A stretch of 64,000 bases of DNA, taken from assembly GCF_014904705.1 (NCBI RefSeq), contig NZ_JACZCQ010000006.1:682001-746000 (forward strand), given 5' to 3'. Origin of the DNA: Nisaea sediminum. Its GTDB lineage: Bacteria > Pseudomonadota > Alphaproteobacteria > Thalassobaculales > Thalassobaculaceae. Below are positions 1 through 64,000 of the stretch, piece after piece; position 1 is the first letter of the stretch; every line of letters starts with the position of its first letter. The position numbers were made by a program, and so were the translations under genes. The notes under the pieces are model-generated. The model was not told where the DNA came from and did no database searches. It saw nothing but the letters and a program-made list of their open reading frames with translations.

Positions 1-340
1 GACGGCCGAAGGCATAGCCGTTCTGCTGCGCGACCAGATCGGATGCCATATCCAGCGCGTCTGCGGTTCGCCCGTCGGAAATGCGGGCGAGAAAAGTGCG
101 CTGAGTCAGGCCTGGATTGCCAGGATCGGCTGCCAGCACGGCGCCAAAATTCTGAGCCGCGGCGCCGAGGTCGCTGCTTCGATAGGCGTGCAGGGCCTTG
201 AGATAATCACCGGAGACCGTATCGCGCTGCGGGATCTCGGGGAGATCCGCCGCCGGACCGGTCGCGGCGCAGGATGACAGCGTCACGGCCGCAAGGATTG
301 CCACTGCGAGGCATCCGTTACGCGGTCCTCGTGCAGTCAT
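1..340 (-). CDS. TPR-like lipoprotein, partial (C-terminus outside window)
   Basis: Reading leftward from an ATG at 338-340, the first 113 residues are visible and the frame stays open to the window edge. The N-terminus is a lipoprotein signal: a short basic stretch, a hydrophobic core and the lipobox LSSC, so the mature protein should be lipid-anchored. The part after residue 45 (a YLKALHAYRSSD-type helix, then ADPGNPGL) reads like the start of a tetratricopeptide array, which usually mediates protein contacts. A purine-rich GAGAGG lies about 8 nt before the start. The product and partner cannot be named from this fragment. It lies downstream of the ETF-QO gene on the same strand with a 56-nt gap. 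Confidence 0.7.
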   Translation of the reverse strand, partial: MTARGPRNGCLAVAILAAVTLSSCAATGPAADLPEIPQRDTVSGDYLKALHAYRSSDLGAAAQNFGAVLAADPGNPGLTQRTFLARISDGRTADALDMASDLVAQQNGYAFGR

Positions 341-396
341 GATTCTACCCTCTCGTTTCCGGCGGTCTGGCGATACGGCCTCAGGAGTCAGTCGGT

Positions 397-2031
397 TTAC
401 ATGTTCGGATAGTTAGGTCCACCCCCGCCTTCGGGAACCACCCAATTGATATTCTGGGTCGGATCCTTGATGTCGCAGGTTTTGCAGTGGACGCAGTTCT
501 GCGCATTGATCTGCAGGCGCGGATTGCTGCCGTCGTCGTCGCGCACGATCTCGTAGACTCCCGCCGGGCAATAACGCTGCTCCGGCGCGTCGTAGAGCGC
601 GAGATTGTGCTGCACCGGGATCGAGGGATCCTTCAGGGTCAGGTGCGCCGGCTGATTTTCCTCGTGGTTGGTGTTGGAGAGGAAGACAGAGGACAGGCGA
701 TCGAAGCTGACCTTACCGTCCGGCTTCGGATAGTCGATCTTCTCGCAATGATCCGCCGGCTTCAGGCTTTCGTGATCGTGGTGGTGATGCAGGGTCCAGG
801 GGCTCTTGCCCTTGAACAGGGTCTCGATACCGGCATTGGCCATGCCCATCAGGAAGCCGGCCTTGAAGCCCGGACGGATGTTGCGTACCGCCTTGAGTTC
901 GTCCCAGACCCAGCTCTTCTCCATCCGGGCGCGGTAATCGGCGATTTCCAGTCCCGCGCCGGCACCGTCCTTCATGGCGTCGAACAGGGCTTCGGCGGCG
1001 GTCATGCCGGACTTCATCGCGGTGTGCGAGCCCTTGATCTTCGGCACGTTCAGGAACCCGGCCGAGCAGCCGAGGATCGCGCCGCCGGGGAAGGTGATCT
1101 TCGGGATCGACTGGAAACCGCCCTCGTTGATCGCCCGCGCGCCGTAGGAGATGCGCCGGCCGCCCTCGAAGAAGGGGCGGATCTTCGGATGGGTCTTGTA
1201 GCGCTGGAATTCCTCGAAGGGGCTGAGATGAGGGTTCTCGTAATCGAGGCCGATCACGTAGCCGACCGCCACCTGGTTGTTTTCCAGATGGTAGAGGAAG
1301 GAGCCGCCATAGGTGCCGCCGTCGATCGGCCAGCCGACCGTGTGGAGGACGAGGCCCTCCTGATGCACAGCCGGATCGACTTCCCAGAGCTCCTTGATGC
1401 CGATGCCGTAGGTCTGCGGGTCGACGCCGTCGCGCAGGTTGAAGCGTTCGAACAGGGTCTTGGTCAGGGAGCCGCGCACGCCCTCGGCGAAGAGGGTCTG
1501 CTTTGCATGCAGCTCGATGCCCGGTGTGTAGTTCGCGGTCTGCTCGCCATCCTTGCCGATGCCCATGTCGCCGGTCGCGACGCCGCGCACGGCGCCGTTC
1601 TCGTCATAGAGCACCTCGGCGGCGGCGAAGCCCGGATAGATCTCGACGCCCATACCCTCGGCCTGCTCGGCGAGCCAACGGCAGACATTGCCAAGGCTGA
1701 TGATGTAGTTGCCGTGGTTGTTCATCTGCGGCGGGCAGGGCAGCTGGTATCCGCCGTTGCGGGTCAGGTACATGAAGCGGTCCTGGGTAACCGGCGTGTT
1801 CAGCGGCGCACCGCGCTCCTTCCAATCCGGGAAGAGCTCTGCCATCGCCCGCGGCTCCATCACCGCGCCGGACAGGATATGGGCGCCGACCTCGGAGCCC
1901 TTCTCGATCACGCAGACACTCAGATCCTGGCCATGCTGCTCCGAAAGCTGGCGCAACCGGATCGCGGCCGACAGGCCGGCAGGACCGGCCCCGACGATAA
2001 CGACGTCGTATTCCATCGACTCGCGTTCCAT
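397..2031 (-). CDS. Electron transfer flavoprotein-ubiquinone oxidoreductase
   Basis: This inner-membrane flavoprotein passes electrons from reduced ETF (fed by fatty-acid and amino-acid dehydrogenases) to ubiquinone. The 544-residue product begins with an FAD-binding dinucleotide fold (GAGPAG at about 14-19) and ends with a ferredoxin-like domain whose four cysteines (about C488, C513, C516, C519) fit one [4Fe-4S] cluster. Length and C-terminal tail match the family. The start was set at 2031 because a GGAGAGG ribosome-binding site lies just upstream; the frame is open 16 codons further, but those codons look non-coding. It is divergent from the uracil-DNA glycosylase gene. Identification is secure; etfD or etf-QO symbols vary by organism, so none is given. 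Confidence 0.95.
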
Positions 2032-2142
2032 GAACCTCTCCAAATCGTTTCTTACACAGGTTAGTGTCTTACTTGGCACAGCTCCCGGGCGTCGACAAGC
2101 GACGCGACGCGGCCTGTGTCACGAATGAGAGACGAGGAACGC

Positions 2143-2997
2143 GTGAGCCTTTCGCTGGACGAGACCCAACCGGACCCCGAAGCGCTGCTTCGGTGGTATG
2201 TCGAACTCGGTGCCGACGAGGCCATCGGGGACGAGCCGGTGGACTGGTTCGCCGCCGCCACCGCCGCAGCCTCTGTCCCGATCCCGGCCCAGTCTCCCGC
2301 GAGCGCTGCCCCGGCATCTGTTACGCCCCCGCAACAAATGCCGAAACCCGCTGCCGAAGCCGCTCCCCGGCGTGCGCCGGCCGCTGCGGAGCCACCGTCG
2401 GACAGTGCCGCCCGGGCCCTTGCCTCTGCGGCGCAGACACTCGACGAGCTGCGCGCCGCGCTTGAAGCTCTCGAGGGTTTCCCGCTGAAGGTGACTGCGA
2501 CCAATCTCGTTTTCGGCGAGGGCGTGGAACAGCCGGATGTGATGTTCATCGGCGAGGCGCCGGGCGCGGACGAGGACCGGCAGGGGCGCCCGTTCGTCGG
2601 TGCCAGCGGACGGTTGCTGGACCGGATGATGCAGTCGATCGGACTCGATCGGGAAAAAAACGCCTATATCACCAATATCCTGCCCTGGCGCCCGCCGGGG
2701 AACCGGGAGCCGACACCGGCCGAAATCGCGACCTGCCTGCCGTTCATCCGGCGCCATATCGAGCTGGTCCGTCCGCGCGTTCTGGTTCCAGTCGGAGGGA
2801 CTTCGGCCAAAACGCTTCTCGACCAGCGACAGGGCATCATGAGGCTGCGCGGACGGCAGTTCGAATATGCCGGTCCGGGGCTCGACGGACCCATTCCGGC
2901 AATCCCGCTTTTTCATCCTGCTTTTCTGCTCCGATCCTCCGGTCAGAAGGCCCTCGCATGGCGCGATCTGCTCGCAATAAAGCAAATTATTCAATAA
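2143..2997 (+). CDS. Uracil-DNA glycosylase, family 4-like, lacking most Fe-S cysteines
   Basis: The protein should excise uracil from DNA at the start of base-excision repair. Its core carries the family-4/5 motif GEAPGADED followed by GRPFVGASGRLLD, the NRE segment and a C-terminal FHPAFLLR. An alanine/proline-rich linker of about 90 residues separates a short N-terminal helix from the catalytic domain. Family-4 enzymes normally hold a [4Fe-4S] cluster with four cysteines. Here the only cysteine is in EIATCLPFI: the N-terminal site reads EGFPLK and the later site NILPWRPPGNR. The start is uncertain. The GTG at 2143 is preceded by GACGAGGA; an ATG at 2125 and a GTG at 2116 are in frame but lack a clear ribosome-binding site. 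Confidence 0.85.
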   Translation: MSLSLDETQPDPEALLRWYVELGADEAIGDEPVDWFAAATAAASVPIPAQSPASAAPASVTPPQQMPKPAAEAAPRRAPAAAEPPSDSAARALASAAQTLDELRAALEALEGFPLKVTATNLVFGEGVEQPDVMFIGEAPGADEDRQGRPFVGASGRLLDRMMQSIGLDREKNAYITNILPWRPPGNREPTPAEIATCLPFIRRHIELVRPRVLVPVGGTSAKTLLDQRQGIMRLRGRQFEYAGPGLDGPIPAIPLFHPAFLLRSSGQKALAWRDLLAIKQIIQ

Positions 2998-3045
2998 TTT
3001 ACGGAAATGTTTTCGCTTAAATTGGTGAGAATTCTCCGCTTCCGT

Positions 3046-3060
3046 TAACCAATCTGGTTA
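3046..3060. promoter_or_regulatory. Perfect palindrome TAACCA-ATC-TGGTTA upstream of the transglycosylase
   Basis: A 15-bp perfect palindrome sits in the AT-rich 216-bp gap between the glycosylase and the lytic transglycosylase, about 155 bp before the latter's start. Its left arm with the preceding base reads TTAACCA, close to the TTAACCAT half-site of the cell-cycle regulator CtrA; the full CtrA form TTAA-N7-TTAA is absent. It could be an operator for an unidentified dimeric regulator. The rest of the gap shows no RNA gene or terminator that I can defend. Confidence 0.35.
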
Positions 3061-3213
3061 TACCGTCTAACCTATTGAAATAATGACGAGTATTACCTTG
3101 TATTAAGCCTTTACATCAAAATCCAAACTTAAGTAGTTGTGGCGATTGGCGGGATGCAGGTACCCGAAATCGCTGCTTGAGATTGCCTTCTTCTTGCCCT
3201 ACTTAGCGTGGTC

Positions 3214-5100
3214 ATGATGAGAGGTGAAAAACCGACTCCGACCCGCCGGGGGTGGCTCTCGATCCAGGTGATCGCAGGCGCGATCCTCGGTCTGGCCACG
3301 GGGATATCAACCAGTTACGGGCCGGCTGACGCCGCGGCGCGCAACGATGCGATTCCGCCGCGAGCATCATCATACGACGTTCTCGATACCGACTCGGCCG
3401 CGACGCAAATCCGGTTCGAGGTGATTGGCGAAGAAGACGTCGTCCGATATCGCAAAATTTTCGAATTGCAGGATGCCGGCAAATGGCGCGCCGCGGACAA
3501 ACTGATTGCGGAACTCGATGACGAGGTCCTGATCGGCCACGTGCTCTATCAGCGCTACATGCATCCCACCGCCTATCGGTCCAAATACAAGGAACTGAAG
3601 GACTGGATGGCGCAGTACGCGGACCATCCGGGCGCGCGTAAGGTCTATCGTCTGGCGCTGCGCCGGAAACCCGGCAACTGGAAGCCCCCGGCGCGGCCCG
3701 AGAAGGGCTATCTGACCGGCAGCGGCGCCTCCCAGGTGAACGGTGCGGTCGAGCCGCAACAGCATCTGAGCCGCAAGGGGCCGGCCGTATCGCGCCAGGG
3801 GCGGAGCGTGATCCGCGAAATCCGGAGGTTTGTCCGTCAGGGATATCCGACCGGCGGCGTCAAATATCTGAGTTCCAAGGCTGGAAAAGGTCTCGACAAA
3901 ACGGATCGGGCCCATGCGCTGGCCGAGATCGCGCATGGCTATTTCGTCTTCAATGTCGACGAAAAGGCGATCCGCTACGCCAAGGAAAGCCTCGAGCTGT
4001 CCGGCGACCTGATCCCGACCGCGCACTGGACGGCGGGCCTCGCCTATTGGCGCCAGGGCGATTACGACGCCGCATCGGGCCATTTCGAGTCGCTTGCCCG
4101 TGCCCCCGACGTCTCCCGCTGGGTGAAGGCTGCCGGGGCCTACTGGGCATCGCGCGCGCATCTGGCGGAGCGGCGGCCGCGTCAGGCCACTCTCTGGCTG
4201 GCGCAGGCGGCAACCCATTCGGCGACCTTCTATGGGCTTCTGGCGCGGCGGGCGCTCGGCATTGACATGCCGCTGGACTGGACCCTGCCGGAGCTGAACG
4301 AGGATACCAAGGAATCGCTTCTCGGCGCTCCGGGCGGACGCCGGACCTTTGCACTGCTGCAGGTCGGCCGCATGGACCTCGCGGAGAAGGAACTCCGCCG
4401 GCTCTATCCGAACATGCCGGACTACATGCACGGGGCGATCATGACCGTCGCCGCCAGCAACGGCATGCCGGGCCTCGCCATGCGGATCGCCGGGATTCTT
4501 CGGGCGCGCGGTGACCGGCCCTATTACGCGGCCTTCTATCCGCTCCCGGACTGGCAGCTTGACTCGATCGCCGGGATCGACAAGGCCCTGATCTACGCCA
4601 TCGCGCGGCAGGAATCGAAATTCAACGCCAATGCGCGCAGCGGTCGCGGGGCCATCGGCGTCATGCAGATCATGCCGCGCACCGCCGCTTGGGTTGCGGG
4701 CGACCACAGCTTCCGCAGCCGCGACGGGCGCAAGGCGCTGATGGATCCGAGCCTGAATCTCAAGCTCGGCCAGGAATATGTCGGCCACCTGCTGAAGCAG
4801 GACAGCGTGAACGAGGGCCTGTTCCAGCTTCTCGCCGCCTACAATGCCGGCCCGGGCACGCTCCGGAAATGGACCAAGGATGTCGATTTCAAGCAGGATC
4901 CGCTGCTTTTCATCGAGTCAATCCCGCGGCACGAGACCCGCGAATTCATCGAGCGGGTGCTGACCAATCTCTGGATGTACCGGCTGCGCCTCGGCCAGCC
5001 CGCTCCGTCGCTGGATCACATTGCCGCCGGGTCCTGGCCGCGCTATGAGTCAATCGATCTCTCAGAGCAGCCGGGCGACCCGAAACATGCCAGGAATTGA
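3214..5100 (+). CDS. Soluble lytic murein transglycosylase
   Basis: This periplasmic enzyme cleaves the MurNAc-GlcNAc bond of peptidoglycan to give 1,6-anhydro ends. The 628-residue product starts with a basic segment and a hydrophobic core ending near ADAAARN, consistent with Sec export. A long helical superhelix region follows. The catalytic SLT domain is at the C-terminus: the acid is Glu467 in ARQESKF, followed by GVMQIMP and AAYNAGPG, the standard Slt70-family signatures. An ATG at 3214 was chosen; 3217 is equally possible and a GTG at 3208 also lies in frame. None has a strong ribosome-binding site. Its stop overlaps the start of moaB by 14 nt, suggesting co-transcription. Confidence 0.93.
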   Translation: MMRGEKPTPTRRGWLSIQVIAGAILGLATGISTSYGPADAAARNDAIPPRASSYDVLDTDSAATQIRFEVIGEEDVVRYRKIFELQDAGKWRAADKLIAELDDEVLIGHVLYQRYMHPTAYRSKYKELKDWMAQYADHPGARKVYRLALRRKPGNWKPPARPEKGYLTGSGASQVNGAVEPQQHLSRKGPAVSRQGRSVIREIRRFVRQGYPTGGVKYLSSKAGKGLDKTDRAHALAEIAHGYFVFNVDEKAIRYAKESLELSGDLIPTAHWTAGLAYWRQGDYDAASGHFESLARAPDVSRWVKAAGAYWASRAHLAERRPRQATLWLAQAATHSATFYGLLARRALGIDMPLDWTLPELNEDTKESLLGAPGGRRTFALLQVGRMDLAEKELRRLYPNMPDYMHGAIMTVAASNGMPGLAMRIAGILRARGDRPYYAAFYPLPDWQLDSIAGIDKALIYAIARQESKFNANARSGRGAIGVMQIMPRTAAWVAGDHSFRSRDGRKALMDPSLNLKLGQEYVGHLLKQDSVNEGLFQLLAAYNAGPGTLRKWTKDVDFKQDPLLFIESIPRHETREFIERVLTNLWMYRLRLGQPAPSLDHIAAGSWPRYESIDLSEQPGDPKHARN

Positions 5101-5638
5101 CGAGTCCCGTCCTTTCGTACCCGTTCACATTGCCGTTCTGACCGTTTCCGACACACGGACACTGGAAACGGACCGTTCCGGCGACACGCTGGTCGAGCGC
5201 CTGACCGGCGCGGGCCACATCCTCGCCGACCGCAAGATCGTGAAGGACGACGTTCCCGAGATCACCGGCCAGCTCCGCAGCTGGATCGAGGATGACGGGA
5301 TCGACGTTGTGCTCTCGACCGGCGGAACCGGGCTCACCGGCCGGGACGTGACGCCGGAGGCGTTCCGCTCAGTCTTCGAGAAGGAGATCGAGGGCTTCGG
5401 CGAGCTCTTCCGCTGGATCAGCTACCCGAAGATCGGCACCTCGACGATCCAGTCGCGGGCGATCGCCGGGGTGGCGCGCGGAACCTATCTCTTCGCCCTG
5501 CCGGGTTCGACCGGGGCCTGCAAGGATGCCTGGGACGAGATCCTCGTCAACCAGCTCGATATCCGCTTCCGCCCCTGCAATTTCGTTGAGATCATGCCGC
5601 GCCTGCGCGAGCACGAGCTTTACGGCCGCTCCGCCTGA
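5087..5638 (+). CDS. moaB: Molybdenum cofactor biosynthesis protein MoaB
   Basis: This is a MoaB/MogA-fold protein that in many bacteria adenylylates molybdopterin before molybdenum insertion. The 183-residue product shows the family signatures STGGTGLTGRD (about 77-87) and ALPGSTGACKDAW (about 138-149). The start ATG at 5087 lies inside the end of the transglycosylase gene; a longer in-frame start at 5045 would add 14 residues without family support. It ends just before the convergent glycosyltransferase gene (4-nt gap), and no terminator is visible between them. No other molybdenum genes lie in the window, so it is isolated from its pathway here. Confidence 0.92.
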   Translation: MPGIDESRPFVPVHIAVLTVSDTRTLETDRSGDTLVERLTGAGHILADRKIVKDDVPEITGQLRSWIEDDGIDVVLSTGGTGLTGRDVTPEAFRSVFEKEIEGFGELFRWISYPKIGTSTIQSRAIAGVARGTYLFALPGSTGACKDAWDEILVNQLDIRFRPCNFVEIMPRLREHELYGRSA

Positions 5639-5642
5639 CAGG

Positions 5643-6224
5643 TTAGGTCTTGGGGGCCTCTAGGTCGGCACCCGTATCCACGTCCCTTAATTCCGCGACG
5701 AACCCGATTCGGTGGCCTGGGGCGAATCCCCTGAGCGTGTCCGCAAGGGCATGTTCCGACGACCAGCGCACCTGCCGGAACGGGTCGCCGCGATAGCGTG
5801 GCGAGAAACCGACCAGCCAGTAGCCGCCGTCGGCCGAAGGTCCGAAAACCGCGTCGTTGCGCCCGAGCTTCCGGAAGGCCTCCGCGATATGCGCCGGCGC
5901 GATCCCCGGGATGTCGCTGCCGATCAGCACCACGGGTCCTCCACCGAACGTGCGGAGCGCGTGCAGCATCCGATGTCCGAGATCGCCGGAGGCCTGATGA
6001 TGGAAGCGCCAGGGACGCGGCCAGGGCCAGCGGGCGGCATGATGCGGTGTGCCGAAGATGCGGCAGTCCCATTGCCGGCTGCGGGCGAGCCGCCTCAGGG
6101 TTCCGGAGAGATTCCCGCGATACCAGCGGGTCGCGGCGAGGCGCCCGATATCACGGGCCAGGCGACTCTTGACGAGGCCGGCGCGCGGCGTCTTTGCGAA
6201 CAGGATCAGGGTCTTGCGGGGCAT
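5643..6224 (-). CDS. TIGR04282-type nucleotidyl/glycosyl transferase (DUF2064)
   Basis: This 193-residue protein has the shape of TIGR04282 (DUF2064) proteins, distant relatives of sugar-nucleotide transferases. It has an N-terminal ILFAKTPRAGLVKSRLA segment, a metal/nucleotide-binding GSDIPG (about 102-107) and GPSADGGYWLVG (about 128-139). Members are usually encoded beside a TIGR04283 glycosyltransferase, as here: the upstream gene ends at 6229, only 4 nt away. The ATG at 6224 is preferred to a TTG at 6248. Biochemistry of the family is poorly defined, so the substrate is left open. Confidence 0.85.
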   Translation of the reverse strand: MPRKTLILFAKTPRAGLVKSRLARDIGRLAATRWYRGNLSGTLRRLARSRQWDCRIFGTPHHAARWPWPRPWRFHHQASGDLGHRMLHALRTFGGGPVVLIGSDIPGIAPAHIAEAFRKLGRNDAVFGPSADGGYWLVGFSPRYRGDPFRQVRWSSEHALADTLRGFAPGHRIGFVAELRDVDTGADLEAPKT

Positions 6225-6228
6225 GGGC

Positions 6229-7023
6229 TCAGCTGTAGATCCGGGCAATCAGCCGCGGCGGGACACGGCAGAAGAACAGGGTCAGGCAGACGAAATTCCG
6301 GAGCATGCGCCGGAGATACCCGCTGCGGACATAGCGTTCGGCGGAGGTCACGGCGCGGACGTCGAACAGGGCGAGACGGGCAAGGCCGATCCGCCGGATC
6401 ATATCAACATCCTCCATCAGCGGGATCTCCTTGTAGCCGCCGAGACGGCGATAGAAGCGCCGGTGGATCAGCAGGCCCTGATCGCCGTAAGGCAGGCCGA
6501 GCCACCTGTTGCGCCAGCGCACGATCTTCTCGAGCCGTCTGGCCGCCGTGCTGCCGTCGTCGAGGGCAAAGCTGAAGACCGCCGCCCGCTCCCGGTTGCG
6601 CTCGTTGCTGGTGAACACCATGACGCTGGCGGCCCAGCCGCGGTCGAGGGCGGTGTCCCCGTGCAGGAACAGCAGCCAGTCGCCTTTCGCGGCCCGTGCC
6701 CCGGCGGCGAGCTGCGTGCCGCGTCCGGATGGGCTCTCGATGACGCGCGCGCCGGCCGCCTCAGCGATCTCTCTTGTACGGTCCGTCGAGCCGCCGTCGA
6801 CCACGACGATCTCCGGCGTGAAACCCGAGCGCGCGGCACTGGCGAGGGCGTCGAGGGTTCGCTGCAGCCCGCGCTCGGCGTTCAGGCAGGGGATGACGAT
6901 GCTGAGCGACAATTCCGGTGCCGGCACGCCGATGCGGCGGCCGTGCTCGTCGAGCGGACCGAAAGCGCCCGGCGGCGGAACACGCCACAGATCCTCGTTC
7001 TTCGATGTCCCGCGCTTAACCAA
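6229..7023 (-). CDS. TIGR04283-family GT2 glycosyltransferase
   Basis: The protein has a GT2 (GT-A fold) catalytic domain: SLSIVIPCLN at about 39-48, the donor-binding VVDGGSTD at about 74-81, and HGDT at about 121-124 where GT2 enzymes place the metal-binding DXD. A hydrophobic, basic C-terminus (RRMLRNFVCLTLFF) may sit on the membrane. The family is labelled arsenosugar biosynthesis glycosyltransferase in databases, but no arsenic genes occur here, so that name should not be taken literally. The start is unclear. The longest frame opens with TTG at 7023 behind AAGGT, and a GTG at 6927 would give a length closer to the family norm. Confidence 0.85.
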   Translation of the reverse strand: MVKRGTSKNEDLWRVPPPGAFGPLDEHGRRIGVPAPELSLSIVIPCLNAERGLQRTLDALASAARSGFTPEIVVVDGGSTDRTREIAEAAGARVIESPSGRGTQLAAGARAAKGDWLLFLHGDTALDRGWAASVMVFTSNERNRERAAVFSFALDDGSTAARRLEKIVRWRNRWLGLPYGDQGLLIHRRFYRRLGGYKEIPLMEDVDMIRRIGLARLALFDVRAVTSAERYVRSGYLRRMLRNFVCLTLFFCRVPPRLIARIYS

Positions 7024-7132
7024 GACCGACCTTATTTTTCCGTTACTTCACCTGCTGTGCTAACAGATGCGGGAGAGGCGCGCCTGCTGTCAGCGGTGCG
7101 CCAGATTAGACCATTTCAGAACGTTTGCGGCC

Positions 7133-8191
7133 ATGACCACCGATCTCGACCTGCGCAATCTCCATGCCGAGCTGATGAAGCTCAAGACTTACCATGGGCT
7201 CGCTCTCGAAGATCTGATCAAACTGCCGGAACGGGGCCTCACGCACGATCACGTTCTGCTCGGCGACAGAACATGGAAGGGGCAGAAGCTGCTCGTCAGG
7301 GTGCCGCGCCATGCCGGGCGCGATATGACGCCGGAAGAAGCGCTTTCCCTGCAGGCCGAGTGTTTCCGTCGTGCCGCGCCAAGCCGCCATACCCCGGCTA
7401 TTCAAGGCCAGCTCGACCCGAGCCCGCGGTTGCCGAACGGCGCCCTCATCGTGGATGCGGTCGAAGGCAAGCCTGCCCTGCTTCCGCGCGACCTGCCCCA
7501 GATCGCGGAGACGCTCGCCAGCGTGCACCGCCTGCCGGTGCCGGAAAAAATGGCGCCGCTGGCCCGGACCGTACGTCCGATCGAGGCGCTGGTCGCATTG
7601 ATCGAGGCGCAGGCGGAATTCATCCCGGCTCTGATTGATGACCGGGGCGCACGGGCGATCCTCGAGGAGGAGCGCAAGTGGGCACGGGATTTCGCCGCCG
7701 AGCACGGCATGACCCCTTTGCCGCCCACACTTGTCCTGACGGACACCCACCCGGGAAATTATGTGGTCCAGAAGGACGGCCGCGCGATCTTCGTCGACAT
7801 GGAGAAGACCCAGTACGGAAATCCGGCGATCGACCTCGCGCATGCCTCGCTCCACACCTCCGTGACCTGGGATCCGGACGTCACGGGAGAGGTGAGCCGC
7901 GAGGATGTCATCGATTTCTACGACACCTACAGGACGGCCGTTCCGCCGTCGCTCGCGCGCTCTCTGGAGCCCTGGCTTCTGCCGTTCCGCCGGCTGACCT
8001 GGCTCCGGACCACAACCTGGGGCTGCCGCTGGTATGCCGAAAACGTCGCGCAGGTCTCGAAGGGCGGGGACGGCCAGCGCGACCATATGCTCAAGGGGGT
8101 TCTGGAGCGCTTGCGCCGGATCGCCCGTCGCGAGACCATGGAACGGGTCCGCGGCGAATGGCAGGGTCCCGACCCGCTGGTGCTGGATTGA
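7133..8191 (+). CDS. Aminoglycoside phosphotransferase (APH)-fold kinase
   Basis: The 352-residue protein has an APH/choline-kinase-like catalytic core. Brenner's motif is seen as TDTHPGNYVV with Asp204 and Asn209, and the metal-binding aspartate follows in VDMEKTQYG (Asp222). The usual HxD histidine is replaced by Thr, since the segment reads LTDTHPGN. The N-terminal lobe has LVRVPRH around the expected lysine position. Such kinases phosphorylate small hydroxylated metabolites; nothing here indicates antibiotic resistance. The ATG at 7133 was chosen; an upstream GC-rich extension to 7067 looks non-coding. The gene is 28 nt before the DUF4169 gene and probably shares its transcript. Confidence 0.8.
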   Translation: MTTDLDLRNLHAELMKLKTYHGLALEDLIKLPERGLTHDHVLLGDRTWKGQKLLVRVPRHAGRDMTPEEALSLQAECFRRAAPSRHTPAIQGQLDPSPRLPNGALIVDAVEGKPALLPRDLPQIAETLASVHRLPVPEKMAPLARTVRPIEALVALIEAQAEFIPALIDDRGARAILEEERKWARDFAAEHGMTPLPPTLVLTDTHPGNYVVQKDGRAIFVDMEKTQYGNPAIDLAHASLHTSVTWDPDVTGEVSREDVIDFYDTYRTAVPPSLARSLEPWLLPFRRLTWLRTTTWGCRWYAENVAQVSKGGDGQRDHMLKGVLERLRRIARRETMERVRGEWQGPDPLVLD

Positions 8192-8219
8192 GCGCCGGGC
8201 GGACGTTCCGGAGGAAGGG

Positions 8220-8429
8220 ATGAGCGGCAAGATCGTCAACCTGCGTCAGGCCCGCAAGCGCAAAGCGCGCGAGACCGATGCGCGAAAAGCCGAGGAAAAC
8301 CGGACCAAATTCGGCCGTACCCGCGCCGAACGGGCCGAGGATAACGCCGGCACGGCCCGCCGCGAGCAGCAGGCGGAACGGCTCGAAGGACACCGGATGG
8401 AAAAGGAGACCCCGTCCGGGGAGTCCTAA
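8220..8429 (+). CDS. DUF4169 family small basic protein
   Basis: A 69-residue, highly charged protein opening MSGKIVNLRQARKRKAR and continuing with alternating Lys/Arg and Glu, including FGRTRAERAED. This matches the DUF4169 pattern that is widespread in alphaproteobacteria and has no assigned function. A GGAGGAAGGG ribosome-binding site lies directly upstream of the ATG. The composition predicts a single long helix, possibly a nucleic-acid or ribosome contact, but that is a guess. It is followed within 3 nt by a LexA-like box that belongs to the next gene. Confidence 0.8.
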   Translation: MSGKIVNLRQARKRKARETDARKAEENRTKFGRTRAERAEDNAGTARREQQAERLEGHRMEKETPSGES

Positions 8430-8431
8430 TT

Positions 8432-8446
8432 GTTCTTGTTTTGTTC
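8432..8446 (+). promoter_or_regulatory. LexA (SOS) box candidate GTTC-N7-GTTC
   Basis: The sequence reads GTTC, seven bases (TTGTTTT), GTTC. This is the direct-repeat operator described for LexA in alphaproteobacteria such as Rhodobacter and Caulobacter. It ends 24 bp before the start of the PA0069-type radical SAM gene, where a repressor would block the promoter. A third GTTC follows at 8455-8458 with an 8-base gap. The match is exact, but only eight positions are constrained. Confidence 0.55.
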
Positions 8447-8470
8447 TAAATCCAGTTCTACCATGCGTCC

Positions 8471-9616
8471 ATGGTCGAAACCGATTTCAATATGCCGGAG
8501 GCGGCGGACCCCGAGGTCCTGATCCGCTCGCCCATGAAGGGGCGGGGCGCGGTCACCAACGCGACCGGGCGGTTCGAACGCGAGCGCCGGGAGCGCGTCA
8601 TCGGCGGCTGGCCCGGCGACAATCCCTTCCAGGGCAGCTCGCCGGACGGCTGGGACGCCGAAAAGCGGCCGAAGACGGAGGTCGCGGTGGATGCCTCGCG
8701 CACCATCATCGCCCGCAACCAGTCCCCCGACGTGCCGTTCGACCGCTCGATCAACCCCTACCGGGGATGCGAGCATGGCTGCATCTACTGCTTCGCCCGG
8801 CCGACCCATGCCTATCTCGGCTATTCGCCGGGGCTCGATTTCGAGACCAAGCTGCTGGCGAAGCCGGATGCGGCGGCGCTCCTGGACGCGGCGCTGCGCA
8901 AGCCGGGATATCGGCCGGAAGTAATGGCGCTCGGCACCAATACCGACCCCTACCAGCCGATCGAGAAGGAGCGGCGGATCACCCGCGAGATCCTGCAGGT
9001 GCTCTCGGATTTCGGCCATCCGCTTTCGATCGTCACCAAGTCGGCTCTGGTTACCCGCGACATCGATATCCTGGCGCCGATGGCGGCACGCGGCCTCGTT
9101 TCCGTGGCGCTCAGCATTACCACGCTGGATCGCGATCTCGCCCGCATCATGGAGCCGAGGGCCGCCACCCCTGCGCGCCGGCTCGATGCGGTACACGCGC
9201 TGAAGTCGGAAGGTATCCCGGTGCACGTTCTGGCGGCGCCGATCATTCCGGCGATCAATGACGGCGAGATCGAGGCGCTGGTCGAGGCCTCGGCGGAAGC
9301 CGGCGCGCGCGGCATGGGACACATCCTCCTCCGGCTGCCGCTGGAGATAAAAGACCTGTTCCGCGAGTGGCTGGAGGAGCATTTCCCGGACCGGGCGGAG
9401 CGGGTCTATTCGCTGATCCGGCAGACCCGGGACGGTGCACTCTACCGTGCCGAGTGGGGCGAGCGCATGCGCGGCTCGGGTCCCTATGCCGCGCTCATAC
9501 ATCGCCGCTTCGAGGTGGCGAAGAAACGGGCGGGGCTCGCCTCGAAGTTTCCGCCGCTCCGGACGGACCGGTTCCAGGTCCCGCCGCGGACGGGAGACCA
9601 GCTCAGCCTGCTTTGA
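8471..9616 (+). CDS. PA0069-family radical SAM protein
   Basis: This is a radical S-adenosylmethionine enzyme of the PA0069/Rv2578c group, which resembles spore photoproduct lyase. The cluster-binding CxxxCxxC is clear as CEHGCIYC (C100, C104, C107), preceded by the family hallmark SINPYRGC and followed by the SAM-contacting TNTDPYQPIEKE region. At 381 residues it is full length. The reaction is not established for the family. The LexA-like box just upstream suggests induction by DNA damage, which would fit a DNA-photoproduct or nucleic-acid role but is inference. The start at 8471 has no obvious ribosome-binding site; an ATG at 8492 is the alternative. Confidence 0.88.
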   Translation: MVETDFNMPEAADPEVLIRSPMKGRGAVTNATGRFERERRERVIGGWPGDNPFQGSSPDGWDAEKRPKTEVAVDASRTIIARNQSPDVPFDRSINPYRGCEHGCIYCFARPTHAYLGYSPGLDFETKLLAKPDAAALLDAALRKPGYRPEVMALGTNTDPYQPIEKERRITREILQVLSDFGHPLSIVTKSALVTRDIDILAPMAARGLVSVALSITTLDRDLARIMEPRAATPARRLDAVHALKSEGIPVHVLAAPIIPAINDGEIEALVEASAEAGARGMGHILLRLPLEIKDLFREWLEEHFPDRAERVYSLIRQTRDGALYRAEWGERMRGSGPYAALIHRRFEVAKKRAGLASKFPPLRTDRFQVPPRTGDQLSLL

Positions 9617-9623
9617 CCCGCCG

Positions 9624-10220
9624 TCAGGTCAGGAAGAGCGAGGAGAGCAGCAGCAGGGCGAGCGCGATGTTCGCGGCGCGGAGCCGCGGGCCCTGGAGCC
9701 AGCGGGACAGTCCTGCCCCGATCCCGGCCCAGGTGAAGCCTGAGATGATCACCGCAGCGAAGAACAGAACGCACATCACCGGCAGCCTTGAGGCAATCGC
9801 GGAGGAACCGTCTGCGAGCACGCCGCCGAAGGTCGTGATGGCGCCGGCGGAGATCAGCCAGGCCTTGGGATTGACCCACTGGAAGGCGGCAGCCTCGTGA
9901 AACCGCATCGGCCTTGCGGGCTTGCCGAGATTGTTCGCCGAGCCGCCGGCGATCTTCCAGGCGAGATAGACGAGGAAGGCCATGGAGGCATAGCGCAGCG
10001 CCTCAAGCAGCCCGGGCACGGCGCTGAGCAGCGACCATAGGCCCAGCGCGACGGCAGCGATCATCGCGGGAAAGCCAATGGCCACGCCGAGGATGTGTGG
10101 AACGGACCGGGCAATGCCGAAATTCACGCCCGAGGTGGCAAAGAGGGTGTTGTTCGGGCCGGGTGTGATGCTCAGGGTCAGAGCGAAAATGGCGAACCCG
10201 GCAATCCAGTCTTCGAGCAT
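9624..10220 (-). CDS. LysE/RhtB-family amino-acid exporter
   Basis: A 198-residue integral membrane protein with about six hydrophobic segments. The N-terminal TPGPNNTLFATSGVNFG is the characteristic LysE/RhtB signature, and a second family motif, FQWVNPKAWL, follows mid-protein. These carriers export amino acids or small metabolites across the inner membrane; the substrate cannot be told from sequence. It converges with the radical SAM gene (7-nt gap) and no terminator separates them. It is divergent from rnhB across a 259-bp region that I could not resolve into specific promoters. Confidence 0.9.
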   Translation of the reverse strand: MLEDWIAGFAIFALTLSITPGPNNTLFATSGVNFGIARSVPHILGVAIGFPAMIAAVALGLWSLLSAVPGLLEALRYASMAFLVYLAWKIAGGSANNLGKPARPMRFHEAAAFQWVNPKAWLISAGAITTFGGVLADGSSAIASRLPVMCVLFFAAVIISGFTWAGIGAGLSRWLQGPRLRAANIALALLLLSSLFLT

Positions 10221-10479
10221 GGCGCTTTCCCGGTTGGAATCCCGGAGATTATCTCGTCGCGGGCCCCGGGAGTCGCAAGCCGGAACATGTCACCGATACA
10301 ATATTTCGGGGATAGTGCCTGTCGCATAACTACTTGTAGCGCCGAGGCGGACCGTGATGTAAGTCTGGGTCGGAACCGGCGGCGGACTCGGGCCGTCCCG
10401 GCCATGGCCTACCCGGTCAACCATATGAAGTTTCAAGGTTATTTGGGTAGCTTCCGAACCGGTACTCTGTATCTGAGGA

Positions 10480-11130
10480 ATGAGTTTTTTGCCCGATCTG
10501 AGCCTCGAAATCGATGCGGGCGGTGACCGCGGAACGCTCGTCGCGGGGATCGACGAAGTCGGCCGTGGACCTCTTGCCGGCCCTGTCGTCGCCGCCGCGG
10601 CCTGCATTCCGCCGGCACTCTACGCCGATCCCCTGATCGCCGAGGTCAACGATTCCAAGAAGCTTTCCATCGCCAGACGGGATGCGATCGCGGCTAGGTT
10701 GCGGGAAACCGTTCCGTTCGGGATCGGGATGGCCGATGTCGAGGAGATCGACCGGATCAACATCCTGCAGGCTACCTTCCTGGCGATGAGCCGGGCCGTC
10801 GAGGCGCTTGGCCGCGAACTGGGGACCACGCCGGACCTTTGCCTCGTCGACGGGAACCGATTGCCGAAACTCGCGATGCCGGCCCGCACGGTGGTCAAGG
10901 GCGACCAGCGCTCGGCGAGCATCGCCGCCGCCTCGATCATCGCCAAGGTGCACCGCGACGCCATCATGATCGCGCTCGCCGAGAGTCATCCGGGCTACGG
11001 CTGGGAGCGCAATGCGGGCTATGGAACGGCGCAGCATCTGGCCGCGCTCGCGACCCTCGGTCCAACGCCGCATCACCGCCAGTCCTTCCGGCCGGTGCGC
11101 GAAGCTGTTTCGGCCGTTCGGACCCGCTAG
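10480..11130 (+). CDS. rnhB: Ribonuclease HII
   Basis: This enzyme removes the RNA strand of RNA-DNA hybrids and initiates removal of single ribonucleotides misincorporated in DNA. The 216-residue protein has the catalytic [13 protein letters not shown] (Asp25, Glu26), a further acidic residue in LVDGNRLP (Asp124), and [10 protein letters not shown] followed by GYGW, all diagnostic of type 2 RNase H. Length is normal. A GAGG precedes the ATG closely. The gene sits directly upstream of ccrM on the same strand, an arrangement common in alphaproteobacteria. Confidence 0.96.
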
Positions 11131-11187
11131 AGGTCCGGGCAGGGTTCCGAGTTCACACAACATCTGGTGTTCGACTTGTAAGTATTT

Positions 11188-13625
<2,438 letters not shown>

Positions 13626-13641
13626 CCCCGCGCCTGCCAGC

Positions 13642-16600
13642 CTAGTGGGCGAGCAGGGAGCGGAACTGGCCGTTGGCGACGGCCAGCATGGAGAGATCGA
13701 CGCCGTCCGCCGCGCGGAGATCGGCCAGCAGGCGGCTCATCCGCTCGGACGCCTCCTTGCGCGATGCGGCCCATCTGTCGATTTTCTTCTCGGCGTCCGC
13801 TTTCTTCATCTTGGCCTCGGTACACTCGCCGAGCACGGTCTGGGCGAGCTGGAACTGGTGATTGTAGAGATCGTCGACCACCGCCGAGACCGCCATCTTC
13901 TGCCAGTGGGATTCGGCCACCACGAGGTCGGCCCGCTCGCGGAGCCAGTCGATCGAGAACTTGTTGCCGAGGGCGAAATAGACCTCGGCCACCCGCGGCA
14001 CGGTCTCGCCGGTCTGCCGGGACAGGCGGACGATGTCGCAGCCAGACACGAGGACATCGGCGCTGGCGACTCCGCGCGCGAGCTCCTTCGGAACCCCGGC
14101 CGCCTCGTGTTTCGCCGCTTTCTTCGCGATCGCGTCGCGATGCGTGTCCGTCAGCACCTTGTCGAGGGCCTGCGTCAGTTCGGCGATCCCCTCGATATAG
14201 GTTCCTGTCAGGTTCCGCAGGTCGAGGGGACGCCGCTCGTTCCGCAGGAACCAGACAGCGGCCCGTTCGACAAGATGCTTGATGTCGAGCAGCATGCTGG
14301 TCTGCACGTCGGCGGAGACCTTGTTGTCCAGATCCTCGACCGCCGACCAGAGCTGGCGGATGGCGAAGACGTCGCGGGCGACGATATAGGCACGGGCGAT
14401 GTCCGGCGAGCCGTCGCCGGTCTGCTCGCGCACGGCATTGACGAACGTCGCGCCGACCCGGTTGATCATGCTGTTGGCGACATAGGTCGCGATGATCTCG
14501 CGCTTCAACCTGTGCTCCCGGATCGCCGCCGCCAGACTCTTGTGCACGCGCGCCGGGAAGTAGCGGATCAGATCCTCGGCCAGCATCGGGTCATCCGGTA
14601 GCTCGGACGGCAGGATCTCGTCATAGAGCTCCATCTTCGCATAGGCGAGCAGCACCGCCAGTTCCGGGCGGGTCAGGCCGCGGCCGGCGGCCATGCGCTC
14701 GGCCAGAGTCTCGTCGTCAGGCAGGAACTCGACTTCGCGGTTCAGCTTCAGGTGGCTGCGCTCGAGTTCTCGGATCAGCCGGGTCTCGGCGTCGAGCAGC
14801 GCGGTGCCTTCCTCCATCGCCATGGTCAGGGCCTGACTCTGGTCGTAATTGTCCTTCAGGACCAGATCCGCGACCTCGTCGGTCATTTCCTCCAGCAACT
14901 TGTCGCGTTGCTTGCGGGTCATGTCGCCCTCGGTGACCACCGCACCGAGCAGGATCTTGATGTTCACCTCGTGGTCCGAGCAGTCCACGCCGGCGGAATT
15001 GTCGATTGCGTCGGTGTTGATCCGTCCGCCGCCGAGCGCAAACTCGATCCGCGCCCGCTGGGTCACGCCGAGATTGGCGCCTTCGCCGACCACCTTGGCC
15101 CCGATGTCCCTTGCATTGATCCGCAGCGCGTCGTTGGCCCGGTCTCCCGCATCGAGATTGCTCTCGCCGCTTTCCTTGACGTAGGTCCCGATGCCGCCGA
15201 ACCAGAGCAGGTCGACCTTCGCCATCAGCATGGCGCGGATCAGGTCGCTCGGCGTGATCTTGTCGCTTTTCACGCCGAGGACCGTCTTCATCTCCGGTGT
15301 GACATCGATCGACTTCGCCGAGCGGGCGTAGATCCCGCCCCCTTTGGAGATCAGCTTCGTGTCGTAGTCGGTCCAGGAACTGCGCGGCAGGTCGAACAGC
15401 CGCTTGCGTTCGGCCCAGCTCTTCGCCGCATCGGGGGACGGGTCGAAGAAGATGTGCATGTGGTTGAAGGCGCTGACGAGACGGATGTGCTTGGAGAGCA
15501 GCATTCCATTTCCGAACACGTCGCCGCTCATGTCGCCGACCCCGACCACGGTGAAGTCCGTAGTCTGGATATCGACGCCGATCTCGCGGAAATGGCGCTT
15601 CACCGATTCCCAGGCACCCTTTGCGGTGATGCCCATCTTCTTGTGATCGTAGCCGGCCGAACCGCCGGAGGCGAAGGCGTCATCGAGCCAGAAGCCGTAG
15701 TCCTGGGAGACGCCGTTCGCGATGTCGGAGAAGGTCGCCGTCCCCTTGTCGGCGGCGACCACCAGGTAGGGATCGTTCTCGTCGTGCCGGACCACCATTT
15801 CCGGCGGCACGATGTCGGTGCCGGAAATATTGTCGGTGATGTCCAGCATCCCGCGCATCATAGTCTTGTAGCATTCGATCGCCTCGGCCTGCATTGCCTC
15901 CCGGCTGCCGTCGGCGGGCGGGCGCTTTACCACGAAGCCGCCCTTGGAGCCGACCGGGACGATGACAGCGTTCTTCACTTGCTGTGCCTTCATCAGGCCG
16001 AGGATCTCGGTGCGGAAATCTTCGCGCCGATCGGACCAGCGGATGCCGCCGCGGGCGACCCGCCCGCCGCGCAGATGCACAGCCTCGGCGCGCGGCGAAT
16101 AGACCCAGATCTCGACCAGCGGGCGCGGCAGCGGCAGGTCCTCGATCGCCTGACTGTCGAGCTTGAAGGAGATGTAGGGTTTCGGCCCGCCCGCCGCGTC
16201 CGGCTGGTAATAATTCGTCCGCAACGTGGACTGGATCAGGTTCAGGTAGCGGCGGATGATCCGGTCTTGGTCGAGATTGGCCACATTGTCGAGTGCGGCC
16301 TCGATCTCCGCCGAGACGGCATCGGCTTCCGAAGCCCGTTTCGACCCGTCTTTCGCCGGGTCGAAACGCGCCTCGAAGAGCTGGGCCAGCAGCCGGGCGA
16401 TCGGCGCGTTTTCCGCCAGGGTCTCTTCCATGTAGGTCTGGGAGAAGGTGAAGGCGGCCTGCCGTAAATATTTCGCATAGGCACGCAGCATCGACACTTG
16501 CCGCCAGGTCAGACCCGCCTGCAGGACAAGGATATTGAAGCCGTCATCCTCCATCTTGCCGGTCCAGACGGCTTCGAAGGCGTCGTGGAACGGCTGGCGG

Positions 16601-18501
16601 ATCCGGGCGACATCAACGGCCTGGCCGCCTTTTAGCTGCATCTCGAAATCGTGGATCCAGACCGCATTGCCGAGGTCCCTCGAGGAAACCTCATAGGGAC
16701 GCTCGCTGAGTACCCGGACGCCCATATTCTCAATCATCGGCATCACGTCCGAGAGCGGGACGGGCGTGTCGCGATGGAAGAATTTCAGATGCAGCTCCCG
16801 GTCGCCGGAACCGACCGGGCGGAACAGGTTTATCGCCAGGCGGCCGTCGGACAGGGTTTCCTCGATCCGGTCGATGTCGAAGATTGCGCCTTGCGCCGAA
16901 TAGGTCTCCCTGTAGGAGGACGGAAAGGCATTGCGATAGCGTCGGAGCAGGGTGTTCCCGCGCTCCTCTCCGCGGGCCTCGACCAGAGCCTGATGCAGCT
17001 TGTCGGCCCAGGACCGCGCGGTATCGGCAAGCCGGTGCTCAAGCTCCGCGAGATCGACCTCGGGAACCTGCCCCCGTTCCGTTTTGATGATGAAATGAAG
17101 CCGGGCGAGCACGGACTCCGACATCTGCGTGTAGAACGCGGCGATGGTGCCGTCGAAGGCCTTGGAGAGAATTTCGGCGAACCGCTCGCGGATCTGGGTC
17201 GTGTAGTGATCGCGCGGGACGAAAAGAATTACCGAAACGAAACGTTCGAAGGGATCGGCACGGACGAACAGCGCCGTCTTCTGCCGCTCCTGGAGATGCA
17301 GGATCCCGATCGACGTTGTGAGAAGATCGTCCTCGCTCGCCTGGAACAGCTCGTCCCGCGGATAGGTTTCCAGGATATTGACCAGCGCCTTCGCATCGTG
17401 GCTGTCCGGCGCGAAGCCGCCGCGCTGGACGATCCGGTGGACCTTCTGGCGCAGCATCGGGATGTCGCTGGGCCGCTGATTGTAGGCGACCGAGGTGAAG
17501 AGGCCGATGAAGCGGTGCTCGCCGGTGACCTTGCCGGTCTCGTCGATCTTCTTGACGATGATCGTGTCCATGTGAACGGCGCGATGAACCCGCGCTTTCC
17601 GGTTGGCTTTCATGATCAGCAACAGGTCTGGGCTGGTCAAAAAGCTGCGGACGTCCTCCGGAAGTTGGCCGAGTTCGCGCAGACCGTCGAACACGCCGAC
17701 ATCCGGATTTCGCAGGATGCCGAGGCCCGATCCGTCCACCACCTGCATCTTGGCACTCTTGCCGCTGCCGACATAGTCGAGCTCGCGATATCCGAGGAAG
17801 GTGAAATGGTTGTCCTCGATCCAGCGCAGGAAATCGATGACTTCGCTGACTTCCTCGCGGTTATGCGGCGTCTGCCGCGCGCCGATCTCCGTCACGACGT
17901 CGAGAACTTTCTCGCGCATGGTGCGCCAGTCCTCGACGGACGACCGGACATCCTCGAGGACCGAATGCAGCTCCCGCTCGATATCGGCGAGCACCTCGGC
18001 CGAAGTCTGCTCGGAAACCCGGAGCTGCATGAAGGATTCGCGCAGATTTCCGTCGCCAGCCGCGCCGCTCTCCAGTATGCGCTCCAGCTTGCCGTCGGCC
18101 GAGCGCTCGACGGCAAGGATCGGGTGGATCACCAGATGGACCGTAAGATCGTGGGAAATCAGAGCCGTGGTCACGGAATCCACGAGGAACGGCATATCGT
18201 CGTTGATGATTTCGATGACGGTATGCGGGGATTGCCAGCCGGTTGAATCGAAGCGCGGGTTATAGGCCCTGATGGTGGCTTTCCCCGCGGCGCGGGTCTT
18301 GCCGAATTCCCAGACTGAAAGCACCGCGCCGAGCAGATCTTCCGGCTCTTCGCCGAGAATGTCTTGTGGCGCGACATTCGCATAGAACTGCCGCACGAAG
18401 CTTTCCGCTTCCGCCTGCTTGTCTTTGGCGACCCGGTCCTGCAGCAGCGCGATCAAGCCGTCGATCAGTTCCTGTTTCAGGGTGTGCAGCTTATCGTGCA
18501 T
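13642..18501 (-). CDS. NAD-specific glutamate dehydrogenase, large (180 kDa) type
   Basis: This enzyme oxidatively deaminates glutamate to 2-oxoglutarate with NAD+, a catabolic role. The 1619-residue length is that of the GDH-180 family. A long N-terminal regulatory region with ACT-like segments precedes the catalytic domain, where PVGSKGGFVVK (around residue 855) carries the substrate lysine; VGVGDMSGDVFGNGML belongs to the nucleotide-binding part. The ATG at 18501 follows a strong GGAGGAAA ribosome-binding site; the open frame extends six codons further without support. It is divergent from the hybrid histidine kinase. Confidence 0.96.
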   Translation of the reverse strand: MHDKLHTLKQELIDGLIALLQDRVAKDKQAEAESFVRQFYANVAPQDILGEEPEDLLGAVLSVWEFGKTRAAGKATIRAYNPRFDSTGWQSPHTVIEIINDDMPFLVDSVTTALISHDLTVHLVIHPILAVERSADGKLERILESGAAGDGNLRESFMQLRVSEQTSAEVLADIERELHSVLEDVRSSVEDWRTMREKVLDVVTEIGARQTPHNREEVSEVIDFLRWIEDNHFTFLGYRELDYVGSGKSAKMQVVDGSGLGILRNPDVGVFDGLRELGQLPEDVRSFLTSPDLLLIMKANRKARVHRAVHMDTIIVKKIDETGKVTGEHRFIGLFTSVAYNQRPSDIPMLRQKVHRIVQRGGFAPDSHDAKALVNILETYPRDELFQASEDDLLTTSIGILHLQERQKTALFVRADPFERFVSVILFVPRDHYTTQIRERFAEILSKAFDGTIAAFYTQMSESVLARLHFIIKTERGQVPEVDLAELEHRLADTARSWADKLHQALVEARGEERGNTLLRRYRNAFPSSYRETYSAQGAIFDIDRIEETLSDGRLAINLFRPVGSGDRELHLKFFHRDTPVPLSDVMPMIENMGVRVLSERPYEVSSRDLGNAVWIHDFEMQLKGGQAVDVARIRQPFHDAFEAVWTGKMEDDGFNILVLQAGLTWRQVSMLRAYAKYLRQAAFTFSQTYMEETLAENAPIARLLAQLFEARFDPAKDGSKRASEADAVSAEIEAALDNVANLDQDRIIRRYLNLIQSTLRTNYYQPDAAGGPKPYISFKLDSQAIEDLPLPRPLVEIWVYSPRAEAVHLRGGRVARGGIRWSDRREDFRTEILGLMKAQQVKNAVIVPVGSKGGFVVKRPPADGSREAMQAEAIECYKTMMRGMLDITDNISGTDIVPPEMVVRHDENDPYLVVAADKGTATFSDIANGVSQDYGFWLDDAFASGGSAGYDHKKMGITAKGAWESVKRHFREIGVDIQTTDFTVVGVGDMSGDVFGNGMLLSKHIRLVSAFNHMHIFFDPSPDAAKSWAERKRLFDLPRSSWTDYDTKLISKGGGIYARSAKSIDVTPEMKTVLGVKSDKITPSDLIRAMLMAKVDLLWFGGIGTYVKESGESNLDAGDRANDALRINARDIGAKVVGEGANLGVTQRARIEFALGGGRINTDAIDNSAGVDCSDHEVNIKILLGAVVTEGDMTRKQRDKLLEEMTDEVADLVLKDNYDQSQALTMAMEEGTALLDAETRLIRELERSHLKLNREVEFLPDDETLAERMAAGRGLTRPELAVLLAYAKMELYDEILPSELPDDPMLAEDLIRYFPARVHKSLAAAIREHRLKREIIATYVANSMINRVGATFVNAVREQTGDGSPDIARAYIVARDVFAIRQLWSAVEDLDNKVSADVQTSMLLDIKHLVERAAVWFLRNERRPLDLRNLTGTYIEGIAELTQALDKVLTDTHRDAIAKKAAKHEAAGVPKELARGVASADVLVSGCDIVRLSRQTGETVPRVAEVYFALGNKFSIDWLRERADLVVAESHWQKMAVSAVVDDLYNHQFQLAQTVLGECTEAKMKKADAEKKIDRWAASRKEASERMSRLLADLRAADGVDLSMLAVANGQFRSLLAH

Positions 18502-18818
18502 GCGATTTCCTCCCGCCACCGTAAGTCTGGCTCCGGTTCCTTGTTCGAAGGCTACCCCATTTGCCCATGCCTGAGAAACGCCGAATTATTGAATTTCAGG
18601 GACATATCGGTCCCAACGACGAAATCTCCGCGGCGGCGGCAAAATTGTTTCGATATCGTTCTAATCTGCTTGTTCCGGCGGGCCGAAACCGGGTTGGACC
18701 GCTGACCTTAAGGGATTGGTAACGCGCCTGAGCGTATGATCGAACCAAACCGGTTATCATCCAAACGATCAGAATCAGGGCGCGTGTGCCCGAGCGCCAT
18801 TTTGCGGAACAGGGACCA
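18502..18818. other. 317-bp divergent intergenic region (NAD-GDH / hybrid kinase)
   Basis: It contains an inverted repeat GGGAC-N6-GTCCC at 18599-18614, which could be an operator for either neighbour, and GC-poor segments on both sides. I find no convincing sigma-70 promoter pair with proper spacing, no tRNA and no terminator hairpin with a T-run. The last 33 bases are in frame with the kinase from a GTG at 18786 but are treated here as leader. Confidence 0.4.
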
Positions 18819-21800
18819 ATGCGAATTCGGATTCTTGCGATGGTGCCGGCGCTGCTGGTCTTCGCCGCAGCTATTGGCATCGGATGCTATCTCTCGGTCG
18901 AGGCCCGGCATGCGCACGAAGCACAGGCGCGTCAGGAGATCTCAAGCGAGCTGGATCTGCTGAGGGCCCGCCTTGAAGGAATCATCGCGTCGAACATCAG
19001 GCTTGTCGGTGGGCTCGCGGCGGCGATCTCGGCCAATCCGGAAATTACGGGCGATCAGTTCAACAAGATTGCCGAGCGCCTCTTCACCAGACGTCTGCAG
19101 TTGCGCAACATCGGTGCCGCCCCGGATCTGGTGATGCGCTACATTTATCCCCTGAAAGGGAATGAAGGTGCCCTCGGTCTCGATTACCGCAAGAACGAGG
19201 CGCAAAGGGCAGCCGCCTTCGCGGCCCGAGACGCGCGCGATCTGGTGATGGCCGGACCACTGAATCTTGTTCAGGGCGGTGTCGCGGTCATCGGGCGCTA
19301 TCCAGTTTTCGTGAAGAATCCCGACGGAGCCGAAACGTTCTGGGGTTTGGTTTCCGCCGTCATCGATATGGAGGAGCTCTACGCCGCCGCCGGGATACCG
19401 CCCGACCCCTCTGAGATGACGTTCGAATTCGCGATCCGCGGGCGCGACGGAATGGGCCTGGGCGGGGATGTCTTCTACGGCGACGAAAGTCTTTTCCTGT
19501 CCGACCCTGTCCTGCAGCCTGTCAGTCTTCCGGTCGGCGAGTGGGTGTTTGCCGGGCGGCCGAAAGGCGGCTGGATCGTCCCCAACGGGATCTATTTGCA
19601 AATCTGGCTCCCGGTCCTTCTGATCGGCCTCGCCATCGCCGCGCCGGTCGCGGGTCTGGGCATCTATCACGAGCGCCGGCGCGGCGACGTTCAGACTCTG
19701 GCGGCGCAGGAAGCCGGACTGATCGCCGCGAAGGAACTTGCAACCGAGGCCGAGCGCCAGCTGCGTATCGCCCTCGACGCCATGAACGGCGCCTTTGTCC
19801 TATACGATAGCGAAAAGCGTCTGGTGCTCAGCAACGAGCGCTTCAAGGATTTGTATCCCAGCACGCGCCGGACAATGGTACCCGGCCGGAGTTTCGAGGA
19901 GATCATCCGCGTATCGGCATATGAAGGAGAAATCCCGGAAGCCGTCGGCCGCGAGGAGGAATGGATCTCGACGCGGCTCCGGCAGTTCGTGGAGCCCGGG
20001 CCGGTTGTCGAACAGCTGCTCCCCGATGGACGGTGGATCCGGATCCAGGATTCGAAGACCCCGGACGGTGGGTTCCTCTCTTTCCGGGTCGACATCACCG
20101 AACTGAAGCAGCGTCAGGAAGAGGCAGAGGCAGCGAGCCGCGCCAAGTCCGCTTTCGTCGCCAATATGAGTCACGAGATCCGCACGCCCCTCAACGGGAT
20201 CGTCGGTCTCGGGCGGTTGCTTCAACGGACCGCATTGAACGAAACGCAGACCGACTTCGTCGCCAAGATCGTGTCGTCCTCGCAGATCCTCCTCGGCATC
20301 ATCAACGACATACTCGATTTCTCGAAGATTGAGGCGGGCCAGCTCGAAATCGACGCCACCGATTTCAACCTCCGGCAAGTCATCGAGCAGGCCGGAGGGA
20401 TTGCAAGGGACATGGCGGTCGAGAAAGGCCTGGAGTTCGAAGTCTTTGTCGATCCGGATACGCCGCTGGATCTTTATGGCGATCCGCTCCGGGTCGCTCA
20501 GATCCTGACCAATCTCTGCAACAACGCAGTCAAGTTCACCGGCCAGGGATCGGTCAGGCTTCACGTCAAGCCGAGAGAGATGACCGACGGTCGGGTCGAG
20601 TTGCATTTCAGGCTGGAAGACACCGGCATTGGTATGACCGCGGAGCAGCGCGAAAGGATCTTCAAACCCTTCGCGCAGGCGGACGTCTCGACAACGCGGC
20701 AATTTGGCGGCACTGGCCTCGGACTCTCTATCTGCCTGGACCTCGTTCAGCGGATGGGCGGGCGGATCTGGGTCGAAAGCACACCCGGCGAAGGCAGCGT
20801 CTTCCATGTCACCCTCCCGTTCCGGACATCCGTCAGTCCCTTGCTGACGGCCGACAGGGCGAATGCCCCTTTCAGGGACTGGAGGGTTCTGGTCGTCGAT
20901 GACAGCGAGACGGCGCGCATCGTCCTGACAGGCATGTTCCGATCGATAGGGCTCGATGTCGAGGAAGCAGATTCCGGACTGGCAGCGCTTGCGCGCATCG
21001 ACGAGGCCCGGCGGGAAGGAAAAGATTTCGACCTGGTGGTCCTCGACTGGATCATGCCGGAGACCGATGGCTTGGAAACGGCGCTGATGATCCAGGAGGC
21101 CCATATGGGGGACGACGTTCCGCCCAAAGTTGTCCTGGTGACCGGCGCACACGCGGAAGGTCTGACGGAGCAGGCACGTGCCGCCGGCCTGAGCGGGGTA
21201 CTGACGAAGCCGATCGCGCTGGAGAGGCTGTTGCGCCTGCTGCGCGCCCTCGCGGAAGACCGCGAGATCGAGGACGATCCGTCAGACCCGCTCCCTGCAC
21301 AGGTTTCGGGCATGAAGGTGCTGGTTGCGGAAGATAACGCGATCAATCAACAGGTTATCGAGGCGCTTCTGCGCCGCGTCGGGGTCGAGGTGGAACTCGT
21401 CGCCAACGGCCGGCTCGCCGTCGAAGCGGTAACCGCGGGCGGTCCACGGAACTACGATGCCGTTCTCATGGACATCCAGATGCCGGTCATGGACGGCATT
21501 GAGGCGACGCGTCTGATTCGGGCGGACGGACGCTTTGGCAACCTCCCCATCGTCGCAGCGACCGCTCACGCGATCTCGTCCGAGATCGATCGCTGTTTTG
21601 AAGCCGGAATGAATGCGCATATCGCGAAACCGATCGAGGAAGAGAAGCTCTATCGGGTGCTGGCCGGCGTGCGCTCGGGTCGGTTCGAGTTGATCACGTT
21701 CGAGGCCGAAACGGAGGCTGAAACAGAAGCAGAAACAGAAACAGAAGCCCGCTCTGCCGGATCGGATGCGGGGGAGGAGGGTGCTGCCTTCGAAGCTTTC

Positions 21801-22172
21801 GAGCGCACCGCGAAGATGCTTGGATCGGACGAACTCGCTGGCCGGCTTTTCAACGAGTTCTGCCGGCAGAACGCGGGAAATGCCGACAAGCTCGGAGGTC
21901 TGATCGATCGCGGGGACTACATCGCCGCATCCCGGGTTGCTCACCAGATCAAGGGAGTCGCGGGGAATCTCGGTCTGATGGACCTGAATGCCGCGGCGGC
22001 GGAACTGGAATCCCGGCTCCGGTCCGGTATTCTCGCGGATCCGGAGTCCGAAGCGCTTCGGACGCGTTTTGAGGATGAACTCAAGCAGGCCCTCGACATG
22101 ACGCGCGCGCATCTCTTGAAGAAGGACCTGCTTGAGGAAGATCTGCTTCCGTCTGACCCGATCAGGCGTTGA
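18819..22172 (+). CDS. CHASE-PAS hybrid sensor histidine kinase with two receivers and Hpt
   Basis: A 1117-residue membrane phosphorelay protein. In order: a transmembrane helix (about 5-26); a periplasmic CHASE sensor (about 45-240, with [11 protein letters not shown] and PLNLVQGG); a second helix (about 262-284); a PAS domain (about 312-430); HisKA with phosphorylated His452 in [10 protein letters not shown]; HATPase with [16 protein letters not shown] and GGTGLGLSI; a first receiver (Asp743 in VLDWIMP); a second receiver (Asp885 in LMDIQMP); a Glu-Ala/Thr linker (962-977); and an Hpt domain with His1042 in AHQIKG. CHASE domains often sense small extracellular ligands, but the signal is unknown. 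The ATG at 18819 follows CAGGGAC and starts the membrane segment directly. No separate regulator lies nearby, so the output partner is unidentified. Confidence 0.95.
21702..21749 (+). repeat. Glu-Ala/Glu-Thr coding simple repeat in the hybrid kinase
   Basis: Sixteen codons alternate Glu with Ala or Thr, built from near-identical six-base units of the GAAACA/GAAGCA type. They form a flexible acidic linker between the second receiver and the Hpt domain. Such tracts can change in length by slippage while staying in frame, because the repeat unit is six bases. Confidence 0.8.
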
Positions 22173-22398
22173 GGAAGCCCGCGACCTCGTCTTTCAGCGC
22201 CAGACGCTTCTTCTTCAGCTCCTCCGCATAAGCGTCCGACGTCGTTTCGATCTCCGCCTCGATCCGGTGAATTTCGCGGTTCACCTCATGGTACGCGTCG
22301 GCGAGTTTGGCGAAATGAGCGTTGCTCTGCTTCAACTCGTGAATCTTGTCGGCCGCTTCGGGGAATTCTTCTGCGAGCTCGTGGAGGACGTGGGACAT
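22162..22398 (-). CDS. DUF465 (YdcH-like) small coiled-coil protein
   Basis: A 78-residue helical protein with the DUF465 layout: two helices rich in Glu, Lys and Leu (HELKQSNAHFAKLADAYHEV, then EELKKKRLALKDEV), predicted to form an antiparallel coiled coil. The family is common in proteobacteria and functionally undefined. Its 3' end overlaps the hybrid kinase by 11 nt on the opposite strand. An FNR-like box lies 70 bp upstream of its ATG, so oxygen-responsive expression is possible. Confidence 0.88.
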   Translation of the reverse strand: MSHVLHELAEEFPEAADKIHELKQSNAHFAKLADAYHEVNREIHRIEAEIETTSDAYAEELKKKRLALKDEVAGFLNA

Positions 22399-22468
22399 TT
22401 TCGTTTCCTGGTTTGGTCATTGTTGTTGTTCGCTCCGGCGAGTGGAGCATGCCGCCACTGCCGCTTCT

Positions 22469-22482
22469 TTGATCCAGGTCAA
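22469..22482. promoter_or_regulatory. FNR/FixK-type box TTGATCCAGGTCAA
   Basis: The 14-bp site matches the FNR/FixK consensus TTGAT-N4-ATCAA at nine of ten positions; the right half is GTCAA. It lies in the divergent region 70 bp before the DUF465 start and 96 bp before the DMT transporter start, so it could control either gene. No FNR-family regulator with a DNA-binding domain is encoded in the window. Confidence 0.5.
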
Positions 22483-22578
22483 GTTGTTGGACGGATCTCG
22501 ATCGAACCCTGCCCGCTGGCAATGCATGCAGGGCCGGGATAGTCTCGACGGGTCACACCGCTCTCAGGCTTCTCAGAC

Positions 22579-23487
22579 ATGCGTTTCATCGCCGCCTTTT
22601 CAAGGTTGCCGGCCACGGTACGGGCAACTCTCCTCATGAGCACGGCGATGGTGTTCTTCACCTCGATGGGGCTCTTCATCCGCCTCTCCTCCGAGACCCT
22701 GCATGTGCTGGAGGTCGTGTTCTTCCGCAACTTTCTCGCGGTCGTGCTGATGGCGCCCTGGATCATGCGGCAGGGATTGGGCGCGCTGCGGACGGAGAAA
22801 TACGGGCTGTATAGCCTGCGCGCGGCGATCAACCTGGTTGCGATGGCGGCGGGTTTCGCTGCCATTACGATGATCCCGCTCGCAGAGGCGACCGCGCTCG
22901 GCTTCACCGCGCCGCTTTTCGCCACGATCGGTGCCGTTCTGGTGCTTGGCGAGGTTATCCGGGCGCGCCGCGTCGCGGCGCTCGTCGCGGGTTTCGTCGG
23001 CATGCTCATCGTTCTCCGTCCGGGGATGGAGGCGATCACGCCGGGGGCATTGCTCGCGCTCGGGAACGCACTTGGAATCTCGATCACCGCACTGGTGGTG
23101 AAGAAGCTCACGGCGACCGAACGGCCGGAGGCGATCGTGCTCTGGATGGTGCTGCTGCAAAGCCCGCTTTCGCTTGTGCCGGCATTGTTCTACTGGACGT
23201 GGCCGGATCCCATGACCTGGCTCTGGCTCTTCTGCCTCGCCGGCGCCGGGACGCTCGGCCATATGTGCTGGACCCGCGCCTGCAGCCTTGCCGAAATCAC
23301 CCAGCTGCAGCCGCTTGAATTCATCAAGCTGCCGCTGATTGCGGTCATGGGGTTCCTGATGTTCGGAGAGGAGCCGACGCTATGGGTCTGGCTCGGCGGC
23401 GCGGTGATCTTCTGTTCGACCGCCTATATCAGCCATCGCGAGGCGGTGCTGGCGCGCCGGAAAGTCCGTGAATCGCTCGACGGGTAG
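22579..23487 (+). CDS. DMT-superfamily (EamA) transporter
   Basis: A 302-residue inner-membrane protein with about ten hydrophobic helices arranged as two EamA repeats (about 15-147 and 160-290). Features include FFRNFLAVVLMAPW early in repeat one and PLEFIKLPLIAVMGFLMFGE near the end of repeat two, typical of drug/metabolite exporters. The substrate is unknown. It has its own upstream region with an FNR-like box and ends before a 68-bp gap preceding the DUF2946 gene. Confidence 0.9.
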   Translation: MRFIAAFSRLPATVRATLLMSTAMVFFTSMGLFIRLSSETLHVLEVVFFRNFLAVVLMAPWIMRQGLGALRTEKYGLYSLRAAINLVAMAAGFAAITMIPLAEATALGFTAPLFATIGAVLVLGEVIRARRVAALVAGFVGMLIVLRPGMEAITPGALLALGNALGISITALVVKKLTATERPEAIVLWMVLLQSPLSLVPALFYWTWPDPMTWLWLFCLAGAGTLGHMCWTRACSLAEITQLQPLEFIKLPLIAVMGFLMFGEEPTLWVWLGGAVIFCSTAYISHREAVLARRKVRESLDG

Positions 23488-23555
23488 AGTCTCTGGCGTG
23501 AGCCTGCGTCAATCCGGCAATTGATCGCTCATGCACGGGTTGATATGGGATCCGT

Positions 23556-23996
23556 ATGTCCGTGAAGCGCCGCCTTCGCCGCCGTGATTCTGCGGCAATC
23601 CGAATGAGTTTCCGCCGTCAGTTCGTGGCATTGCTTGCCGCGGTACTTGTGCTGATGCGGTTCGGGCTCGGCGTTGGCCAGGCCATGGCGGCCGACGCGT
23701 TGCCGTCCGACGGCCGCGACGCCGTCATTCGCGCGGCACTGGAGATCTGTACCGCCGGCGGGATCCGTTCCGCTCCCCCCGCCGATGGGGAGGGCGGGAC
23801 ACCGGATCTCGCCACGCCGTTCTGTCCGGCGTGTTTGCATATTTCCGGCAGCGCCTTTGCGCTCCTGCCGGACCTGCCTGCAGTCGGACCCTCGGGCAGC
23901 TTCTCCCGTATCGAAAGAGCCATCCCGCTTCTGGCGCTTGTTGGCCGAGCCGGACGGGTTCCTTTCCACTCCCGGGCGCCTCCGATCCGCTCCTGA
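23556..23996 (+). CDS. DUF2946-like membrane/periplasmic protein, copper-associated
   Basis: A 146-residue protein with a basic N-terminus, one hydrophobic segment (about 22-46) resembling a signal anchor, and a cysteine pair in FCPACL (C90, C93) plus C65. Hydrophobic anchor plus CPxC resembles DUF2946, a small family often found beside TonB-dependent copper receptors; the next gene is such a receptor. A role in periplasmic copper handling is inferred from that context. The start could also be an ATG at 23604. Between it and the receptor lie 189 bp in which I see no recognised riboswitch or operator. Confidence 0.65.
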   Translation: MSVKRRLRRRDSAAIRMSFRRQFVALLAAVLVLMRFGLGVGQAMAADALPSDGRDAVIRAALEICTAGGIRSAPPADGEGGTPDLATPFCPACLHISGSAFALLPDLPAVGPSGSFSRIERAIPLLALVGRAGRVPFHSRAPPIRS

Positions 23997-24185
23997 GCTT
24001 CTAGAGCTTCCCAAAGACCTTCGTTTCAGGTGGTACGGCCGGTCGGCCGTTTCTCGCCCCCTCCCGTGCATTTCCCCGGCATTGGCTGCTCCTGCTTGTG
24101 CGGCCGCGCGCCGGTGGGCGCATGCGCGGCGGGCGGAGGTTTGGGGGCAATCCGACATTCAGGTTGTAGATTGAAAGTGAAACCA

Positions 24186-26279
24186 ATGAGCATTCGAAAC
24201 AAGATTCCGCTCGGCCTTGCCGTCGCCGCCATGGCGTTTCCGGCCGTCGATGCGCGGGCCCAGTCATCCACGGACGGCGGCTCGGCCGCGTCCCTCCCGA
24301 AACTCGTGGTCGAGGCCCCCTGGCTTTCGAAGCCTTCCCAATCCGTTCTTCCTCCGCACAGCCCGGCCAGTCCGCCTGCGGCCGACGGCGGCGATTTCCT
24401 CCGCAGCGTCCCGGGAATCTCCGGCGTGCGGATGGGCGGGCACGGCATCGACCCGGTCATCCGCGGCATGCAGGGCAATCAGCTCAACATCACCACGGAC
24501 GGCGCCTATATCTACGGCGGCTGTCCGAACCGGATGGATCCCCCGGCCTCCTTCGCGCCTGTAGAAACTTATGACCAAGTCATCGTCTCGCAAGGCTATC
24601 AGAGCGTCACTCGGGGGGCTGGAGGGCCGGGCGGTCACATCGATTTCCAACGCCTCGCACCCGTCTTCGAGACGGGGAAATCATATCTCGGACAGGTTGG
24701 CGGCGGCTGGGAGTCGAATGGCAATATCCGCGATGCCTTCGGCGATGTGGCGGCCGGACGCGACGGCGCCTATGCCCGGGTGGTCGGCGCTGCCAAGGAG
24801 GCCGACAATTACGACGACGGGGACGGCAACGAGGTCCGGTCCAGCTTCTCCCAGCGTTCGATCGACACGGTTGCGGGGTACGAGAAGGAAGACGGCGCCG
24901 CGCTTTCCCTCGGGCTTGGCTTCGCGAGCACCGAGGACGCGCTCTTCGAGGGCGCCGCGATGGATGCACCGGTGGACGATTCCCGGACCCTGCGGGGGAA
25001 GGTGAGGCTTCCGGTCGCTTTCGGGGCGTTCACTGAAGTGCGTGCCGAGGGTTTCGCGACGGGCGTCGAGCATGTGATGGACAATTACTCGCTCCGGACC
25101 CGCACGGCGCCGATGGCGATGAGGGTCGACTCCACTTCCGACACCTTCGGCGGCAGCCTTGCCGGCGATCTTGCCGTCGGATCGGCCGCTCTGACCGTCG
25201 GGCTCGACTACCAGCACAACAGCCGCGAGGCGGAACGTTATTCCGGCATGTCGGACAGCAATGTGAACACGCTGAATTCCCTCATGTGGCCGGACACGGA
25301 AATCGGCCAGCTCGGCCTTTTCGTCGAGAGCACGCTGGATGTCGCGCAGCAGACCCGTCTGGTGCTCGGCGGCCGCTACGACCGTGTCGAGGCCAGCCTC
25401 GGTCGGGCGGACGAGGTCGTCACCTCGAAAGGACGCAGCCCGAACGATCTCTACCGGATGTATTACGGAGAGACCGGGGAGGATCGTTCCGAAAACAATT
25501 TCGGCGGTCTCGCGCGGCTGGAATACGACCTGACCAGCAGAACCGTGCTCCATGCCGGCCTCAGCCGCTCCGTCCGCACAGCCGACGCGACCGAGCGTTC
25601 CATGGCGTCCGACATGATGGCGAGCAGCTGGGTCGGCAATCCGGACATCAAGCCCGAGGCGCACCATCAGCTCGAGGCGGGTCTCTCGACCCGCGATGAA
25701 GGCTGGTCGTTCGGCGCGACGGCCTATGTCGACCGGGTCAGCGACTTCATTCTGCGCGACAGCGCGCGCGGCCAGAGCGGGGTTCTGCTTTCCAACGGGG
25801 CGACGGTCTACCGCAATGTCGACGCGCTGCTGTCCGGCTTCACCGTGAGCGGTGATTATCGCTTTGCCGGAAACTGGGTGCTGGCGGGCGACGCGACCTA
25901 TACCTACGGCGAAAATCTCGACGAGGATCGGCCGCTGGCCCAGATCCCGCCGCTTGAAGGCAGCCTGTCGCTGGCGTACCAAGGCGATGGCTGGGAGGTC
26001 GGCACGGTCTTCCGCGGTGCGCTGAAGCAGACCCGGGTGGATGACGACTCAAGCACGGGCTCGGGGCGTGACGCGGACAAGACCCCGGCCTGGTTTACCC
26101 AGGATCTCTACGCCTCGGTCGAGACATTCACGCCGTTCGAGGTCCGTGTCGGTGTCACCAATCTGTTCGACCGGGACTATGCCTATCACCTCAATCGCGC
26201 GAATTCGTTCGATGTGACCGAAGTGCAGGTCGACGAGCCGGGCCGCTCCTTCTATTTGCGGGCGATCGCGCGCTTCTGA
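24186..26279 (+). CDS. TonB-dependent outer-membrane copper receptor (OprC/NosA-like)
   Basis: A 697-residue outer-membrane receptor. The signal peptide ends at ARAQSS (about residue 26). A plug domain follows, with SVPGISGVRMGGHG and VIRGMQGNQLNITTDGA, then GGCPNRMDPP at 111-120, which corresponds to the GGCxxRMDPP signature of OprC-type copper receptors. The rest is a beta-barrel ending in phenylalanine, as expected for outer-membrane insertion. It should import copper species using TonB energy; no tonB or exbBD lies in the window. The ATG at 24186 starts the signal peptide; the upstream open frame to 24030 lacks coding character. A terminator follows 70 bp downstream. Confidence 0.92.
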   Translation: MSIRNKIPLGLAVAAMAFPAVDARAQSSTDGGSAASLPKLVVEAPWLSKPSQSVLPPHSPASPPAADGGDFLRSVPGISGVRMGGHGIDPVIRGMQGNQLNITTDGAYIYGGCPNRMDPPASFAPVETYDQVIVSQGYQSVTRGAGGPGGHIDFQRLAPVFETGKSYLGQVGGGWESNGNIRDAFGDVAAGRDGAYARVVGAAKEADNYDDGDGNEVRSSFSQRSIDTVAGYEKEDGAALSLGLGFASTEDALFEGAAMDAPVDDSRTLRGKVRLPVAFGAFTEVRAEGFATGVEHVMDNYSLRTRTAPMAMRVDSTSDTFGGSLAGDLAVGSAALTVGLDYQHNSREAERYSGMSDSNVNTLNSLMWPDTEIGQLGLFVESTLDVAQQTRLVLGGRYDRVEASLGRADEVVTSKGRSPNDLYRMYYGETGEDRSENNFGGLARLEYDLTSRTVLHAGLSRSVRTADATERSMASDMMASSWVGNPDIKPEAHHQLEAGLSTRDEGWSFGATAYVDRVSDFILRDSARGQSGVLLSNGATVYRNVDALLSGFTVSGDYRFAGNWVLAGDATYTYGENLDEDRPLAQIPPLEGSLSLAYQGDGWEVGTVFRGALKQTRVDDDSSTGSGRDADKTPAWFTQDLYASVETFTPFEVRVGVTNLFDRDYAYHLNRANSFDVTEVQVDEPGRSFYLRAIARF

Positions 26280-26350
26280 GCCGGATATGCGGGAGAGCCG
26301 GCAAGCCGGCTCCCCGGCCTTTCGGCGACGCTTTGGTGCAAAAACGAAAA

Positions 26351-26374
26351 GCGGCCCGGAAGGGCCGCTTTTTT
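26351..26374. terminator. Bidirectional rho-independent terminator
   Basis: A perfect 7-bp stem GCGGCCC/GGGCCGC with a GGAA loop is followed by six T on the plus strand and preceded by four A, which become T on the minus strand. It can end transcription of the copper receptor from the left and of tRNA-Gly from the right. Confidence 0.9.
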
Positions 26375-26405
26375 CGTCGCTGTCTTCACTTCTCCTAAGA
26401 GAATT

Positions 26406-26480
26406 TGGAGCGGGCGATGAGATTCGAACTCACGACCCCAACCTTGGCAAGGTTGTGCTCTACCCCTGAGCTACGCCCGC
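26406..26480 (-). tRNA. tRNA-Gly (GCC)
   Basis: On the minus strand the sequence folds as a complete cloverleaf: acceptor arms GCGGGCG/CGCCCGC, D-stem GCTC/GAGC, anticodon stem CAACC/GGTTG with loop TTGCCAA, and a TTCGAAT T-loop. The anticodon GCC is at 26446-26448. Discriminator U is followed by an encoded CCA (26406-26408). It decodes GGC/GGU glycine codons. Confidence 0.97.
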
Positions 26481-26516
26481 ATCCACCAGCGTCAGCGACG
26501 CCGTGAAGAGGCCGCG

Positions 26517-26544
26517 ATAATACAAACTGTTCTTCGCAATGCAA
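26517..26544 (-). promoter_or_regulatory. Putative sigma-70 promoter of tRNA-Gly
   Basis: On the minus strand TTGCAT (26539-26544) and TATTAT (26517-26522) are separated by 16 bases. This places transcription start about 30 bases before the tRNA 5' end. Confidence 0.6.
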
Positions 26545-26694
26545 GCCTCGAAATTACATTTTTTTTCGGGTCCTTCGAAGCGGGACGATACGAGCACGAA
26601 ACCCTTGGTTTTTCCTGCTTTTCCGGCTATTTCCTGTGCTCCTGGAGGGCGCTGCCGGCGTCGCCGGACAATGAAATCGAGAGTGGATCGTGCC

Positions 26695-27234
26695 ATGGCA
26701 GAGAGTGAATCAGCCTCCGACGAAGGTCGGGCGGCCCCCAGGACTCCGGAACAGCTTCTGGCCCATCTCGACGCAACCGGCGTCGCCTACGATCTGCACC
26801 GGCACCCGCCGCTCTTCACCGTCGAGGACAGCAAGGCGCTGCGCGGAGAGTTGCCGGGCGGGCACTGCAAGAACCTCTTCCTGCGCGACCGCAAGGGCAA
26901 GATGTGGCTGCTGGTCACGCTTGAGGACCGGCCGATCGATCTGAAGCAACTCGGCGCGGCTTTCGGCGGCGCCCGGCTCTCCTTCGGCAGTCCCGACCGT
27001 CTGATGACCTATCTCGGCGTGATCCCGGGCGCGGTCTCCCCCTTCGCCCTGATCAACGATACCGGTCGGGAGGTCACCGTGGTGCTCGACAAGGACATGC
27101 TGGAGTTCGATCCGCTGAACTACCATCCGCTCTCCAATGAAATGACGATCGCTGTCTCCCCTTCGGGGCTTCAGGCTTTCCTGACCGGTCTCGGCTACGC
27201 TCCGGAGATTCTCGATCTCAATGCTCCTGGCTGA
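26695..27234 (+). CDS. ProX-type prolyl-tRNA editing protein (YbaK/EbsC superfamily)
   Basis: A free-standing editing-domain protein that hydrolyses mischarged aminoacyl-tRNA such as Ala-tRNAPro in trans. The 179-residue product contains YDLHRHPPLFTVEDS near the N-terminus, CKNLFLRDRKGKMWLL with the conserved lysine, and YLGVIPGAVSPFAL followed by FDPLNYHPLSN, all typical of prolyl-tRNA-synthetase-associated domain proteins. The ATG at 26695 is preceded by GAGAGTGGA; an in-frame ATG at 26671 would add eight residues. It is probably transcribed alone or with the thioredoxin gene 69 nt downstream. Confidence 0.88.
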   Translation: MAESESASDEGRAAPRTPEQLLAHLDATGVAYDLHRHPPLFTVEDSKALRGELPGGHCKNLFLRDRKGKMWLLVTLEDRPIDLKQLGAAFGGARLSFGSPDRLMTYLGVIPGAVSPFALINDTGREVTVVLDKDMLEFDPLNYHPLSNEMTIAVSPSGLQAFLTGLGYAPEILDLNAPG

Positions 27235-27303
27235 ACCCGCGAGGGCCTTGTCAAGTGAAGCCGTCGGTCAAACTTTACCCTTAAGCAAAGAACGGACGAT
27301 CCA

Positions 27304-28209
27304 ATGGAAACCCTCATCAACGCCGCGCCGGACCCCGCCGACCTGATCAAGGACTCGAACCAGAACAGCTTCATGGCGGATGTGATCGAAGCGTCGCGCG
27401 AGACGCCGGTCATCGTCGATTTCTGGGCGCCGTGGTGCGGTCCCTGCAAACAGCTAGGGCCGGCGTTGGAGAAGGTCGTGCGCGATGCCAAGGGCGCGGT
27501 CCGCATGGTGAAGATCAATATCGACGAGAACCCGGCCATCGCGCAGCAGATGCGCGTGCAATCGATCCCGGCGGTGTTCGCGTTCTTTCAGGGCCGCCCC
27601 GTCGATGGTTTCCAGGGCGCCCTCCCGGAAAGCCAGATCCGCGAGTTCGTCAAGCGCCTGACCGGCGGAGCGGCCGGTGAGTCGCCGCTCGACGAGGCGC
27701 TGGACGCGGCGGACCAGATGCTCGAGGCGGGCGATGCCCAGGGTGCGGGTGGCATCTACAGCCAGGTCGTGCAGCACGATCCAGAGAATGTCCGCGGCAA
27801 TGCCGGCCTGATCCGGGCGCTCGTCGCCATCGGACAGGTCGAGCAGGCGCAGCAGGTGATCGATCAGCTTCCCGAGCAGCTTAAAAAAGCGCCGGAAGTT
27901 CATGCAGCAATCTCCTCGCTCGAGCTGGCGAGCGAGAGCGTCGATGCCGGCGAGGTGGCGGAACTGCTCGCGGCGATCGAGGCCGATCCGAAAAACCACC
28001 AAGCCCGTTACGACCTCGCCATGGCCCTGTTCGCCGGCGGCGACCGGGAAGGCGCGGTCGATGCCCTGATCGAGAGCATCCGTCTGAACCGCGAGTGGGA
28101 GGAACAGAAGGCGCGCAAGCAGCTGGTCAAGTTCTTCGAAGCCTTTGGCCATACCGACCCGGTCACGGTCGAGGGTCGCCGCAAACTCTCCGCCGTCCTG
28201 TTTTCCTGA
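27304..28209 (+). CDS. Thioredoxin-TPR protein (YbbN/CnoX-like)
   Basis: A 301-residue cytosolic protein with an N-terminal thioredoxin domain (about 20-125) bearing the active-site CGPC (C45, C48) and a C-terminal TPR-like region (about 135-300). This is the architecture of YbbN/CnoX, a holdase-type chaperone that cooperates with GroEL and DnaK and protects proteins from oxidation. The E. coli protein has a modified active site, whereas this one keeps both cysteines and may retain redox activity. It leads a compact operon: the next gene starts 19 nt later. Confidence 0.92.
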   Translation: METLINAAPDPADLIKDSNQNSFMADVIEASRETPVIVDFWAPWCGPCKQLGPALEKVVRDAKGAVRMVKINIDENPAIAQQMRVQSIPAVFAFFQGRPVDGFQGALPESQIREFVKRLTGGAAGESPLDEALDAADQMLEAGDAQGAGGIYSQVVQHDPENVRGNAGLIRALVAIGQVEQAQQVIDQLPEQLKKAPEVHAAISSLELASESVDAGEVAELLAAIEADPKNHQARYDLAMALFAGGDREGAVDALIESIRLNREWEEQKARKQLVKFFEAFGHTDPVTVEGRRKLSAVLFS

Positions 28210-28228
28210 ATATGGAGGCCTGAAGGAA

Positions 28229-28903
28229 ATGCCGGATACCCTGTCGCGCAGCCCTTTTTCTCCGAACCTGGAGGACATGCCTGCCTGCATTCCGGTCTTT
28301 CCCCTGCCCGGCGTCCTGTTGCTGCCGGGCGGCAAGCTTCCGCTCAATATCTTCGAGCCGCGCTATCTCGTGATGACGCAGGACGCGCTCGCCACCGACC
28401 GGCTGATCGGGATGATCCAGCCGGCCGACACGGCCGAGGCCGACGCGACCTGCCTACAGCGGACGGGGTGCGCGGGCCGGATCACCTCCTTCTCCGAAAC
28501 CGAGGACGGGCGCTTCCTGATCACCCTGACCGGGGTCGCGCGATTCCATGTCGAACAGGAACTGGAAAGCCGCTCCGGGTATCGCCGCGTGGTCGCCGAC
28601 TGGTGCAGCTTTGCCGACGATTTCAAGAAGTCGGACGAGGCGCTTGTCCTGGATCGCGCCCGCCTGATGCGCGGCCTCAAGGACTATTTCGCGGTCCAGG
28701 GCATCCGTGCCGACTGGGACTCGATCGAGAATGCCGCCGATATCCAGCTCCTGACGACGCTCGCGATGGTCTGCCCCTTCGGGCCGCTGGAGAAACAGGC
28801 GCTGCTGGAGGCGCCGACGCTGCAGGAACGTGGCGACACCATGCTGGCCCTGCTAGAGATGGCGGTTCACGATCTGAGGGACGAGGAATATGCACGGCAC
28901 TGA
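28229..28903 (+). CDS. Lon N-terminal-domain (LON substrate-binding) protein
   Basis: The 224-residue protein consists of the substrate-binding N-domain of Lon protease without the ATPase or peptidase. Typical elements are [28 protein letters not shown] and GCAGRI. Such stand-alone domains are widespread in alphaproteobacteria, with undefined function in protein quality control. An AAGGA lies just before the ATG. It overlaps the downstream Trm112 gene by 14 nt, indicating translational coupling. Confidence 0.9.
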
Positions 28904-29165
28904 CAAGCCCGCCGCCGGCTCTGCGGAACGGGAGGTCGACCCGAAGCTGCTGGAGATTCTGGTCTGCCCGATCACCAAGGCGCCGCTGGTCTACGACCGG
29001 GAGCGGTCTGAACTGGTGAGCAAGCAGGCCCGTTTGGCCTATCCGATCCGCGACGGCGTCCCGATCATGCTGCCCGACGAGGCGCGGTCTCTCGACGAGA
29101 ACGGGGATCCGGTGGCAGAGGGTGCGGCCGCGTTGGCGCCCACCTCCGGAAATCAGGCGGGCTAA
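28890..29165 (+). CDS. Trm112 family protein
   Basis: A 91-residue protein of the Trm112/YcaR type, short zinc-ribbon-like proteins that in eukaryotes activate methyltransferases. The core reads [17 protein letters not shown] and later [17 protein letters not shown]. Only one of the usual cysteines is present, so metal binding is doubtful here, as in many bacterial members. It lies between the Lon-domain gene (overlap) and the DUF971 gene (4-nt gap). Confidence 0.9.
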
Positions 29166-29169
29166 GGCC

Positions 29170-29544
29170 ATGAGCGAGAGTTTCTCGACCGAGATCTGGC
29201 CGACCGAGATTCGCGTCCAGTCCGCGGAAAAATGTCTCGAGATCGATTTCGATACTGGCGAAAGCTTCAGTATTCCGGCGGAACTGCTTCGTGTCGAGAG
29301 TCCGTCGGCCGAGGTGCAGGGCCACGTGCCGTCGCAAAAGAAGCTCGTGCACGGCCGCGCGCACGTCAACATCATGGGCATGGAGCCGGTCGGCAATTAC
29401 GCGGTCCGGATCAAGTTCGACGACCTGCACGACAGCGGGATCTACACCTGGCGCTATCTGCACAAGCTCGGCGCGGAGAAGGACGAGATCTGGGCGCGCT
29501 ATCTCAAGGAACTGGACGAGGCCGGCCTCAGCCGCGAGCCGTAA
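29170..29544 (+). CDS. DUF971 domain protein
   Basis: A 124-residue protein with the DUF971 fold: WPTEIRVQSAEKCLEIDFD at the N-terminus, then VNIMGMEPVGNYAVRIKFDD and GIYTWRYLHKLG. In other proteins this domain is fused to or found with gamma-butyrobetaine hydroxylase-like or Fe-S scaffold proteins, but alone its role is unclear. It is the last gene of the thioredoxin operon and converges on the UbiH-type gene (10-nt gap); no terminator is evident. Confidence 0.9.
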   Translation: MSESFSTEIWPTEIRVQSAEKCLEIDFDTGESFSIPAELLRVESPSAEVQGHVPSQKKLVHGRAHVNIMGMEPVGNYAVRIKFDDLHDSGIYTWRYLHKLGAEKDEIWARYLKELDEAGLSREP

Positions 29545-29554
29545 GGCCGCGGCC

Positions 29555-30787
29555 CTAGCGCCGGGCCGGATCGCGCATCAGGCGCGGCAGGTTGCCGACC
29601 GTCCCCATGGCGCCGCGCATGAACGCCCGTTTCAGCGGCCCGATGCGTTGCACGAGGCCGAGGCCGGCATCGCGAAGCAGCTTCACCGCAGCCGAATTGT
29701 TCGAAAACAGCCGGTTCAACCCGTCCGTCGCCGCGATCATCGACATTACGTCGAAACGGCGCCAACGCTGGTATTTCTCAAGCACCGGGGCAGAGCCGAT
29801 ATCCAGTCCGAGCCGCAGCGCATCCTCGATCGTGTCGGCCAGGGCCGCGATGTCGCGGAGGCCGAGATTGAAGCCCTGTCCGGCGATCGGGTGAATGCCG
29901 TGCGCGGCGTCCCCGATCAGGACCAGACGTTGGCCGATATAGCGCTCCGCATGGATAAGGCCGAGTGGATAACCCCAGCGCTTGCCGCTGACGTGGAGCT
30001 CGCCGAGGGAATCGTCGAATGCATCCGAGAGTTCCCGGTCGAATTCCGCGTCCGACAGTTTGAGAAGCGCCTCCGCCGTCGCCGTGCGCTCGCTCCAGAC
30101 GAGGCAGGACCGGTGGCTTCCGTCTTCCGCGTCCATCAGCGGCAGCATGGCAAAGGGGCCGGCCGGCCGGAAATGCTCATAGGCGACGTAGTTGTGCGGG
30201 CGGGAATGGGTGACCGTACAGGTGATCGCGGTCTGCCCGTAGGAAAACTCGGTCGCGCGGATCCCGGCCCGCCGCCGTGTCGGCGACCGGCGTCCATCGG
30301 CGGCCAAAGCAAGACGCGCCGTCACTTGTCTACCGTCCTCGAGCGTTGCTGTGACCGAACCTGTTCCGCTCTCGAGCGCCGCCACCGAGGCCGGGGCCAG
30401 AACCGTCAAGCCGTCCTTGCCAGCGGCCTGGCGGTAGAGACCGGCCTTGAGGCTGCCGTTGTCGGCGATGAAGCCCATAGCCTCCGGACCGGCATCCTCG
30501 CGGTCGAATTGCAGGAATAGGGGCGAGCCGCCTTCCTGCACGCGGATGTCTCCGATCGGGCAGGCAGGGTCAGGCATTGCCTGCCAGACCCCGAGCCGGT
30601 CCAGCATCCGTTTGCTGCTCTGGGAGATCGCCGTGGTCCGGCCGTCGTATCCTGCGGCGGCCTGAACCTCCGCCGGGACCGGATCGATCACCGTTACGCT
30701 CAGGCCGGTCGCCTGTAGCGCCAGGGCGGCCGACATGCCGGACAGGCCGCCGCCGACGATCAGGACATCGCAATCCGGGTGACTCAT
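29555..30787 (-). CDS. UbiH/UbiF/COQ6-family ubiquinone-biosynthesis hydroxylase
   Basis: A FAD-dependent monooxygenase that hydroxylates the aromatic ring of a ubiquinone precursor. The 410-residue product has an N-terminal FAD-binding motif VLIVGGGLSG (8-17), the class-A flavoprotein ATADGRRSPTR-like region (ALAADGRRSPTRRRAG), and the second FAD motif IGDAAHGIHPIAGQGFNLGL. Which ring position it modifies cannot be decided from sequence, since alphaproteobacteria use enzymes of differing regiospecificity. It is divergent from glnK across a 340-bp AT-rich region. Confidence 0.9.
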   Translation of the reverse strand: MSHPDCDVLIVGGGLSGMSAALALQATGLSVTVIDPVPAEVQAAAGYDGRTTAISQSSKRMLDRLGVWQAMPDPACPIGDIRVQEGGSPLFLQFDREDAGPEAMGFIADNGSLKAGLYRQAAGKDGLTVLAPASVAALESGTGSVTATLEDGRQVTARLALAADGRRSPTRRRAGIRATEFSYGQTAITCTVTHSRPHNYVAYEHFRPAGPFAMLPLMDAEDGSHRSCLVWSERTATAEALLKLSDAEFDRELSDAFDDSLGELHVSGKRWGYPLGLIHAERYIGQRLVLIGDAAHGIHPIAGQGFNLGLRDIAALADTIEDALRLGLDIGSAPVLEKYQRWRRFDVMSMIAATDGLNRLFSNNSAAVKLLRDAGLGLVQRIGPLKRAFMRGAMGTVGNLPRLMRDPARR

Positions 30788-30892
30788 GACGCCGTTTCTC
30801 CGGGTGATCGCGTCTTGTTGGTGTCAGCGAAGATACAGGGCCGGAGCCGCCAAACAAGGTCCCGCGCGCTTTGTCGCATCTCCTGTTGCGAT

Positions 30893-30940
30893 GCACAAAA
30901 TTACATCACGGTTACATTCGTGCCTAAAATTTGTGCACAA
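30893..30940 (+). promoter_or_regulatory. Possible NtrC-type sites upstream of glnK
   Basis: TGCACAAA at 30893-30900 and the palindrome TTGTGCACAA at 30931-30940 resemble the GCAC/GTGC half-sites of the nitrogen regulator NtrC. They sit roughly 85-130 bp upstream of the sigma-54-like promoter, the usual enhancer distance. The spacing within each element is not the full NtrC consensus. The remainder of this 340-bp gap is AT-rich with no gene seen. Confidence 0.4.
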
Positions 30941-31024
30941 AATATAGACTTAGCGAATTTCCGGATTTCCCAAGAATCTCTTAATATATTGATAAATAAT
31001 ACAATTTTGAGAAATACGAATTTC

Positions 31025-31038
31025 GGCACGCTATTTGT
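31025..31038 (+). promoter_or_regulatory. Sigma-54-like promoter of glnK-amtB
   Basis: GGCACG-CTAT-TTGT matches the -24/-12 consensus TGGCACG-N4-TTGCA with the GG doublet at 31025-31026. The -12 dinucleotide is GT (31037-31038) instead of GC, with correct 10-base spacing. It lies 89 bp before the glnK start. Confidence 0.6.
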
Positions 31039-31043
31039 AATAA

Positions 31044-31466
<423 letters not shown>

Positions 31467-31478
31467 GGAGTTCACCAG

Positions 31479-32807
31479 ATGAGAAAATTTTTCGGCTTTT
31501 CCGCTCTGGCGGCCGTTACCGCGTCGATCACGATCGCGCTGACTGAGTCCGCATCGGCTGCCGTCGAACCAGAGACGGCCTTCATCTTCAACACGCTGTC
31601 CTTCATGATTCACGGTTTCCTCGTGATGTGGATGGCGGCCGGTTTCTGCATGCTCGAGGCGGGCCTGGTCCGCACCAAGAACACGACCATGCAGTGCGCC
31701 AAGAACATCACCATCTACTCCGTCGCGGGCATCCTCTACTGGCTCGTCGGCTACAACCTTATGTACATGGACGTCAGCGGCTTCATGGGCTCCTTCGCGG
31801 TCTGGTCCGCCTCTGACGACGTGATCACCGCCGACGGCTTCACCGGCGACGGCAGCGGTTACGCGGCGGCCTCCGACTGGTACTTCCAGATGGTGTTCGT
31901 GGCGGCAACGGCTTCCATCGTCTCCGGCACCGTTGCCGAGCGCGTCAAGGTGTTCCCGTTCCTGATCTTCACGATCCTGCTGACCGGCATCATTTACCCG
32001 ATCCAGGGCTCCTGGACCTGGGGCGGCGGCTGGCTGAGCGAGATGGGTTTCTCCGACTTCGCCGGTTCCACCATCGTGCACTCCGTCGGTGGCTGGGCGG
32101 CGCTTGCCGGTGCCATCATCATCGGTGCGCGCAAAGGCAAGTACGGCAGCGACGGTTCCGTTCACCCGATGCCGGGTTCGAACCTGCCGCTGGCGACTCT
32201 CGGCACCTTCTGCCTCTGGCTCGGCTGGTTCGGCTTCAATGGCGGCTCCCAGCTCGCCATGGGTTCCGCTGCCGACATTCGTGACATCGCGACCATCTAC
32301 GTGAACACGAACATGGCTGCTGCTGCCGGCGTGACGGCTGCGGTGATCCTGACTCAGATCATCTACAAGAAGCTGGACCTGACCATGGCGCTGAACGGTG
32401 CCCTGGGCGGTCTCGTTGCCATCACCGCCGAGCCGCTTGCCCCGAGCATCGGCATTGCGGTGCTGATCGGTGCCATCGGCGGTATCCTCGTCGTGGTCGC
32501 GGTTCCGATGCTGGACAAGCTGAAGATCGACGATGTCGTCGGTGCGATCCCGGTTCACCTCGTCTGCGGTATCTGGGGCACCATTGCGGTGGTCCTGTCC
32601 AACGGCGATGCGAGCTTCGCAACGCAGATCATCGGTATCGTCTCCATCGGCGCCTTCGTCCTGATCACCAGCGCGATCGTCTGGATCGTCCTGAAGCTCA
32701 CCATCGGGCTCCGGGCCAGCGAGGAAGAGGAAGCCCTCGGTCTCGATCGTTCCGAGTGCGGTCTCGAAGCCTACCCCGAGTTCGGCGGCGGCTCCCAGCG
32801 GGTCTGA
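31479..32807 (+). CDS. amtB: Ammonium transporter AmtB
   Basis: A 442-residue inner-membrane channel for ammonia/ammonium. It begins with a cleavable-looking leader (to about residue 28), then about eleven helices. Landmarks include WMAAGFCMLEAGLVRTKNT, the Amt signature GGWAALAGAIIIGARKGKYG and WLGWFGFNGGSQ. A strong AAGGAG precedes the ATG. The C-terminal tail after VLKLTIGLRASEEEE should contact GlnK. A perfect hairpin terminator lies 25 nt after the stop. Confidence 0.96.
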   Translation: MRKFFGFSALAAVTASITIALTESASAAVEPETAFIFNTLSFMIHGFLVMWMAAGFCMLEAGLVRTKNTTMQCAKNITIYSVAGILYWLVGYNLMYMDVSGFMGSFAVWSASDDVITADGFTGDGSGYAAASDWYFQMVFVAATASIVSGTVAERVKVFPFLIFTILLTGIIYPIQGSWTWGGGWLSEMGFSDFAGSTIVHSVGGWAALAGAIIIGARKGKYGSDGSVHPMPGSNLPLATLGTFCLWLGWFGFNGGSQLAMGSAADIRDIATIYVNTNMAAAAGVTAAVILTQIIYKKLDLTMALNGALGGLVAITAEPLAPSIGIAVLIGAIGGILVVVAVPMLDKLKIDDVVGAIPVHLVCGIWGTIAVVLSNGDASFATQIIGIVSIGAFVLITSAIVWIVLKLTIGLRASEEEEALGLDRSECGLEAYPEFGGGSQRV

Positions 32808-32831
32808 TTTCCCGAGAGTACCTGAACTATG

Positions 32832-32863
32832 CGGGCCCGGATGGCGACATCCGGGCCCGTTTT
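32832..32863 (+). terminator. Rho-independent terminator after amtB
   Basis: A perfect 12-bp stem (CGGGCCCGGATG at 32832-32843 with CATCCGGGCCCG at 32848-32859) with a GCGA loop is followed by TTTT. Confidence 0.93.
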
Positions 32864-32940
32864 CTATTTAGAACAATATTTTATTTGAAATTCATATAAA
32901 GAAACCCGAAGACTGCGATATGTGAGGCTTTGCATTAAAG

Positions 32941-32982
32941 TTGCCCCATAACTATCGGGCTTATATTATAGATTCCCGATAG
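32941..32982 (+). promoter_or_regulatory. Aminotransferase promoter flanked by an 8-bp inverted repeat
   Basis: TTGCCC (32941-32946) and TATTAT (32964-32969) are spaced by 17 bases and form a plausible sigma-70 promoter 60 bp before the aminotransferase start. The -10 box lies between perfect arms CTATCGGG (32952-32959) and CCCGATAG (32975-32982), a likely repressor operator. A GATTC (GANTC, CcrM target) covers 32971-32975. Confidence 0.45.
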
Positions 32983-33030
32983 AACGCGAATGGCCTGGGG
33001 GAGGAACCCGGCCGAACAGGGCAGCAATCG

Positions 33031-34221
33031 ATGATTAACCCGGCGCTTCAACCGCTTAGCGACTATACCTTCGCGCGCCTGAACAGAATGCTGGAGGGCA
33101 TCGAGCCCGCCGCCGGCAAGCGTCCGATCATGCTCTCCGTGGGGGAACCGCAGATCCAGCCGCCCGCCTTCGTCAACGAGATCATCGCGGCCAACGGTCA
33201 TCTCTGGAACAAGTACCCGCCACCGAAAGGCGATCTTGACTTCCGTGAGGCGGTCGTCGCCTGGCTCGGCCGGCGCTATGGCCTGCCGTCCGGCCTGCTC
33301 GACCCGGAGCGCCATGTCACCTCGATCTCGGGCACGCGCGAGGCGCTCTATCAGCTTGGTTTCCTGGCGGTTCCGGAACGCAAGAACGGGCAGCAGCCGG
33401 TCATCCTGATGCCGAACCCGCTTTATCATTCCTATCGCGGTGCGGCGATGCTGGGGCGGGCCGAGCCCGTCTACATGAACGCGACAGAGGAAAACGGCTT
33501 CCTGCCCCATCCGGAAAACGTGGCGCCGGAAATCCTTGAGCGGACCGCGCTCTGCTTCCTCTGTACGCCTAGCAATCCGCAGGGCCGGGTGGCGACGCTG
33601 GATTATCTGAAGCGGGCGATTGAGCTGGCGCGACGGTACGACTTCATGCTGGCGGTGGACGAGTGCTACGCCGAGATCTACCGCGGCGACCCGCCGCCGG
33701 GCGGCCTCGAGGCCGCAGCGGCGCTCGGTGACAACCTGGAGAACATCGTCGTCCTGCATTCGCTCTCGAAGCGCTCGAGCGCGCCGGGCATGCGCTCCGG
33801 TTTCCTCGCGGGCGATCCGGAACTGGTGAAGCGCTACGGCGAATACATCATGTTCGGCAGCGCCTCGACGCCGCTGCCGCTGTTGCATGCGGCGACGGCG
33901 CTCTGGAAGGATGAGGCCCATGTCGAGGCCAACCGCGCGCATTACGCCGAAAACTGGCGCATCGCCAGCCGGGTGCTTGGCAACAAGAAGGGTTATCACG
34001 AGGCGGAAGCCGGCTTCTTCGTCTGCATGCCGTCGGAGGATGCCGAGGGCCTGACCAAGACCCTCTGGCGCGAAGAGGCGGTGAAGATCGTTCCGGTCGG
34101 CCTGATGGCGCGGGAGGACGCGAACGGGGTCAATCCGGGCGATCCCTTCGTGCGCATCGCCCTCGTCTACGACACGGAAACCACGGAGGAAGGTCTGCGT
34201 CGCATCGCGCCCTATTTCTGA
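33031..34221 (+). CDS. Class I/II aminotransferase, succinyl-diaminopimelate aminotransferase-like (DapC)
   Basis: A PLP-dependent fold-type I aminotransferase of 396 residues. The cofactor lysine is Lys247 in [16 protein letters not shown], and [11 protein letters not shown] and [11 protein letters not shown] supply the usual phosphate and ring contacts. The overall pattern, including [10 protein letters not shown] at the N-terminus, resembles alphaproteobacterial DapC enzymes of lysine and peptidoglycan biosynthesis, though substrate assignment in this superfamily is error-prone. It precedes ftsK by 31 nt on the same strand and may be co-transcribed with it. Confidence 0.85.
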
Positions 34222-34252
34222 GGCGGCGGCGAGACCTGCGGGGAAAAAGCAT

Positions 34253-36709
34253 ATGAGCGCATCTACCAAGAGTGCCGGAAACGACATGTCGGGCGGCGGG
34301 TTCCTTCCCGAGAGCGCGCGTCTCTATCTGAGGCGCCGGGCGGCCGAGTTCTCCGGCCTTGCCCTGCTCGTCCTTGCCGGTCTCGGGGCCGCGCTGCTGC
34401 TGAGCTATGCCCCGGCCGACCCGTCCTTCAATGCCGCCGGTTCCGGAGATGTGCAGAACCTGCTCGGCCCGGCCGGAGCGATCGTTGCGGACGTCATGCT
34501 GCAGACCGTCGGTCTGGTCAGCGCCGTTCCGGTGCTTCTGTTCGCGGTCTGGGGCTGGCGCCTGATGACTCACCGGCCGCTGGAGCGGGTCGCGCTGCGC
34601 ATCGCGCTGCTGCCCTTCGCGCTGATCGCGGGCTGTCTTGCGCTGTCGGTTCTGCCGGTGCCGGAAGACTGGCCGCTGAGGGCCGGACTCGGCGGTGCGG
34701 TCGGCACGCTGGTCCTGACCAAGATCTCGGCGCTCGGGCTGCTGGCGGCGCTGGACGCGCTCTGGATCGGTGCGGCCGCCGGCCTGCTGGCCGTCTCCCT
34801 CCTGCTCTGGACCTTCGGCGCCTCCTGGCGCGAATGGCTTGCGCTGGCGCGTGGGGCGGGCCGCGGTGTCGGGACCGCGGCTGCGCTCGGTGCCAAAGGC
34901 GGCGCACTTGGCGGCCGTGCGCTCGGCAGCGGCCTTGAGGCGACGGCCAACCTCGCCCGCAAGGGCTTTGACTCCGTCGGCCGGCGCGAGCCGTCTCTCA
35001 GCGGCAAGCGCGAGGAAGAGAAGCCGCGCCTGAGTTCCACGCCGCGCAAGGCGCCGGAGGTGGAATCCTCCGCGCCGGTGCTGAAGGCGATGCCGGAAGA
35101 GGCCGCCGCACCGCGCAAGGCGGCGCCGGCGAAGAAACCGGCCAAGGCCAGTGTCGCGCAGGCCAGTCTCGATCTCCCCAATGCGGGCGATTACGAACTT
35201 CCCGCGATGGATCTCCTCGCAGAAGCCCAGGAAGGCGCCGCCGGTCCCGCGCCGGAAGCGCTGCAGGAAAATGCCCGGATGCTGGAATCGGTGCTTGGCG
35301 ATTTCGGCGTGAAGGGCGAGATCGGCAAGATCCGCCACGGTCCGGTGGTGACGCTCTATGAGCTCGAGCCGGCGCCCGGCACGAAATCTTCCCGCGTGAT
35401 CGGCCTCTCCGACGACATCGCCCGCTCGATGAGCGCGGTCTCCGTCCGCGTCGCCGTGGTCCCAGGCCGTAACGTGATCGGCATCGAGCTGCCGAACGCG
35501 CGGCGCGATACGGTCTATCTGCGCGAGATCCTGGAATCGGACATCTACGAGCGTTCCGGCGCCAAGCTCGGCATCGCGCTCGGCAAGGATATCGGCGGCA
35601 CCCCGGTGGTGACCGACCTCGCCCGCATGCCCCACCTGCTGATCGCCGGCACCACAGGCTCGGGCAAGTCGGTGGCGGTCAACACCATGATCCTCTCGCT
35701 CCTCTACCGGCATGCGCCGGAAAGCTGCCGGATGATCATGATCGATCCGAAGATGCTCGAACTCTCGATCTATGACGGCATTCCGCACCTGCTTTCCCCA
35801 GTCGTGACCGATCCGAAGAAGGCGGTGGTGGCGCTGAAATGGACCGTGCGCGAGATGGAAAGCCGCTACCGCGCCATGTCCAAGCTCGGCGTGCGCAATA
35901 TTGACGGCTACAACGCCCGCCTCGCCGAGGCGCGCAAGAAGGGCGAGGTGCTGAAGCGCCGGGTGCAGACCGGGTTCGACAGCGAGACCGGCAAGCCGGT
36001 CTTCGAGGAAGAACCGCTCGACCTGACGCCGCTGCCCTACATCGTCGTGGTGATCGACGAGGTGGCGGACCTGATGCTGGTCGCCGGCAAGGATATCGAG
36101 GGTGCGGTGCAGCGTCTCGCCCAGATGGCCCGCGCCGCCGGCATCCATGTCATCATGGCGACCCAGCGCCCGTCGGTCGACGTCATCACCGGCACCATCA
36201 AGGCCAACTTCCCGACCCGGATCAGCTTTCAGGTCACCTCCAAGATCGACAGCCGCACCATCCTCGGCGAGCAGGGCGCGGAGCAGCTGCTCGGCCAGGG
36301 CGACATGCTCTACATGGCCGGCGGCGGCCGCATCACCCGCGTGCACGGCCCGTTCGTCAGCGACGAGGAGGTCGAGGACGTGGTCCGCCACCTCCGCGCC
36401 CAGGGCGAGCCGGAATACAATGACAGCGTCACCGAGGACGATGGCGAGGGCGGAGAGGGCGGCTTCGGCGATCTCTCGGGCCTGACCGGCGGCAACACGG
36501 ACAGCGGCGACGCGCTCTACGACCAGGCGGTTGCCATCGTCGCCCGCGAGGGCAAGGCCTCCACCAGCTTCATCCAGCGGCACCTGAAGATCGGCTACAA
36601 CCGTGCCGCGACGCTGATCGAGCGCATGGAGGCGGACGGCGTGATCAGCCAAGCCAACCATGTCGGCAAGCGCGAGGTCCTGGTGCGGAACCCGAACGAG
36701 GACGAATAA
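34253..36709 (+). CDS. ftsK: DNA translocase FtsK
   Basis: A septal DNA pump that clears the chromosome terminus from the division site. The 818-residue protein has four N-terminal membrane helices (about 25-190), a short Ala/Pro/Lys-rich linker, the alpha/beta motor with Walker A GTTGSGKS (466-473) and VIDEVADL, and the C-terminal gamma winged helix ([18 protein letters not shown] to the end) that reads KOPS sequences. A shorter variant than in E. coli is usual for alphaproteobacteria. A palindromic repeat lies 25 bp after the stop, before lolA. Confidence 0.95.
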
Positions 36710-36734
36710 AGCTGACGTCACCCCGGCTTTGATC

Positions 36735-36819
36735 GTCATCCCGGCCGAAGAGCCGGGACCTTGGCGAACAAAGGGCCGAGACCAGGCTTCCCGAGGTCCC
36801 GGATCAGGTCCGGGATGAC
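36735..36819. repeat. 85-bp nested palindromic repeat, copy 1
   Basis: The outer arms start GTCATCCCGG and end CCGGGATGAC. Each arm also contains its own small hairpin (CCCGGC-CGAAGA-GCCGGG on the left). A second copy of the same length and orientation lies at 40022-40106. The two differ mainly in the central 30 bases. It sits between ftsK and lolA, where it would form a strong RNA stem if transcribed. Confidence 0.85.
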
Positions 36820-36900
36820 GGTTCGGGATGGATGACGATCGGCGCGCTGCCCCAATATTGCCGCTTGCAACCGCGCATCCCGCCTGCCATTTGAGACTTC

Positions 36901-37524
36901 ATGAAAAAGCTCATCGCCTTCGCCGCCCTGACGCTCTGTCTCCTCCTCCCGCAGCCTTCCGGCGCGGCGCCGCTCAGCGCCGAGGACAAGCAGGTGCTGA
37001 AGGCGATCGAGGCCTATTTCAACGGGCTGACCACGCTGCAGGCCCGCTTCCTCCAGGTCTCGAACCAGGGCGCGACGGCGCAGGGCATTCTCTCGCTGAA
37101 GCGGCCCGGCCTGATGCGGTTCGAATATGATGAGCCGTCGCCGGTGCTGCTGGTCTCGGACGGGACCTGGCTGATCTTCCAGGACAACGAGCTGCAGCAG
37201 ACCACCCACGTGCCGCTCGGCAGCACGCCGCTTGCGGTGTTGGTCGAGGATCCGGTGGATCTGACCGAGAATCTCGAGGTGCTGGAGGTGGCCCGCAACC
37301 CGGGCGTGATCCGATTGCTGATGCGGATGCGCGACGATCCGGAAGCGGGTTTCATCCAGATGGTGTTCTCGGACTCTCCCTTGGAACTCCGGCAATGGAC
37401 CATCACCGATGCCCAGGGCGTCGAGGTGAAGGTCGCCCTGCTGGAGACCCGCAAGGGCATGGAGCTGCAGGATGCGCTCTTCAAGCCGCGGGACTTCGCG
37501 ACCGGGAAGTTCAACGAGAAATAG
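36901..37524 (+). CDS. lolA: Outer-membrane lipoprotein carrier protein LolA
   Basis: A periplasmic chaperone that ferries lipoproteins from the LolCDE complex to the outer membrane. The 207-residue product has a Sec signal peptide (cleavage near SGAAP, about residue 22), then the LolA fold with LQARFLQVS, GLMRFEYDEPSP and VSDGTWLIFQD. The ftsK-lolA order is common in alphaproteobacteria. Its 3' end overlaps the convergent sterol-desaturase-family gene by 14 nt. Confidence 0.93.
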   Translation: MKKLIAFAALTLCLLLPQPSGAAPLSAEDKQVLKAIEAYFNGLTTLQARFLQVSNQGATAQGILSLKRPGLMRFEYDEPSPVLLVSDGTWLIFQDNELQQTTHVPLGSTPLAVLVEDPVDLTENLEVLEVARNPGVIRLLMRMRDDPEAGFIQMVFSDSPLELRQWTITDAQGVEVKVALLETRKGMELQDALFKPRDFATGKFNEK

Positions 37525-38296
37525 GCTCGCGCCGCTCGCGGAACGGCAGGGCGATCAGCGGCAGCGTCTCCTCGTCGTGTCGGCTCTCCACCCCGATCTT
37601 CATCTCCGCTGTCCGCGTTGTCCGGCTGCGTGAGCGGAACGCCAGGTCCCACCAGCTGAAGATCGTCGCGTAGTTCGAATCCGTGTCCCGCCGGAGCGCG
37701 TGATGATGGATCCAGTGGATCGACGGGGTGACGATCACGCGGGAGAGCGCGCTCTCGAGACGCGGCGGCAGCTTCAGGTTGGAATGGTGGAAGATCGCCG
37801 AGAACAGCACCAGCACCTCGAACAGGATCACCGAGGTGAAGGGGATACCGAGCAGGATGATGACCGCCGCCCGCGCGCCGGCGCTCAGCAGCACCTCGCC
37901 GAAATGGAACCTCACGGCCGAGGTGACGTCGAGAAACTCATCGAGATGGTGCACCTCGTGGAAGCGCCAGAGGAACGGGATCTCGTGGTTCAGCCGGTGC
38001 CACCAGTAGATCAGCATGTCCAAAACCAGGATATCGGCGATCAATCCCGGCCAGCCGGCGAGCCAGTCGGGTCGCCAGCCGAGCGCATGGCTCGAGGCCC
38101 AGAGCGAGACAGGGACCACGATCAGCGGCGAGAGCGCGCCGTTGAGCAGCCAGAGCACGGCATTGCGCAGCACCCGGGTCCAGCCGCCCCGGCGCGGAAC
38201 CGCCGGAGCGAGGCGCTCGGCAGCGAAGAGCAGGGCGATCCATGCAAGGATCAGCAGACCCTTATGCTGGACTAGCTGTTGCGTGGAGAGGTCCAT
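37511..38296 (-). CDS. Sterol desaturase / fatty acid hydroxylase-family membrane enzyme
   Basis: A 261-residue di-iron membrane oxygenase. Histidine boxes are complete: HRLNH (100-104), HEVHH (113-117), FHHSN (169-173) and HWIHHH (194-199). Four or so hydrophobic helices surround them. Members hydroxylate or desaturate lipids such as fatty acids, hopanoids or carotenoids; the substrate here is unknown. The ATG at 38296 gives a normal N-terminus; a GTG at 38347 would add 17 residues. It is divergent from the amidotransferase gene with the start regions close together. Confidence 0.85.
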   Translation of the reverse strand: MDLSTQQLVQHKGLLILAWIALLFAAERLAPAVPRRGGWTRVLRNAVLWLLNGALSPLIVVPVSLWASSHALGWRPDWLAGWPGLIADILVLDMLIYWWHRLNHEIPFLWRFHEVHHLDEFLDVTSAVRFHFGEVLLSAGARAAVIILLGIPFTSVILFEVLVLFSAIFHHSNLKLPPRLESALSRVIVTPSIHWIHHHALRRDTDSNYATIFSWWDLAFRSRSRTTRTAEMKIGVESRHDEETLPLIALPFRERREPISR

Positions 38297-38389
38297 CTGG
38301 TGGAATATGGCAGCGGTTTCGCGGGCCTGCCAGCGGCACGCTGTCACGGCCCCGAGAGCGAGATGTCAGCCCCAAGCGAGGAGCCTTCC

Positions 38390-39178
38390 ATGCTGTCCGT
38401 TCCGTCTCTGCCCCTGATCGGTGTCACCGCCTGTCATCAGCAGGGACAGGATCATTCGGTACAGCGGGTTTCGGAGAAATATGTCACCTGCGTTCCGGAG
38501 GCCGCCGGCGGTCTGCCGTTGATGATTCCGGCGCTGGAGGCGGGGCAGCTCGATCTCGACAGCCTGGTTGCCCATCTCGACGGCCTGTTGCTGACCGGCA
38601 GCCCCTCCAATGTCGAGCCGCATCATTTCAACGGCCCGGCGAGCGTCGAGGGCACCGAGCATGATCCGCGCCGCGACGGTGTCACGCTGCCGCTGATCCG
38701 CAAGGCGATCGAGGCCGGGGTTCCGGTGCTTGGCATCTGCCGCGGCATTCAGGAGATGAACGTCGCGCTCGGCGGGACGCTGCACCAGCGCATTTTCGAT
38801 TTCGACGACACGTTCGATCACCGTATGCGCCGCGACGTGGATTTCGACATGAAATACCGCCCGGCGCACGAGATCCGTATGACGCCCGGCGGCGTGCTTG
38901 CCCGGATCGCCGGCACCGAGACGGCGCTGGTGAATTCGCTCCACGCCCAGGGCATCGACAAGCCCGGCAAGAACGTCGTGGTCGAGGCGGTGGCGCCGGA
39001 CGGGATCGTCGAGGCGATCAGCGTCTCCGGCACCAAGGCCTTCGTCCTCGGCGTGCAGTGGCATCCGGAATGGCCGCGGCCGATCGCCGGGATCAACCGG
39101 AAGATCTTCGAGGCTTTCGGCGAAGCCTGCCGAGCCCATCTCGGCGCCCGCCTCGGCCTTGCCGACGCCGCCGAATAG
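38390..39178 (+). CDS. Gamma-glutamyl-gamma-aminobutyrate hydrolase-family (class I amidotransferase-like) protein
   Basis: A 262-residue class I glutamine-amidotransferase fold with a full catalytic triad: Cys117 in GICRGIQEMN, and His225 and Glu227 in GVQWHPEW. The arrangement matches PuuD-type hydrolases that release GABA from gamma-glutamyl-GABA in putrescine breakdown, although no other Puu genes are present. The ATG at 38390 follows GAGGAG at good distance and is preferred to 38363. The gene is followed by the exodeoxyribonuclease gene 37 nt downstream. Confidence 0.88.
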   Translation: MLSVPSLPLIGVTACHQQGQDHSVQRVSEKYVTCVPEAAGGLPLMIPALEAGQLDLDSLVAHLDGLLLTGSPSNVEPHHFNGPASVEGTEHDPRRDGVTLPLIRKAIEAGVPVLGICRGIQEMNVALGGTLHQRIFDFDDTFDHRMRRDVDFDMKYRPAHEIRMTPGGVLARIAGTETALVNSLHAQGIDKPGKNVVVEAVAPDGIVEAISVSGTKAFVLGVQWHPEWPRPIAGINRKIFEAFGEACRAHLGARLGLADAAE

Positions 39179-39215
39179 CGCTTCCCTTTCCTCCGACCGA
39201 GAGAGTTTTCCATCC

Positions 39216-40004
39216 ATGCGGATTGCCACCTGGAACATCAACTCCGTGCGCCTGCGCCTGCCGACCGTGCTCAGTTTCCTGCAGGACCACGCGCCGGACG
39301 TGCTCTGTCTCCAGGAGACCAAGACCGAGGACCAGCATTTCCCGGCCGAGGCGCTCGCCGAGGCGGGCTACACACACCAGACGATCCGCGGCCAGAAGAG
39401 CTATAACGGCGTCGCCGTCGTCTCTCGTGTGCCGTTTACGGAATCCGACACGCGCGACTGGTGCGGCAAGAGCGATTGCCGCCATCAGGCGGTTCGGCTC
39501 GATTGCGGGATCGAATTGCATAATTTCTACGTCCCGGCCGGCGGCGACGAGCCGGACCCGGCGGTCAACGACAAGTTCGCCCACAAGCTTGCCTTCCTCG
39601 ACGAGATGGTCGAGTGGTTCGGCTCCGCGCGCAGCGGGAAAGACCCCATGGTGCTGGTCGGCGATCTCAATATTGCGCCGCTCGAGCACGATGTCTGGTC
39701 GCACAAGCAGCTCTTGAAGGTGGTCAGCCACACGCCTGTCGAGGTCGAGGCTCTGGCCAGGGTGCAGGGCGGCCTCGGCTGGATCGATGCCGTTCGCCAT
39801 TTCGTTCCCGAAACGGAAAAGCTCTATTCCTGGTGGAGCTACCGCTCGCGCGATTGGGAAGCGGCCGACAAGGGCCGCCGTCTCGACCATGTCTGGGTCA
39901 CCGAGCCGCTCAAGCCTCGGCTGAAATCGGCGGCGGTCGTGAAAGCCATGCGCGGCGGCGAAAAGCCGTCCGACCACGCGCCGGTGATCGTCGAGCTGGA
40001 TTGA
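39216..40004 (+). CDS. xthA: Exodeoxyribonuclease III / AP endonuclease
   Basis: A 262-residue Mg-dependent DNA-repair nuclease of the Xth family that cleaves at abasic sites and trims 3' ends. Motifs are in order: RIATWNINSVRLR with the conserved Asn, CLQETK with metal-binding Glu34, VGDLNIAP with Asp/Asn, and the terminal DHAPVIVELD. Together with the glycosylase at 2.1 kb it covers two steps of base-excision repair, though the two genes are far apart. The stop is followed by a palindromic repeat. Confidence 0.95.
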   Translation: MRIATWNINSVRLRLPTVLSFLQDHAPDVLCLQETKTEDQHFPAEALAEAGYTHQTIRGQKSYNGVAVVSRVPFTESDTRDWCGKSDCRHQAVRLDCGIELHNFYVPAGGDEPDPAVNDKFAHKLAFLDEMVEWFGSARSGKDPMVLVGDLNIAPLEHDVWSHKQLLKVVSHTPVEVEALARVQGGLGWIDAVRHFVPETEKLYSWWSYRSRDWEAADKGRRLDHVWVTEPLKPRLKSAAVVKAMRGGEKPSDHAPVIVELD

Positions 40005-40021
40005 GGTATTTCATAATTTTC

Positions 40022-40106
40022 GCCATCCCGGCCGAAGAGCCGGGACCTTGTCGAACGGAAGGGCAACGCCTGGCCGCCTGAGGTCCCGGATCAGGTCCGG
40101 GATGAC
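40022..40106. repeat. 85-bp nested palindromic repeat, copy 2
   Basis: Same length and arms as the copy at 36735-36819: GCCATCCCGG at the left and CCGGGATGAC at the right, with left hairpin CCCGGC-CGAAGA-GCCGGG conserved. It lies between the convergent xthA and YdjM-type genes, where it might act as a bidirectional transcription end, although no T-run follows. Confidence 0.85.
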
Positions 40107-40123
40107 GGGTTGTTGTTTGAGAG

Positions 40124-41209
40124 CTAACCGCAAGCCGGCGCATCAGGTAGCGCGGCCAGCGCGGTCTTCCCCGGTTCGAACAGGCTCGCGGCCTCGGCCG
40201 GACGAACCTCCGGATCGCCAAACATGGCGCCCAGCAGCCATGCGACATCTCCTTCGGCGGAGCGCGGCGCGCGTATCCGTTCCGGATGGATCTCCTTCCA
40301 GGCTTCTCCGTCCGGTGCCGCGACGCGGAAATCGAAGACGAAGCTCGGGGTCACGCCCATGCGGAGATCGGCGATCCTGAGGCCTTCTTCGTCGCGGAGG
40401 ATCCGGTAATAGCCCTTTGAAAAGGCCGCGACCGTTGCGGCCGGCCGCAGGGTGTCGAGGCAGGGGCCGCCGGGCTCGAGGCGCGGATGGGCGTGGATGC
40501 GCGCGCTGTCCGGACCGCCGAAGACCGGTTGGTAGATGTTGTAATAGACCGGCCCGTCCACCGCGATGGTGCGCCAGAGCAGGGTGTTGAAGGGCATCGG
40601 GGTTGCGAGCACCCGCTCCGCTGAGAGGCCCGCCGCCGCCATCGCCGCCCGTGCCTTGCTATCGGCGATTTGCTGCGCCAAGAGAGACCAGCCGAGATAA
40701 AGCGTCGAGAGCGCCAGCGCGCCCGTCGTGACCCGTTTGAGCCGCCCGCTCCACGCCGGCAACGCCAGAGCCCAGAGTGTCGCCGCAAGCAGCGGAAGGG
40801 TATAGAGCGGATCGATGATAAAGACCGACCCGACGCCGAAGGGCGTGTCGACAACCGGCCAGAGCAGGCGCGTTCCGTAGACCGTCATCGCATCGAGCAG
40901 GGCATGGGTCGTCAGGCAGAGGAAGACCGTCAGATAGGCCGCCACGCGCTCCTGCCTGAGGCCCTTGAAGAGCCGCATCAATCCCTCGCCGATCAGCGGC
41001 GTGAGGGCGGCATGGACCAGCAGGGAATGGCTCCACCCCCGGTGCAGCACGAAGTCGCTGACCGGATCTCCATGCCTGTAGAGCACGTCGAGATCGGGGA
41101 GCGTGCCGAGAACGGCGCCGGCGAGCGCGGCCTTGCGCGGGCCGATCTTCGGTCCGGCGACGGCGACAGCGACCGTGGCGCCGAGGACGGCCTGGGTCAG
41201 TGAATCCAA
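40124..41209 (-). CDS. YdjM-type membrane-bound metal-dependent hydrolase family protein
   Basis: A 361-residue membrane protein. The N-terminus MDSLTQAVLGA, then GTLPDLDVLYRHGD and HRGWSHSLLVHA with TTHALLDAMT, are the hallmarks of the YdjM/DUF457 family (putative membrane-bound metal-dependent hydrolases). About four hydrophobic helices are followed by a soluble C-terminal half of about 170 residues. The start codon is TTG at 41209, supported by the family-typical first residues and GGGGATTA upstream. Function is unassigned. It is last in the minus-strand run that begins with the ABC exporter. Confidence 0.85.
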   Translation of the reverse strand: MDSLTQAVLGATVAVAVAGPKIGPRKAALAGAVLGTLPDLDVLYRHGDPVSDFVLHRGWSHSLLVHAALTPLIGEGLMRLFKGLRQERVAAYLTVFLCLTTHALLDAMTVYGTRLLWPVVDTPFGVGSVFIIDPLYTLPLLAATLWALALPAWSGRLKRVTTGALALSTLYLGWSLLAQQIADSKARAAMAAAGLSAERVLATPMPFNTLLWRTIAVDGPVYYNIYQPVFGGPDSARIHAHPRLEPGGPCLDTLRPAATVAAFSKGYYRILRDEEGLRIADLRMGVTPSFVFDFRVAAPDGEAWKEIHPERIRAPRSAEGDVAWLLGAMFGDPEVRPAEAASLFEPGKTALAALPDAPACG

Positions 41210-41276
41210 GAATAATCCCCCGTCGGTTCTGGAACGACCTGCATGACATGCTGCCGGACGGCCGCATGTTCAAGCA

Positions 41277-41771
41277 TCAGGTGGCGGCGATCCGGTAGAG
41301 ATGTATCCGTCCGGGGCTGATCCCGTCGGGGAGCGGAGCGGCGTTCCAGCGCGGCAGCTCGACCGGCTGGTCGCTCACCACGACCGCGCCGTCCGCGAGG
41401 AGGGCGTCGACCAGAGGCGCGATCTCCGCCGCGAGCGCGATGCTGGTCTGTTTTTCCCCGGTGCCGATATCGAGATGCGCGAGCAGGACGGTGGGCCCGA
41501 GCTGAGCGCGCGCGCGCACAAGGGTTTCGCGGAAATCGCCGAGGAAGATCCGGTCGTCCGCCGGGATGCAATCCGGATGCGCGGCGACCTGCCGGTCGAA
41601 GACGTAGAACGCCCGGTCCGGCATCAGGGAACGCAGATGATCGAAGGTCCGGCCATTGCCGAGCCCGAGTTCTATTGCGTTTCCGGAACGGCCGGCGATG
41701 GCCGAGACGGCCCATTCCAGGCTCAGTTTCTGCGCCTGGAGGCGGCGGATGGCGCTGTCGAGACGGCTCAC
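41277..41771 (-). CDS. Small class I SAM-dependent methyltransferase-like protein
   Basis: A 164-residue protein with a Rossmann-type SAM-binding motif I, AIELGLGNGRTFDHL, followed by an acidic strand end FYVFDRQVAA and a later HLDIGTG. It is short for a complete class I enzyme; target-recognition elements are minimal. The start is a GTG at 41771, only 9 nt after the cNMP-binding gene stop, implying one transcript with the ABC exporter. The acceptor might be the exported compound, which is inference from position. Confidence 0.7.
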   Translation of the reverse strand: MSRLDSAIRRLQAQKLSLEWAVSAIAGRSGNAIELGLGNGRTFDHLRSLMPDRAFYVFDRQVAAHPDCIPADDRIFLGDFRETLVRARAQLGPTVLLAHLDIGTGEKQTSIALAAEIAPLVDALLADGAVVVSDQPVELPRWNAAPLPDGISPGRIHLYRIAAT

Positions 41772-41780
41772 GGTCCGGGT

Positions 41781-42236
41781 TTACCCGTCCTTGTCGGAAA
41801 GCGCGGCGCGCAGGCGCATGTTGGTCTGCTCGAGTCGCGCGGCCAGTTCACGCATGATCTCGACCGCGATCTGCGGGAAATCGGTGACGAGTCGGAAGAA
41901 GGCCTCCTTGGCGATCTTCAGGGTCGTCAGCGATTGCTTCGCCTGGACCGTGGCGGTCCGGGGCACGTCGCAGAGAATGGCGATCTCGCCGACCACATCG
42001 CCTTTGCTGAGCTGTGCCACTTCGATCTTACCGTCATCGGTATCAATCAGGACCGAGGCTGTACCGTCGATGATAATATAAGCGGCGTCGCCGGAATCGC
42101 CCTGATTGAACAAGACCTGACCGTCCGCGTAGTTCAACCGCTCGGAGGTGAAGGCAAGCAGCTTCAGCTTCGACGGCTCGATCTTGGCGAAGAGCGGAAT
42201 GTTCTTCAGCAGCTCGACTTCTTCGTTCAGGCTCAT
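41781..42236 (-). CDS. Stand-alone cyclic-nucleotide-binding domain protein
   Basis: The 151-residue product is essentially one CRP-type cNMP-binding beta-barrel. Its phosphate-binding cassette reads GEIAILCDVPRTATV with the ribose-contacting Glu and phosphate-binding Arg retained, so ligand binding is plausible. There is no helix-turn-helix and no membrane segment, so it is not a transcription factor by itself. GAGGA precedes the ATG at 42236. It lies 30 nt downstream of the ABC exporter gene, suggesting it senses a nucleotide to modulate that exporter or the methyltransferase; this is inference. Confidence 0.85.
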   Translation of the reverse strand: MSLNEEVELLKNIPLFAKIEPSKLKLLAFTSERLNYADGQVLFNQGDSGDAAYIIIDGTASVLIDTDDGKIEVAQLSKGDVVGEIAILCDVPRTATVQAKQSLTTLKIAKEAFFRLVTDFPQIAVEIMRELAARLEQTNMRLRAALSDKDG

Positions 42237-42266
42237 GGGTGCAATCCTCGGGTTTCGGGCGCTGTC

Positions 42267-44903
42267 CTATTCCTCATCCAGCAGTCCCCGGAACATCGTG
42301 CCTTCCTGGTTCAGACTATCAAAAGTGCCGTCTTCGATCACGCGACCGCCGGACATCACCAGAATTCTGGTGAACGTCTGGGCGAGACGCGCGCGGTGAG
42401 CGACGAAAATCACGGTCCGGCCTTCCGCTTCGGCACAGATCCTGGAAAGGATCGGGGCCTGCAGGCCGGAATCGAGGACCGCGATGGCTTCGTTCAGGAC
42501 GATGACGTCCGGGCGCCGCAACAGGATGCGCGCGATCGCGACCTTCTGGCGCTGCGCCGCGGTCAGCCGGGATCCGGCGATGCCGGCTTCCGCGTCCAGG
42601 CCGACCTCGATCACGATAGCTCTCAGGCCTTCGGACTCGACGACCTCGGCGAGCACCTTGCCGACCTGGTTTCCGGCATCCGCCTGACCGTAGGCGATCT
42701 TGCCGAAAAGAATATTGTCCTGCACCGAGGCGGCAAGGTTGAAGCGGTCGACCGAGAAGAACTCGAGCGCCGTTTGCTGTTCGGCTGGAAGCTCCTCACG
42801 GAACACCTTGCGCGCTTCGAGGATCCGGACCTGCAATTCTTCCGAGATCATTCCGAGGCGGTGGCGTGCCGGGATGAGCTTGAACGGCAATTCGAGGAAA
42901 CGGGTTTTGTCCTCCGCTTCCATCCCGTCGAGGCCGACCCTGTCGGCGCGCTGCAGAAGGGTCTGGAACTCCGGCAGATCGTCCGCGGAGATGAAGGAAT
43001 ATTGCGCGAAGAACTCGTGGTCCGGCGGCAGGTCCTTGAACAGTTCGACCATCGTCGCCGCCACATCGCGGCCGATATGCACGAAATCCTCGGTCAGTCC
43101 GACCTTGTCGAGTACCGACCGGACATAGGGGTCGGAGGCGAGGTGGTCGAGCGCGAAATCGTCGCCGACGGGTGTACCGAACAGAAGGTTTTCGGCAACG
43201 CTGGCATTGGTGTTGAATTTCTCGGCGTCGAAGGGCTCGACCAGGCCGGCGAGACCGAGTTCTTCCAGCCGCGCGCGCAGACGGACCCGCGCGCCGAGAA
43301 TGCGGTTGGCGATCTCCTCCTCGCTCTCGGCCCGCAGCGAGCCGCGCAGTCCGATGGCGTAAACCTCGTCCTCGAGCCCAACCACTTTCAGCAGTTCGGC
43401 GATCCGGTCCTTCAGACCGTTCTCGTCCGCGCCGATGGACTGGTAGTCGATCCAGTTGGCGGAAATCGGATCGAGGGAGTTGCCGGAGGCCTCCGCGTCG
43501 GCGCGCTGTTCCGGAGAATCCGGAAAAACGCTCGGGTCTCCTTCGCCGAAGGGGAGGTGACGCGCGCCCATAAGGATGTTGTCTCGGATCGTGCTGGAGA
43601 ACACGAAGGCGCCGGGCCCGACATAACCGATGCGGCGGCCGGTGACGGATTCCGGCAGGGGAGCGATATCGACGCCGTTGATGGTCACGCTCCCGGAGGT
43701 CGGCAGCACGAGCCGGGCGATGACCGTCGCCAGCAGATCCTTGCCGCCGCCGCCGGGACCGGTGATCGCGACATGCTCGCCTTGCCCGATCTCGATGGAA
43801 ACGCCCTCCAGCAGGACCTCGCCTTCATCGTCGGTCAGGCCAACGTTTCTGAGCGCGACGGGCCCGTCGAGCGAAATCGGTGTTTCCGGCTCGTCCAGCT
43901 GCTGTGCCTCGGTCAGGCTTCCGGCCGGGTCGAACTGCTCGACCACCTGATCGTACTTGATCCGCGAATCTTCCTTGCGCTGGTAGTATGTCAGAAGCTC
44001 CTTCCATGGCGCCGACAGATCCTTGTAGGCGGCGAGGATGGCGACCAGCGCACCGAAGGTCAGGTCGCCCTTTATCACCAGGACACCGCCGATCGAGTAG
44101 AAGAAGAACGGTGTCAGCTGGGCGATGAAATTGTTGAGGAACTTGATGAAAAATTTGCGGCGGTAGATCTCGAAGCGGATCGTGTAGATCTCGCCGAGCA
44201 TGGTGGTGAAATTCGCGAGCGCGAAGCGGGAGGAGTCGTTGGCGTGGATTTCCTGGACGCCGGAAATGCTCTCCCCGATCCGGTCCGAAAGCTTGCGGAC
44301 GGTTCTGACCCGCTCCTTGCCGAGCGCGTTCACCCGCCTCTGCAGCCTTGGAATGAGATAGGCCTGCACCGGATAGAGGGCGATCGCGGCGGTCCCGAGG
44401 ATCGGATCCTGCACGAACATGAAGACGAGGATGGTCAGCAGGGTGCCGCCCTGGAAGGCGGGAAGCGAAATGGCATCGCCGATGAAGCCGCCGAGCGGCT
44501 CCACCTCGGCGGTGATCATCGGGATCACTTCGCCCTGGCTGACCCGGCGGAAATGCGGCAGGGGAAAGCGCAGCACGCGGGCATAGAGATCGTAGCGCAG
44601 CCGCCGCAGCATCCGCTCGCCCAGCTGGCCGCGATAGACGTTGATATAGTATTTGAATCCGCCATTGATGCAGACAAGGCCAAGGAAGAGGCCGCTCAGC
44701 AGCATCAGGTAGGGGATCTGGTCGAGCTGGTAGCCGAAGATGTCCTGCGGCAGGTTCTTGCCGGCGATCGCCTTGTTGATGATCGTTTTCGGGAGGTCGA
44801 GCGAATAGTAGAGGAATGGAAAGGACAGGCCGGTCAGCACGAGCAGAAAGATCTGTTCTTTCTTGCTGTGCCGGAAAATGAACCGGAAAATCGTGGGTTC
44901 CAT
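42267..44903 (-). CDS. ABC exporter with degenerate ATPase and duplicated internal insert
   Basis: An 878-residue half-transporter: an exporter-type membrane domain (about 1-300, roughly six helices) followed by one ATPase domain. The ATPase is atypical. Walker A is GPGGGGKD (382-389) with Asp in place of Ser/Thr. The Walker B segment is IVLNE (801-805) with Asn for Asp. The signature is LTAAQ (780-784) for LSGGQ; the H-loop His836 is present. About 280 residues are inserted between STIRDNILMG (437-446) and the signature. They contain two related repeats ending NASVAENLLFG (566-576) and AASVQDNILFG (724-734). The ATG at 44903 is preferred; the frame extends 48 codons upstream without family-like sequence. 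It is divergent from the glycan cluster. Confidence 0.85.
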   Translation of the reverse strand: MEPTIFRFIFRHSKKEQIFLLVLTGLSFPFLYYSLDLPKTIINKAIAGKNLPQDIFGYQLDQIPYLMLLSGLFLGLVCINGGFKYYINVYRGQLGERMLRRLRYDLYARVLRFPLPHFRRVSQGEVIPMITAEVEPLGGFIGDAISLPAFQGGTLLTILVFMFVQDPILGTAAIALYPVQAYLIPRLQRRVNALGKERVRTVRKLSDRIGESISGVQEIHANDSSRFALANFTTMLGEIYTIRFEIYRRKFFIKFLNNFIAQLTPFFFYSIGGVLVIKGDLTFGALVAILAAYKDLSAPWKELLTYYQRKEDSRIKYDQVVEQFDPAGSLTEAQQLDEPETPISLDGPVALRNVGLTDDEGEVLLEGVSIEIGQGEHVAITGPGGGGKDLLATVIARLVLPTSGSVTINGVDIAPLPESVTGRRIGYVGPGAFVFSSTIRDNILMGARHLPFGEGDPSVFPDSPEQRADAEASGNSLDPISANWIDYQSIGADENGLKDRIAELLKVVGLEDEVYAIGLRGSLRAESEEEIANRILGARVRLRARLEELGLAGLVEPFDAEKFNTNASVAENLLFGTPVGDDFALDHLASDPYVRSVLDKVGLTEDFVHIGRDVAATMVELFKDLPPDHEFFAQYSFISADDLPEFQTLLQRADRVGLDGMEAEDKTRFLELPFKLIPARHRLGMISEELQVRILEARKVFREELPAEQQTALEFFSVDRFNLAASVQDNILFGKIAYGQADAGNQVGKVLAEVVESEGLRAIVIEVGLDAEAGIAGSRLTAAQRQKVAIARILLRRPDVIVLNEAIAVLDSGLQAPILSRICAEAEGRTVIFVAHRARLAQTFTRILVMSGGRVIEDGTFDSLNQEGTMFRGLLDEE

Positions 44904-44957
44904 GCGGAGCGTCAGCCCGTACCGAGTGGCGAGGTTGGCAAAAACCGTTTTCTGACA

Positions 44958-44972
44958 GAACAGTAACCGAAC
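44958..44972. promoter_or_regulatory. LexA box candidate GAAC-N7-GAAC between exporter and glycan genes
   Basis: GAAC (44958-44961), seven bases, GAAC (44969-44972): the alphaproteobacterial LexA operator read on the opposite strand. It lies 54 bp before the ABC exporter start and 156 bp before the first glycosyltransferase start, so the exporter promoter is the more likely target. The 225-bp region otherwise shows no terminator or RNA gene. Confidence 0.45.
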
Positions 44973-45128
44973 GATACCGTCAGGTAAATGTGCCGCGGGC
45001 CAAACTGGTTTTGCCGCACCGTGCGCTGTGGCATAGTGCACTCTCAAGGGGATATGGTGGGGGTCGAACCTGCGGGTTCAGCAGGGCTTTCCATTCGATA
45101 CAAGGCCGATAACAACGTGGACGGGCGT

Positions 45129-46358
45129 ATGACGTACGCTAGCAACAAGCGCGGCCAGAAGCGTGTCCTGATGTACAGTCACGACACGATGGGGCTCGGC
45201 CACTTGCGCCGTTGCCGGGCGATCGCGCATTCGCTCGTCGAGCAGCAGTCGGACCTGACGGTTCTGATCCTGTCCGGCTCGCCGATCATCGGAAGCTTCG
45301 ATTTCCGCACACGGGTCGATTTCGTGCGCATTCCGGGCGTGATCAAGCTGCGCAACGGCGACTACACCTCGCTCAACCTGCATCTCGACATCGAGGAGAC
45401 GCTCAATCTCCGTTCCTCGATCATCAAGCACACGGCGGACGCTTTCGATCCGGACCTGTTCATCGTCGACAAGGAGCCCTGGGGCCTGCGCGGCGAGGTG
45501 CGCCCGACACTGGAGATGCTGAAGGATCGCGGCACGCCGCTCGTGCTCGGTCTGCGCGACGTGATGGACGAGCCGGAAAAGCTGCTGCCCGAATGGGAGC
45601 GCAAGAACGCGGTCGAGGCCCTGCGCGACGTTTATGACGAGATCTGGGTCTACGGGCTGCAGTCGGTCTGCGATCCCTATTCCGGCATGCCGATGCCCGA
45701 GTCGGTCCATGCCAAGACGCATTATACCGGCTACCTGAAGCGCAAGGTGCCGAGCCACACCCACCCGATCTCGACGACCGATCTAGAGGATCCGTTCATT
45801 CTGGTGACGGCCGGCGGCGGCGGCGACGGCGACGGTCTCATGGACTGGGTCCTGAAGGCCTACGAGTCCGACGACCGTCTGCCCTACCGGGCCCTGCTCG
45901 TGCTCGGCCCCTTCATGCCTGCCGAGTTGCAGAACGATTTCATGGAACGGGCGGCCGAACTCGACCGCGTCGAGGCGATCACCTTCGACGCGCGGATCGA
46001 GAGCATGATGGCCCGCGCCGCCGGGATCGTGGCGATGGGCGGCTACAATACCTTCTGCGAGATCCTGTCCTTTGACAAACGCGGCCTTATCGTGCCCCGG
46101 ACAGAGCCGAGGCTGGAGCAGTTCATCCGCGCGTCGCGCGCCGAGGAACTGGGCATGACGGCGATGCTGGTCGACGACGGCAGCCGCGAGCCCGAGGTCA
46201 TGGCGGATGCGCTGCGGCGCCTGCCAAGCCAGCCGCGCCCCTCCGAGATCATGGCGGCGTCCCTGCTGGATGGCCTTGACGAAGTAAACCGTCTCACCCA
46301 TCGATGGCTCTATGAGCGTCCCGGGTCCAACATCTCGGTGCTCCGCCGCGAGGCGTGA
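45129..46358 (+). CDS. MurG-like (GT28-type) glycosyltransferase, paralogue A
   Basis: A 409-residue GT-B-fold protein with the MurG-type N-terminal motif MGLGHLRRCRAIA and the C-terminal donor-site pattern GIVAMGGYNTFCEIL followed by PRTEPRLEQFIRA. The middle has ILVTAGGGGDGDGLM and LLVLGPFMP. The same landmarks, in the same order, recur in the protein at 49398-50558, so the two are paralogues. Donor and acceptor are unknown. The ATG at 45129 was chosen with GGAC upstream; an ATG at 45054 is in frame. It heads the plus-strand glycan cluster; the next gene starts 36 nt after its stop. Confidence 0.85.
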   Translation: MTYASNKRGQKRVLMYSHDTMGLGHLRRCRAIAHSLVEQQSDLTVLILSGSPIIGSFDFRTRVDFVRIPGVIKLRNGDYTSLNLHLDIEETLNLRSSIIKHTADAFDPDLFIVDKEPWGLRGEVRPTLEMLKDRGTPLVLGLRDVMDEPEKLLPEWERKNAVEALRDVYDEIWVYGLQSVCDPYSGMPMPESVHAKTHYTGYLKRKVPSHTHPISTTDLEDPFILVTAGGGGDGDGLMDWVLKAYESDDRLPYRALLVLGPFMPAELQNDFMERAAELDRVEAITFDARIESMMARAAGIVAMGGYNTFCEILSFDKRGLIVPRTEPRLEQFIRASRAEELGMTAMLVDDGSREPEVMADALRRLPSQPRPSEIMAASLLDGLDEVNRLTHRWLYERPGSNISVLRREA

Positions 46359-46394
46359 GCACGGCGGTCCCGCCGTGGCGTCCGGACCGAGAGC

Positions 46395-47672
46395 ATGCGA
46401 GACGGTATGACAGAGCCAGCTTCCAGCGTTCCGACGGCGATCGTGCTGAAAGGCTATCCGCGTCTGTCGGAAACCTTCATCGCGCAGGAAATCCTCGAGC
46501 TGCAGCGGCGCGGGCTGGATTATACGATCGTTTCGCTGCGCCATCCGACCGACAAGGCCACGCATCCGGTGCATGGGCAGATCGCCGCGGCGGTCAATTA
46601 CCTGCCGGAATATCTCTACCAGGCGCCGCTCCGGGTTCTGAAGGCCTGGTGGAAGGTCCGGCGGATGCCCGGTTACGGTTCGGTCTTCCGTCTCTGGCTG
46701 AGGGATCTCCGGCGCGATCCTACACCCAACCGCGGGCGCCGTTTCGGTCAGGCAATGGTTCTCGCCGCCGAACTCGACCCGCATTACCGGCACATCTACG
46801 CGCATTTCCTGCACACGCCATCCTCGGTCGCGCGCTACGCCGCGCTGATGACCGGGCGCAGCTGGTCGGCCTCCGCGCATGCCAAGGACATCTGGCTCAG
46901 TCCCGAGTGGGAGAAGCGGGAGAAGCTGCAGGACGCGGCCTGGGCGGTGACTTGCACCCGCTACGGCCACGCGCATCTCGATGCTCTCGTGCCGGGACGG
47001 ACCCGGCTGGTCTATCACGGTCTCGACCTGTCGAGTTTCGCTCCGGCGGCCCCGAAAGCGTCCGGCAGTGACGGATCGGCGGCGCCGGTGCGGCTGCTCT
47101 CGGTCGGCCGCGCGGTGCCGAAAAAGGGCTTCGACCGGCTGCTGGACGCGCTTGCACGCCTGCCGGAGGGACTGTCCTGGCACTGGACCCATATCGGCGG
47201 CGGCAAGGAGCTGAAAGCGCTGAAGGATCGGGCCGCGCGTCTGGGGATCGCCGGGCGCGTCACCTGGCGCGGCGCGGCCGCGCAGAGCGCGGTGATCGAG
47301 GCCTATCGCGCCTCCGATCTCTTCATCCTGCCGAGCCGGGTGGCCGAGGACGGCGACCGGGATGGCCTTCCGAATGTCCTGATGGAAGCGCAGAGCCAGC
47401 GCCTCTGCTGTCTCGCGACCGCCGTGGCGGCAATTCCCGAGCTCATCGAGAGCGGCGTGACCGGAGAACTTGTTCCGCCGGATGACGGCGTGGCGCTGAC
47501 GGCGGCGCTCGAGGCGCTGATCCGCGATCCGGAGCGGCGTGCCGTGTTGGCCGCGGCCGGGGAGGAACGGGTGCGGAGCCGGTTCGACCATCATTCCGCA
47601 ATCTCCATTCTCGCCGGGCTGCTCGGCCTCGATCAGGCAAATTCCGAATCCGGGACGGACGCGGCAGCGTGA
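46395..47672 (+). CDS. GT4 glycosyltransferase
   Basis: A 425-residue retaining GT-B glycosyltransferase. The N-terminal half contains KGYPRLSETFIAQEI, a motif typical of GT4 enzymes of polysaccharide synthesis. The C-terminal half has RLLSVGRAVPKKGFDRLLDA and the E-x7-E donor motif within GLPNVLMEAQSQ. The sugar donor cannot be named. Its TGA stop overlaps the GTG start of the next gene by 4 nt, the first of four such overlaps in a row, meaning translational coupling along the cluster. Confidence 0.9.
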   Translation: MRDGMTEPASSVPTAIVLKGYPRLSETFIAQEILELQRRGLDYTIVSLRHPTDKATHPVHGQIAAAVNYLPEYLYQAPLRVLKAWWKVRRMPGYGSVFRLWLRDLRRDPTPNRGRRFGQAMVLAAELDPHYRHIYAHFLHTPSSVARYAALMTGRSWSASAHAKDIWLSPEWEKREKLQDAAWAVTCTRYGHAHLDALVPGRTRLVYHGLDLSSFAPAAPKASGSDGSAAPVRLLSVGRAVPKKGFDRLLDALARLPEGLSWHWTHIGGGKELKALKDRAARLGIAGRVTWRGAAAQSAVIEAYRASDLFILPSRVAEDGDRDGLPNVLMEAQSQRLCCLATAVAAIPELIESGVTGELVPPDDGVALTAALEALIRDPERRAVLAAAGEERVRSRFDHHSAISILAGLLGLDQANSESGTDAAA

Positions 47673-48811
47673 GAATCGCTTTCTACGCCCCCTTGAAAGC
47701 CCCCGACGCGCCGACTCCTTCCGGCGACCGGCGCATGGCGCGCCTGCTGATGGCCGCGCTCCGGGCGGGCGGGCACGAGGTTTTCCTCGCCTCGCGCCTG
47801 CGCAGCCGGGACGGCGCGGGCGATCCCGCACGGCAGGAACGCATCGCGTCCCGCGGGACAGGTTACGCCGATCGCTTCGTCGCTTGTTGCGAAAACGGAA
47901 GGATCGCGGCGCCGGATCTCTGGTTCACCTATCACCTCTACTACAAGGCACCGGATCATATCGGTCCCCGTGTCGCGGAGCGGCTCGGTATTCCCTATGT
48001 CGCCGCCGAGGCCTCCAACGCGCCGAAACGGTCGGAGGGGTCCTGGGCGGCCTCCCACCGGCGCGTGCTCGACGCGATTGGCCGGGCGGATCTCGTCATC
48101 GGATTCAACAGCCGGGACAAGGCCTGTCTCCTGCCGGTCCTGAAGCCCGGGAGCGCTTATCTCGACCTGAAACCCTTCGTCGACGGGCTGCCCTATCCGA
48201 ACCGGCCGGCCGCTGCGGATCTCCGGGCGGAACTCGGAATCGCGGACCGGGATCCCCTGCTGCTGGCGGTGGGCATGATGCGTCCCGGCGTGAAAATCGC
48301 TTCCTACAGGCTGCTGGCCGAGGCTTTGTCCGCGCTCCCGCCGGCACGGCGCTGGACACTCCTGATCGCGGGAGACGGACCGGCCCGTGCCGAGGTCGAG
48401 CAGGCATTTGCGGCGCATGGCGACCGGGTGCGCTTCCTCGGCGCAGTCGGGCCCGAGCGTCTGACGGAGCTCTATCTTGGCTCCGATATCCTCGCCTGGC
48501 CCGCGATCAACGAAGCCTACGGCATGGCCCTGCTGGAAGCGCAGGCAGCCGGGCTTCCCGTGGTTGCGGGCGATGTCGGCGGCGTTCCGGACATCGTGAC
48601 CGACGGCGTGACGGGACTGCTCTCTCCCGAGGGCAACATGGCAGGGTTTGCCGCCAATCTCGACCGGCTGCTCACCGACCCGGAGCTGGTCCGGCAAATG
48701 GGTGACGCGGCACGGACCAAGACAAACCGGCTCCACAGTCTCGAAGCCGCCGCTGTCCGCCTGGATACGGCGCTCAATAAACTTCTGCGGCCCGAGAGGA
48801 CGCGGCCGTGA
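47669..48811 (+). CDS. GT4-family glycosyltransferase
   Basis: A 380-residue GT-B protein with MRIAFYAPLKAPDAPTPSGD at the N-terminus and, in the C-terminal half, LLAVGMMRPGVKIASYRLL, then YGMALLEAQAAGLPVV with the E-x7-E pattern and DGVTGLL. These are standard GT4 elements. The start is GTG, coupled to the preceding gene by a 4-nt overlap, and the gene ends by overlapping the phosphatase start in the same way. Substrate unknown. Confidence 0.9.
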   Translation: MRIAFYAPLKAPDAPTPSGDRRMARLLMAALRAGGHEVFLASRLRSRDGAGDPARQERIASRGTGYADRFVACCENGRIAAPDLWFTYHLYYKAPDHIGPRVAERLGIPYVAAEASNAPKRSEGSWAASHRRVLDAIGRADLVIGFNSRDKACLLPVLKPGSAYLDLKPFVDGLPYPNRPAAADLRAELGIADRDPLLLAVGMMRPGVKIASYRLLAEALSALPPARRWTLLIAGDGPARAEVEQAFAAHGDRVRFLGAVGPERLTELYLGSDILAWPAINEAYGMALLEAQAAGLPVVAGDVGGVPDIVTDGVTGLLSPEGNMAGFAANLDRLLTDPELVRQMGDAARTKTNRLHSLEAAAVRLDTALNKLLRPERTRP

Positions 48812-49401
48812 GGATCGGGTTCCTGCGTCACGGCCCGACGGCATGGAACGCGGAGAAGCGCCTGCAGGGCCGTGCCGACATCCCGCTCTCCGAAGCAGGC
48901 CACGCGATGGCCGCGGGATATAGCCTTCCGGAAGAGTTTCGCGGTGTTCCCGCCTTCGTCTCGCCGCTCGAGAGGGCGCGCGAAACGGCTGAACTCGCGG
49001 GGATTGAGAACGCGACCGTGGATCCTCTGCTCATAGAGATGAATTGGGGGGACTGGGAAGGTGAACGGCTTCCCGACCTGCGCAAACGTTACGGAAAAGA
49101 AATGGAAACGAACGAGGCACGTGGCCGCGACTTCCGCCCTGCCGGCGGGGAGAGCCCGCGCGAGGTTCAGGACCGGCTGCAAACCGTCTTCACCAGACTG
49201 AACGACCTGAGGCCACGGCCGGAGCGTTGCCTTCTGGTGACCCATAAGGGGGTGATCCGAGCGGGGCTCGCACTGGCTTTCGGCTGGGACATGACCGGAA
49301 AACCGCCGGTCCGGCTTGACTGGTCGGCGCTCCATGTGGTCCGTCTCGACGCCGATGGGACGCTCGAGCCCGATGCCATGAATGTGAGCCTGCTTCCATG
49401 A
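48808..49401 (+). CDS. Histidine phosphatase-family protein
   Basis: A 197-residue member of the phosphoglycerate-mutase-like branch. The catalytic histidine is in LRHGPTAWN (about residue 8), the acid region in SPLERARETAEL, and the second histidine in LLVTHKGVIRA. Its place among glycosyltransferases suggests it removes phosphate from a sugar or sugar-nucleotide intermediate, as such enzymes do in heptose and nucleotide-sugar pathways; that is inference. GTG start with 4-nt overlap on each side. Confidence 0.88.
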   Translation: MRIGFLRHGPTAWNAEKRLQGRADIPLSEAGHAMAAGYSLPEEFRGVPAFVSPLERARETAELAGIENATVDPLLIEMNWGDWEGERLPDLRKRYGKEMETNEARGRDFRPAGGESPREVQDRLQTVFTRLNDLRPRPERCLLVTHKGVIRAGLALAFGWDMTGKPPVRLDWSALHVVRLDADGTLEPDAMNVSLLP

Positions 49402-50558
49402 CGGATCCCCGGTCGAATTCGCTCTTCCTCTATGTCCAGAACCTGCTCGGGATCGGGCATCTGCGCCGCGCGGCGGCGGTCGCCCAGGCCGCGGCCGCGG
49501 CGGGTTTCGAAGTGCATTTCGTCTCCGGCGGCATGCCGGTGCCGCATCTCGATATCGGGGCCGCGAAGCTGCATCAGCTGCCGCCGGTCAGGGCGGCGGA
49601 CACGCTCTTCAAGGTGCTCGAGGACGAGAACGGGCGGCAGATCGACGACGCCTGGAAGGCGGCGCGCCGCGACCGGTTGCTCGCACTGTTCGAGGAGATC
49701 CGCCCGTCGATCCTCTTCACCGAGCTGTTTCCCTTCGGCCGCCGGCAGATGCGCTTCGAATTGCTGCCGCTTCTGGACCTTGCGAAGGAGGCGTCCTGGA
49801 AACCGAAGATCGTCTCCTCGATGCGGGACATCCTGGTCACCAAGCCCCGGCCCGACAGGAACCGGGAAATCGTCGAGACCGTCGACCGGTACTACGATCT
49901 GGTTCTCGTGCATGGCGACGAGGACGTCATCAGCCTGGCCGACACCTTTCCGATGTATGACGAGCTGACGCCGCCGGTTCGCTATACCGGCTATGTGCTG
50001 AACCCGATCGATACCGGCAACGGGAAGGGCGACGGCGAGGGCGAGATCTTGGTTTCCGCTGGCGGTGGTGCCGTCGGCGGCAGCTTCATGACCGAACTGG
50101 CGCGCCTCCGCCCGGATCTGCCTTTCGCCGACCGCACCTGGCGCTTCGTCACCGGCCCGCACATGCCGGAGGAGGCCGCGCGGGAGATCGAAAGCCATGC
50201 CGGCCCGGGCGTCATCGTGGAGCGGAGCCGCCCGGATCTCGCCGCACTCATTGCGCGTGCATATCTATCGATTTCCCAGGCCGGCTACAACACGCTCGCC
50301 GAGATCCTGACCGCCGGGACCGCCTCCGTCGTGATCCCGTTCGAAGGCGGTGTCGAGACTGAACAGCGGGTGCGCGCCGACCTCCTCGCCCGGCGCGGCC
50401 GCCTTGCTGTGGTTCCGGAAGGAGCGCTGACCCTCGACACACTCTCCGCTGCTATGGAGACGGCCGTGGCGGCTCGTGATAGGGGCGTCGCAGGCGTGGA
50501 TCTCGACGGAGCGGCCGGTACCGCGCATATCCTGAACGGTTTGCTGGAGCAGGCATGA
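49398..50558 (+). CDS. MurG-like (GT28-type) glycosyltransferase, paralogue B
   Basis: A 386-residue paralogue of the protein at 45129-46358. Shared landmarks are GIGHLRRAAAVAQ, VRYTGYVLNP, ILVSAGGGAVGGSFM, FVTGPHMP and the donor-site AGYNTLAEILTAGTASVVIP. The presence of two such enzymes in one cluster suggests consecutive sugar additions of similar chemistry, or a glycan made from alternating units. ATG start overlapping the phosphatase stop by 4 nt; the 3' end overlaps the deacetylase start by 4 nt. Confidence 0.85.
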   Translation: MTDPRSNSLFLYVQNLLGIGHLRRAAAVAQAAAAAGFEVHFVSGGMPVPHLDIGAAKLHQLPPVRAADTLFKVLEDENGRQIDDAWKAARRDRLLALFEEIRPSILFTELFPFGRRQMRFELLPLLDLAKEASWKPKIVSSMRDILVTKPRPDRNREIVETVDRYYDLVLVHGDEDVISLADTFPMYDELTPPVRYTGYVLNPIDTGNGKGDGEGEILVSAGGGAVGGSFMTELARLRPDLPFADRTWRFVTGPHMPEEAAREIESHAGPGVIVERSRPDLAALIARAYLSISQAGYNTLAEILTAGTASVVIPFEGGVETEQRVRADLLARRGRLAVVPEGALTLDTLSAAMETAVAARDRGVAGVDLDGAAGTAHILNGLLEQA

Positions 50559-51328
50559 GCGGGGGTGCCGCAACGCCGGACGAGCTCAGGCGCGCGCTCG
50601 ATGCTTCGGCAGAGGCCGGCCGGCCCCTCGATTTCTGGTGGCGGGACGACGATCTGCAGCGGCCGGGTGCGGAGCTTGAGCCGTTGCTGGCGCTTGTAGG
50701 CGCGACGGGATGGGTGCCGGGCCTTGCCGTCGTGCCGGAGGGCATGGACGCGGACGGGTTGCTGGCCCGGTTGGCGGAGACCGGTGCCGAACTGCTTGTC
50801 CATGGCTTCGCGCACCGCAACCATGCCACTGCCGGTGCGAAGAAATGCGAGTTTCCTGGAACGCGCTCGACGGATGAGATGTGCCGGGATGCTGCGCAAG
50901 GCCTCCACCGCATGAATGCGGCTTTCGGTGGGAGTTGCCTTCCGTGTTTCGTTCCGCCCTGGAATCGAATTGCGCCGGAGCTGATTGCGGAATTGGCGGC
51001 CTGCGGTTTTTCGGCACTGTCGGCCTTCGGGCCGCGCCGCACCGCGGAGCCGGCCCCGGGGTTGAAATGTGTGAACACGCATATTGACCTCATCGACTGG
51101 CGTGGTACCCGTCGATTTGTCGGTATCGGGGCGGTGCGGGCGGCGATCATCCGTCATCTGGCGGCGGTCCGTGCCGGCGGGGCGGAGGCGGAGGAGCCCT
51201 GCGGACTCCTGACCCATCATCTGATAATGGTGGAGCAGGATTGGCACGCACTCGGAGTTCTGGTGGCAGAGCTCGCCGCCCACGAAGGGGTTCGCCTCTT
51301 TGCGCCAAGTGACTGTTTTTGCTCATGA
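50555..51328 (+). CDS. Polysaccharide deacetylase-like protein
   Basis: A 257-residue protein of the carbohydrate-esterase-4/NodB-like type. Expected motifs are recognisable though spaced loosely: WWRDDDLQRPG (metal and base aspartates), LLVHGFAHRNHA (metal histidines), CFVPPWNRIAP, and LLTHHLIM near the C-terminus. No signal peptide is seen, so it would act in the cytosol, for instance on a lipid-linked or nucleotide-linked acetyl sugar. It is coupled to the glycosyltransferase gene by a 4-nt overlap and is the last recognisable enzyme of the cluster. Confidence 0.82.
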   Translation: MSGGAATPDELRRALDASAEAGRPLDFWWRDDDLQRPGAELEPLLALVGATGWVPGLAVVPEGMDADGLLARLAETGAELLVHGFAHRNHATAGAKKCEFPGTRSTDEMCRDAAQGLHRMNAAFGGSCLPCFVPPWNRIAPELIAELAACGFSALSAFGPRRTAEPAPGLKCVNTHIDLIDWRGTRRFVGIGAVRAAIIRHLAAVRAGGAEAEEPCGLLTHHLIMVEQDWHALGVLVAELAAHEGVRLFAPSDCFCS

Positions 51329-51338
51329 AGGATGACGG

Positions 51339-51839
51339 ATGAGTCTGCACGCCTATCAGAAAAACGCCCTTATCGCGGACTATCTGCGCGGCGGGATCGG
51401 CTTTGCGGTCACCGCTTTTCCGGTCGTGTTCTCTCCTATGCTCGGCACCTTCCAGATCATCTTTGCGCTGATTTCCTTGGTTTTCGCCGGTTTCCTGCTG
51501 AAAACCTGGCTGCGTGCCCAGACCCGGGTCGAGGTCGCCGACGAGGGCATCAGGACTCTGGGGCCGTTCGCAAAGAGCATCGCCTGGCCGGATCTGGCGG
51601 AAATGGATCTGCGCTACTATTCGACCCAGAAAGACAAGGCGAAAGGCTGGATGCATCTGATCCTAAAGGGCGGCGACGGCACGAAAATCAGCGTCGAATC
51701 CACACTTGACGGTTTCGATACGGTGCTTGAGCATGCCGCTGCGGCCGCTGGTCGGAACGGCGTCGCTCTCAACCAGACGACAACCGAAAATCTGACGGCC
51801 GCAGGGGTATCGATGGGGCTTGCCGCGGGGGATCGCTAG
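51339..51839 (+). CDS. Small membrane protein with PH-like domain, unknown function
   Basis: A 166-residue protein with two adjacent hydrophobic helices (about 20-60, GFAVTAFPVVFSPMLG and TFQIIFALISLVFAGFLL) followed by a soluble part, VEVADEGIRTLGPFAKSIAWPDLAEMDLRYY, that reads like the strand pattern of bacterial PH-like domains. I do not recognise a characterised homologue. It starts 10 nt after the deacetylase and ends 29 nt before the peptide ABC transporter, so it bridges the two operons. Confidence 0.7.
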   Translation: MSLHAYQKNALIADYLRGGIGFAVTAFPVVFSPMLGTFQIIFALISLVFAGFLLKTWLRAQTRVEVADEGIRTLGPFAKSIAWPDLAEMDLRYYSTQKDKAKGWMHLILKGGDGTKISVESTLDGFDTVLEHAAAAAGRNGVALNQTTTENLTAAGVSMGLAAGDR

Positions 51840-51868
51840 GATGCCGGCGGCAGAGGGGAGATGATGGC

Positions 51869-53764
51869 ATGATCGACCAGCTGACACCGCTTCTGCGGGT
51901 CAGGGACCTGCAGGTCGCGTTCGACCTGCCGGGTGGCGAATTGCTTGCCGTCAACAAGGTTTCCTTCCAGGTTCGTGCCGGATCCACGGTCGCCCTTGTC
52001 GGCGAGTCCGGGTCCGGCAAGAGCGTCGTCAGCCAGGCCATCATGGGGCTGTTGCCGTCTATCGCGCAGATCCGCGGCGGGTCCATTCTCTTCGCCGACG
52101 ATCGGGCCAAGGGCACGATCACCGATATCGCCCGGTTGAAACGCAACAGCCGCGAGATGCGCCAGATCCGCGGCGGCCGGATCTCGCTGATTTTCCAGGA
52201 GCCGATGACCTCGCTCTCGCCGTTGCATACGGTAGGCAACCAGATTCGCGAGGCGCTGGAACTGCATCGCAGCGTCTCCGGGCGCGAGGCCAACGAGCTG
52301 ACCGAGGAAATGCTGCGCATGGTCGGCTTTCCGGACCCGGTGCGGGCCATGCGGACCTATCCGTTCGAGCTTTCCGGAGGTCTCCGTCAGCGTGCGATGA
52401 TCTCGATGGCGCTGATCTGTCGCCCCTCTCTGCTGATCGCCGACGAGCCGACGACCGCCCTCGATGTCACCATCCAGGCGCAGATCCTGAAGCTGATGAA
52501 GGATCTGCAGGCCGAACTCGGCATGGCCGTGCTGATGATCACCCACGATCTCGGGGTCGTCGCCAACATGGCCGACGACGTCGTGGTGATGTATCGCGGC
52601 CGGATCATGGAAAGCGGCACCCGGGACGAGCTCTACCGCAATCCGCAGCACCCGTACCTGAAGGCGCTGATGGCGGCGGTGCCGCGCTTCAACATGGAGC
52701 CCGGCGAACGGCTGGTGCCGATCCGCGAGATCAAGAGCGAGACCGGCCACCTGCTGGCGCCGACCGGAGAGGAAAAGAAGGCCCCCCAGCACAAACCGAT
52801 CCTCAAGGTCGATAACCTTTCGAAATGTTTTACCATCCGCAAGGGGGCCTGGCTCTCGAGCGAGGAATCAAAGGTCTATGCGCTCGACGATGTCAGCTTC
52901 GAGGTGAAGCCCGGCGAATGCCTCGGCCTCGTCGGGGAGTCCGGCTGCGGCAAGACCACGCTCAGCAAGACCATTATGCGGGCGCTGTCCCCCGATCAGG
53001 GCTCTGTGACCTATTGCGACCAGGATGGCGAGATCGACGTGCTCGGGCTTTCCGGCGACGCGCTGACTGGTTTCCGCCAGAAGCTGCAATTCGTCTTCCA
53101 GGACCCGTTCAGCTCCCTCAATCCCCGCATGACGGTGTTCGATATCGTCAGCGAGCCGCTGGTGATTCACGGGATCGGCGACGATGCCTACCGGCGCGAG
53201 ATGGTCTCCGAACTGATGAAGCTGGTCGGTCTCGACGCACGCCATCTGAACCGCTATCCGCACAGCTTCTCCGGCGGCCAGCGCCAGCGCATCGGCATCG
53301 CCCGCGCGCTCGCCCTGAAGCCGCGTATGCTGATCTGCGACGAGCCGGTTTCGGCTCTCGACGTCTCGATCCAGGCACAGGTGCTGAACCTGCTGAAGGA
53401 CCTGCAGGAGCAACTGAACCTGACCTATCTCTTCATCTCGCATAACCTCGCGGTGGTGGATTACATCGCCGACCGGATCGCGGTGATGTGCGCCGGCCGG
53501 CTGGTCGAGCTGGCGCCGCGCGAGGAGCTGTTCCGCAACCCGGTGCATCCCTATACCAAGGCGCTGCTGCGGGCGGTCCCGGACCCGAGCCTCGACAATC
53601 CGCTTGATTTCGAGTCCGTAATGGACCAGCGCTGCTCGGTTCCTTCCGAATGGCCGGCACCCTTCACGGTGAGCGAGCAGACCCATCCGCGCCTGATCGA
53701 TCTCGGCGGCGGGCATTTCGTCCGTGCCGACGAGTCCGCCTTGACCCTGAGGTTGGCATCGTGA
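51869..53764 (+). CDS. Oligopeptide ABC transporter, fused double ATPase (YejF-like)
   Basis: Two Opp-type ATPase domains in one 631-residue chain: Walker A sequences GESGSGKS (45-52) and GESGCGKT (356-363), signatures SGGLRQR and SGGQRQR, Walker B LLIADEP and MLICDEP, and the C-terminal oligopeptide zinc-ribbon-like segments HPYLKAL and HPYTKALL after each domain. This is the DppD-DppF fusion seen in YejF-type peptide importers. The stop overlaps the substrate-binding protein start, so the operon order is ATPase, binding protein, permease, permease. Confidence 0.93.
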
Positions 53765-55668
53765 TGCTGCGCTCTCTGCTCTTTGCATTCGTGTTTGCGG
53801 TGGCTGCGGCGACGGCGTCCGCCGGAGAGGTGCCTTATCTGGCCAAGGATGTCGCGAGCGGTGTGCTTCCGCCGGTGACGGAGCGGCTGCCGCAGCCGCC
53901 TCTGACCGTCGATTTGGCGGCGCGCGGTCAGACGCCCGGCAAATATGGCGGCGCGTTGCGGATGCTGATGGCGCGCAGCAAGGACACGCGGCAGATGACG
54001 GTCTACGGCTATGCCCGTCTGGTCAGCCATCAGCCCGGAGATTTCGAGCTCTTCGCCGACATCCTCGAGCGCTTCGAGGTCGAGGAAGAGCGCGTCTTCA
54101 CCTTCACGCTGCGCCGGAACCACCGCTGGTCCGACGGCCATCCCTTCACGACCGAGGATTTCCGCTACTTCTGGGAAGATGTCGCGAACAGCCCGGAGCT
54201 TTCGCCGGCCGGTCCGCCGAACCTGATGCTGGTGGACGGCGAGGCGCCGCTCTTCCAGGTGCTCGACGAGCGGACGGTGCGCTACAGCTGGTCGAAACCG
54301 AACCCGGACTTCCTGCCGTCGCTCGCCAAGGCGAGCCCGCTCTATCTCTACCGCCCCGCGCATTATCTGAAGCCGTTCCACGCCGCCTATGCGTCGGAGG
54401 AGGAGCTGGCGAAGCGGGTCGAGGATGCGCACCAGCGCAACTGGGCGGCGTTGCACAACAAGATGGACAATCTCTACCGGATGGATAATCCGGACCTGCC
54501 GGTGCTGCAGCCTTGGAAGGTGACCGGCAGCGCGACCTCGACCCGGTTCCGGTTCGAGCGCAATCCGTATTTCCATCGGGTCGATCCCGAGGGGCGCCAG
54601 CTGCCATACATCGACGAGGTGATCTTTGACGTCGCGAGCCCGGGCCTCATTCCGGCCAAGGTCGGCTCCGGCGACGCGGACCTTCAGGCGCGCTATCTCT
54701 CCTTCGACGATTACACCTTCCTGAAGCAGGCGGAGGACCGGTTCCCGTTCGAGACCCGGCTCTGGCGCACCGCCAAAGGCTCACAAGTGGCGCTCTTCCC
54801 GAATCTCAATGCCGCCGACCCTGTCTGGCGCGAGCTCTTCCGCGACGTGCGCTTCCGCCGCGCACTGTCGATGGCGATCAACCGGCACGAGATCAACCAG
54901 GTCATCTACTACGGCCTCGCCTATGAGGGGAACGACACGGTTCTCCCCGCCTCGCCGCTCTACGAGAAGGACTATCAGACCCGCTGGGCGCAGTTCGACC
55001 TGAAGCAGGCGAACCGGCTGCTCGACGAGATCGGCCTCCCGCGTGACGAGGACGGGATCCGGCACCTGCCGGACGGCCGGCCGCTGGAGCTGATCGTCGA
55101 GACCGCCGGCGAGAGCACCAAGCAGACCGATATCCTGTCGCTGATCCACGATTCCTGGCTCGAGGCGGGGATCAAGCTCTTCACTCGCCCGTCGCAGCGC
55201 AACGTTTTCCGCAACCGGGTGTTCGCGGGCGAGACGCTGGTCTCCGTCTGGTCCGGGGTCGAGAACGGATTGGCCACCGCCGATACCAGCCCCGCCGATT
55301 TCGTGCCCTATTCCCAGCAGCAGCTGCAATGGCCGAAATGGGGTCAGTATATCGAGACCGGCGAACAGTCCGGCGAGGAGATCGCGCTGGAGCCCGCGCG
55401 GCGGCTGCGCGCGCTCTATTACCGCTGGCGCGATGCCGGGACGCGGGCGGCGAAGCGCGCGGCCTGGAAGGAGATCCTGGAGATCAACGCGGACCAGGTC
55501 TTCAGCATCGGCCTCGTCTCCGGCGTGCTGCAGCCGGTCGTGGTGCATTCCAACCTGCAGAACGTGCCGAAGGAAGCGATCTACAACTGGGATCCGGGAG
55601 CGCATTTCGGCGTCTATCTGCCCGATACCTTCTGGTTCGGCGAAACGCCGGCCAAGAGCGCGGACTAG
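53764..55668 (+). CDS. Family 5 extracellular solute-binding protein of the peptide transporter
   Basis: A 634-residue periplasmic receptor of the Opp/Dpp class with a clear signal peptide (hydrophobic core to ATASAGEV, about residue 21). KYGGALRMLMARSKD early on and FRRALSMAINRHEINQV midway are family-5 landmarks. It is longer than typical dipeptide receptors and closer to YejA in size, suggesting larger ligands; the specificity is not readable. ATG at 53764, or the GTG one codon earlier. It overlaps the ATPase stop. Confidence 0.9.
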   Translation: MLRSLLFAFVFAVAAATASAGEVPYLAKDVASGVLPPVTERLPQPPLTVDLAARGQTPGKYGGALRMLMARSKDTRQMTVYGYARLVSHQPGDFELFADILERFEVEEERVFTFTLRRNHRWSDGHPFTTEDFRYFWEDVANSPELSPAGPPNLMLVDGEAPLFQVLDERTVRYSWSKPNPDFLPSLAKASPLYLYRPAHYLKPFHAAYASEEELAKRVEDAHQRNWAALHNKMDNLYRMDNPDLPVLQPWKVTGSATSTRFRFERNPYFHRVDPEGRQLPYIDEVIFDVASPGLIPAKVGSGDADLQARYLSFDDYTFLKQAEDRFPFETRLWRTAKGSQVALFPNLNAADPVWRELFRDVRFRRALSMAINRHEINQVIYYGLAYEGNDTVLPASPLYEKDYQTRWAQFDLKQANRLLDEIGLPRDEDGIRHLPDGRPLELIVETAGESTKQTDILSLIHDSWLEAGIKLFTRPSQRNVFRNRVFAGETLVSVWSGVENGLATADTSPADFVPYSQQQLQWPKWGQYIETGEQSGEEIALEPARRLRALYYRWRDAGTRAAKRAAWKEILEINADQVFSIGLVSGVLQPVVVHSNLQNVPKEAIYNWDPGAHFGVYLPDTFWFGETPAKSAD

Positions 55669-55680
55669 GGGAGAGAAGAC

Positions 55681-56679
55681 GTGCTGACCTACCTGATCCG
55701 CCGCATCCTGATCATGATCCCGACGCTGATCGCCATCAGCATCATCACCTTCGTGATCATCCAGCTCCCGCCCGGCGATTATCTCACCACGATGATCAAC
55801 GAGATGCAGAGCCAGGGCGAGAATGTCGACCAGTCGAAGATCGAGGCGCTCCGGGCGCAGTACGGTCTCGACCGGCCGATGTACGAGCAGTATTTCCTCT
55901 GGGCGACCGGGCTGCTGCGGGGCGATTACGGCTATTCCTTCGAATACCAGCTTCCGGTGGCCGACGTGGTCGGGGACCGGGTATTCCTGACCTTCGTGCT
56001 CAATTTCGCGACCATTCTCTTCATCTGGGCGGTCGCCTTCCCGATCGGCATCTATTCGGCCTGCAACCAGTACAGCCTCACCGATTACGGACTGACCTTC
56101 GTCGGCTTCATCGGACTGGCGACGCCGAACTTCCTGCTCGCGCTGATCCTACTTTATCTCGCCAATATCTGGTTCGGCACCTCGATCGGCGGATTGATGG
56201 ACCCGCAATATCTCGACCAGCCCTGGAGCACGGCCAAGGCATTGTCGGTGCTTGAGCATCTCTGGGTCCCGGTCGTCGTCATCGGCACCTCCGGCACGGC
56301 GGCGATGATCCGGCGGCTGCGCGCCAACCTGCTGGACGAGCTGCAGAAACAGTATGTGGTCACCGCCCGCGCCAAGGGCCTGCCGCCGTTCCGCGCGCTG
56401 ATGAAATATCCGCTCAGGATGTCGCTGAACCCCTTCATCGCCGATATCGGCAACATGCTGCCGCAGGTCATCTCGGGCTCCGCCGTGGTCTCCATGGTAC
56501 TGTCGCTGCCGACCACCGGTCCGATGCTGATCGGCGCGCTGCAGAGCCAGGACATGTATCTCGCCGGCTCCTTCCTGATGTTCCTCGCGCTGCTGACTGT
56601 GATCGGAATGTTCGTTTCCGACCTGTTGCTGGCGTTGCTCGATCCGAGAATCCGGCTCGGCGGAGGAGCGAATCGATGA
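55681..56679 (+). CDS. Peptide ABC transporter permease (DppB-type)
   Basis: A 332-residue inner-membrane permease with six hydrophobic helices. It starts MLTYLIRRILIMIPTLIAIS, which is the standard DppB/OppB opening, and the conserved permease loop is AKGLPPFRALMKYPLR. GTG start behind GGGAGAGAAG. Overlaps the partner permease gene by 4 nt. Confidence 0.93.
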   Translation: MLTYLIRRILIMIPTLIAISIITFVIIQLPPGDYLTTMINEMQSQGENVDQSKIEALRAQYGLDRPMYEQYFLWATGLLRGDYGYSFEYQLPVADVVGDRVFLTFVLNFATILFIWAVAFPIGIYSACNQYSLTDYGLTFVGFIGLATPNFLLALILLYLANIWFGTSIGGLMDPQYLDQPWSTAKALSVLEHLWVPVVVIGTSGTAAMIRRLRANLLDELQKQYVVTARAKGLPPFRALMKYPLRMSLNPFIADIGNMLPQVISGSAVVSMVLSLPTTGPMLIGALQSQDMYLAGSFLMFLALLTVIGMFVSDLLLALLDPRIRLGGGANR

Positions 56680-57848
56680 GCATTTCCTCGAGCGAAGGCC
56701 CGCGCACCGACCATTACGTCAACCGGGAGCCGTTCAATCCGGATACGGACACCGTCCTGACGCCGGAGCAGGAACGCTATTACATGGCGTCCCAGTGGCA
56801 GATGATGTGGTGGAAACTGAAGCGGCACCGCGTCGCGGTCATTTCCGGCCTGTTTCTGGTCCTGCTCTATCTCTCGACCATCATCAGCGAGATGATCGCG
56901 CCCTATGGGCTGGCCACCAGGCATACCGACTCGATCTACGCGCCGCCGCAGCGGGTGCACCTGTTCCACGAGGGCAGCTATGTCGGCCCCTTCGTCTACG
57001 GGCTGGACTACACGCTGAACATGCGCAACCTGAAGCGCGAATACACGCCGAACACCGAGAAGGTCGAGAAGCTGCGCTTCTTCTGTAGCGGTGACCCCTA
57101 CAAGTTCTGGGGCATGGCGGAGATGGACTTCCATCTGGTCTGTCCGGCGGAGGGCGGGACGCTGTTCCTGCTCGGGACCGACCGGCTCGGACGCGACATG
57201 TTCTCGCGCATCATCTACGGCACCCGGATCTCGCTCACCGTCGGCCTCATCGGCATAGCCGTAAGCTTCGTGCTCGGGATCGTCATCGGCGGCATGGCGG
57301 GATATTACGGCGGCTGGGTCGACAGCCTGACCCAGCGCGTCATCGAGGTGATCCGCTCCTTCCCGGAACTGCCGCTCTGGATGGCGCTCTCGGCGGCCCT
57401 GCCGGTCACCTGGAGCCCGATCCTGATCTATTTCGGCATCACCATCATCCTCGGCCTGCTGGACTGGACCGGCCTCGCGCGCGCCGTGCGCTCCAAGCTC
57501 CTGGCCCTTCGCGAGGAGGATTTCGCCGTCGCCGCCCAGCTGATGGGCGCGAAGCCGAAACGGATCATCGGCCGCCACCTGCTGCCGAGCTTCATGAGTC
57601 ACCTGATCGCCTCGGCGACGCTGTCGATCCCGTCGATGATCCTCGGCGAAACCGCGCTCAGCTTCCTCGGGCTCGGGCTGCGTCCCCCGATCACCTCCTG
57701 GGGTGTGCTCCTGACCGAGGCGCAGAACATCAACGCGGTCGAACTCTACCCCTGGATCATGGCCCCGGTGGTGCCGGTGATCCTGGTCGTGCTTGCCTTC
57801 AATTTCTTCGGTGACGGGCTGCGCGACGCAGCGGATCCCTACAAGTAA
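56676..57848 (+). CDS. Peptide ABC transporter permease (DppC-type)
   Basis: A 390-residue permease pairing with the DppB-type subunit. It has a long cytoplasmic N-terminus of about 45 residues and a periplasmic stretch with two cysteines before LLGTDRLGRDMFSRIIYGTR, the OppC/DppC signature. The permease loop is AAQLMGAKPKRIIGRHLLP. It is the last gene of the transporter operon; pgk begins 80 nt later without a visible terminator. Confidence 0.93.
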   Translation: MSISSSEGPRTDHYVNREPFNPDTDTVLTPEQERYYMASQWQMMWWKLKRHRVAVISGLFLVLLYLSTIISEMIAPYGLATRHTDSIYAPPQRVHLFHEGSYVGPFVYGLDYTLNMRNLKREYTPNTEKVEKLRFFCSGDPYKFWGMAEMDFHLVCPAEGGTLFLLGTDRLGRDMFSRIIYGTRISLTVGLIGIAVSFVLGIVIGGMAGYYGGWVDSLTQRVIEVIRSFPELPLWMALSAALPVTWSPILIYFGITIILGLLDWTGLARAVRSKLLALREEDFAVAAQLMGAKPKRIIGRHLLPSFMSHLIASATLSIPSMILGETALSFLGLGLRPPITSWGVLLTEAQNINAVELYPWIMAPVVPVILVVLAFNFFGDGLRDAADPYK

Positions 57849-57928
57849 GTACCGGCCGGAACGAGGGTGCTTGAAACACCGCGCCGTCTGTGTTTGAAAG
57901 CGCCGGAATTCCGCGGGGAGCAAGAAAC

Positions 57929-59131
57929 ATGTCAGCCTATCGCACTCTCGATACCCTCGATGCCAACGGCCGCACGGTTCTGCTGCGCGTGGATCTGAAC
58001 GTTCCGATGAAGGACGGCAAGGTGACGGACGCGACGCGCATAGACCGCGCCGTCCCGACCATTCTCGCGCTTGTCAAAAAAGGCGCGAAGGTTGTGGTGC
58101 TGTCCCATTTCGGCCGGCCCAAGGGCGAGCGGGTTTCGGACATGTCGCTCGCGCCGATCGCGCAGCCGCTTTCGGACGCGCTCGGCGGCCTGCCGGTCGC
58201 CTTCGCCGAGGACTGCATCGGTGCCCCTGCGGAAAAGGCGGTCGCGGCGATGAAGGGCGGCGATGTGCTGATCCTCGAGAACCTCCGCTTCCACAAGGGC
58301 GAGGAAAAGAACGACGCGGCCTTCATCAAGGCGCTGGCGAAACTCGGCGACATCTATGTGAACGACGCCTTTGCGACGGCGCACCGCGCCCATGCCTCGA
58401 CCGAGGGGCTGGCGCATCACCTGCCGGCCTATGCCGGTCTGCTGATGCAGGCGGAGCTCGAGGCGCTCGGGAACGCGCTTGAATCGCCGGAGCGCCCGGT
58501 CGTGGCGGTGGTCGGTGGCGCCAAGGTCTCCACCAAGTTGGAGCTGCTGGGCAATCTGCTGCCCAAGGTCGATTACCTGATCATCGGCGGCGGCATGGCG
58601 AACACCTTCCTCTATGCCCAGGGTTATGAGGTCGGCAAGTCGCTGGCCGAGCGTGATCTCGCCGATACCGCCCGCGAGATCATTGCGAAAGCGGAACAGG
58701 AAGGCTGCACGATCTGCCTGCAGACGGACTGCGTCGTCGCCGGTGAATTCGCTGCCGGGGCGCCGTCCGAAATCGTGCCCGTTTCCGCCGTTCCCGGTGA
58801 CAAGATGATCCTCGATGCCGGCCCGGAAAGCGTGAAGGCCTTCGCCGGGGTGCTGCGCGACAGCGAGACGCTGGTCTGGAACGGGCCGCTCGGCGCTTTC
58901 GAGATCCCGCCGTTCGATGCGGCGACGGTCGCGCTTGCGAAGACCGCGGCGGAGCTGACCGATCAGGGGGCGCTGCTCAGCGTCGCTGGTGGCGGCGATA
59001 CCGTTGCTGCGCTCGTCCATGCGGGCGTCGCCGAGCGCTTCAGCTATGTCTCGACCGCCGGCGGCGCGTTCCTCGAATGGCTCGAGGGCAAGACCCTTCC
59101 CGGGGTCGCCGCGCTGATGACGGACAAGTAA
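57929..59131 (+). CDS. pgk: Phosphoglycerate kinase
   Basis: A 400-residue glycolytic/gluconeogenic kinase converting 1,3-bisphosphoglycerate and ADP to 3-phosphoglycerate and ATP. The signature [13 protein letters not shown] is at about 20-32, SHFGRPKG follows, and the nucleotide-binding hinge GGGDTVAAL with [14 protein letters not shown] closes the protein. Length is normal. GGGGAGCAAGAAAC precedes the ATG. No other glycolytic genes are adjacent. Confidence 0.97.
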
Positions 59132-59166
59132 TCCCGCTCAGCGAATCGCCGGAAACCAAGGGTTTG

Positions 59167-59195
59167 TTGACATTTTGCCGACTCCGCCCCATATT
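59167..59195 (+). promoter_or_regulatory. Strong sigma-70-like promoter with a GANTC site in the spacer
   Basis: TTGACA (59167-59172), 17 bases, CATATT (59190-59195). GACTC, a CcrM methylation site, lies in the spacer at 59180-59184. The promoter would start transcription about 15 bases before the small ORF that follows. Confidence 0.6.
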
Positions 59196-59216
59196 TGGCT
59201 GTGCTGGAGAAGGTAA

Positions 59217-59453
59217 ATGATACCCGCTGTACCTGTCACAGTTCCGCTGAACGCGACGCTTCCGACACTGGTTGTCCCCCGGCCGGTGGAGCAGGAGCGT
59301 GACCGGAACAACGCGCTGACAGCGGCGGCGATCGCCAGTTCCGACGAAAATAGCGAAATCCAGGGCGATAACGAGCGTGCAACCGCATTGCGCAATTCCG
59401 CCCGCAGGGAGACGCGGCGCGAACGCGGCGATGCCATAGACATCCTCGTGTGA
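59217..59453 (+). CDS. Small hypothetical protein after pgk (78 aa)
   Basis: I do not recognise a family. The protein has a proline/valine-rich, mildly hydrophobic N-terminus (MIPAVPVTVPLNATLP) and a highly charged C-terminal half (RATALRNSARRETRRERGD); no signal peptide or membrane helix is convincing. The coding case is strong despite the size: a near-consensus promoter at 59167-59195, an excellent GGAGAAGG ribosome-binding site, and a perfect terminator just downstream define a one-gene unit. Function unknown. Confidence 0.7.
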   Translation: MIPAVPVTVPLNATLPTLVVPRPVEQERDRNNALTAAAIASSDENSEIQGDNERATALRNSARRETRRERGDAIDILV

Positions 59454-59478
59454 GTTTGGAAACGGTCCGGAAGTATTG

Positions 59479-59510
59479 GCGCGGCCTGCAACAGGGCCGC
59501 GCTTTCTTTT
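59479..59510 (+). terminator. Rho-independent terminator after the small orphan gene
   Basis: Stem GCGCGGCC (59479-59486) and GGCCGCGC (59495-59502) with an 8-base loop, followed by TTTCTTTT. It closes the 78-residue gene 25 bp after its stop. Confidence 0.9.
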
Positions 59511-59559
59511 GCCTGCGGCTCTGCTAGGGTTTCCACGCGAATCTTGAACGGGGAGCGTG

Positions 59560-60096
59560 ATGGCCGGAGAGCGGAGCGGGCCGAAGGGTCCGGTGACGAA
59601 ACTGGTGCCGGAGGGCGACGAGCGCGAGCGCCTGGTCTGCACCGATTGCGGCTTCATCAACTACATCAATCCGAAAATCGTCGTCGGCGCTGTCGTGACC
59701 TGGGAGGACAGGTTCCTGCTCTGCAAGCGTGCGATCGAACCCCGCCTCGGTTACTGGACGCTCCCGGCCGGGTTTATGGAAGAGGGCGAGTCGACCCAGG
59801 ACGGCGCCGCCCGCGAGGCATGGGAGGAGGCGCGGGCCCGGATCGAGATCGGCCCGCTGCTTGGGGTCTACAACATTCCCCGGATCAGCCAGGTGCAGAT
59901 GATCTACCGCGCGCGCCTGCTCTCGGATGATGTTTCGCCCGGCCCCGAGAGCCAGGAGGTGGGTCTCTTCACCTGGGACGAGATCCCCTGGGACGAGATC
60001 GCCTTCCCGAGCGTGCACTGGGCCTTCGCGCATTACCGGGAGACGCTGGGGCAGGACGAGTTCGCCCCGCGCTCCGAGATGCCGATGGGGGTCTGA
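59560..60096 (+). CDS. NUDIX hydrolase with N-terminal CxxC
   Basis: A 178-residue pyrophosphohydrolase. The Nudix box spans about 71-93 (GFMEEGE, then [11 protein letters not shown]) with the expected glutamates for Mg2+; the usual Gly near its end is Arg. Before it lies [13 protein letters not shown], half of a zinc ribbon of the kind seen in NudC-like and related NUDIX proteins; only two cysteines are present. The substrate is unknown; such enzymes clean up nucleotide sugars or oxidised nucleotides. The ATG at 59560 has GGGGAG upstream. It converges on ftsY with a 7-nt gap. Confidence 0.9.
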
Positions 60097-60103
60097 GAGA
60101 GGG

Positions 60104-61051
60104 CTAATCCAGCCCCATCAGATCGCGGGCGAAACGATCGGCCTCGAAGGGCTGCAGGTCGTCCGCGCTCTCGCCGACGCCGACCGCATGGACCGGCAGG
60201 CCGAGCCGGTCCGCCAGCGCCACCACGACGCCGCCCCGCGTGCTGCCGTCGAGCTTGGTGATCACGAGGCCGCTGACCTCGACCATTTCCTTGAAGGCCT
60301 TCACCTGGCTGTGCGCGTTCTGGCCGACGGTGCCGTCGAGCACCAGCACGCAATCGTGCGGCGCCGTCTCGTCCTGCTTGCGGATGACGCGGATCACCTT
60401 GGCGAGCTCGTCCATCAGCTCGGCCCGGTTCTGCAGCCGCCCGGCGGTGTCGATCAGCAGCACGTCGGTGCCTGCGGCCTTCGCCGCGCCGATGGCGTCG
60501 AAGGCGAGCGCCGCCGCATCAGATCCTTGCGGCTTCGCAATGACCGGAGTTCCGGTACGCTCCCCCCAGACCTGGAGCTGCTCGATCGCGGCGGCGCGGA
60601 AGGTGTCGCCGGCGGCCATCATGACCGAGAGGCCGCGATCCCTGAACTGTTTGGCAAGCTTGCCGATCGTCGTGGTCTTGCCGCTGCCGTTGACGCCGAC
60701 CATCAGGACGATATGCGGCTTGCGGCCGGTGACGACGTCGAGCGGCCTTGCGACCGGGCGCAAGATCTCGGCGATATCCTCAGCGAAGGCGGTGCGGACC
60801 TCCTCGTCCGTCACGTCCTTGCCGAACTTCTCCTTCGAGAGATTGGCGATCAGGCGGGCCGCAGTCTCGACCCCGAGATCGGCCGTGATCAGCACCTCTT
60901 CCAGTTCTTCGAGACTCTCGTCGTCGAGCCGCTTCTTGGTGAAGACGCCGGAGATCCCGCCGACGATCTTGCCGGAGGATTTGGCAAGCCCGTCTTTCAG
61001 GCGCCGGAACCAGCCCCGGCGCTCCTCCGTTCCCGCTTGTTCGTCGCTCAT
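60104..61051 (-). CDS. ftsY: Signal recognition particle receptor FtsY
   Basis: The SRP receptor GTPase that delivers ribosomes making membrane proteins to SecYEG. The 315-residue product has the NG domain with P-loop GVNGSGKTTTIGKLA, DTAGRLQNR, and TKLDGSTRGG. The acidic A-domain seen in E. coli is reduced to about 20 residues, as is usual in alphaproteobacteria. Its ATG overlaps the mtaB stop by 4 nt. Confidence 0.96.
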   Translation of the reverse strand: MSDEQAGTEERRGWFRRLKDGLAKSSGKIVGGISGVFTKKRLDDESLEELEEVLITADLGVETAARLIANLSKEKFGKDVTDEEVRTAFAEDIAEILRPVARPLDVVTGRKPHIVLMVGVNGSGKTTTIGKLAKQFRDRGLSVMMAAGDTFRAAAIEQLQVWGERTGTPVIAKPQGSDAAALAFDAIGAAKAAGTDVLLIDTAGRLQNRAELMDELAKVIRVIRKQDETAPHDCVLVLDGTVGQNAHSQVKAFKEMVEVSGLVITKLDGSTRGGVVVALADRLGLPVHAVGVGESADDLQPFEADRFARDLMGLD

Positions 61052-62337
61052 GCGGCGGATTTCCGTTCTATCTGACCGATCAGGTGGGTGCCGTCGCTGC
61101 CGGTGATCCGGACCGGCACGATCTCGCCGGGAATGCCGCCCTCAAGGCGGACCGGCGCGAAATTCTCCGCGCGCCCGAAATCCGGCTTCTCGACCAGCAC
61201 GGATTGCAGGCTGCCGGCGAGGCTTTCGAGGAAGCGCGCGAGATTCGCCTCGCCCGCGGCGCGCAGTTTCGCCGCCCGTTCCTTGCGCAACGGGCCCGGA
61301 ACCTGCGGCATCTTCGCCGCCGGGGTGCCCGGACGGGCGGAATAGGGGAAGACGTGGAGATAGGAGAGGCCGCATTCCTCGACCAGCGCGAGGGAGTTCG
61401 CGAACATCTCCTCACTCTCGGTCGGGAAGCCGGCGATGATGTCGGCGCCGAAGGCGATGTCGGGACGGGCCGCCCGCATCTCGCGACAGAACGTTATGAT
61501 GTCGGAACGGTTATGCCGGCGCTTCATGCGCTTCAGGATCATGTCGTCGCCTGCCTGCAGGCTGACATGGAGATGCGGCATGAGCCGGGGCTCGTCCCGC
61601 ACCAGCGTCAACAGATCATCGTCGATCTCGACGGCGTCGATCGAGGAGAGGCGGAGGCGCGGCAGCTCCGGTACCAGCGCCAACAGGCGGCGTACCATCT
61701 GCCCGAGCTCCGGCTTGCCCGGCAGGTCGGCGCCGTAGGAGGTGATGTCGACGCCGGTCAGCACGATCTCGCGGTAACCGTTCGCGACCAGCTCGCGCAC
61801 CTGGCGCACGATCTCGCCCATCGGCACGGAGCGGCTGTTGCCGCGGCCGAAGGGAATGATGCAGAAGGTGCAGCGGTGGTCGCAGCCCTGCTGGACCTGC
61901 ACGAAGGCCCGGGCACGCCCTTCGAGACCGGCGACGAGATGCGACGCCGTCTCCTTCACGCTCATGATGTCGTTGACGAGAATCCTGGCTTCGCCCGGAG
62001 CATTCCAGGTTTCCGCCTTCAGCTTCTCCTCGTTGCCGACCACCCGGTCGACCTCTTCCATCGCGGCATAGGCGGCGGGATCGATCTGCGCGGCGCAGCC
62101 GGTTACCACGATCTCGGCCGTGGGATTGGCGCGGCGGGCCTTGCGGATCGCCTGACGCGCCTGGCGCTCGGCCTCCTTGGTGACGGCGCAGGTATTGATG
62201 ACGACGACATCCTCGCGCCCGGCGCGGGCGAGATGGTCGCGGATGACCTCGGACTCATAGGCATTGAGGCGGCAGCCGAAAGTCTCGACCGGCCGGCCCG
62301 TAGTGCGCCCGTCCGTATTGTCGTCAGTCTGGTTCAT
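61048..62337 (-). CDS. mtaB: tRNA t6A37 methylthiotransferase MtaB
   Basis: A radical SAM enzyme that converts t6A at tRNA position 37 to ms2t6A. The 429-residue product has the N-terminal UPF0004 cluster cysteines C22, C50 and C81, the radical SAM CxxxCxxC at C152, C156 and C159 (GCDHRCTFCI), and a C-terminal TRAM-like region. The ATG at 62337 fits the family; the open frame continues 20 codons upstream. It lies between dapF and ftsY, a common alphaproteobacterial order. Confidence 0.95.
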   Translation of the reverse strand: MNQTDDNTDGRTTGRPVETFGCRLNAYESEVIRDHLARAGREDVVVINTCAVTKEAERQARQAIRKARRANPTAEIVVTGCAAQIDPAAYAAMEEVDRVVGNEEKLKAETWNAPGEARILVNDIMSVKETASHLVAGLEGRARAFVQVQQGCDHRCTFCIIPFGRGNSRSVPMGEIVRQVRELVANGYREIVLTGVDITSYGADLPGKPELGQMVRRLLALVPELPRLRLSSIDAVEIDDDLLTLVRDEPRLMPHLHVSLQAGDDMILKRMKRRHNRSDIITFCREMRAARPDIAFGADIIAGFPTESEEMFANSLALVEECGLSYLHVFPYSARPGTPAAKMPQVPGPLRKERAAKLRAAGEANLARFLESLAGSLQSVLVEKPDFGRAENFAPVRLEGGIPGEIVPVRITGSDGTHLIGQIERKSAA

Positions 62338-62421
62338 GGGGCGAGAAATGGCCGGAAACGGCCCCGAATGCAAGCCTTCCGGGCAGCGGTGTGCCATGCG
62401 CGCGCCGCATGGTGCGGGCTC

Positions 62422-63252
62422 TTAAGCGAGCGTGTCGAGGTCGAGCGTGCCCTTGAAGCTGAGCGCGACCGGGCCGGTCATCAGCACATGGCCGTCCTCG
62501 CGCCACTCGATGGTGAGCACGCCGCCGTCGAGTTCCACATCCGCCTTCCGGCCGGTCAGGCCGCGCCGCGCCGCCGCCACCAGCACCGCGCAGGCGCCGG
62601 AGCCGCAGGCCTCGGTGATGCCCGCGCCGCGTTCCCAGACCCGCATGCGGATGTCTTCGGGTCCGCGCACGGTGGCGAACTCGATATTGGCGCGGTCGGG
62701 GAAGAGCGGACTGGTCTCCAGCTTCGGGCCGATCTCGGAAAGCGGGATCGCCTCCGCATCCTCGACGAAGATGACGGCATGCGGGTTGCCCATATTGACG
62801 CAGCAGGCGGGTCCGTAGGGATTGCCGGGGATCTCGACATTCAGCGTATCGAGGTCCTTCGCAAGCGGGATCTCCGCCGCCTCCAGACGCGCCGGGCCCA
62901 TGTCGACCCGGACCCGTCCGTCCTCAAGACGTTCGCAGACCAGCGTGCCCGCGATGGTTTCGAGCCCGATCCGCTCCTTGCCGAGTTCCGTCATCACAAG
63001 GTCGGCGACGCAGCGTGTGCCGTTGCCGCAGGCGCCGGCCTCGCTGCCGTCCGGATTGTGGATCCGCATGAAGGCGTCACCGCCGTTCTTCGCCGCCTCG
63101 ATGGTGAGGAACTGGTCGTAGCCGACGCCGCGCCTCCGGTTGCCCACGGCGCGGTAATCCCGCTCCGTGAGGGCCGGGCCGGGCACGCGGCCGTCCAGCA
63201 CGACGAAGTCGTTGCCGAGGCCGTTCATCTTGAGGAACGCGATCTGTCTCAT
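62422..63252 (-). CDS. dapF: Diaminopimelate epimerase
   Basis: A PLP-independent epimerase converting LL- to meso-diaminopimelate for lysine and peptidoglycan. The 276-residue product has both catalytic cysteines: Cys75 in GACGNGTRC and Cys216 in EACGSGAC. The N-terminus FLKMNGLGNDFVVLD is canonical, which fixes the ATG at 63252 although the frame is open far upstream. First gene of the dapF-mtaB-ftsY run; 84 nt separate it from mtaB. Confidence 0.96.
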   Translation of the reverse strand: MRQIAFLKMNGLGNDFVVLDGRVPGPALTERDYRAVGNRRRGVGYDQFLTIEAAKNGGDAFMRIHNPDGSEAGACGNGTRCVADLVMTELGKERIGLETIAGTLVCERLEDGRVRVDMGPARLEAAEIPLAKDLDTLNVEIPGNPYGPACCVNMGNPHAVIFVEDAEAIPLSEIGPKLETSPLFPDRANIEFATVRGPEDIRMRVWERGAGITEACGSGACAVLVAAARRGLTGRKADVELDGGVLTIEWREDGHVLMTGPVALSFKGTLDLDTLA

Positions 63253-63345
63253 GGCGGCATATATATCGGCTGCATCCGGCAATTCCAATACGTCACGCTG
63301 CCCGCTACCGTGTGCGCCGAAAGTTGATGCCAAGGGAGCGGAACA

Positions 63346-64000
63346 ATGATCACGGTCGCGCATGAGGCGCTCGAGGAACTGGTCACGGAGATGATCGGCC
63401 GGGCGGGTAGCAACCCGGAGGAGGCGCGCAAGGTCGCGCGCAATCTGGTCGAGGCCAATCTGCTCGGGCATGACAGCCACGGCATCGGGCTCGTCGGGCA
63501 GTACATGCGCCACGCGCAGACCGGCACGCTGACTGTGAACGGCCATGTCAGCCATGTCTCCGACAACGGGGTCTATCTGCTGCTCGACGGCAACATGGCC
63601 TACGGACAGGTGACCGGCGCCGAAGCGATGCATCTTGGGCTCGACCGGGCGCGCACCGCGGGTGCCGCGATCGTCGGGCTGCGCAACTCGCACCATCTCG
63701 GACGGATCGGTGCCTGGGGCGAGATCTGCGCCCGCGCGGGCTTCATCTCGATCCATTTCGTCAATGTCGTCGGCCACCGCCCGATCGTCGCCCCCTGGGG
63801 CGGGGCCGAGGCGCGCTATTCGACCAACCCCTACTGCACGGCCATTCCGGCGACCGGGAAGAACCCGATGTTCGTGCTCGACATGGCGACCAGCCGTGTC
63901 GCGCTCGGCAAGGTCCGGGTCGCCTACAATGCCGGCAAGGAAGTGGTCGAGGGCGCGCTGATCGACCATAACGGCCAGCCGACCCGCAACGCGGCGGTGA
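63346..64000 (+). CDS. Ldh-family (malate/L-lactate dehydrogenase-type) oxidoreductase, partial
   Basis: The frame runs open from an ATG at 63346 to the window edge, giving 218 residues of an Ldh_2-family NAD(P)-dependent oxidoreductase. AAGGGAGCGG is the ribosome-binding site. Diagnostic segments are LLGHDSHGIG near residue 40, GLRNSHHLGRIGAWGE, and the cofactor region with FVNVVGHRPIVAPWGG and FVLDMATS. Members reduce 2-oxo acids such as pyruvate, oxaloacetate or ureidoglycolate; the specific substrate cannot be told. The C-terminal third is outside the window. Confidence 0.9.
   Translation, partial: MITVAHEALEELVTEMIGRAGSNPEEARKVARNLVEANLLGHDSHGIGLVGQYMRHAQTGTLTVNGHVSHVSDNGVYLLLDGNMAYGQVTGAEAMHLGLDRARTAGAAIVGLRNSHHLGRIGAWGEICARAGFISIHFVNVVGHRPIVAPWGGAEARYSTNPYCTAIPATGKNPMFVLDMATSRVALGKVRVAYNAGKEVVEGALIDHNGQPTRNAAV

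Follow-up and report, generated by a model that had tools for sequence, protein, structure and literature searches.

The window, a stretch of 64,000 nucleotides from Nisaea sediminum, contains what its predicted gene products identify as a glycosyltransferase cluster, in which a gene for an ABC exporter with a degenerate ATPase lies beside genes for a cyclic-nucleotide (cNMP)-binding protein, a methyltransferase and a divergent glycan operon:

41277..41771, minus strand: SAM methyltransferase (Methyltransf_17)
41781..42236, minus strand: cNMP-binding protein of 151 aa (PF00027, 2.5e-20) with an intact phosphate-binding cassette, GEIAILCDVPRTA
42270..44903, minus strand: pseudo-ABC exporter of 878 aa, an exporter transmembrane domain (TMD) and a degenerate nucleotide-binding domain (NBD) with a repeated Q-loop/alpha-subdomain unit
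45120..46358, plus strand: GT28-type glycosyltransferase, divergent, heading the glycan operon
46395..51328, plus strand: remainder of the glycan operon (GT4, GT4, histidine phosphatase, GT28-like protein and a protein whose weak resemblance to deacetylases stays below Pfam cut-offs)
51869..57848, plus strand: oligopeptide-type ABC importer (double ATPase, SBP_bac_5, two permeases)

The reading frame of the pseudo-ABC exporter runs on the minus strand from an ATG at 44903 to a stop codon at 42269-42267, exactly where the initial annotation had placed it. Pfam finds the Type IV ABC exporter architecture in one chain (PF00664, 1e-21, then PF00005, 2.6e-16), and in Foldseek an AlphaFold model of the protein, which has low-confidence stretches at residues 157-177 and 292-297, aligns with ABC exporters at modest TM-scores (0.26-0.66 among the rows inspected, normalized to target or query length). 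None of the 25 NCBIfam matches listed reaches its cut-off, all being far below, and database records name family members 'ABC transporter ATP-binding protein' or similar. The domains and motifs of the protein are as follows:

43929..44903, minus strand: TMD, residues 1-325 (Pfam ABC_membrane)
43563..43868, minus strand: N-terminal core of the degenerate NBD, residues 346-447
43737..43760, minus strand: degenerate Walker A, GPGGGGKD, residues 382-389
42552..42566, minus strand: degenerate signature, LTAAQ, residues 780-784
42489..42506, minus strand: degenerate Walker B, VIVLNE, residues 800-805

The departures from consensus first reported for this protein, namely Asp389 in Walker A, Asn804 in Walker B and LTAAQ (780-784) as the signature, are all present. 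In addition, the Q-loop Gln is missing (IGYVGPGAF) and the A-loop aromatic position, as assigned here, is Asp358, while Lys388, Glu805 and His836 (AHR) are retained.

The insert and its repeated unit

From Gly446 of STIRDNILMG to Leu780 of the signature there are 334 residues, compared with about 40 in an ordinary exporter from the same genome (L067); by our count the extra residues number about 290, close to the 280 or so originally estimated. Searched alone, the insert had no match in Pfam and one chance-level match in the PDB (E 0.75). Profile comparison shows that the insert is ABC-ATPase sequence and that, with the resident segment included, it makes up three tandem copies:

42699..43562, minus strand: insert as first delimited, residues 448-735
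43245..43649, minus strand: copy 1, residues 419-553 (Q-loop strand, STIRDNILMG, helices, helix RILGARVRLRARL)
42774..43259, minus strand: copy 2, residues 549-710, the least certain (LVEPF, FNTNASVAENLLFG, helices, helix RILEARKVFREEL)
42510..42788, minus strand: copy 3, residues 706-798 (ALEFF, FNLAASVQDNILFG, helices, signature LTAAQ and signature helix)

In the profiles the repeated unit opens with the Q-loop strand and an NLxFG motif, and the end of each copy is less certain. Copy pairs scored 35.5, 63.2 and 28.0 in hhalign, against column-shuffle maxima of 16.1, 11.0 and 8.4. The corresponding segment of ordinary exporters scored 52, 17.6 and 100 against copies 1, 2 and 3 (maxima 10.7, 9.3 and 15.8 in 40 shuffles each), with three control segments at chance level and an hhalign probability of just 5% for copy 2. 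Within the single sequence, alignment of residues 448-600 with 601-760 gave a score of 72, which none of 2000 shuffles reached, the best shuffle coming close at 68, and the aligned pair ends at Gly576 and Gly734, as the initial annotation had described. The likeness of the canonical copy to the later copies is weak in the single sequence (equalled by 8 of 2000 shuffles with tight borders and by 126 of 2000 with wide ones) and clear with profiles. The suggested tandem duplication of ATPase sequence is thus borne out by profile comparison, in the form of three copies of the Q-loop-strand segment. Alignments differ in where they place counterparts of the signature helix: one hhalign alignment pairs copies 1 and 3 there, the single-sequence alignment pairs copy 1 with copy 2, other alignments shift these helices, and the ordinary-exporter reference puts the signature helix on another helix of copy 1 than the copy scheme adopted here.

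Motif drift across the family

The family is present in 97 of 289 sampled alphaproteobacterial genomes, or about a third. From a first set of 65 loci, 47 entered an alignment (A1) together with the window gene; the 18 left out comprised 14 TMD-only loci, three incomplete ones (L038, L044, L046) and one that is split (L064). Full-length ORFs were defined by an HMM score above 400 and a match that starts before model position 30 and extends past position 840, and dropping ORFs identical over the first 400 residues reduced 139 of them to 129 full-length members, which include the window gene itself (L066) and a 97% identical relative (L001). L038, L044, L046, L139, the split L064 and the TMD-only ORFs fall below these limits, and L045 is narrowly under the coverage limit, yet is in A1.

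All 130 aligned sequences (the 129 members plus the window gene) have 312-346 residues at the position of the insert, which bears out the conservation of the insert that the initial annotation had proposed as a check, with the caveat that members were chosen with a model containing the insert. Six insert residues (N572, F575, G576, R698, N730 and G734) are at least 95% conserved. By contrast, the catalytic residues drift. The signature Gly-Gly occurs in only one of the 129 members, Ser/Thr389 of Walker A in 14 and Asp804 of Walker B in 18; K388 is kept in 74 and lost in 55 (replaced by Arg in 36), E805 is kept in 67 and lost in 62, H836 is kept in 47 and lost in 82, and a Gln is found at positions 429-431 in 39. 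All five core residues are present in a single member (L065) and all are absent in 22, so that the family does not retain the intact Walker A, Walker B, signature and H-loop that an ATP-driven Type IV exporter requires. Conservation of Asp389 and Asn804, proposed initially as a mark of a specialised family, was found in part: Asp/Glu389 (91/129) and Asn804 (71/129) are among the commonest states, and neither is fixed. They occur together in 55 members, Asp/Glu389 being accompanied in others by Asp804 (8) or by other residues at 804 (28).

The control comprised those 29 orthologues of the ordinary exporter that scored highest (identity 58-68%) out of 63 genomes with a match. The K, S/T, D, E and H residues are kept in 29/29 of them; of the two signature glycines, one is kept in 27/29 and the other in 29/29. 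Conservation in the control is higher in the NBD (0.77) than in the TMD (0.70), whereas in the family the TMD (0.66) exceeds the N-terminal core of the NBD (0.52), a contrast comparable in direction only, because the control set is more closely knit than the family. In FastTree trees K388, E805 and H836 each change 17-26 times, and R792 and G774 once or twice. Since catalytic positions change repeatedly while some structural ones are fixed, 'inactive' fits better than 'slow' within the original suggestion of a regulated, slow or inactive ATPase, which these sequence comparisons support. Nucleotide binding may nevertheless persist, because the window protein keeps Lys388, Glu805 and His836, because the Walker A glycines (117/129 each), the signature Gln (111/129) and the D-loop Asp (114/129) are mostly kept family-wide, and because the block from signature to D-loop (0.65) is as conserved as the TMD.

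The predicted cyclic-nucleotide-binding partner and the putative polysaccharide cluster

A survey of homologues and their gene neighbours, proposed by the initial annotation as a check, brought to light two associations that it had not noticed, a cNMP-binding partner and a surface-glycan cluster. A separate cNMP gene lies downstream in 105 of the 129 members (median gap 32 nt), the cNMP domain is fused to the pseudo-ABC protein in 13, and no cNMP gene is found in 11 despite at least 1.7 kb of downstream sequence. The cassette (Gly-Glu ... Arg) is well preserved, with Gly in 121, Glu in 117 and Arg in 121 of 121 aligned rows. TIGR03896 matches the partner at 2e-15, under its cut-off, and Pfam gives no further domain above cut-off. 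A GT28-type gene is present in at least 95 and a relative of the methyltransferase in at least 61 of the 129 member loci, both counts being lower bounds because many loci from the 289-genome sample have just about 1.5 kb of flank. In Sinorhizobium, Rhizobium, Mesorhizobium and Azospirillum, too, an oligopeptide-type importer adjoins the cluster.

Much of the cluster's gene content is present, in order, on Sinorhizobium pSymB, where the counterpart would be the published cluster for the phazolicin-protecting polysaccharide (PPP) of Sinorhizobium meliloti, a likeness drawn from inferred gene order and product names. That cluster spans smb21252-smb21271 and contains nine PPP genes, and its surface-polysaccharide phenotype is reported from Tn-seq and mutants (PMC10128002), in passages that mention neither the pseudo-ABC gene nor the cNMP protein. 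The cAMP-controlled polysaccharide cluster of the Clr paper, nodP2-smb21248, ends before smb21252.

Possible roles of the pseudo-ABC exporter

The loss of catalytic motifs, the cNMP partner and the glycosyltransferase cluster, each observed here along with the family and its repeated unit, together suggest an exporter rebuilt for control by a signal rather than by ATP. On balance we favor the reading that the pseudo-ABC exporter is the membrane part of a surface-glycan system that is controlled by a cyclic nucleotide and not driven by its own ATP hydrolysis. The family retains its TMD and holds the segment with the alpha-subdomain, the part that contacts the membrane domain, in three tandem copies; the NBD keeps its fold and would have lost ATPase function. 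The dedicated cNMP-binding protein, separate or C-terminally fused, would dock on the complex and set its state, as fusion and adjacency suggest, and cAMP or cGMP, the presumed ligand, would be the switch in place of ATP hydrolysis. The complex may be the membrane component of a PPP-type surface-polysaccharide pathway, probably a flippase for a lipid-linked glycan, its presumed substrate, or a gate or scaffold for glycosyltransferases. More speculatively, and with some doubt on our part, the ATP motor may have been traded for a cNMP switch family-wide, the repeated segment acting as a lever from the docked cNMP domain to the TMD; the protein would then be a glycolipid flippase, a scramblase or a synthase gate that is gated by cAMP or cGMP and works independently of ATP.

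An unlikely alternative is a heterodimeric exporter, of the kind represented by TM287/288 and TmrAB, to which this protein would contribute the regulatory or degenerate half and an ordinary ABC half the hydrolysis of ATP. Heterodimers in which one half is degenerate, including CydDC, are common, and TmrAB chains rank high among the single-chain Foldseek matches. However, within the flanks sampled, many of them short, an ordinary full-length exporter gene occurs in only one of 128 loci and no ordinary half was found in the other 127, though a partner may be encoded elsewhere in the genome, and the signature Gly-Gly needed from this half for a consensus site is missing in 128 of 129 members. The family also differs from these heterodimers in that key residues vary in both Walker motifs, the Q-loop, the signature and the H-loop alike.

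We likewise consider it improbable that the protein is a working, rewired ATPase with slow or regulated hydrolysis, in which the Ser/Thr position of Walker A has taken over the negative charge of the Walker B Asp. The frequency of Asp/Glu389 and Asn804 and their joint occurrence would suit such a shift, as would Lys388, Glu805 and His836 in the window protein and the retention, in most members, of the Walker A glycines together with the signature Gln and the D-loop Asp, but the pairing is loose, and the losses at Lys388, Glu805, His836 and Gly-Gly argue against it. A decaying pseudogene with a junk insert, to which the many broken catalytic motifs might point, has a negligible probability: all 129 members are intact, with an open frame and the insert, which is common to these non-redundant sequences while catalytic residues drift, and its most constant residues, the partner and the context are conserved. 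Gene decay was therefore rejected.

MsbA, TmrAB, P-glycoprotein and HepA-type exporters, the best Foldseek and profile matches, share the TMD fold, the NBD fold and the motif order with the window family, which differs from them in having lost catalytic motifs and gained the insertion. In NHLP bacteriocin exporters (TIGR03797; associated TIGR03896) a cNMP domain likewise accompanies an exporter-type ABC protein, either fused to it or encoded alongside; these systems, as far as is known, keep an ordinary ATPase, and they serve in peptide export. The window family, by contrast, has its cNMP domain at the C-terminus or on a separate protein and lies in a glycan-synthesis context. We found no description of the pseudo-ABC protein in open-licence PMC full text. 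The protein, annotated as an ATP-binding transporter or similar and present in about a third of the sampled genomes, is most likely not ATP-driven. If this reading is right, it would be, to our knowledge, the first ABC exporter family to unite the loss of catalytic motifs with repetition of the alpha-subdomain segment and a cNMP partner; it would offer a natural experiment on an exporter membrane domain without its motor, and perhaps the membrane component still lacking for the surface polysaccharide by which rhizobia are protected from antimicrobials.

As a separate observation, TMD-only paralogues occur in 14 genomes; 12 of the 14 also hold a full-length member, which weakens the use of these paralogues as proof of a dispensable NBD.

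Sequence of the gene and drift of its catalytic motifs

The gene proposed at 42267-44903 in the initial annotation was confirmed; it lies on the minus strand, and its translation comprises 878 residues beginning MEPTIFRF. In an alignment of 47 loci and the window protein, conservation of Met1 reaches 90% or more, so we preferred this ATG start over the TTG that lies upstream in the longer frame. Pfam returned ABC_membrane and an ABC_tran match in split form, and NCBIfam and PDB sequence searches matched numerous exporters, although none of the 25 NCBIfam matches listed was close to its own cut-off. The fold of this pseudo-ABC exporter is already known. The degenerate ATPase motifs were found as originally described, and the Q-loop Gln is likewise missing (IGYVGPGAF).

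Matches to the family, fragments included, were identified in 97 of 289 alphaproteobacterial genomes searched (71 of 223 genera). All 21 matching genomes among 299 sampled Pseudomonadota were alphaproteobacterial, the class make-up of that sample not being given, and gammaproteobacterial names (Oceanospirillaceae, Aliamphritea) occur on some of the 65 loci obtained from a scan with one genome per species. The Aliamphritea spongicola member (L064, 6048-8561) lies in three overlapping pieces whose frames are not all shared. Family counts rest on 129 non-redundant full-length members; the ORFs that did not reach the selection limit comprised ordinary exporters as well as incomplete, split and TMD-only ones, apart from that of locus L045.

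The Walker A Lys is retained in 74 of the 129 members (Arg in 36) and the following Ser/Thr in 14 (Asp/Glu in 91); the Walker B Asp is found in 18 (Asn in 71), the Walker B Glu in 67, His (H836) in 47, a Gln at 429-431 in 39 and the signature Gly-Gly in one. All five core residues are present in a single member (L065) and none of the five in 22. Better retained are Walker A glycines 382 and 387 (117/129 each), the signature Gln (111/129) and the D-loop Asp (114/129). As a control, 29 orthologues of an ordinary exporter from the same genome as the window gene were examined, and Lys, Ser/Thr, Asp, Glu and His were present in 29/29 and the signature glycines in 27 and 29. On TMD or whole-protein trees, K388, E805 and H836 each required 17-26 changes versus approximately 39-44 with shuffled labels, indicating that their states are partly inherited, and R792 and G774 required one or two changes. 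Conservation in the control was greater in the NBD (0.77) than in the TMD (0.70); in the family it was greatest in the TMD (0.66), followed by the insert (0.56), NBD N-core (0.52) and C-terminal part (0.46), with 0.65 in the signature-to-D-loop block. These comparisons indicate firmer selection on the TMD, on parts of the insert and on the fold of the NBD than on the catalytic residues. By sequence, the family is related to exporters but lacks what defines an ATP-driven one, the intact motif set sought among the 129 members being absent as a rule.

Repeated ATPase sequence in the insert

Gly446 and the signature are 334 residues apart in the window protein, versus approximately 40 for the corresponding stretch in the ordinary exporter of the same genome. 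The insert is present in 130 of 130 aligned sequences (312-346 residues), the members having been chosen by an insert-containing model, and N572, F575, G576, R698, N730 and G734 are each at least 95% conserved. The internal duplication claimed for it held up in self-alignment, since residues 448-600 against 601-760 scored 72 and none of 2000 shuffles equaled this value (shuffle maximum 68). That the insert is duplicated ATPase sequence was borne out by hhalign profiles, including one from an ordinary-exporter reference. For profiles of segments 419-553, 549-710 and 706-812, built from up to 130 aligned family sequences, the three pairwise matches scored 35.5, 63.2 and 28.0 (hhalign probabilities 82, 98 and 48%), with column-shuffle maxima of 16.1, 11.0 and 8.4 (60 shuffles each). 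The independent reference, covering the Q-loop to signature-helix segment of the ordinary exporter and its orthologues, matched copies 1, 2 and 3 with scores of 52, 17.6 and 100 (probabilities 96, 5 and 99%; shuffle maxima 10.7, 9.3 and 15.8), and its match to the controls, two TMD segments and the NBD N-core, was at chance level. Both sets of profile matches give good support for three copies of the beginning of the unit, comprising the Q-loop strand, the NLxFG motif and the next helices, copy 2 being the least supported.

The ends of the copies are less certain than the starts. In one hhalign alignment, copy 1's long helix (RILGARVRLRARL) is matched to the copy 3 signature helix, and in a single-sequence alignment it pairs with RILEARKVFREEL in copy 2, which suggests that each copy may hold a signature-helix counterpart. 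Against this, the ordinary reference aligns its signature helix with a helix that comes earlier in copy 1, and the remaining pairwise copy alignments leave the long or signature helices unpaired. AlphaFold predicts the window protein with a mean pLDDT of 84.2; 38 of 54 blocks of ten residues from residue 341 onward reach 90 or more, and values fall below 50 at TMD residues 157-177 and 292-297. Each copy in this model consists of a strand, a short helix with NLxFG, a short strand, helices and a long helix. In the model of a relative with a fused cNMP domain (83.9), the short strand behind the first NLxFG helix was not assigned.

Cyclic-nucleotide-binding partner and glycan genes

The neighborhood of the gene in the window contains:
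directly downstream of the window gene: cNMP_binding protein of 151 residues (Pfam 2.5e-20)
divergent from the window gene: GT28-type glycosyltransferase, two GT4 glycosyltransferases, histidine phosphatase, second GT28-like protein and weakly deacetylase-like protein
51339-51839, plus strand: 166-residue protein closing the glycan operon, with no match in Pfam
51869-57848: oligopeptide-type ABC importer, beyond the glycan genes

A same-strand cNMP gene lies 3' of the member in 105 of 129 cases (median gap to the match 32 nt, largest 619), and in another 13 the domain is fused at the C-terminus, a fusion requiring two or three changes by parsimony; in 11 members no cNMP gene was found despite at least 1.7 kb of downstream sequence. 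An intact phosphate-binding cassette is expected in a cAMP- or cGMP-binding domain, and when the window cNMP protein was aligned with its best BLAST matches within the fetched loci, the cassette was intact (Gly 121/121, Glu 117/121, Arg 121/121). Two of three fused stretches scanned contain a GGDEF-type domain; in L024 (8578-9570) and L028 (8578-9504) it lies behind the cNMP domain and its GGDEF motif looks degenerate. The 166-residue window protein has weak matches in L024 and L025.

Among the 129 member loci, a GT28-type gene is present in at least 95 (two GT28 models probably cross-match), the GT4 types in at least 70 and 71, and a methyltransferase gene in at least 61. Much of the same gene set, importer included, surrounds the homologue in Rhizobium etli p42e, Mesorhizobium, Azospirillum and S. 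meliloti pSymB, and in rhizobial records an adenylate/guanylate cyclase gene is close to it. The importer adjoins the glycan cluster in Sinorhizobium, Rhizobium, Mesorhizobium and Azospirillum too. The pSymB homologue is a two-frame match in strain 1021 (L178, 18001-20659) and a one-frame match in 2011 (L179, 18001-20658); the second GT28-like gene is a two-frame, unannotated match in RCAM1750 (L167, 13884-14985) and one-frame in 1021 and 2011.

By gene order and product names, with the pSymB records of strains 1021 and 2011 untagged, we infer that the genes around the pSymB homologue are those of PPP, a phazolicin-protective, uncharacterised S. meliloti surface polysaccharide that, according to PMC10128002, requires nine genes between smb21252 and smb21271. 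The same paper describes raised phazolicin sensitivity in smb21252 and smb21265 mutants, both called glycosyltransferases, and depletion of cyaA (adenylate cyclase) in the Tn-seq screen, a cyaA mutant changing little. Expression of seven of the nine PPP genes rises upon Myxococcus attack (PMC10315480). The PPP paper refers to regulation by cAMP of genes that may take part in PPP, but the Clr paper (PMC5498481) names nodP2-smb21248 as the cluster, which ends before smb21252. The available passages of the S. meliloti PPP accounts do not name the pseudo-ABC gene.

A probable mode of action

The family combines an exporter fold, catalytic residues freed from constraint, repetition of the Q-loop/alpha-subdomain segment, a cNMP partner that is conserved and a glycan context; exporter fold, motif loss, repeated segment and cNMP partner were not found together in the open-licence PMC text searched. 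We propose that the NBD would work without ATP hydrolysis, that the cNMP protein would dock onto it and that cyclic nucleotide would determine which state the membrane domain adopts; the substrate may be a lipid-linked glycan, or the complex may gate the glycosyltransferases. The TMD coupling helices of ordinary exporters are contacted by the alpha-subdomain, so its enlargement is in keeping with a motor having become a lever. One of the two chief alternatives is that the protein is half of a heterodimer whose ordinary half is encoded elsewhere; within the fetched flanks, an ordinary exporter gene was present in one of 128 loci. The other, a slow, rewired ATPase with the charge shifted from residue 804 to 389, is favored by the co-occurrence of Asp/Glu389 with Asn804 in 55 of 129 members, but this pairing is loose.

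Paralogues that lack an NBD (TMD-only; 384-482 residues) and are extended at the N-terminus occur in L048, L049, L051-L057, L059-L063 and L166 (6926-8200, minus strand). A full-length member is also present in 12 of 14 genomes with such paralogues, and a small CxxCH (cytochrome c-like) gene lies directly downstream of seven of the 15 TMD-only ORFs examined.
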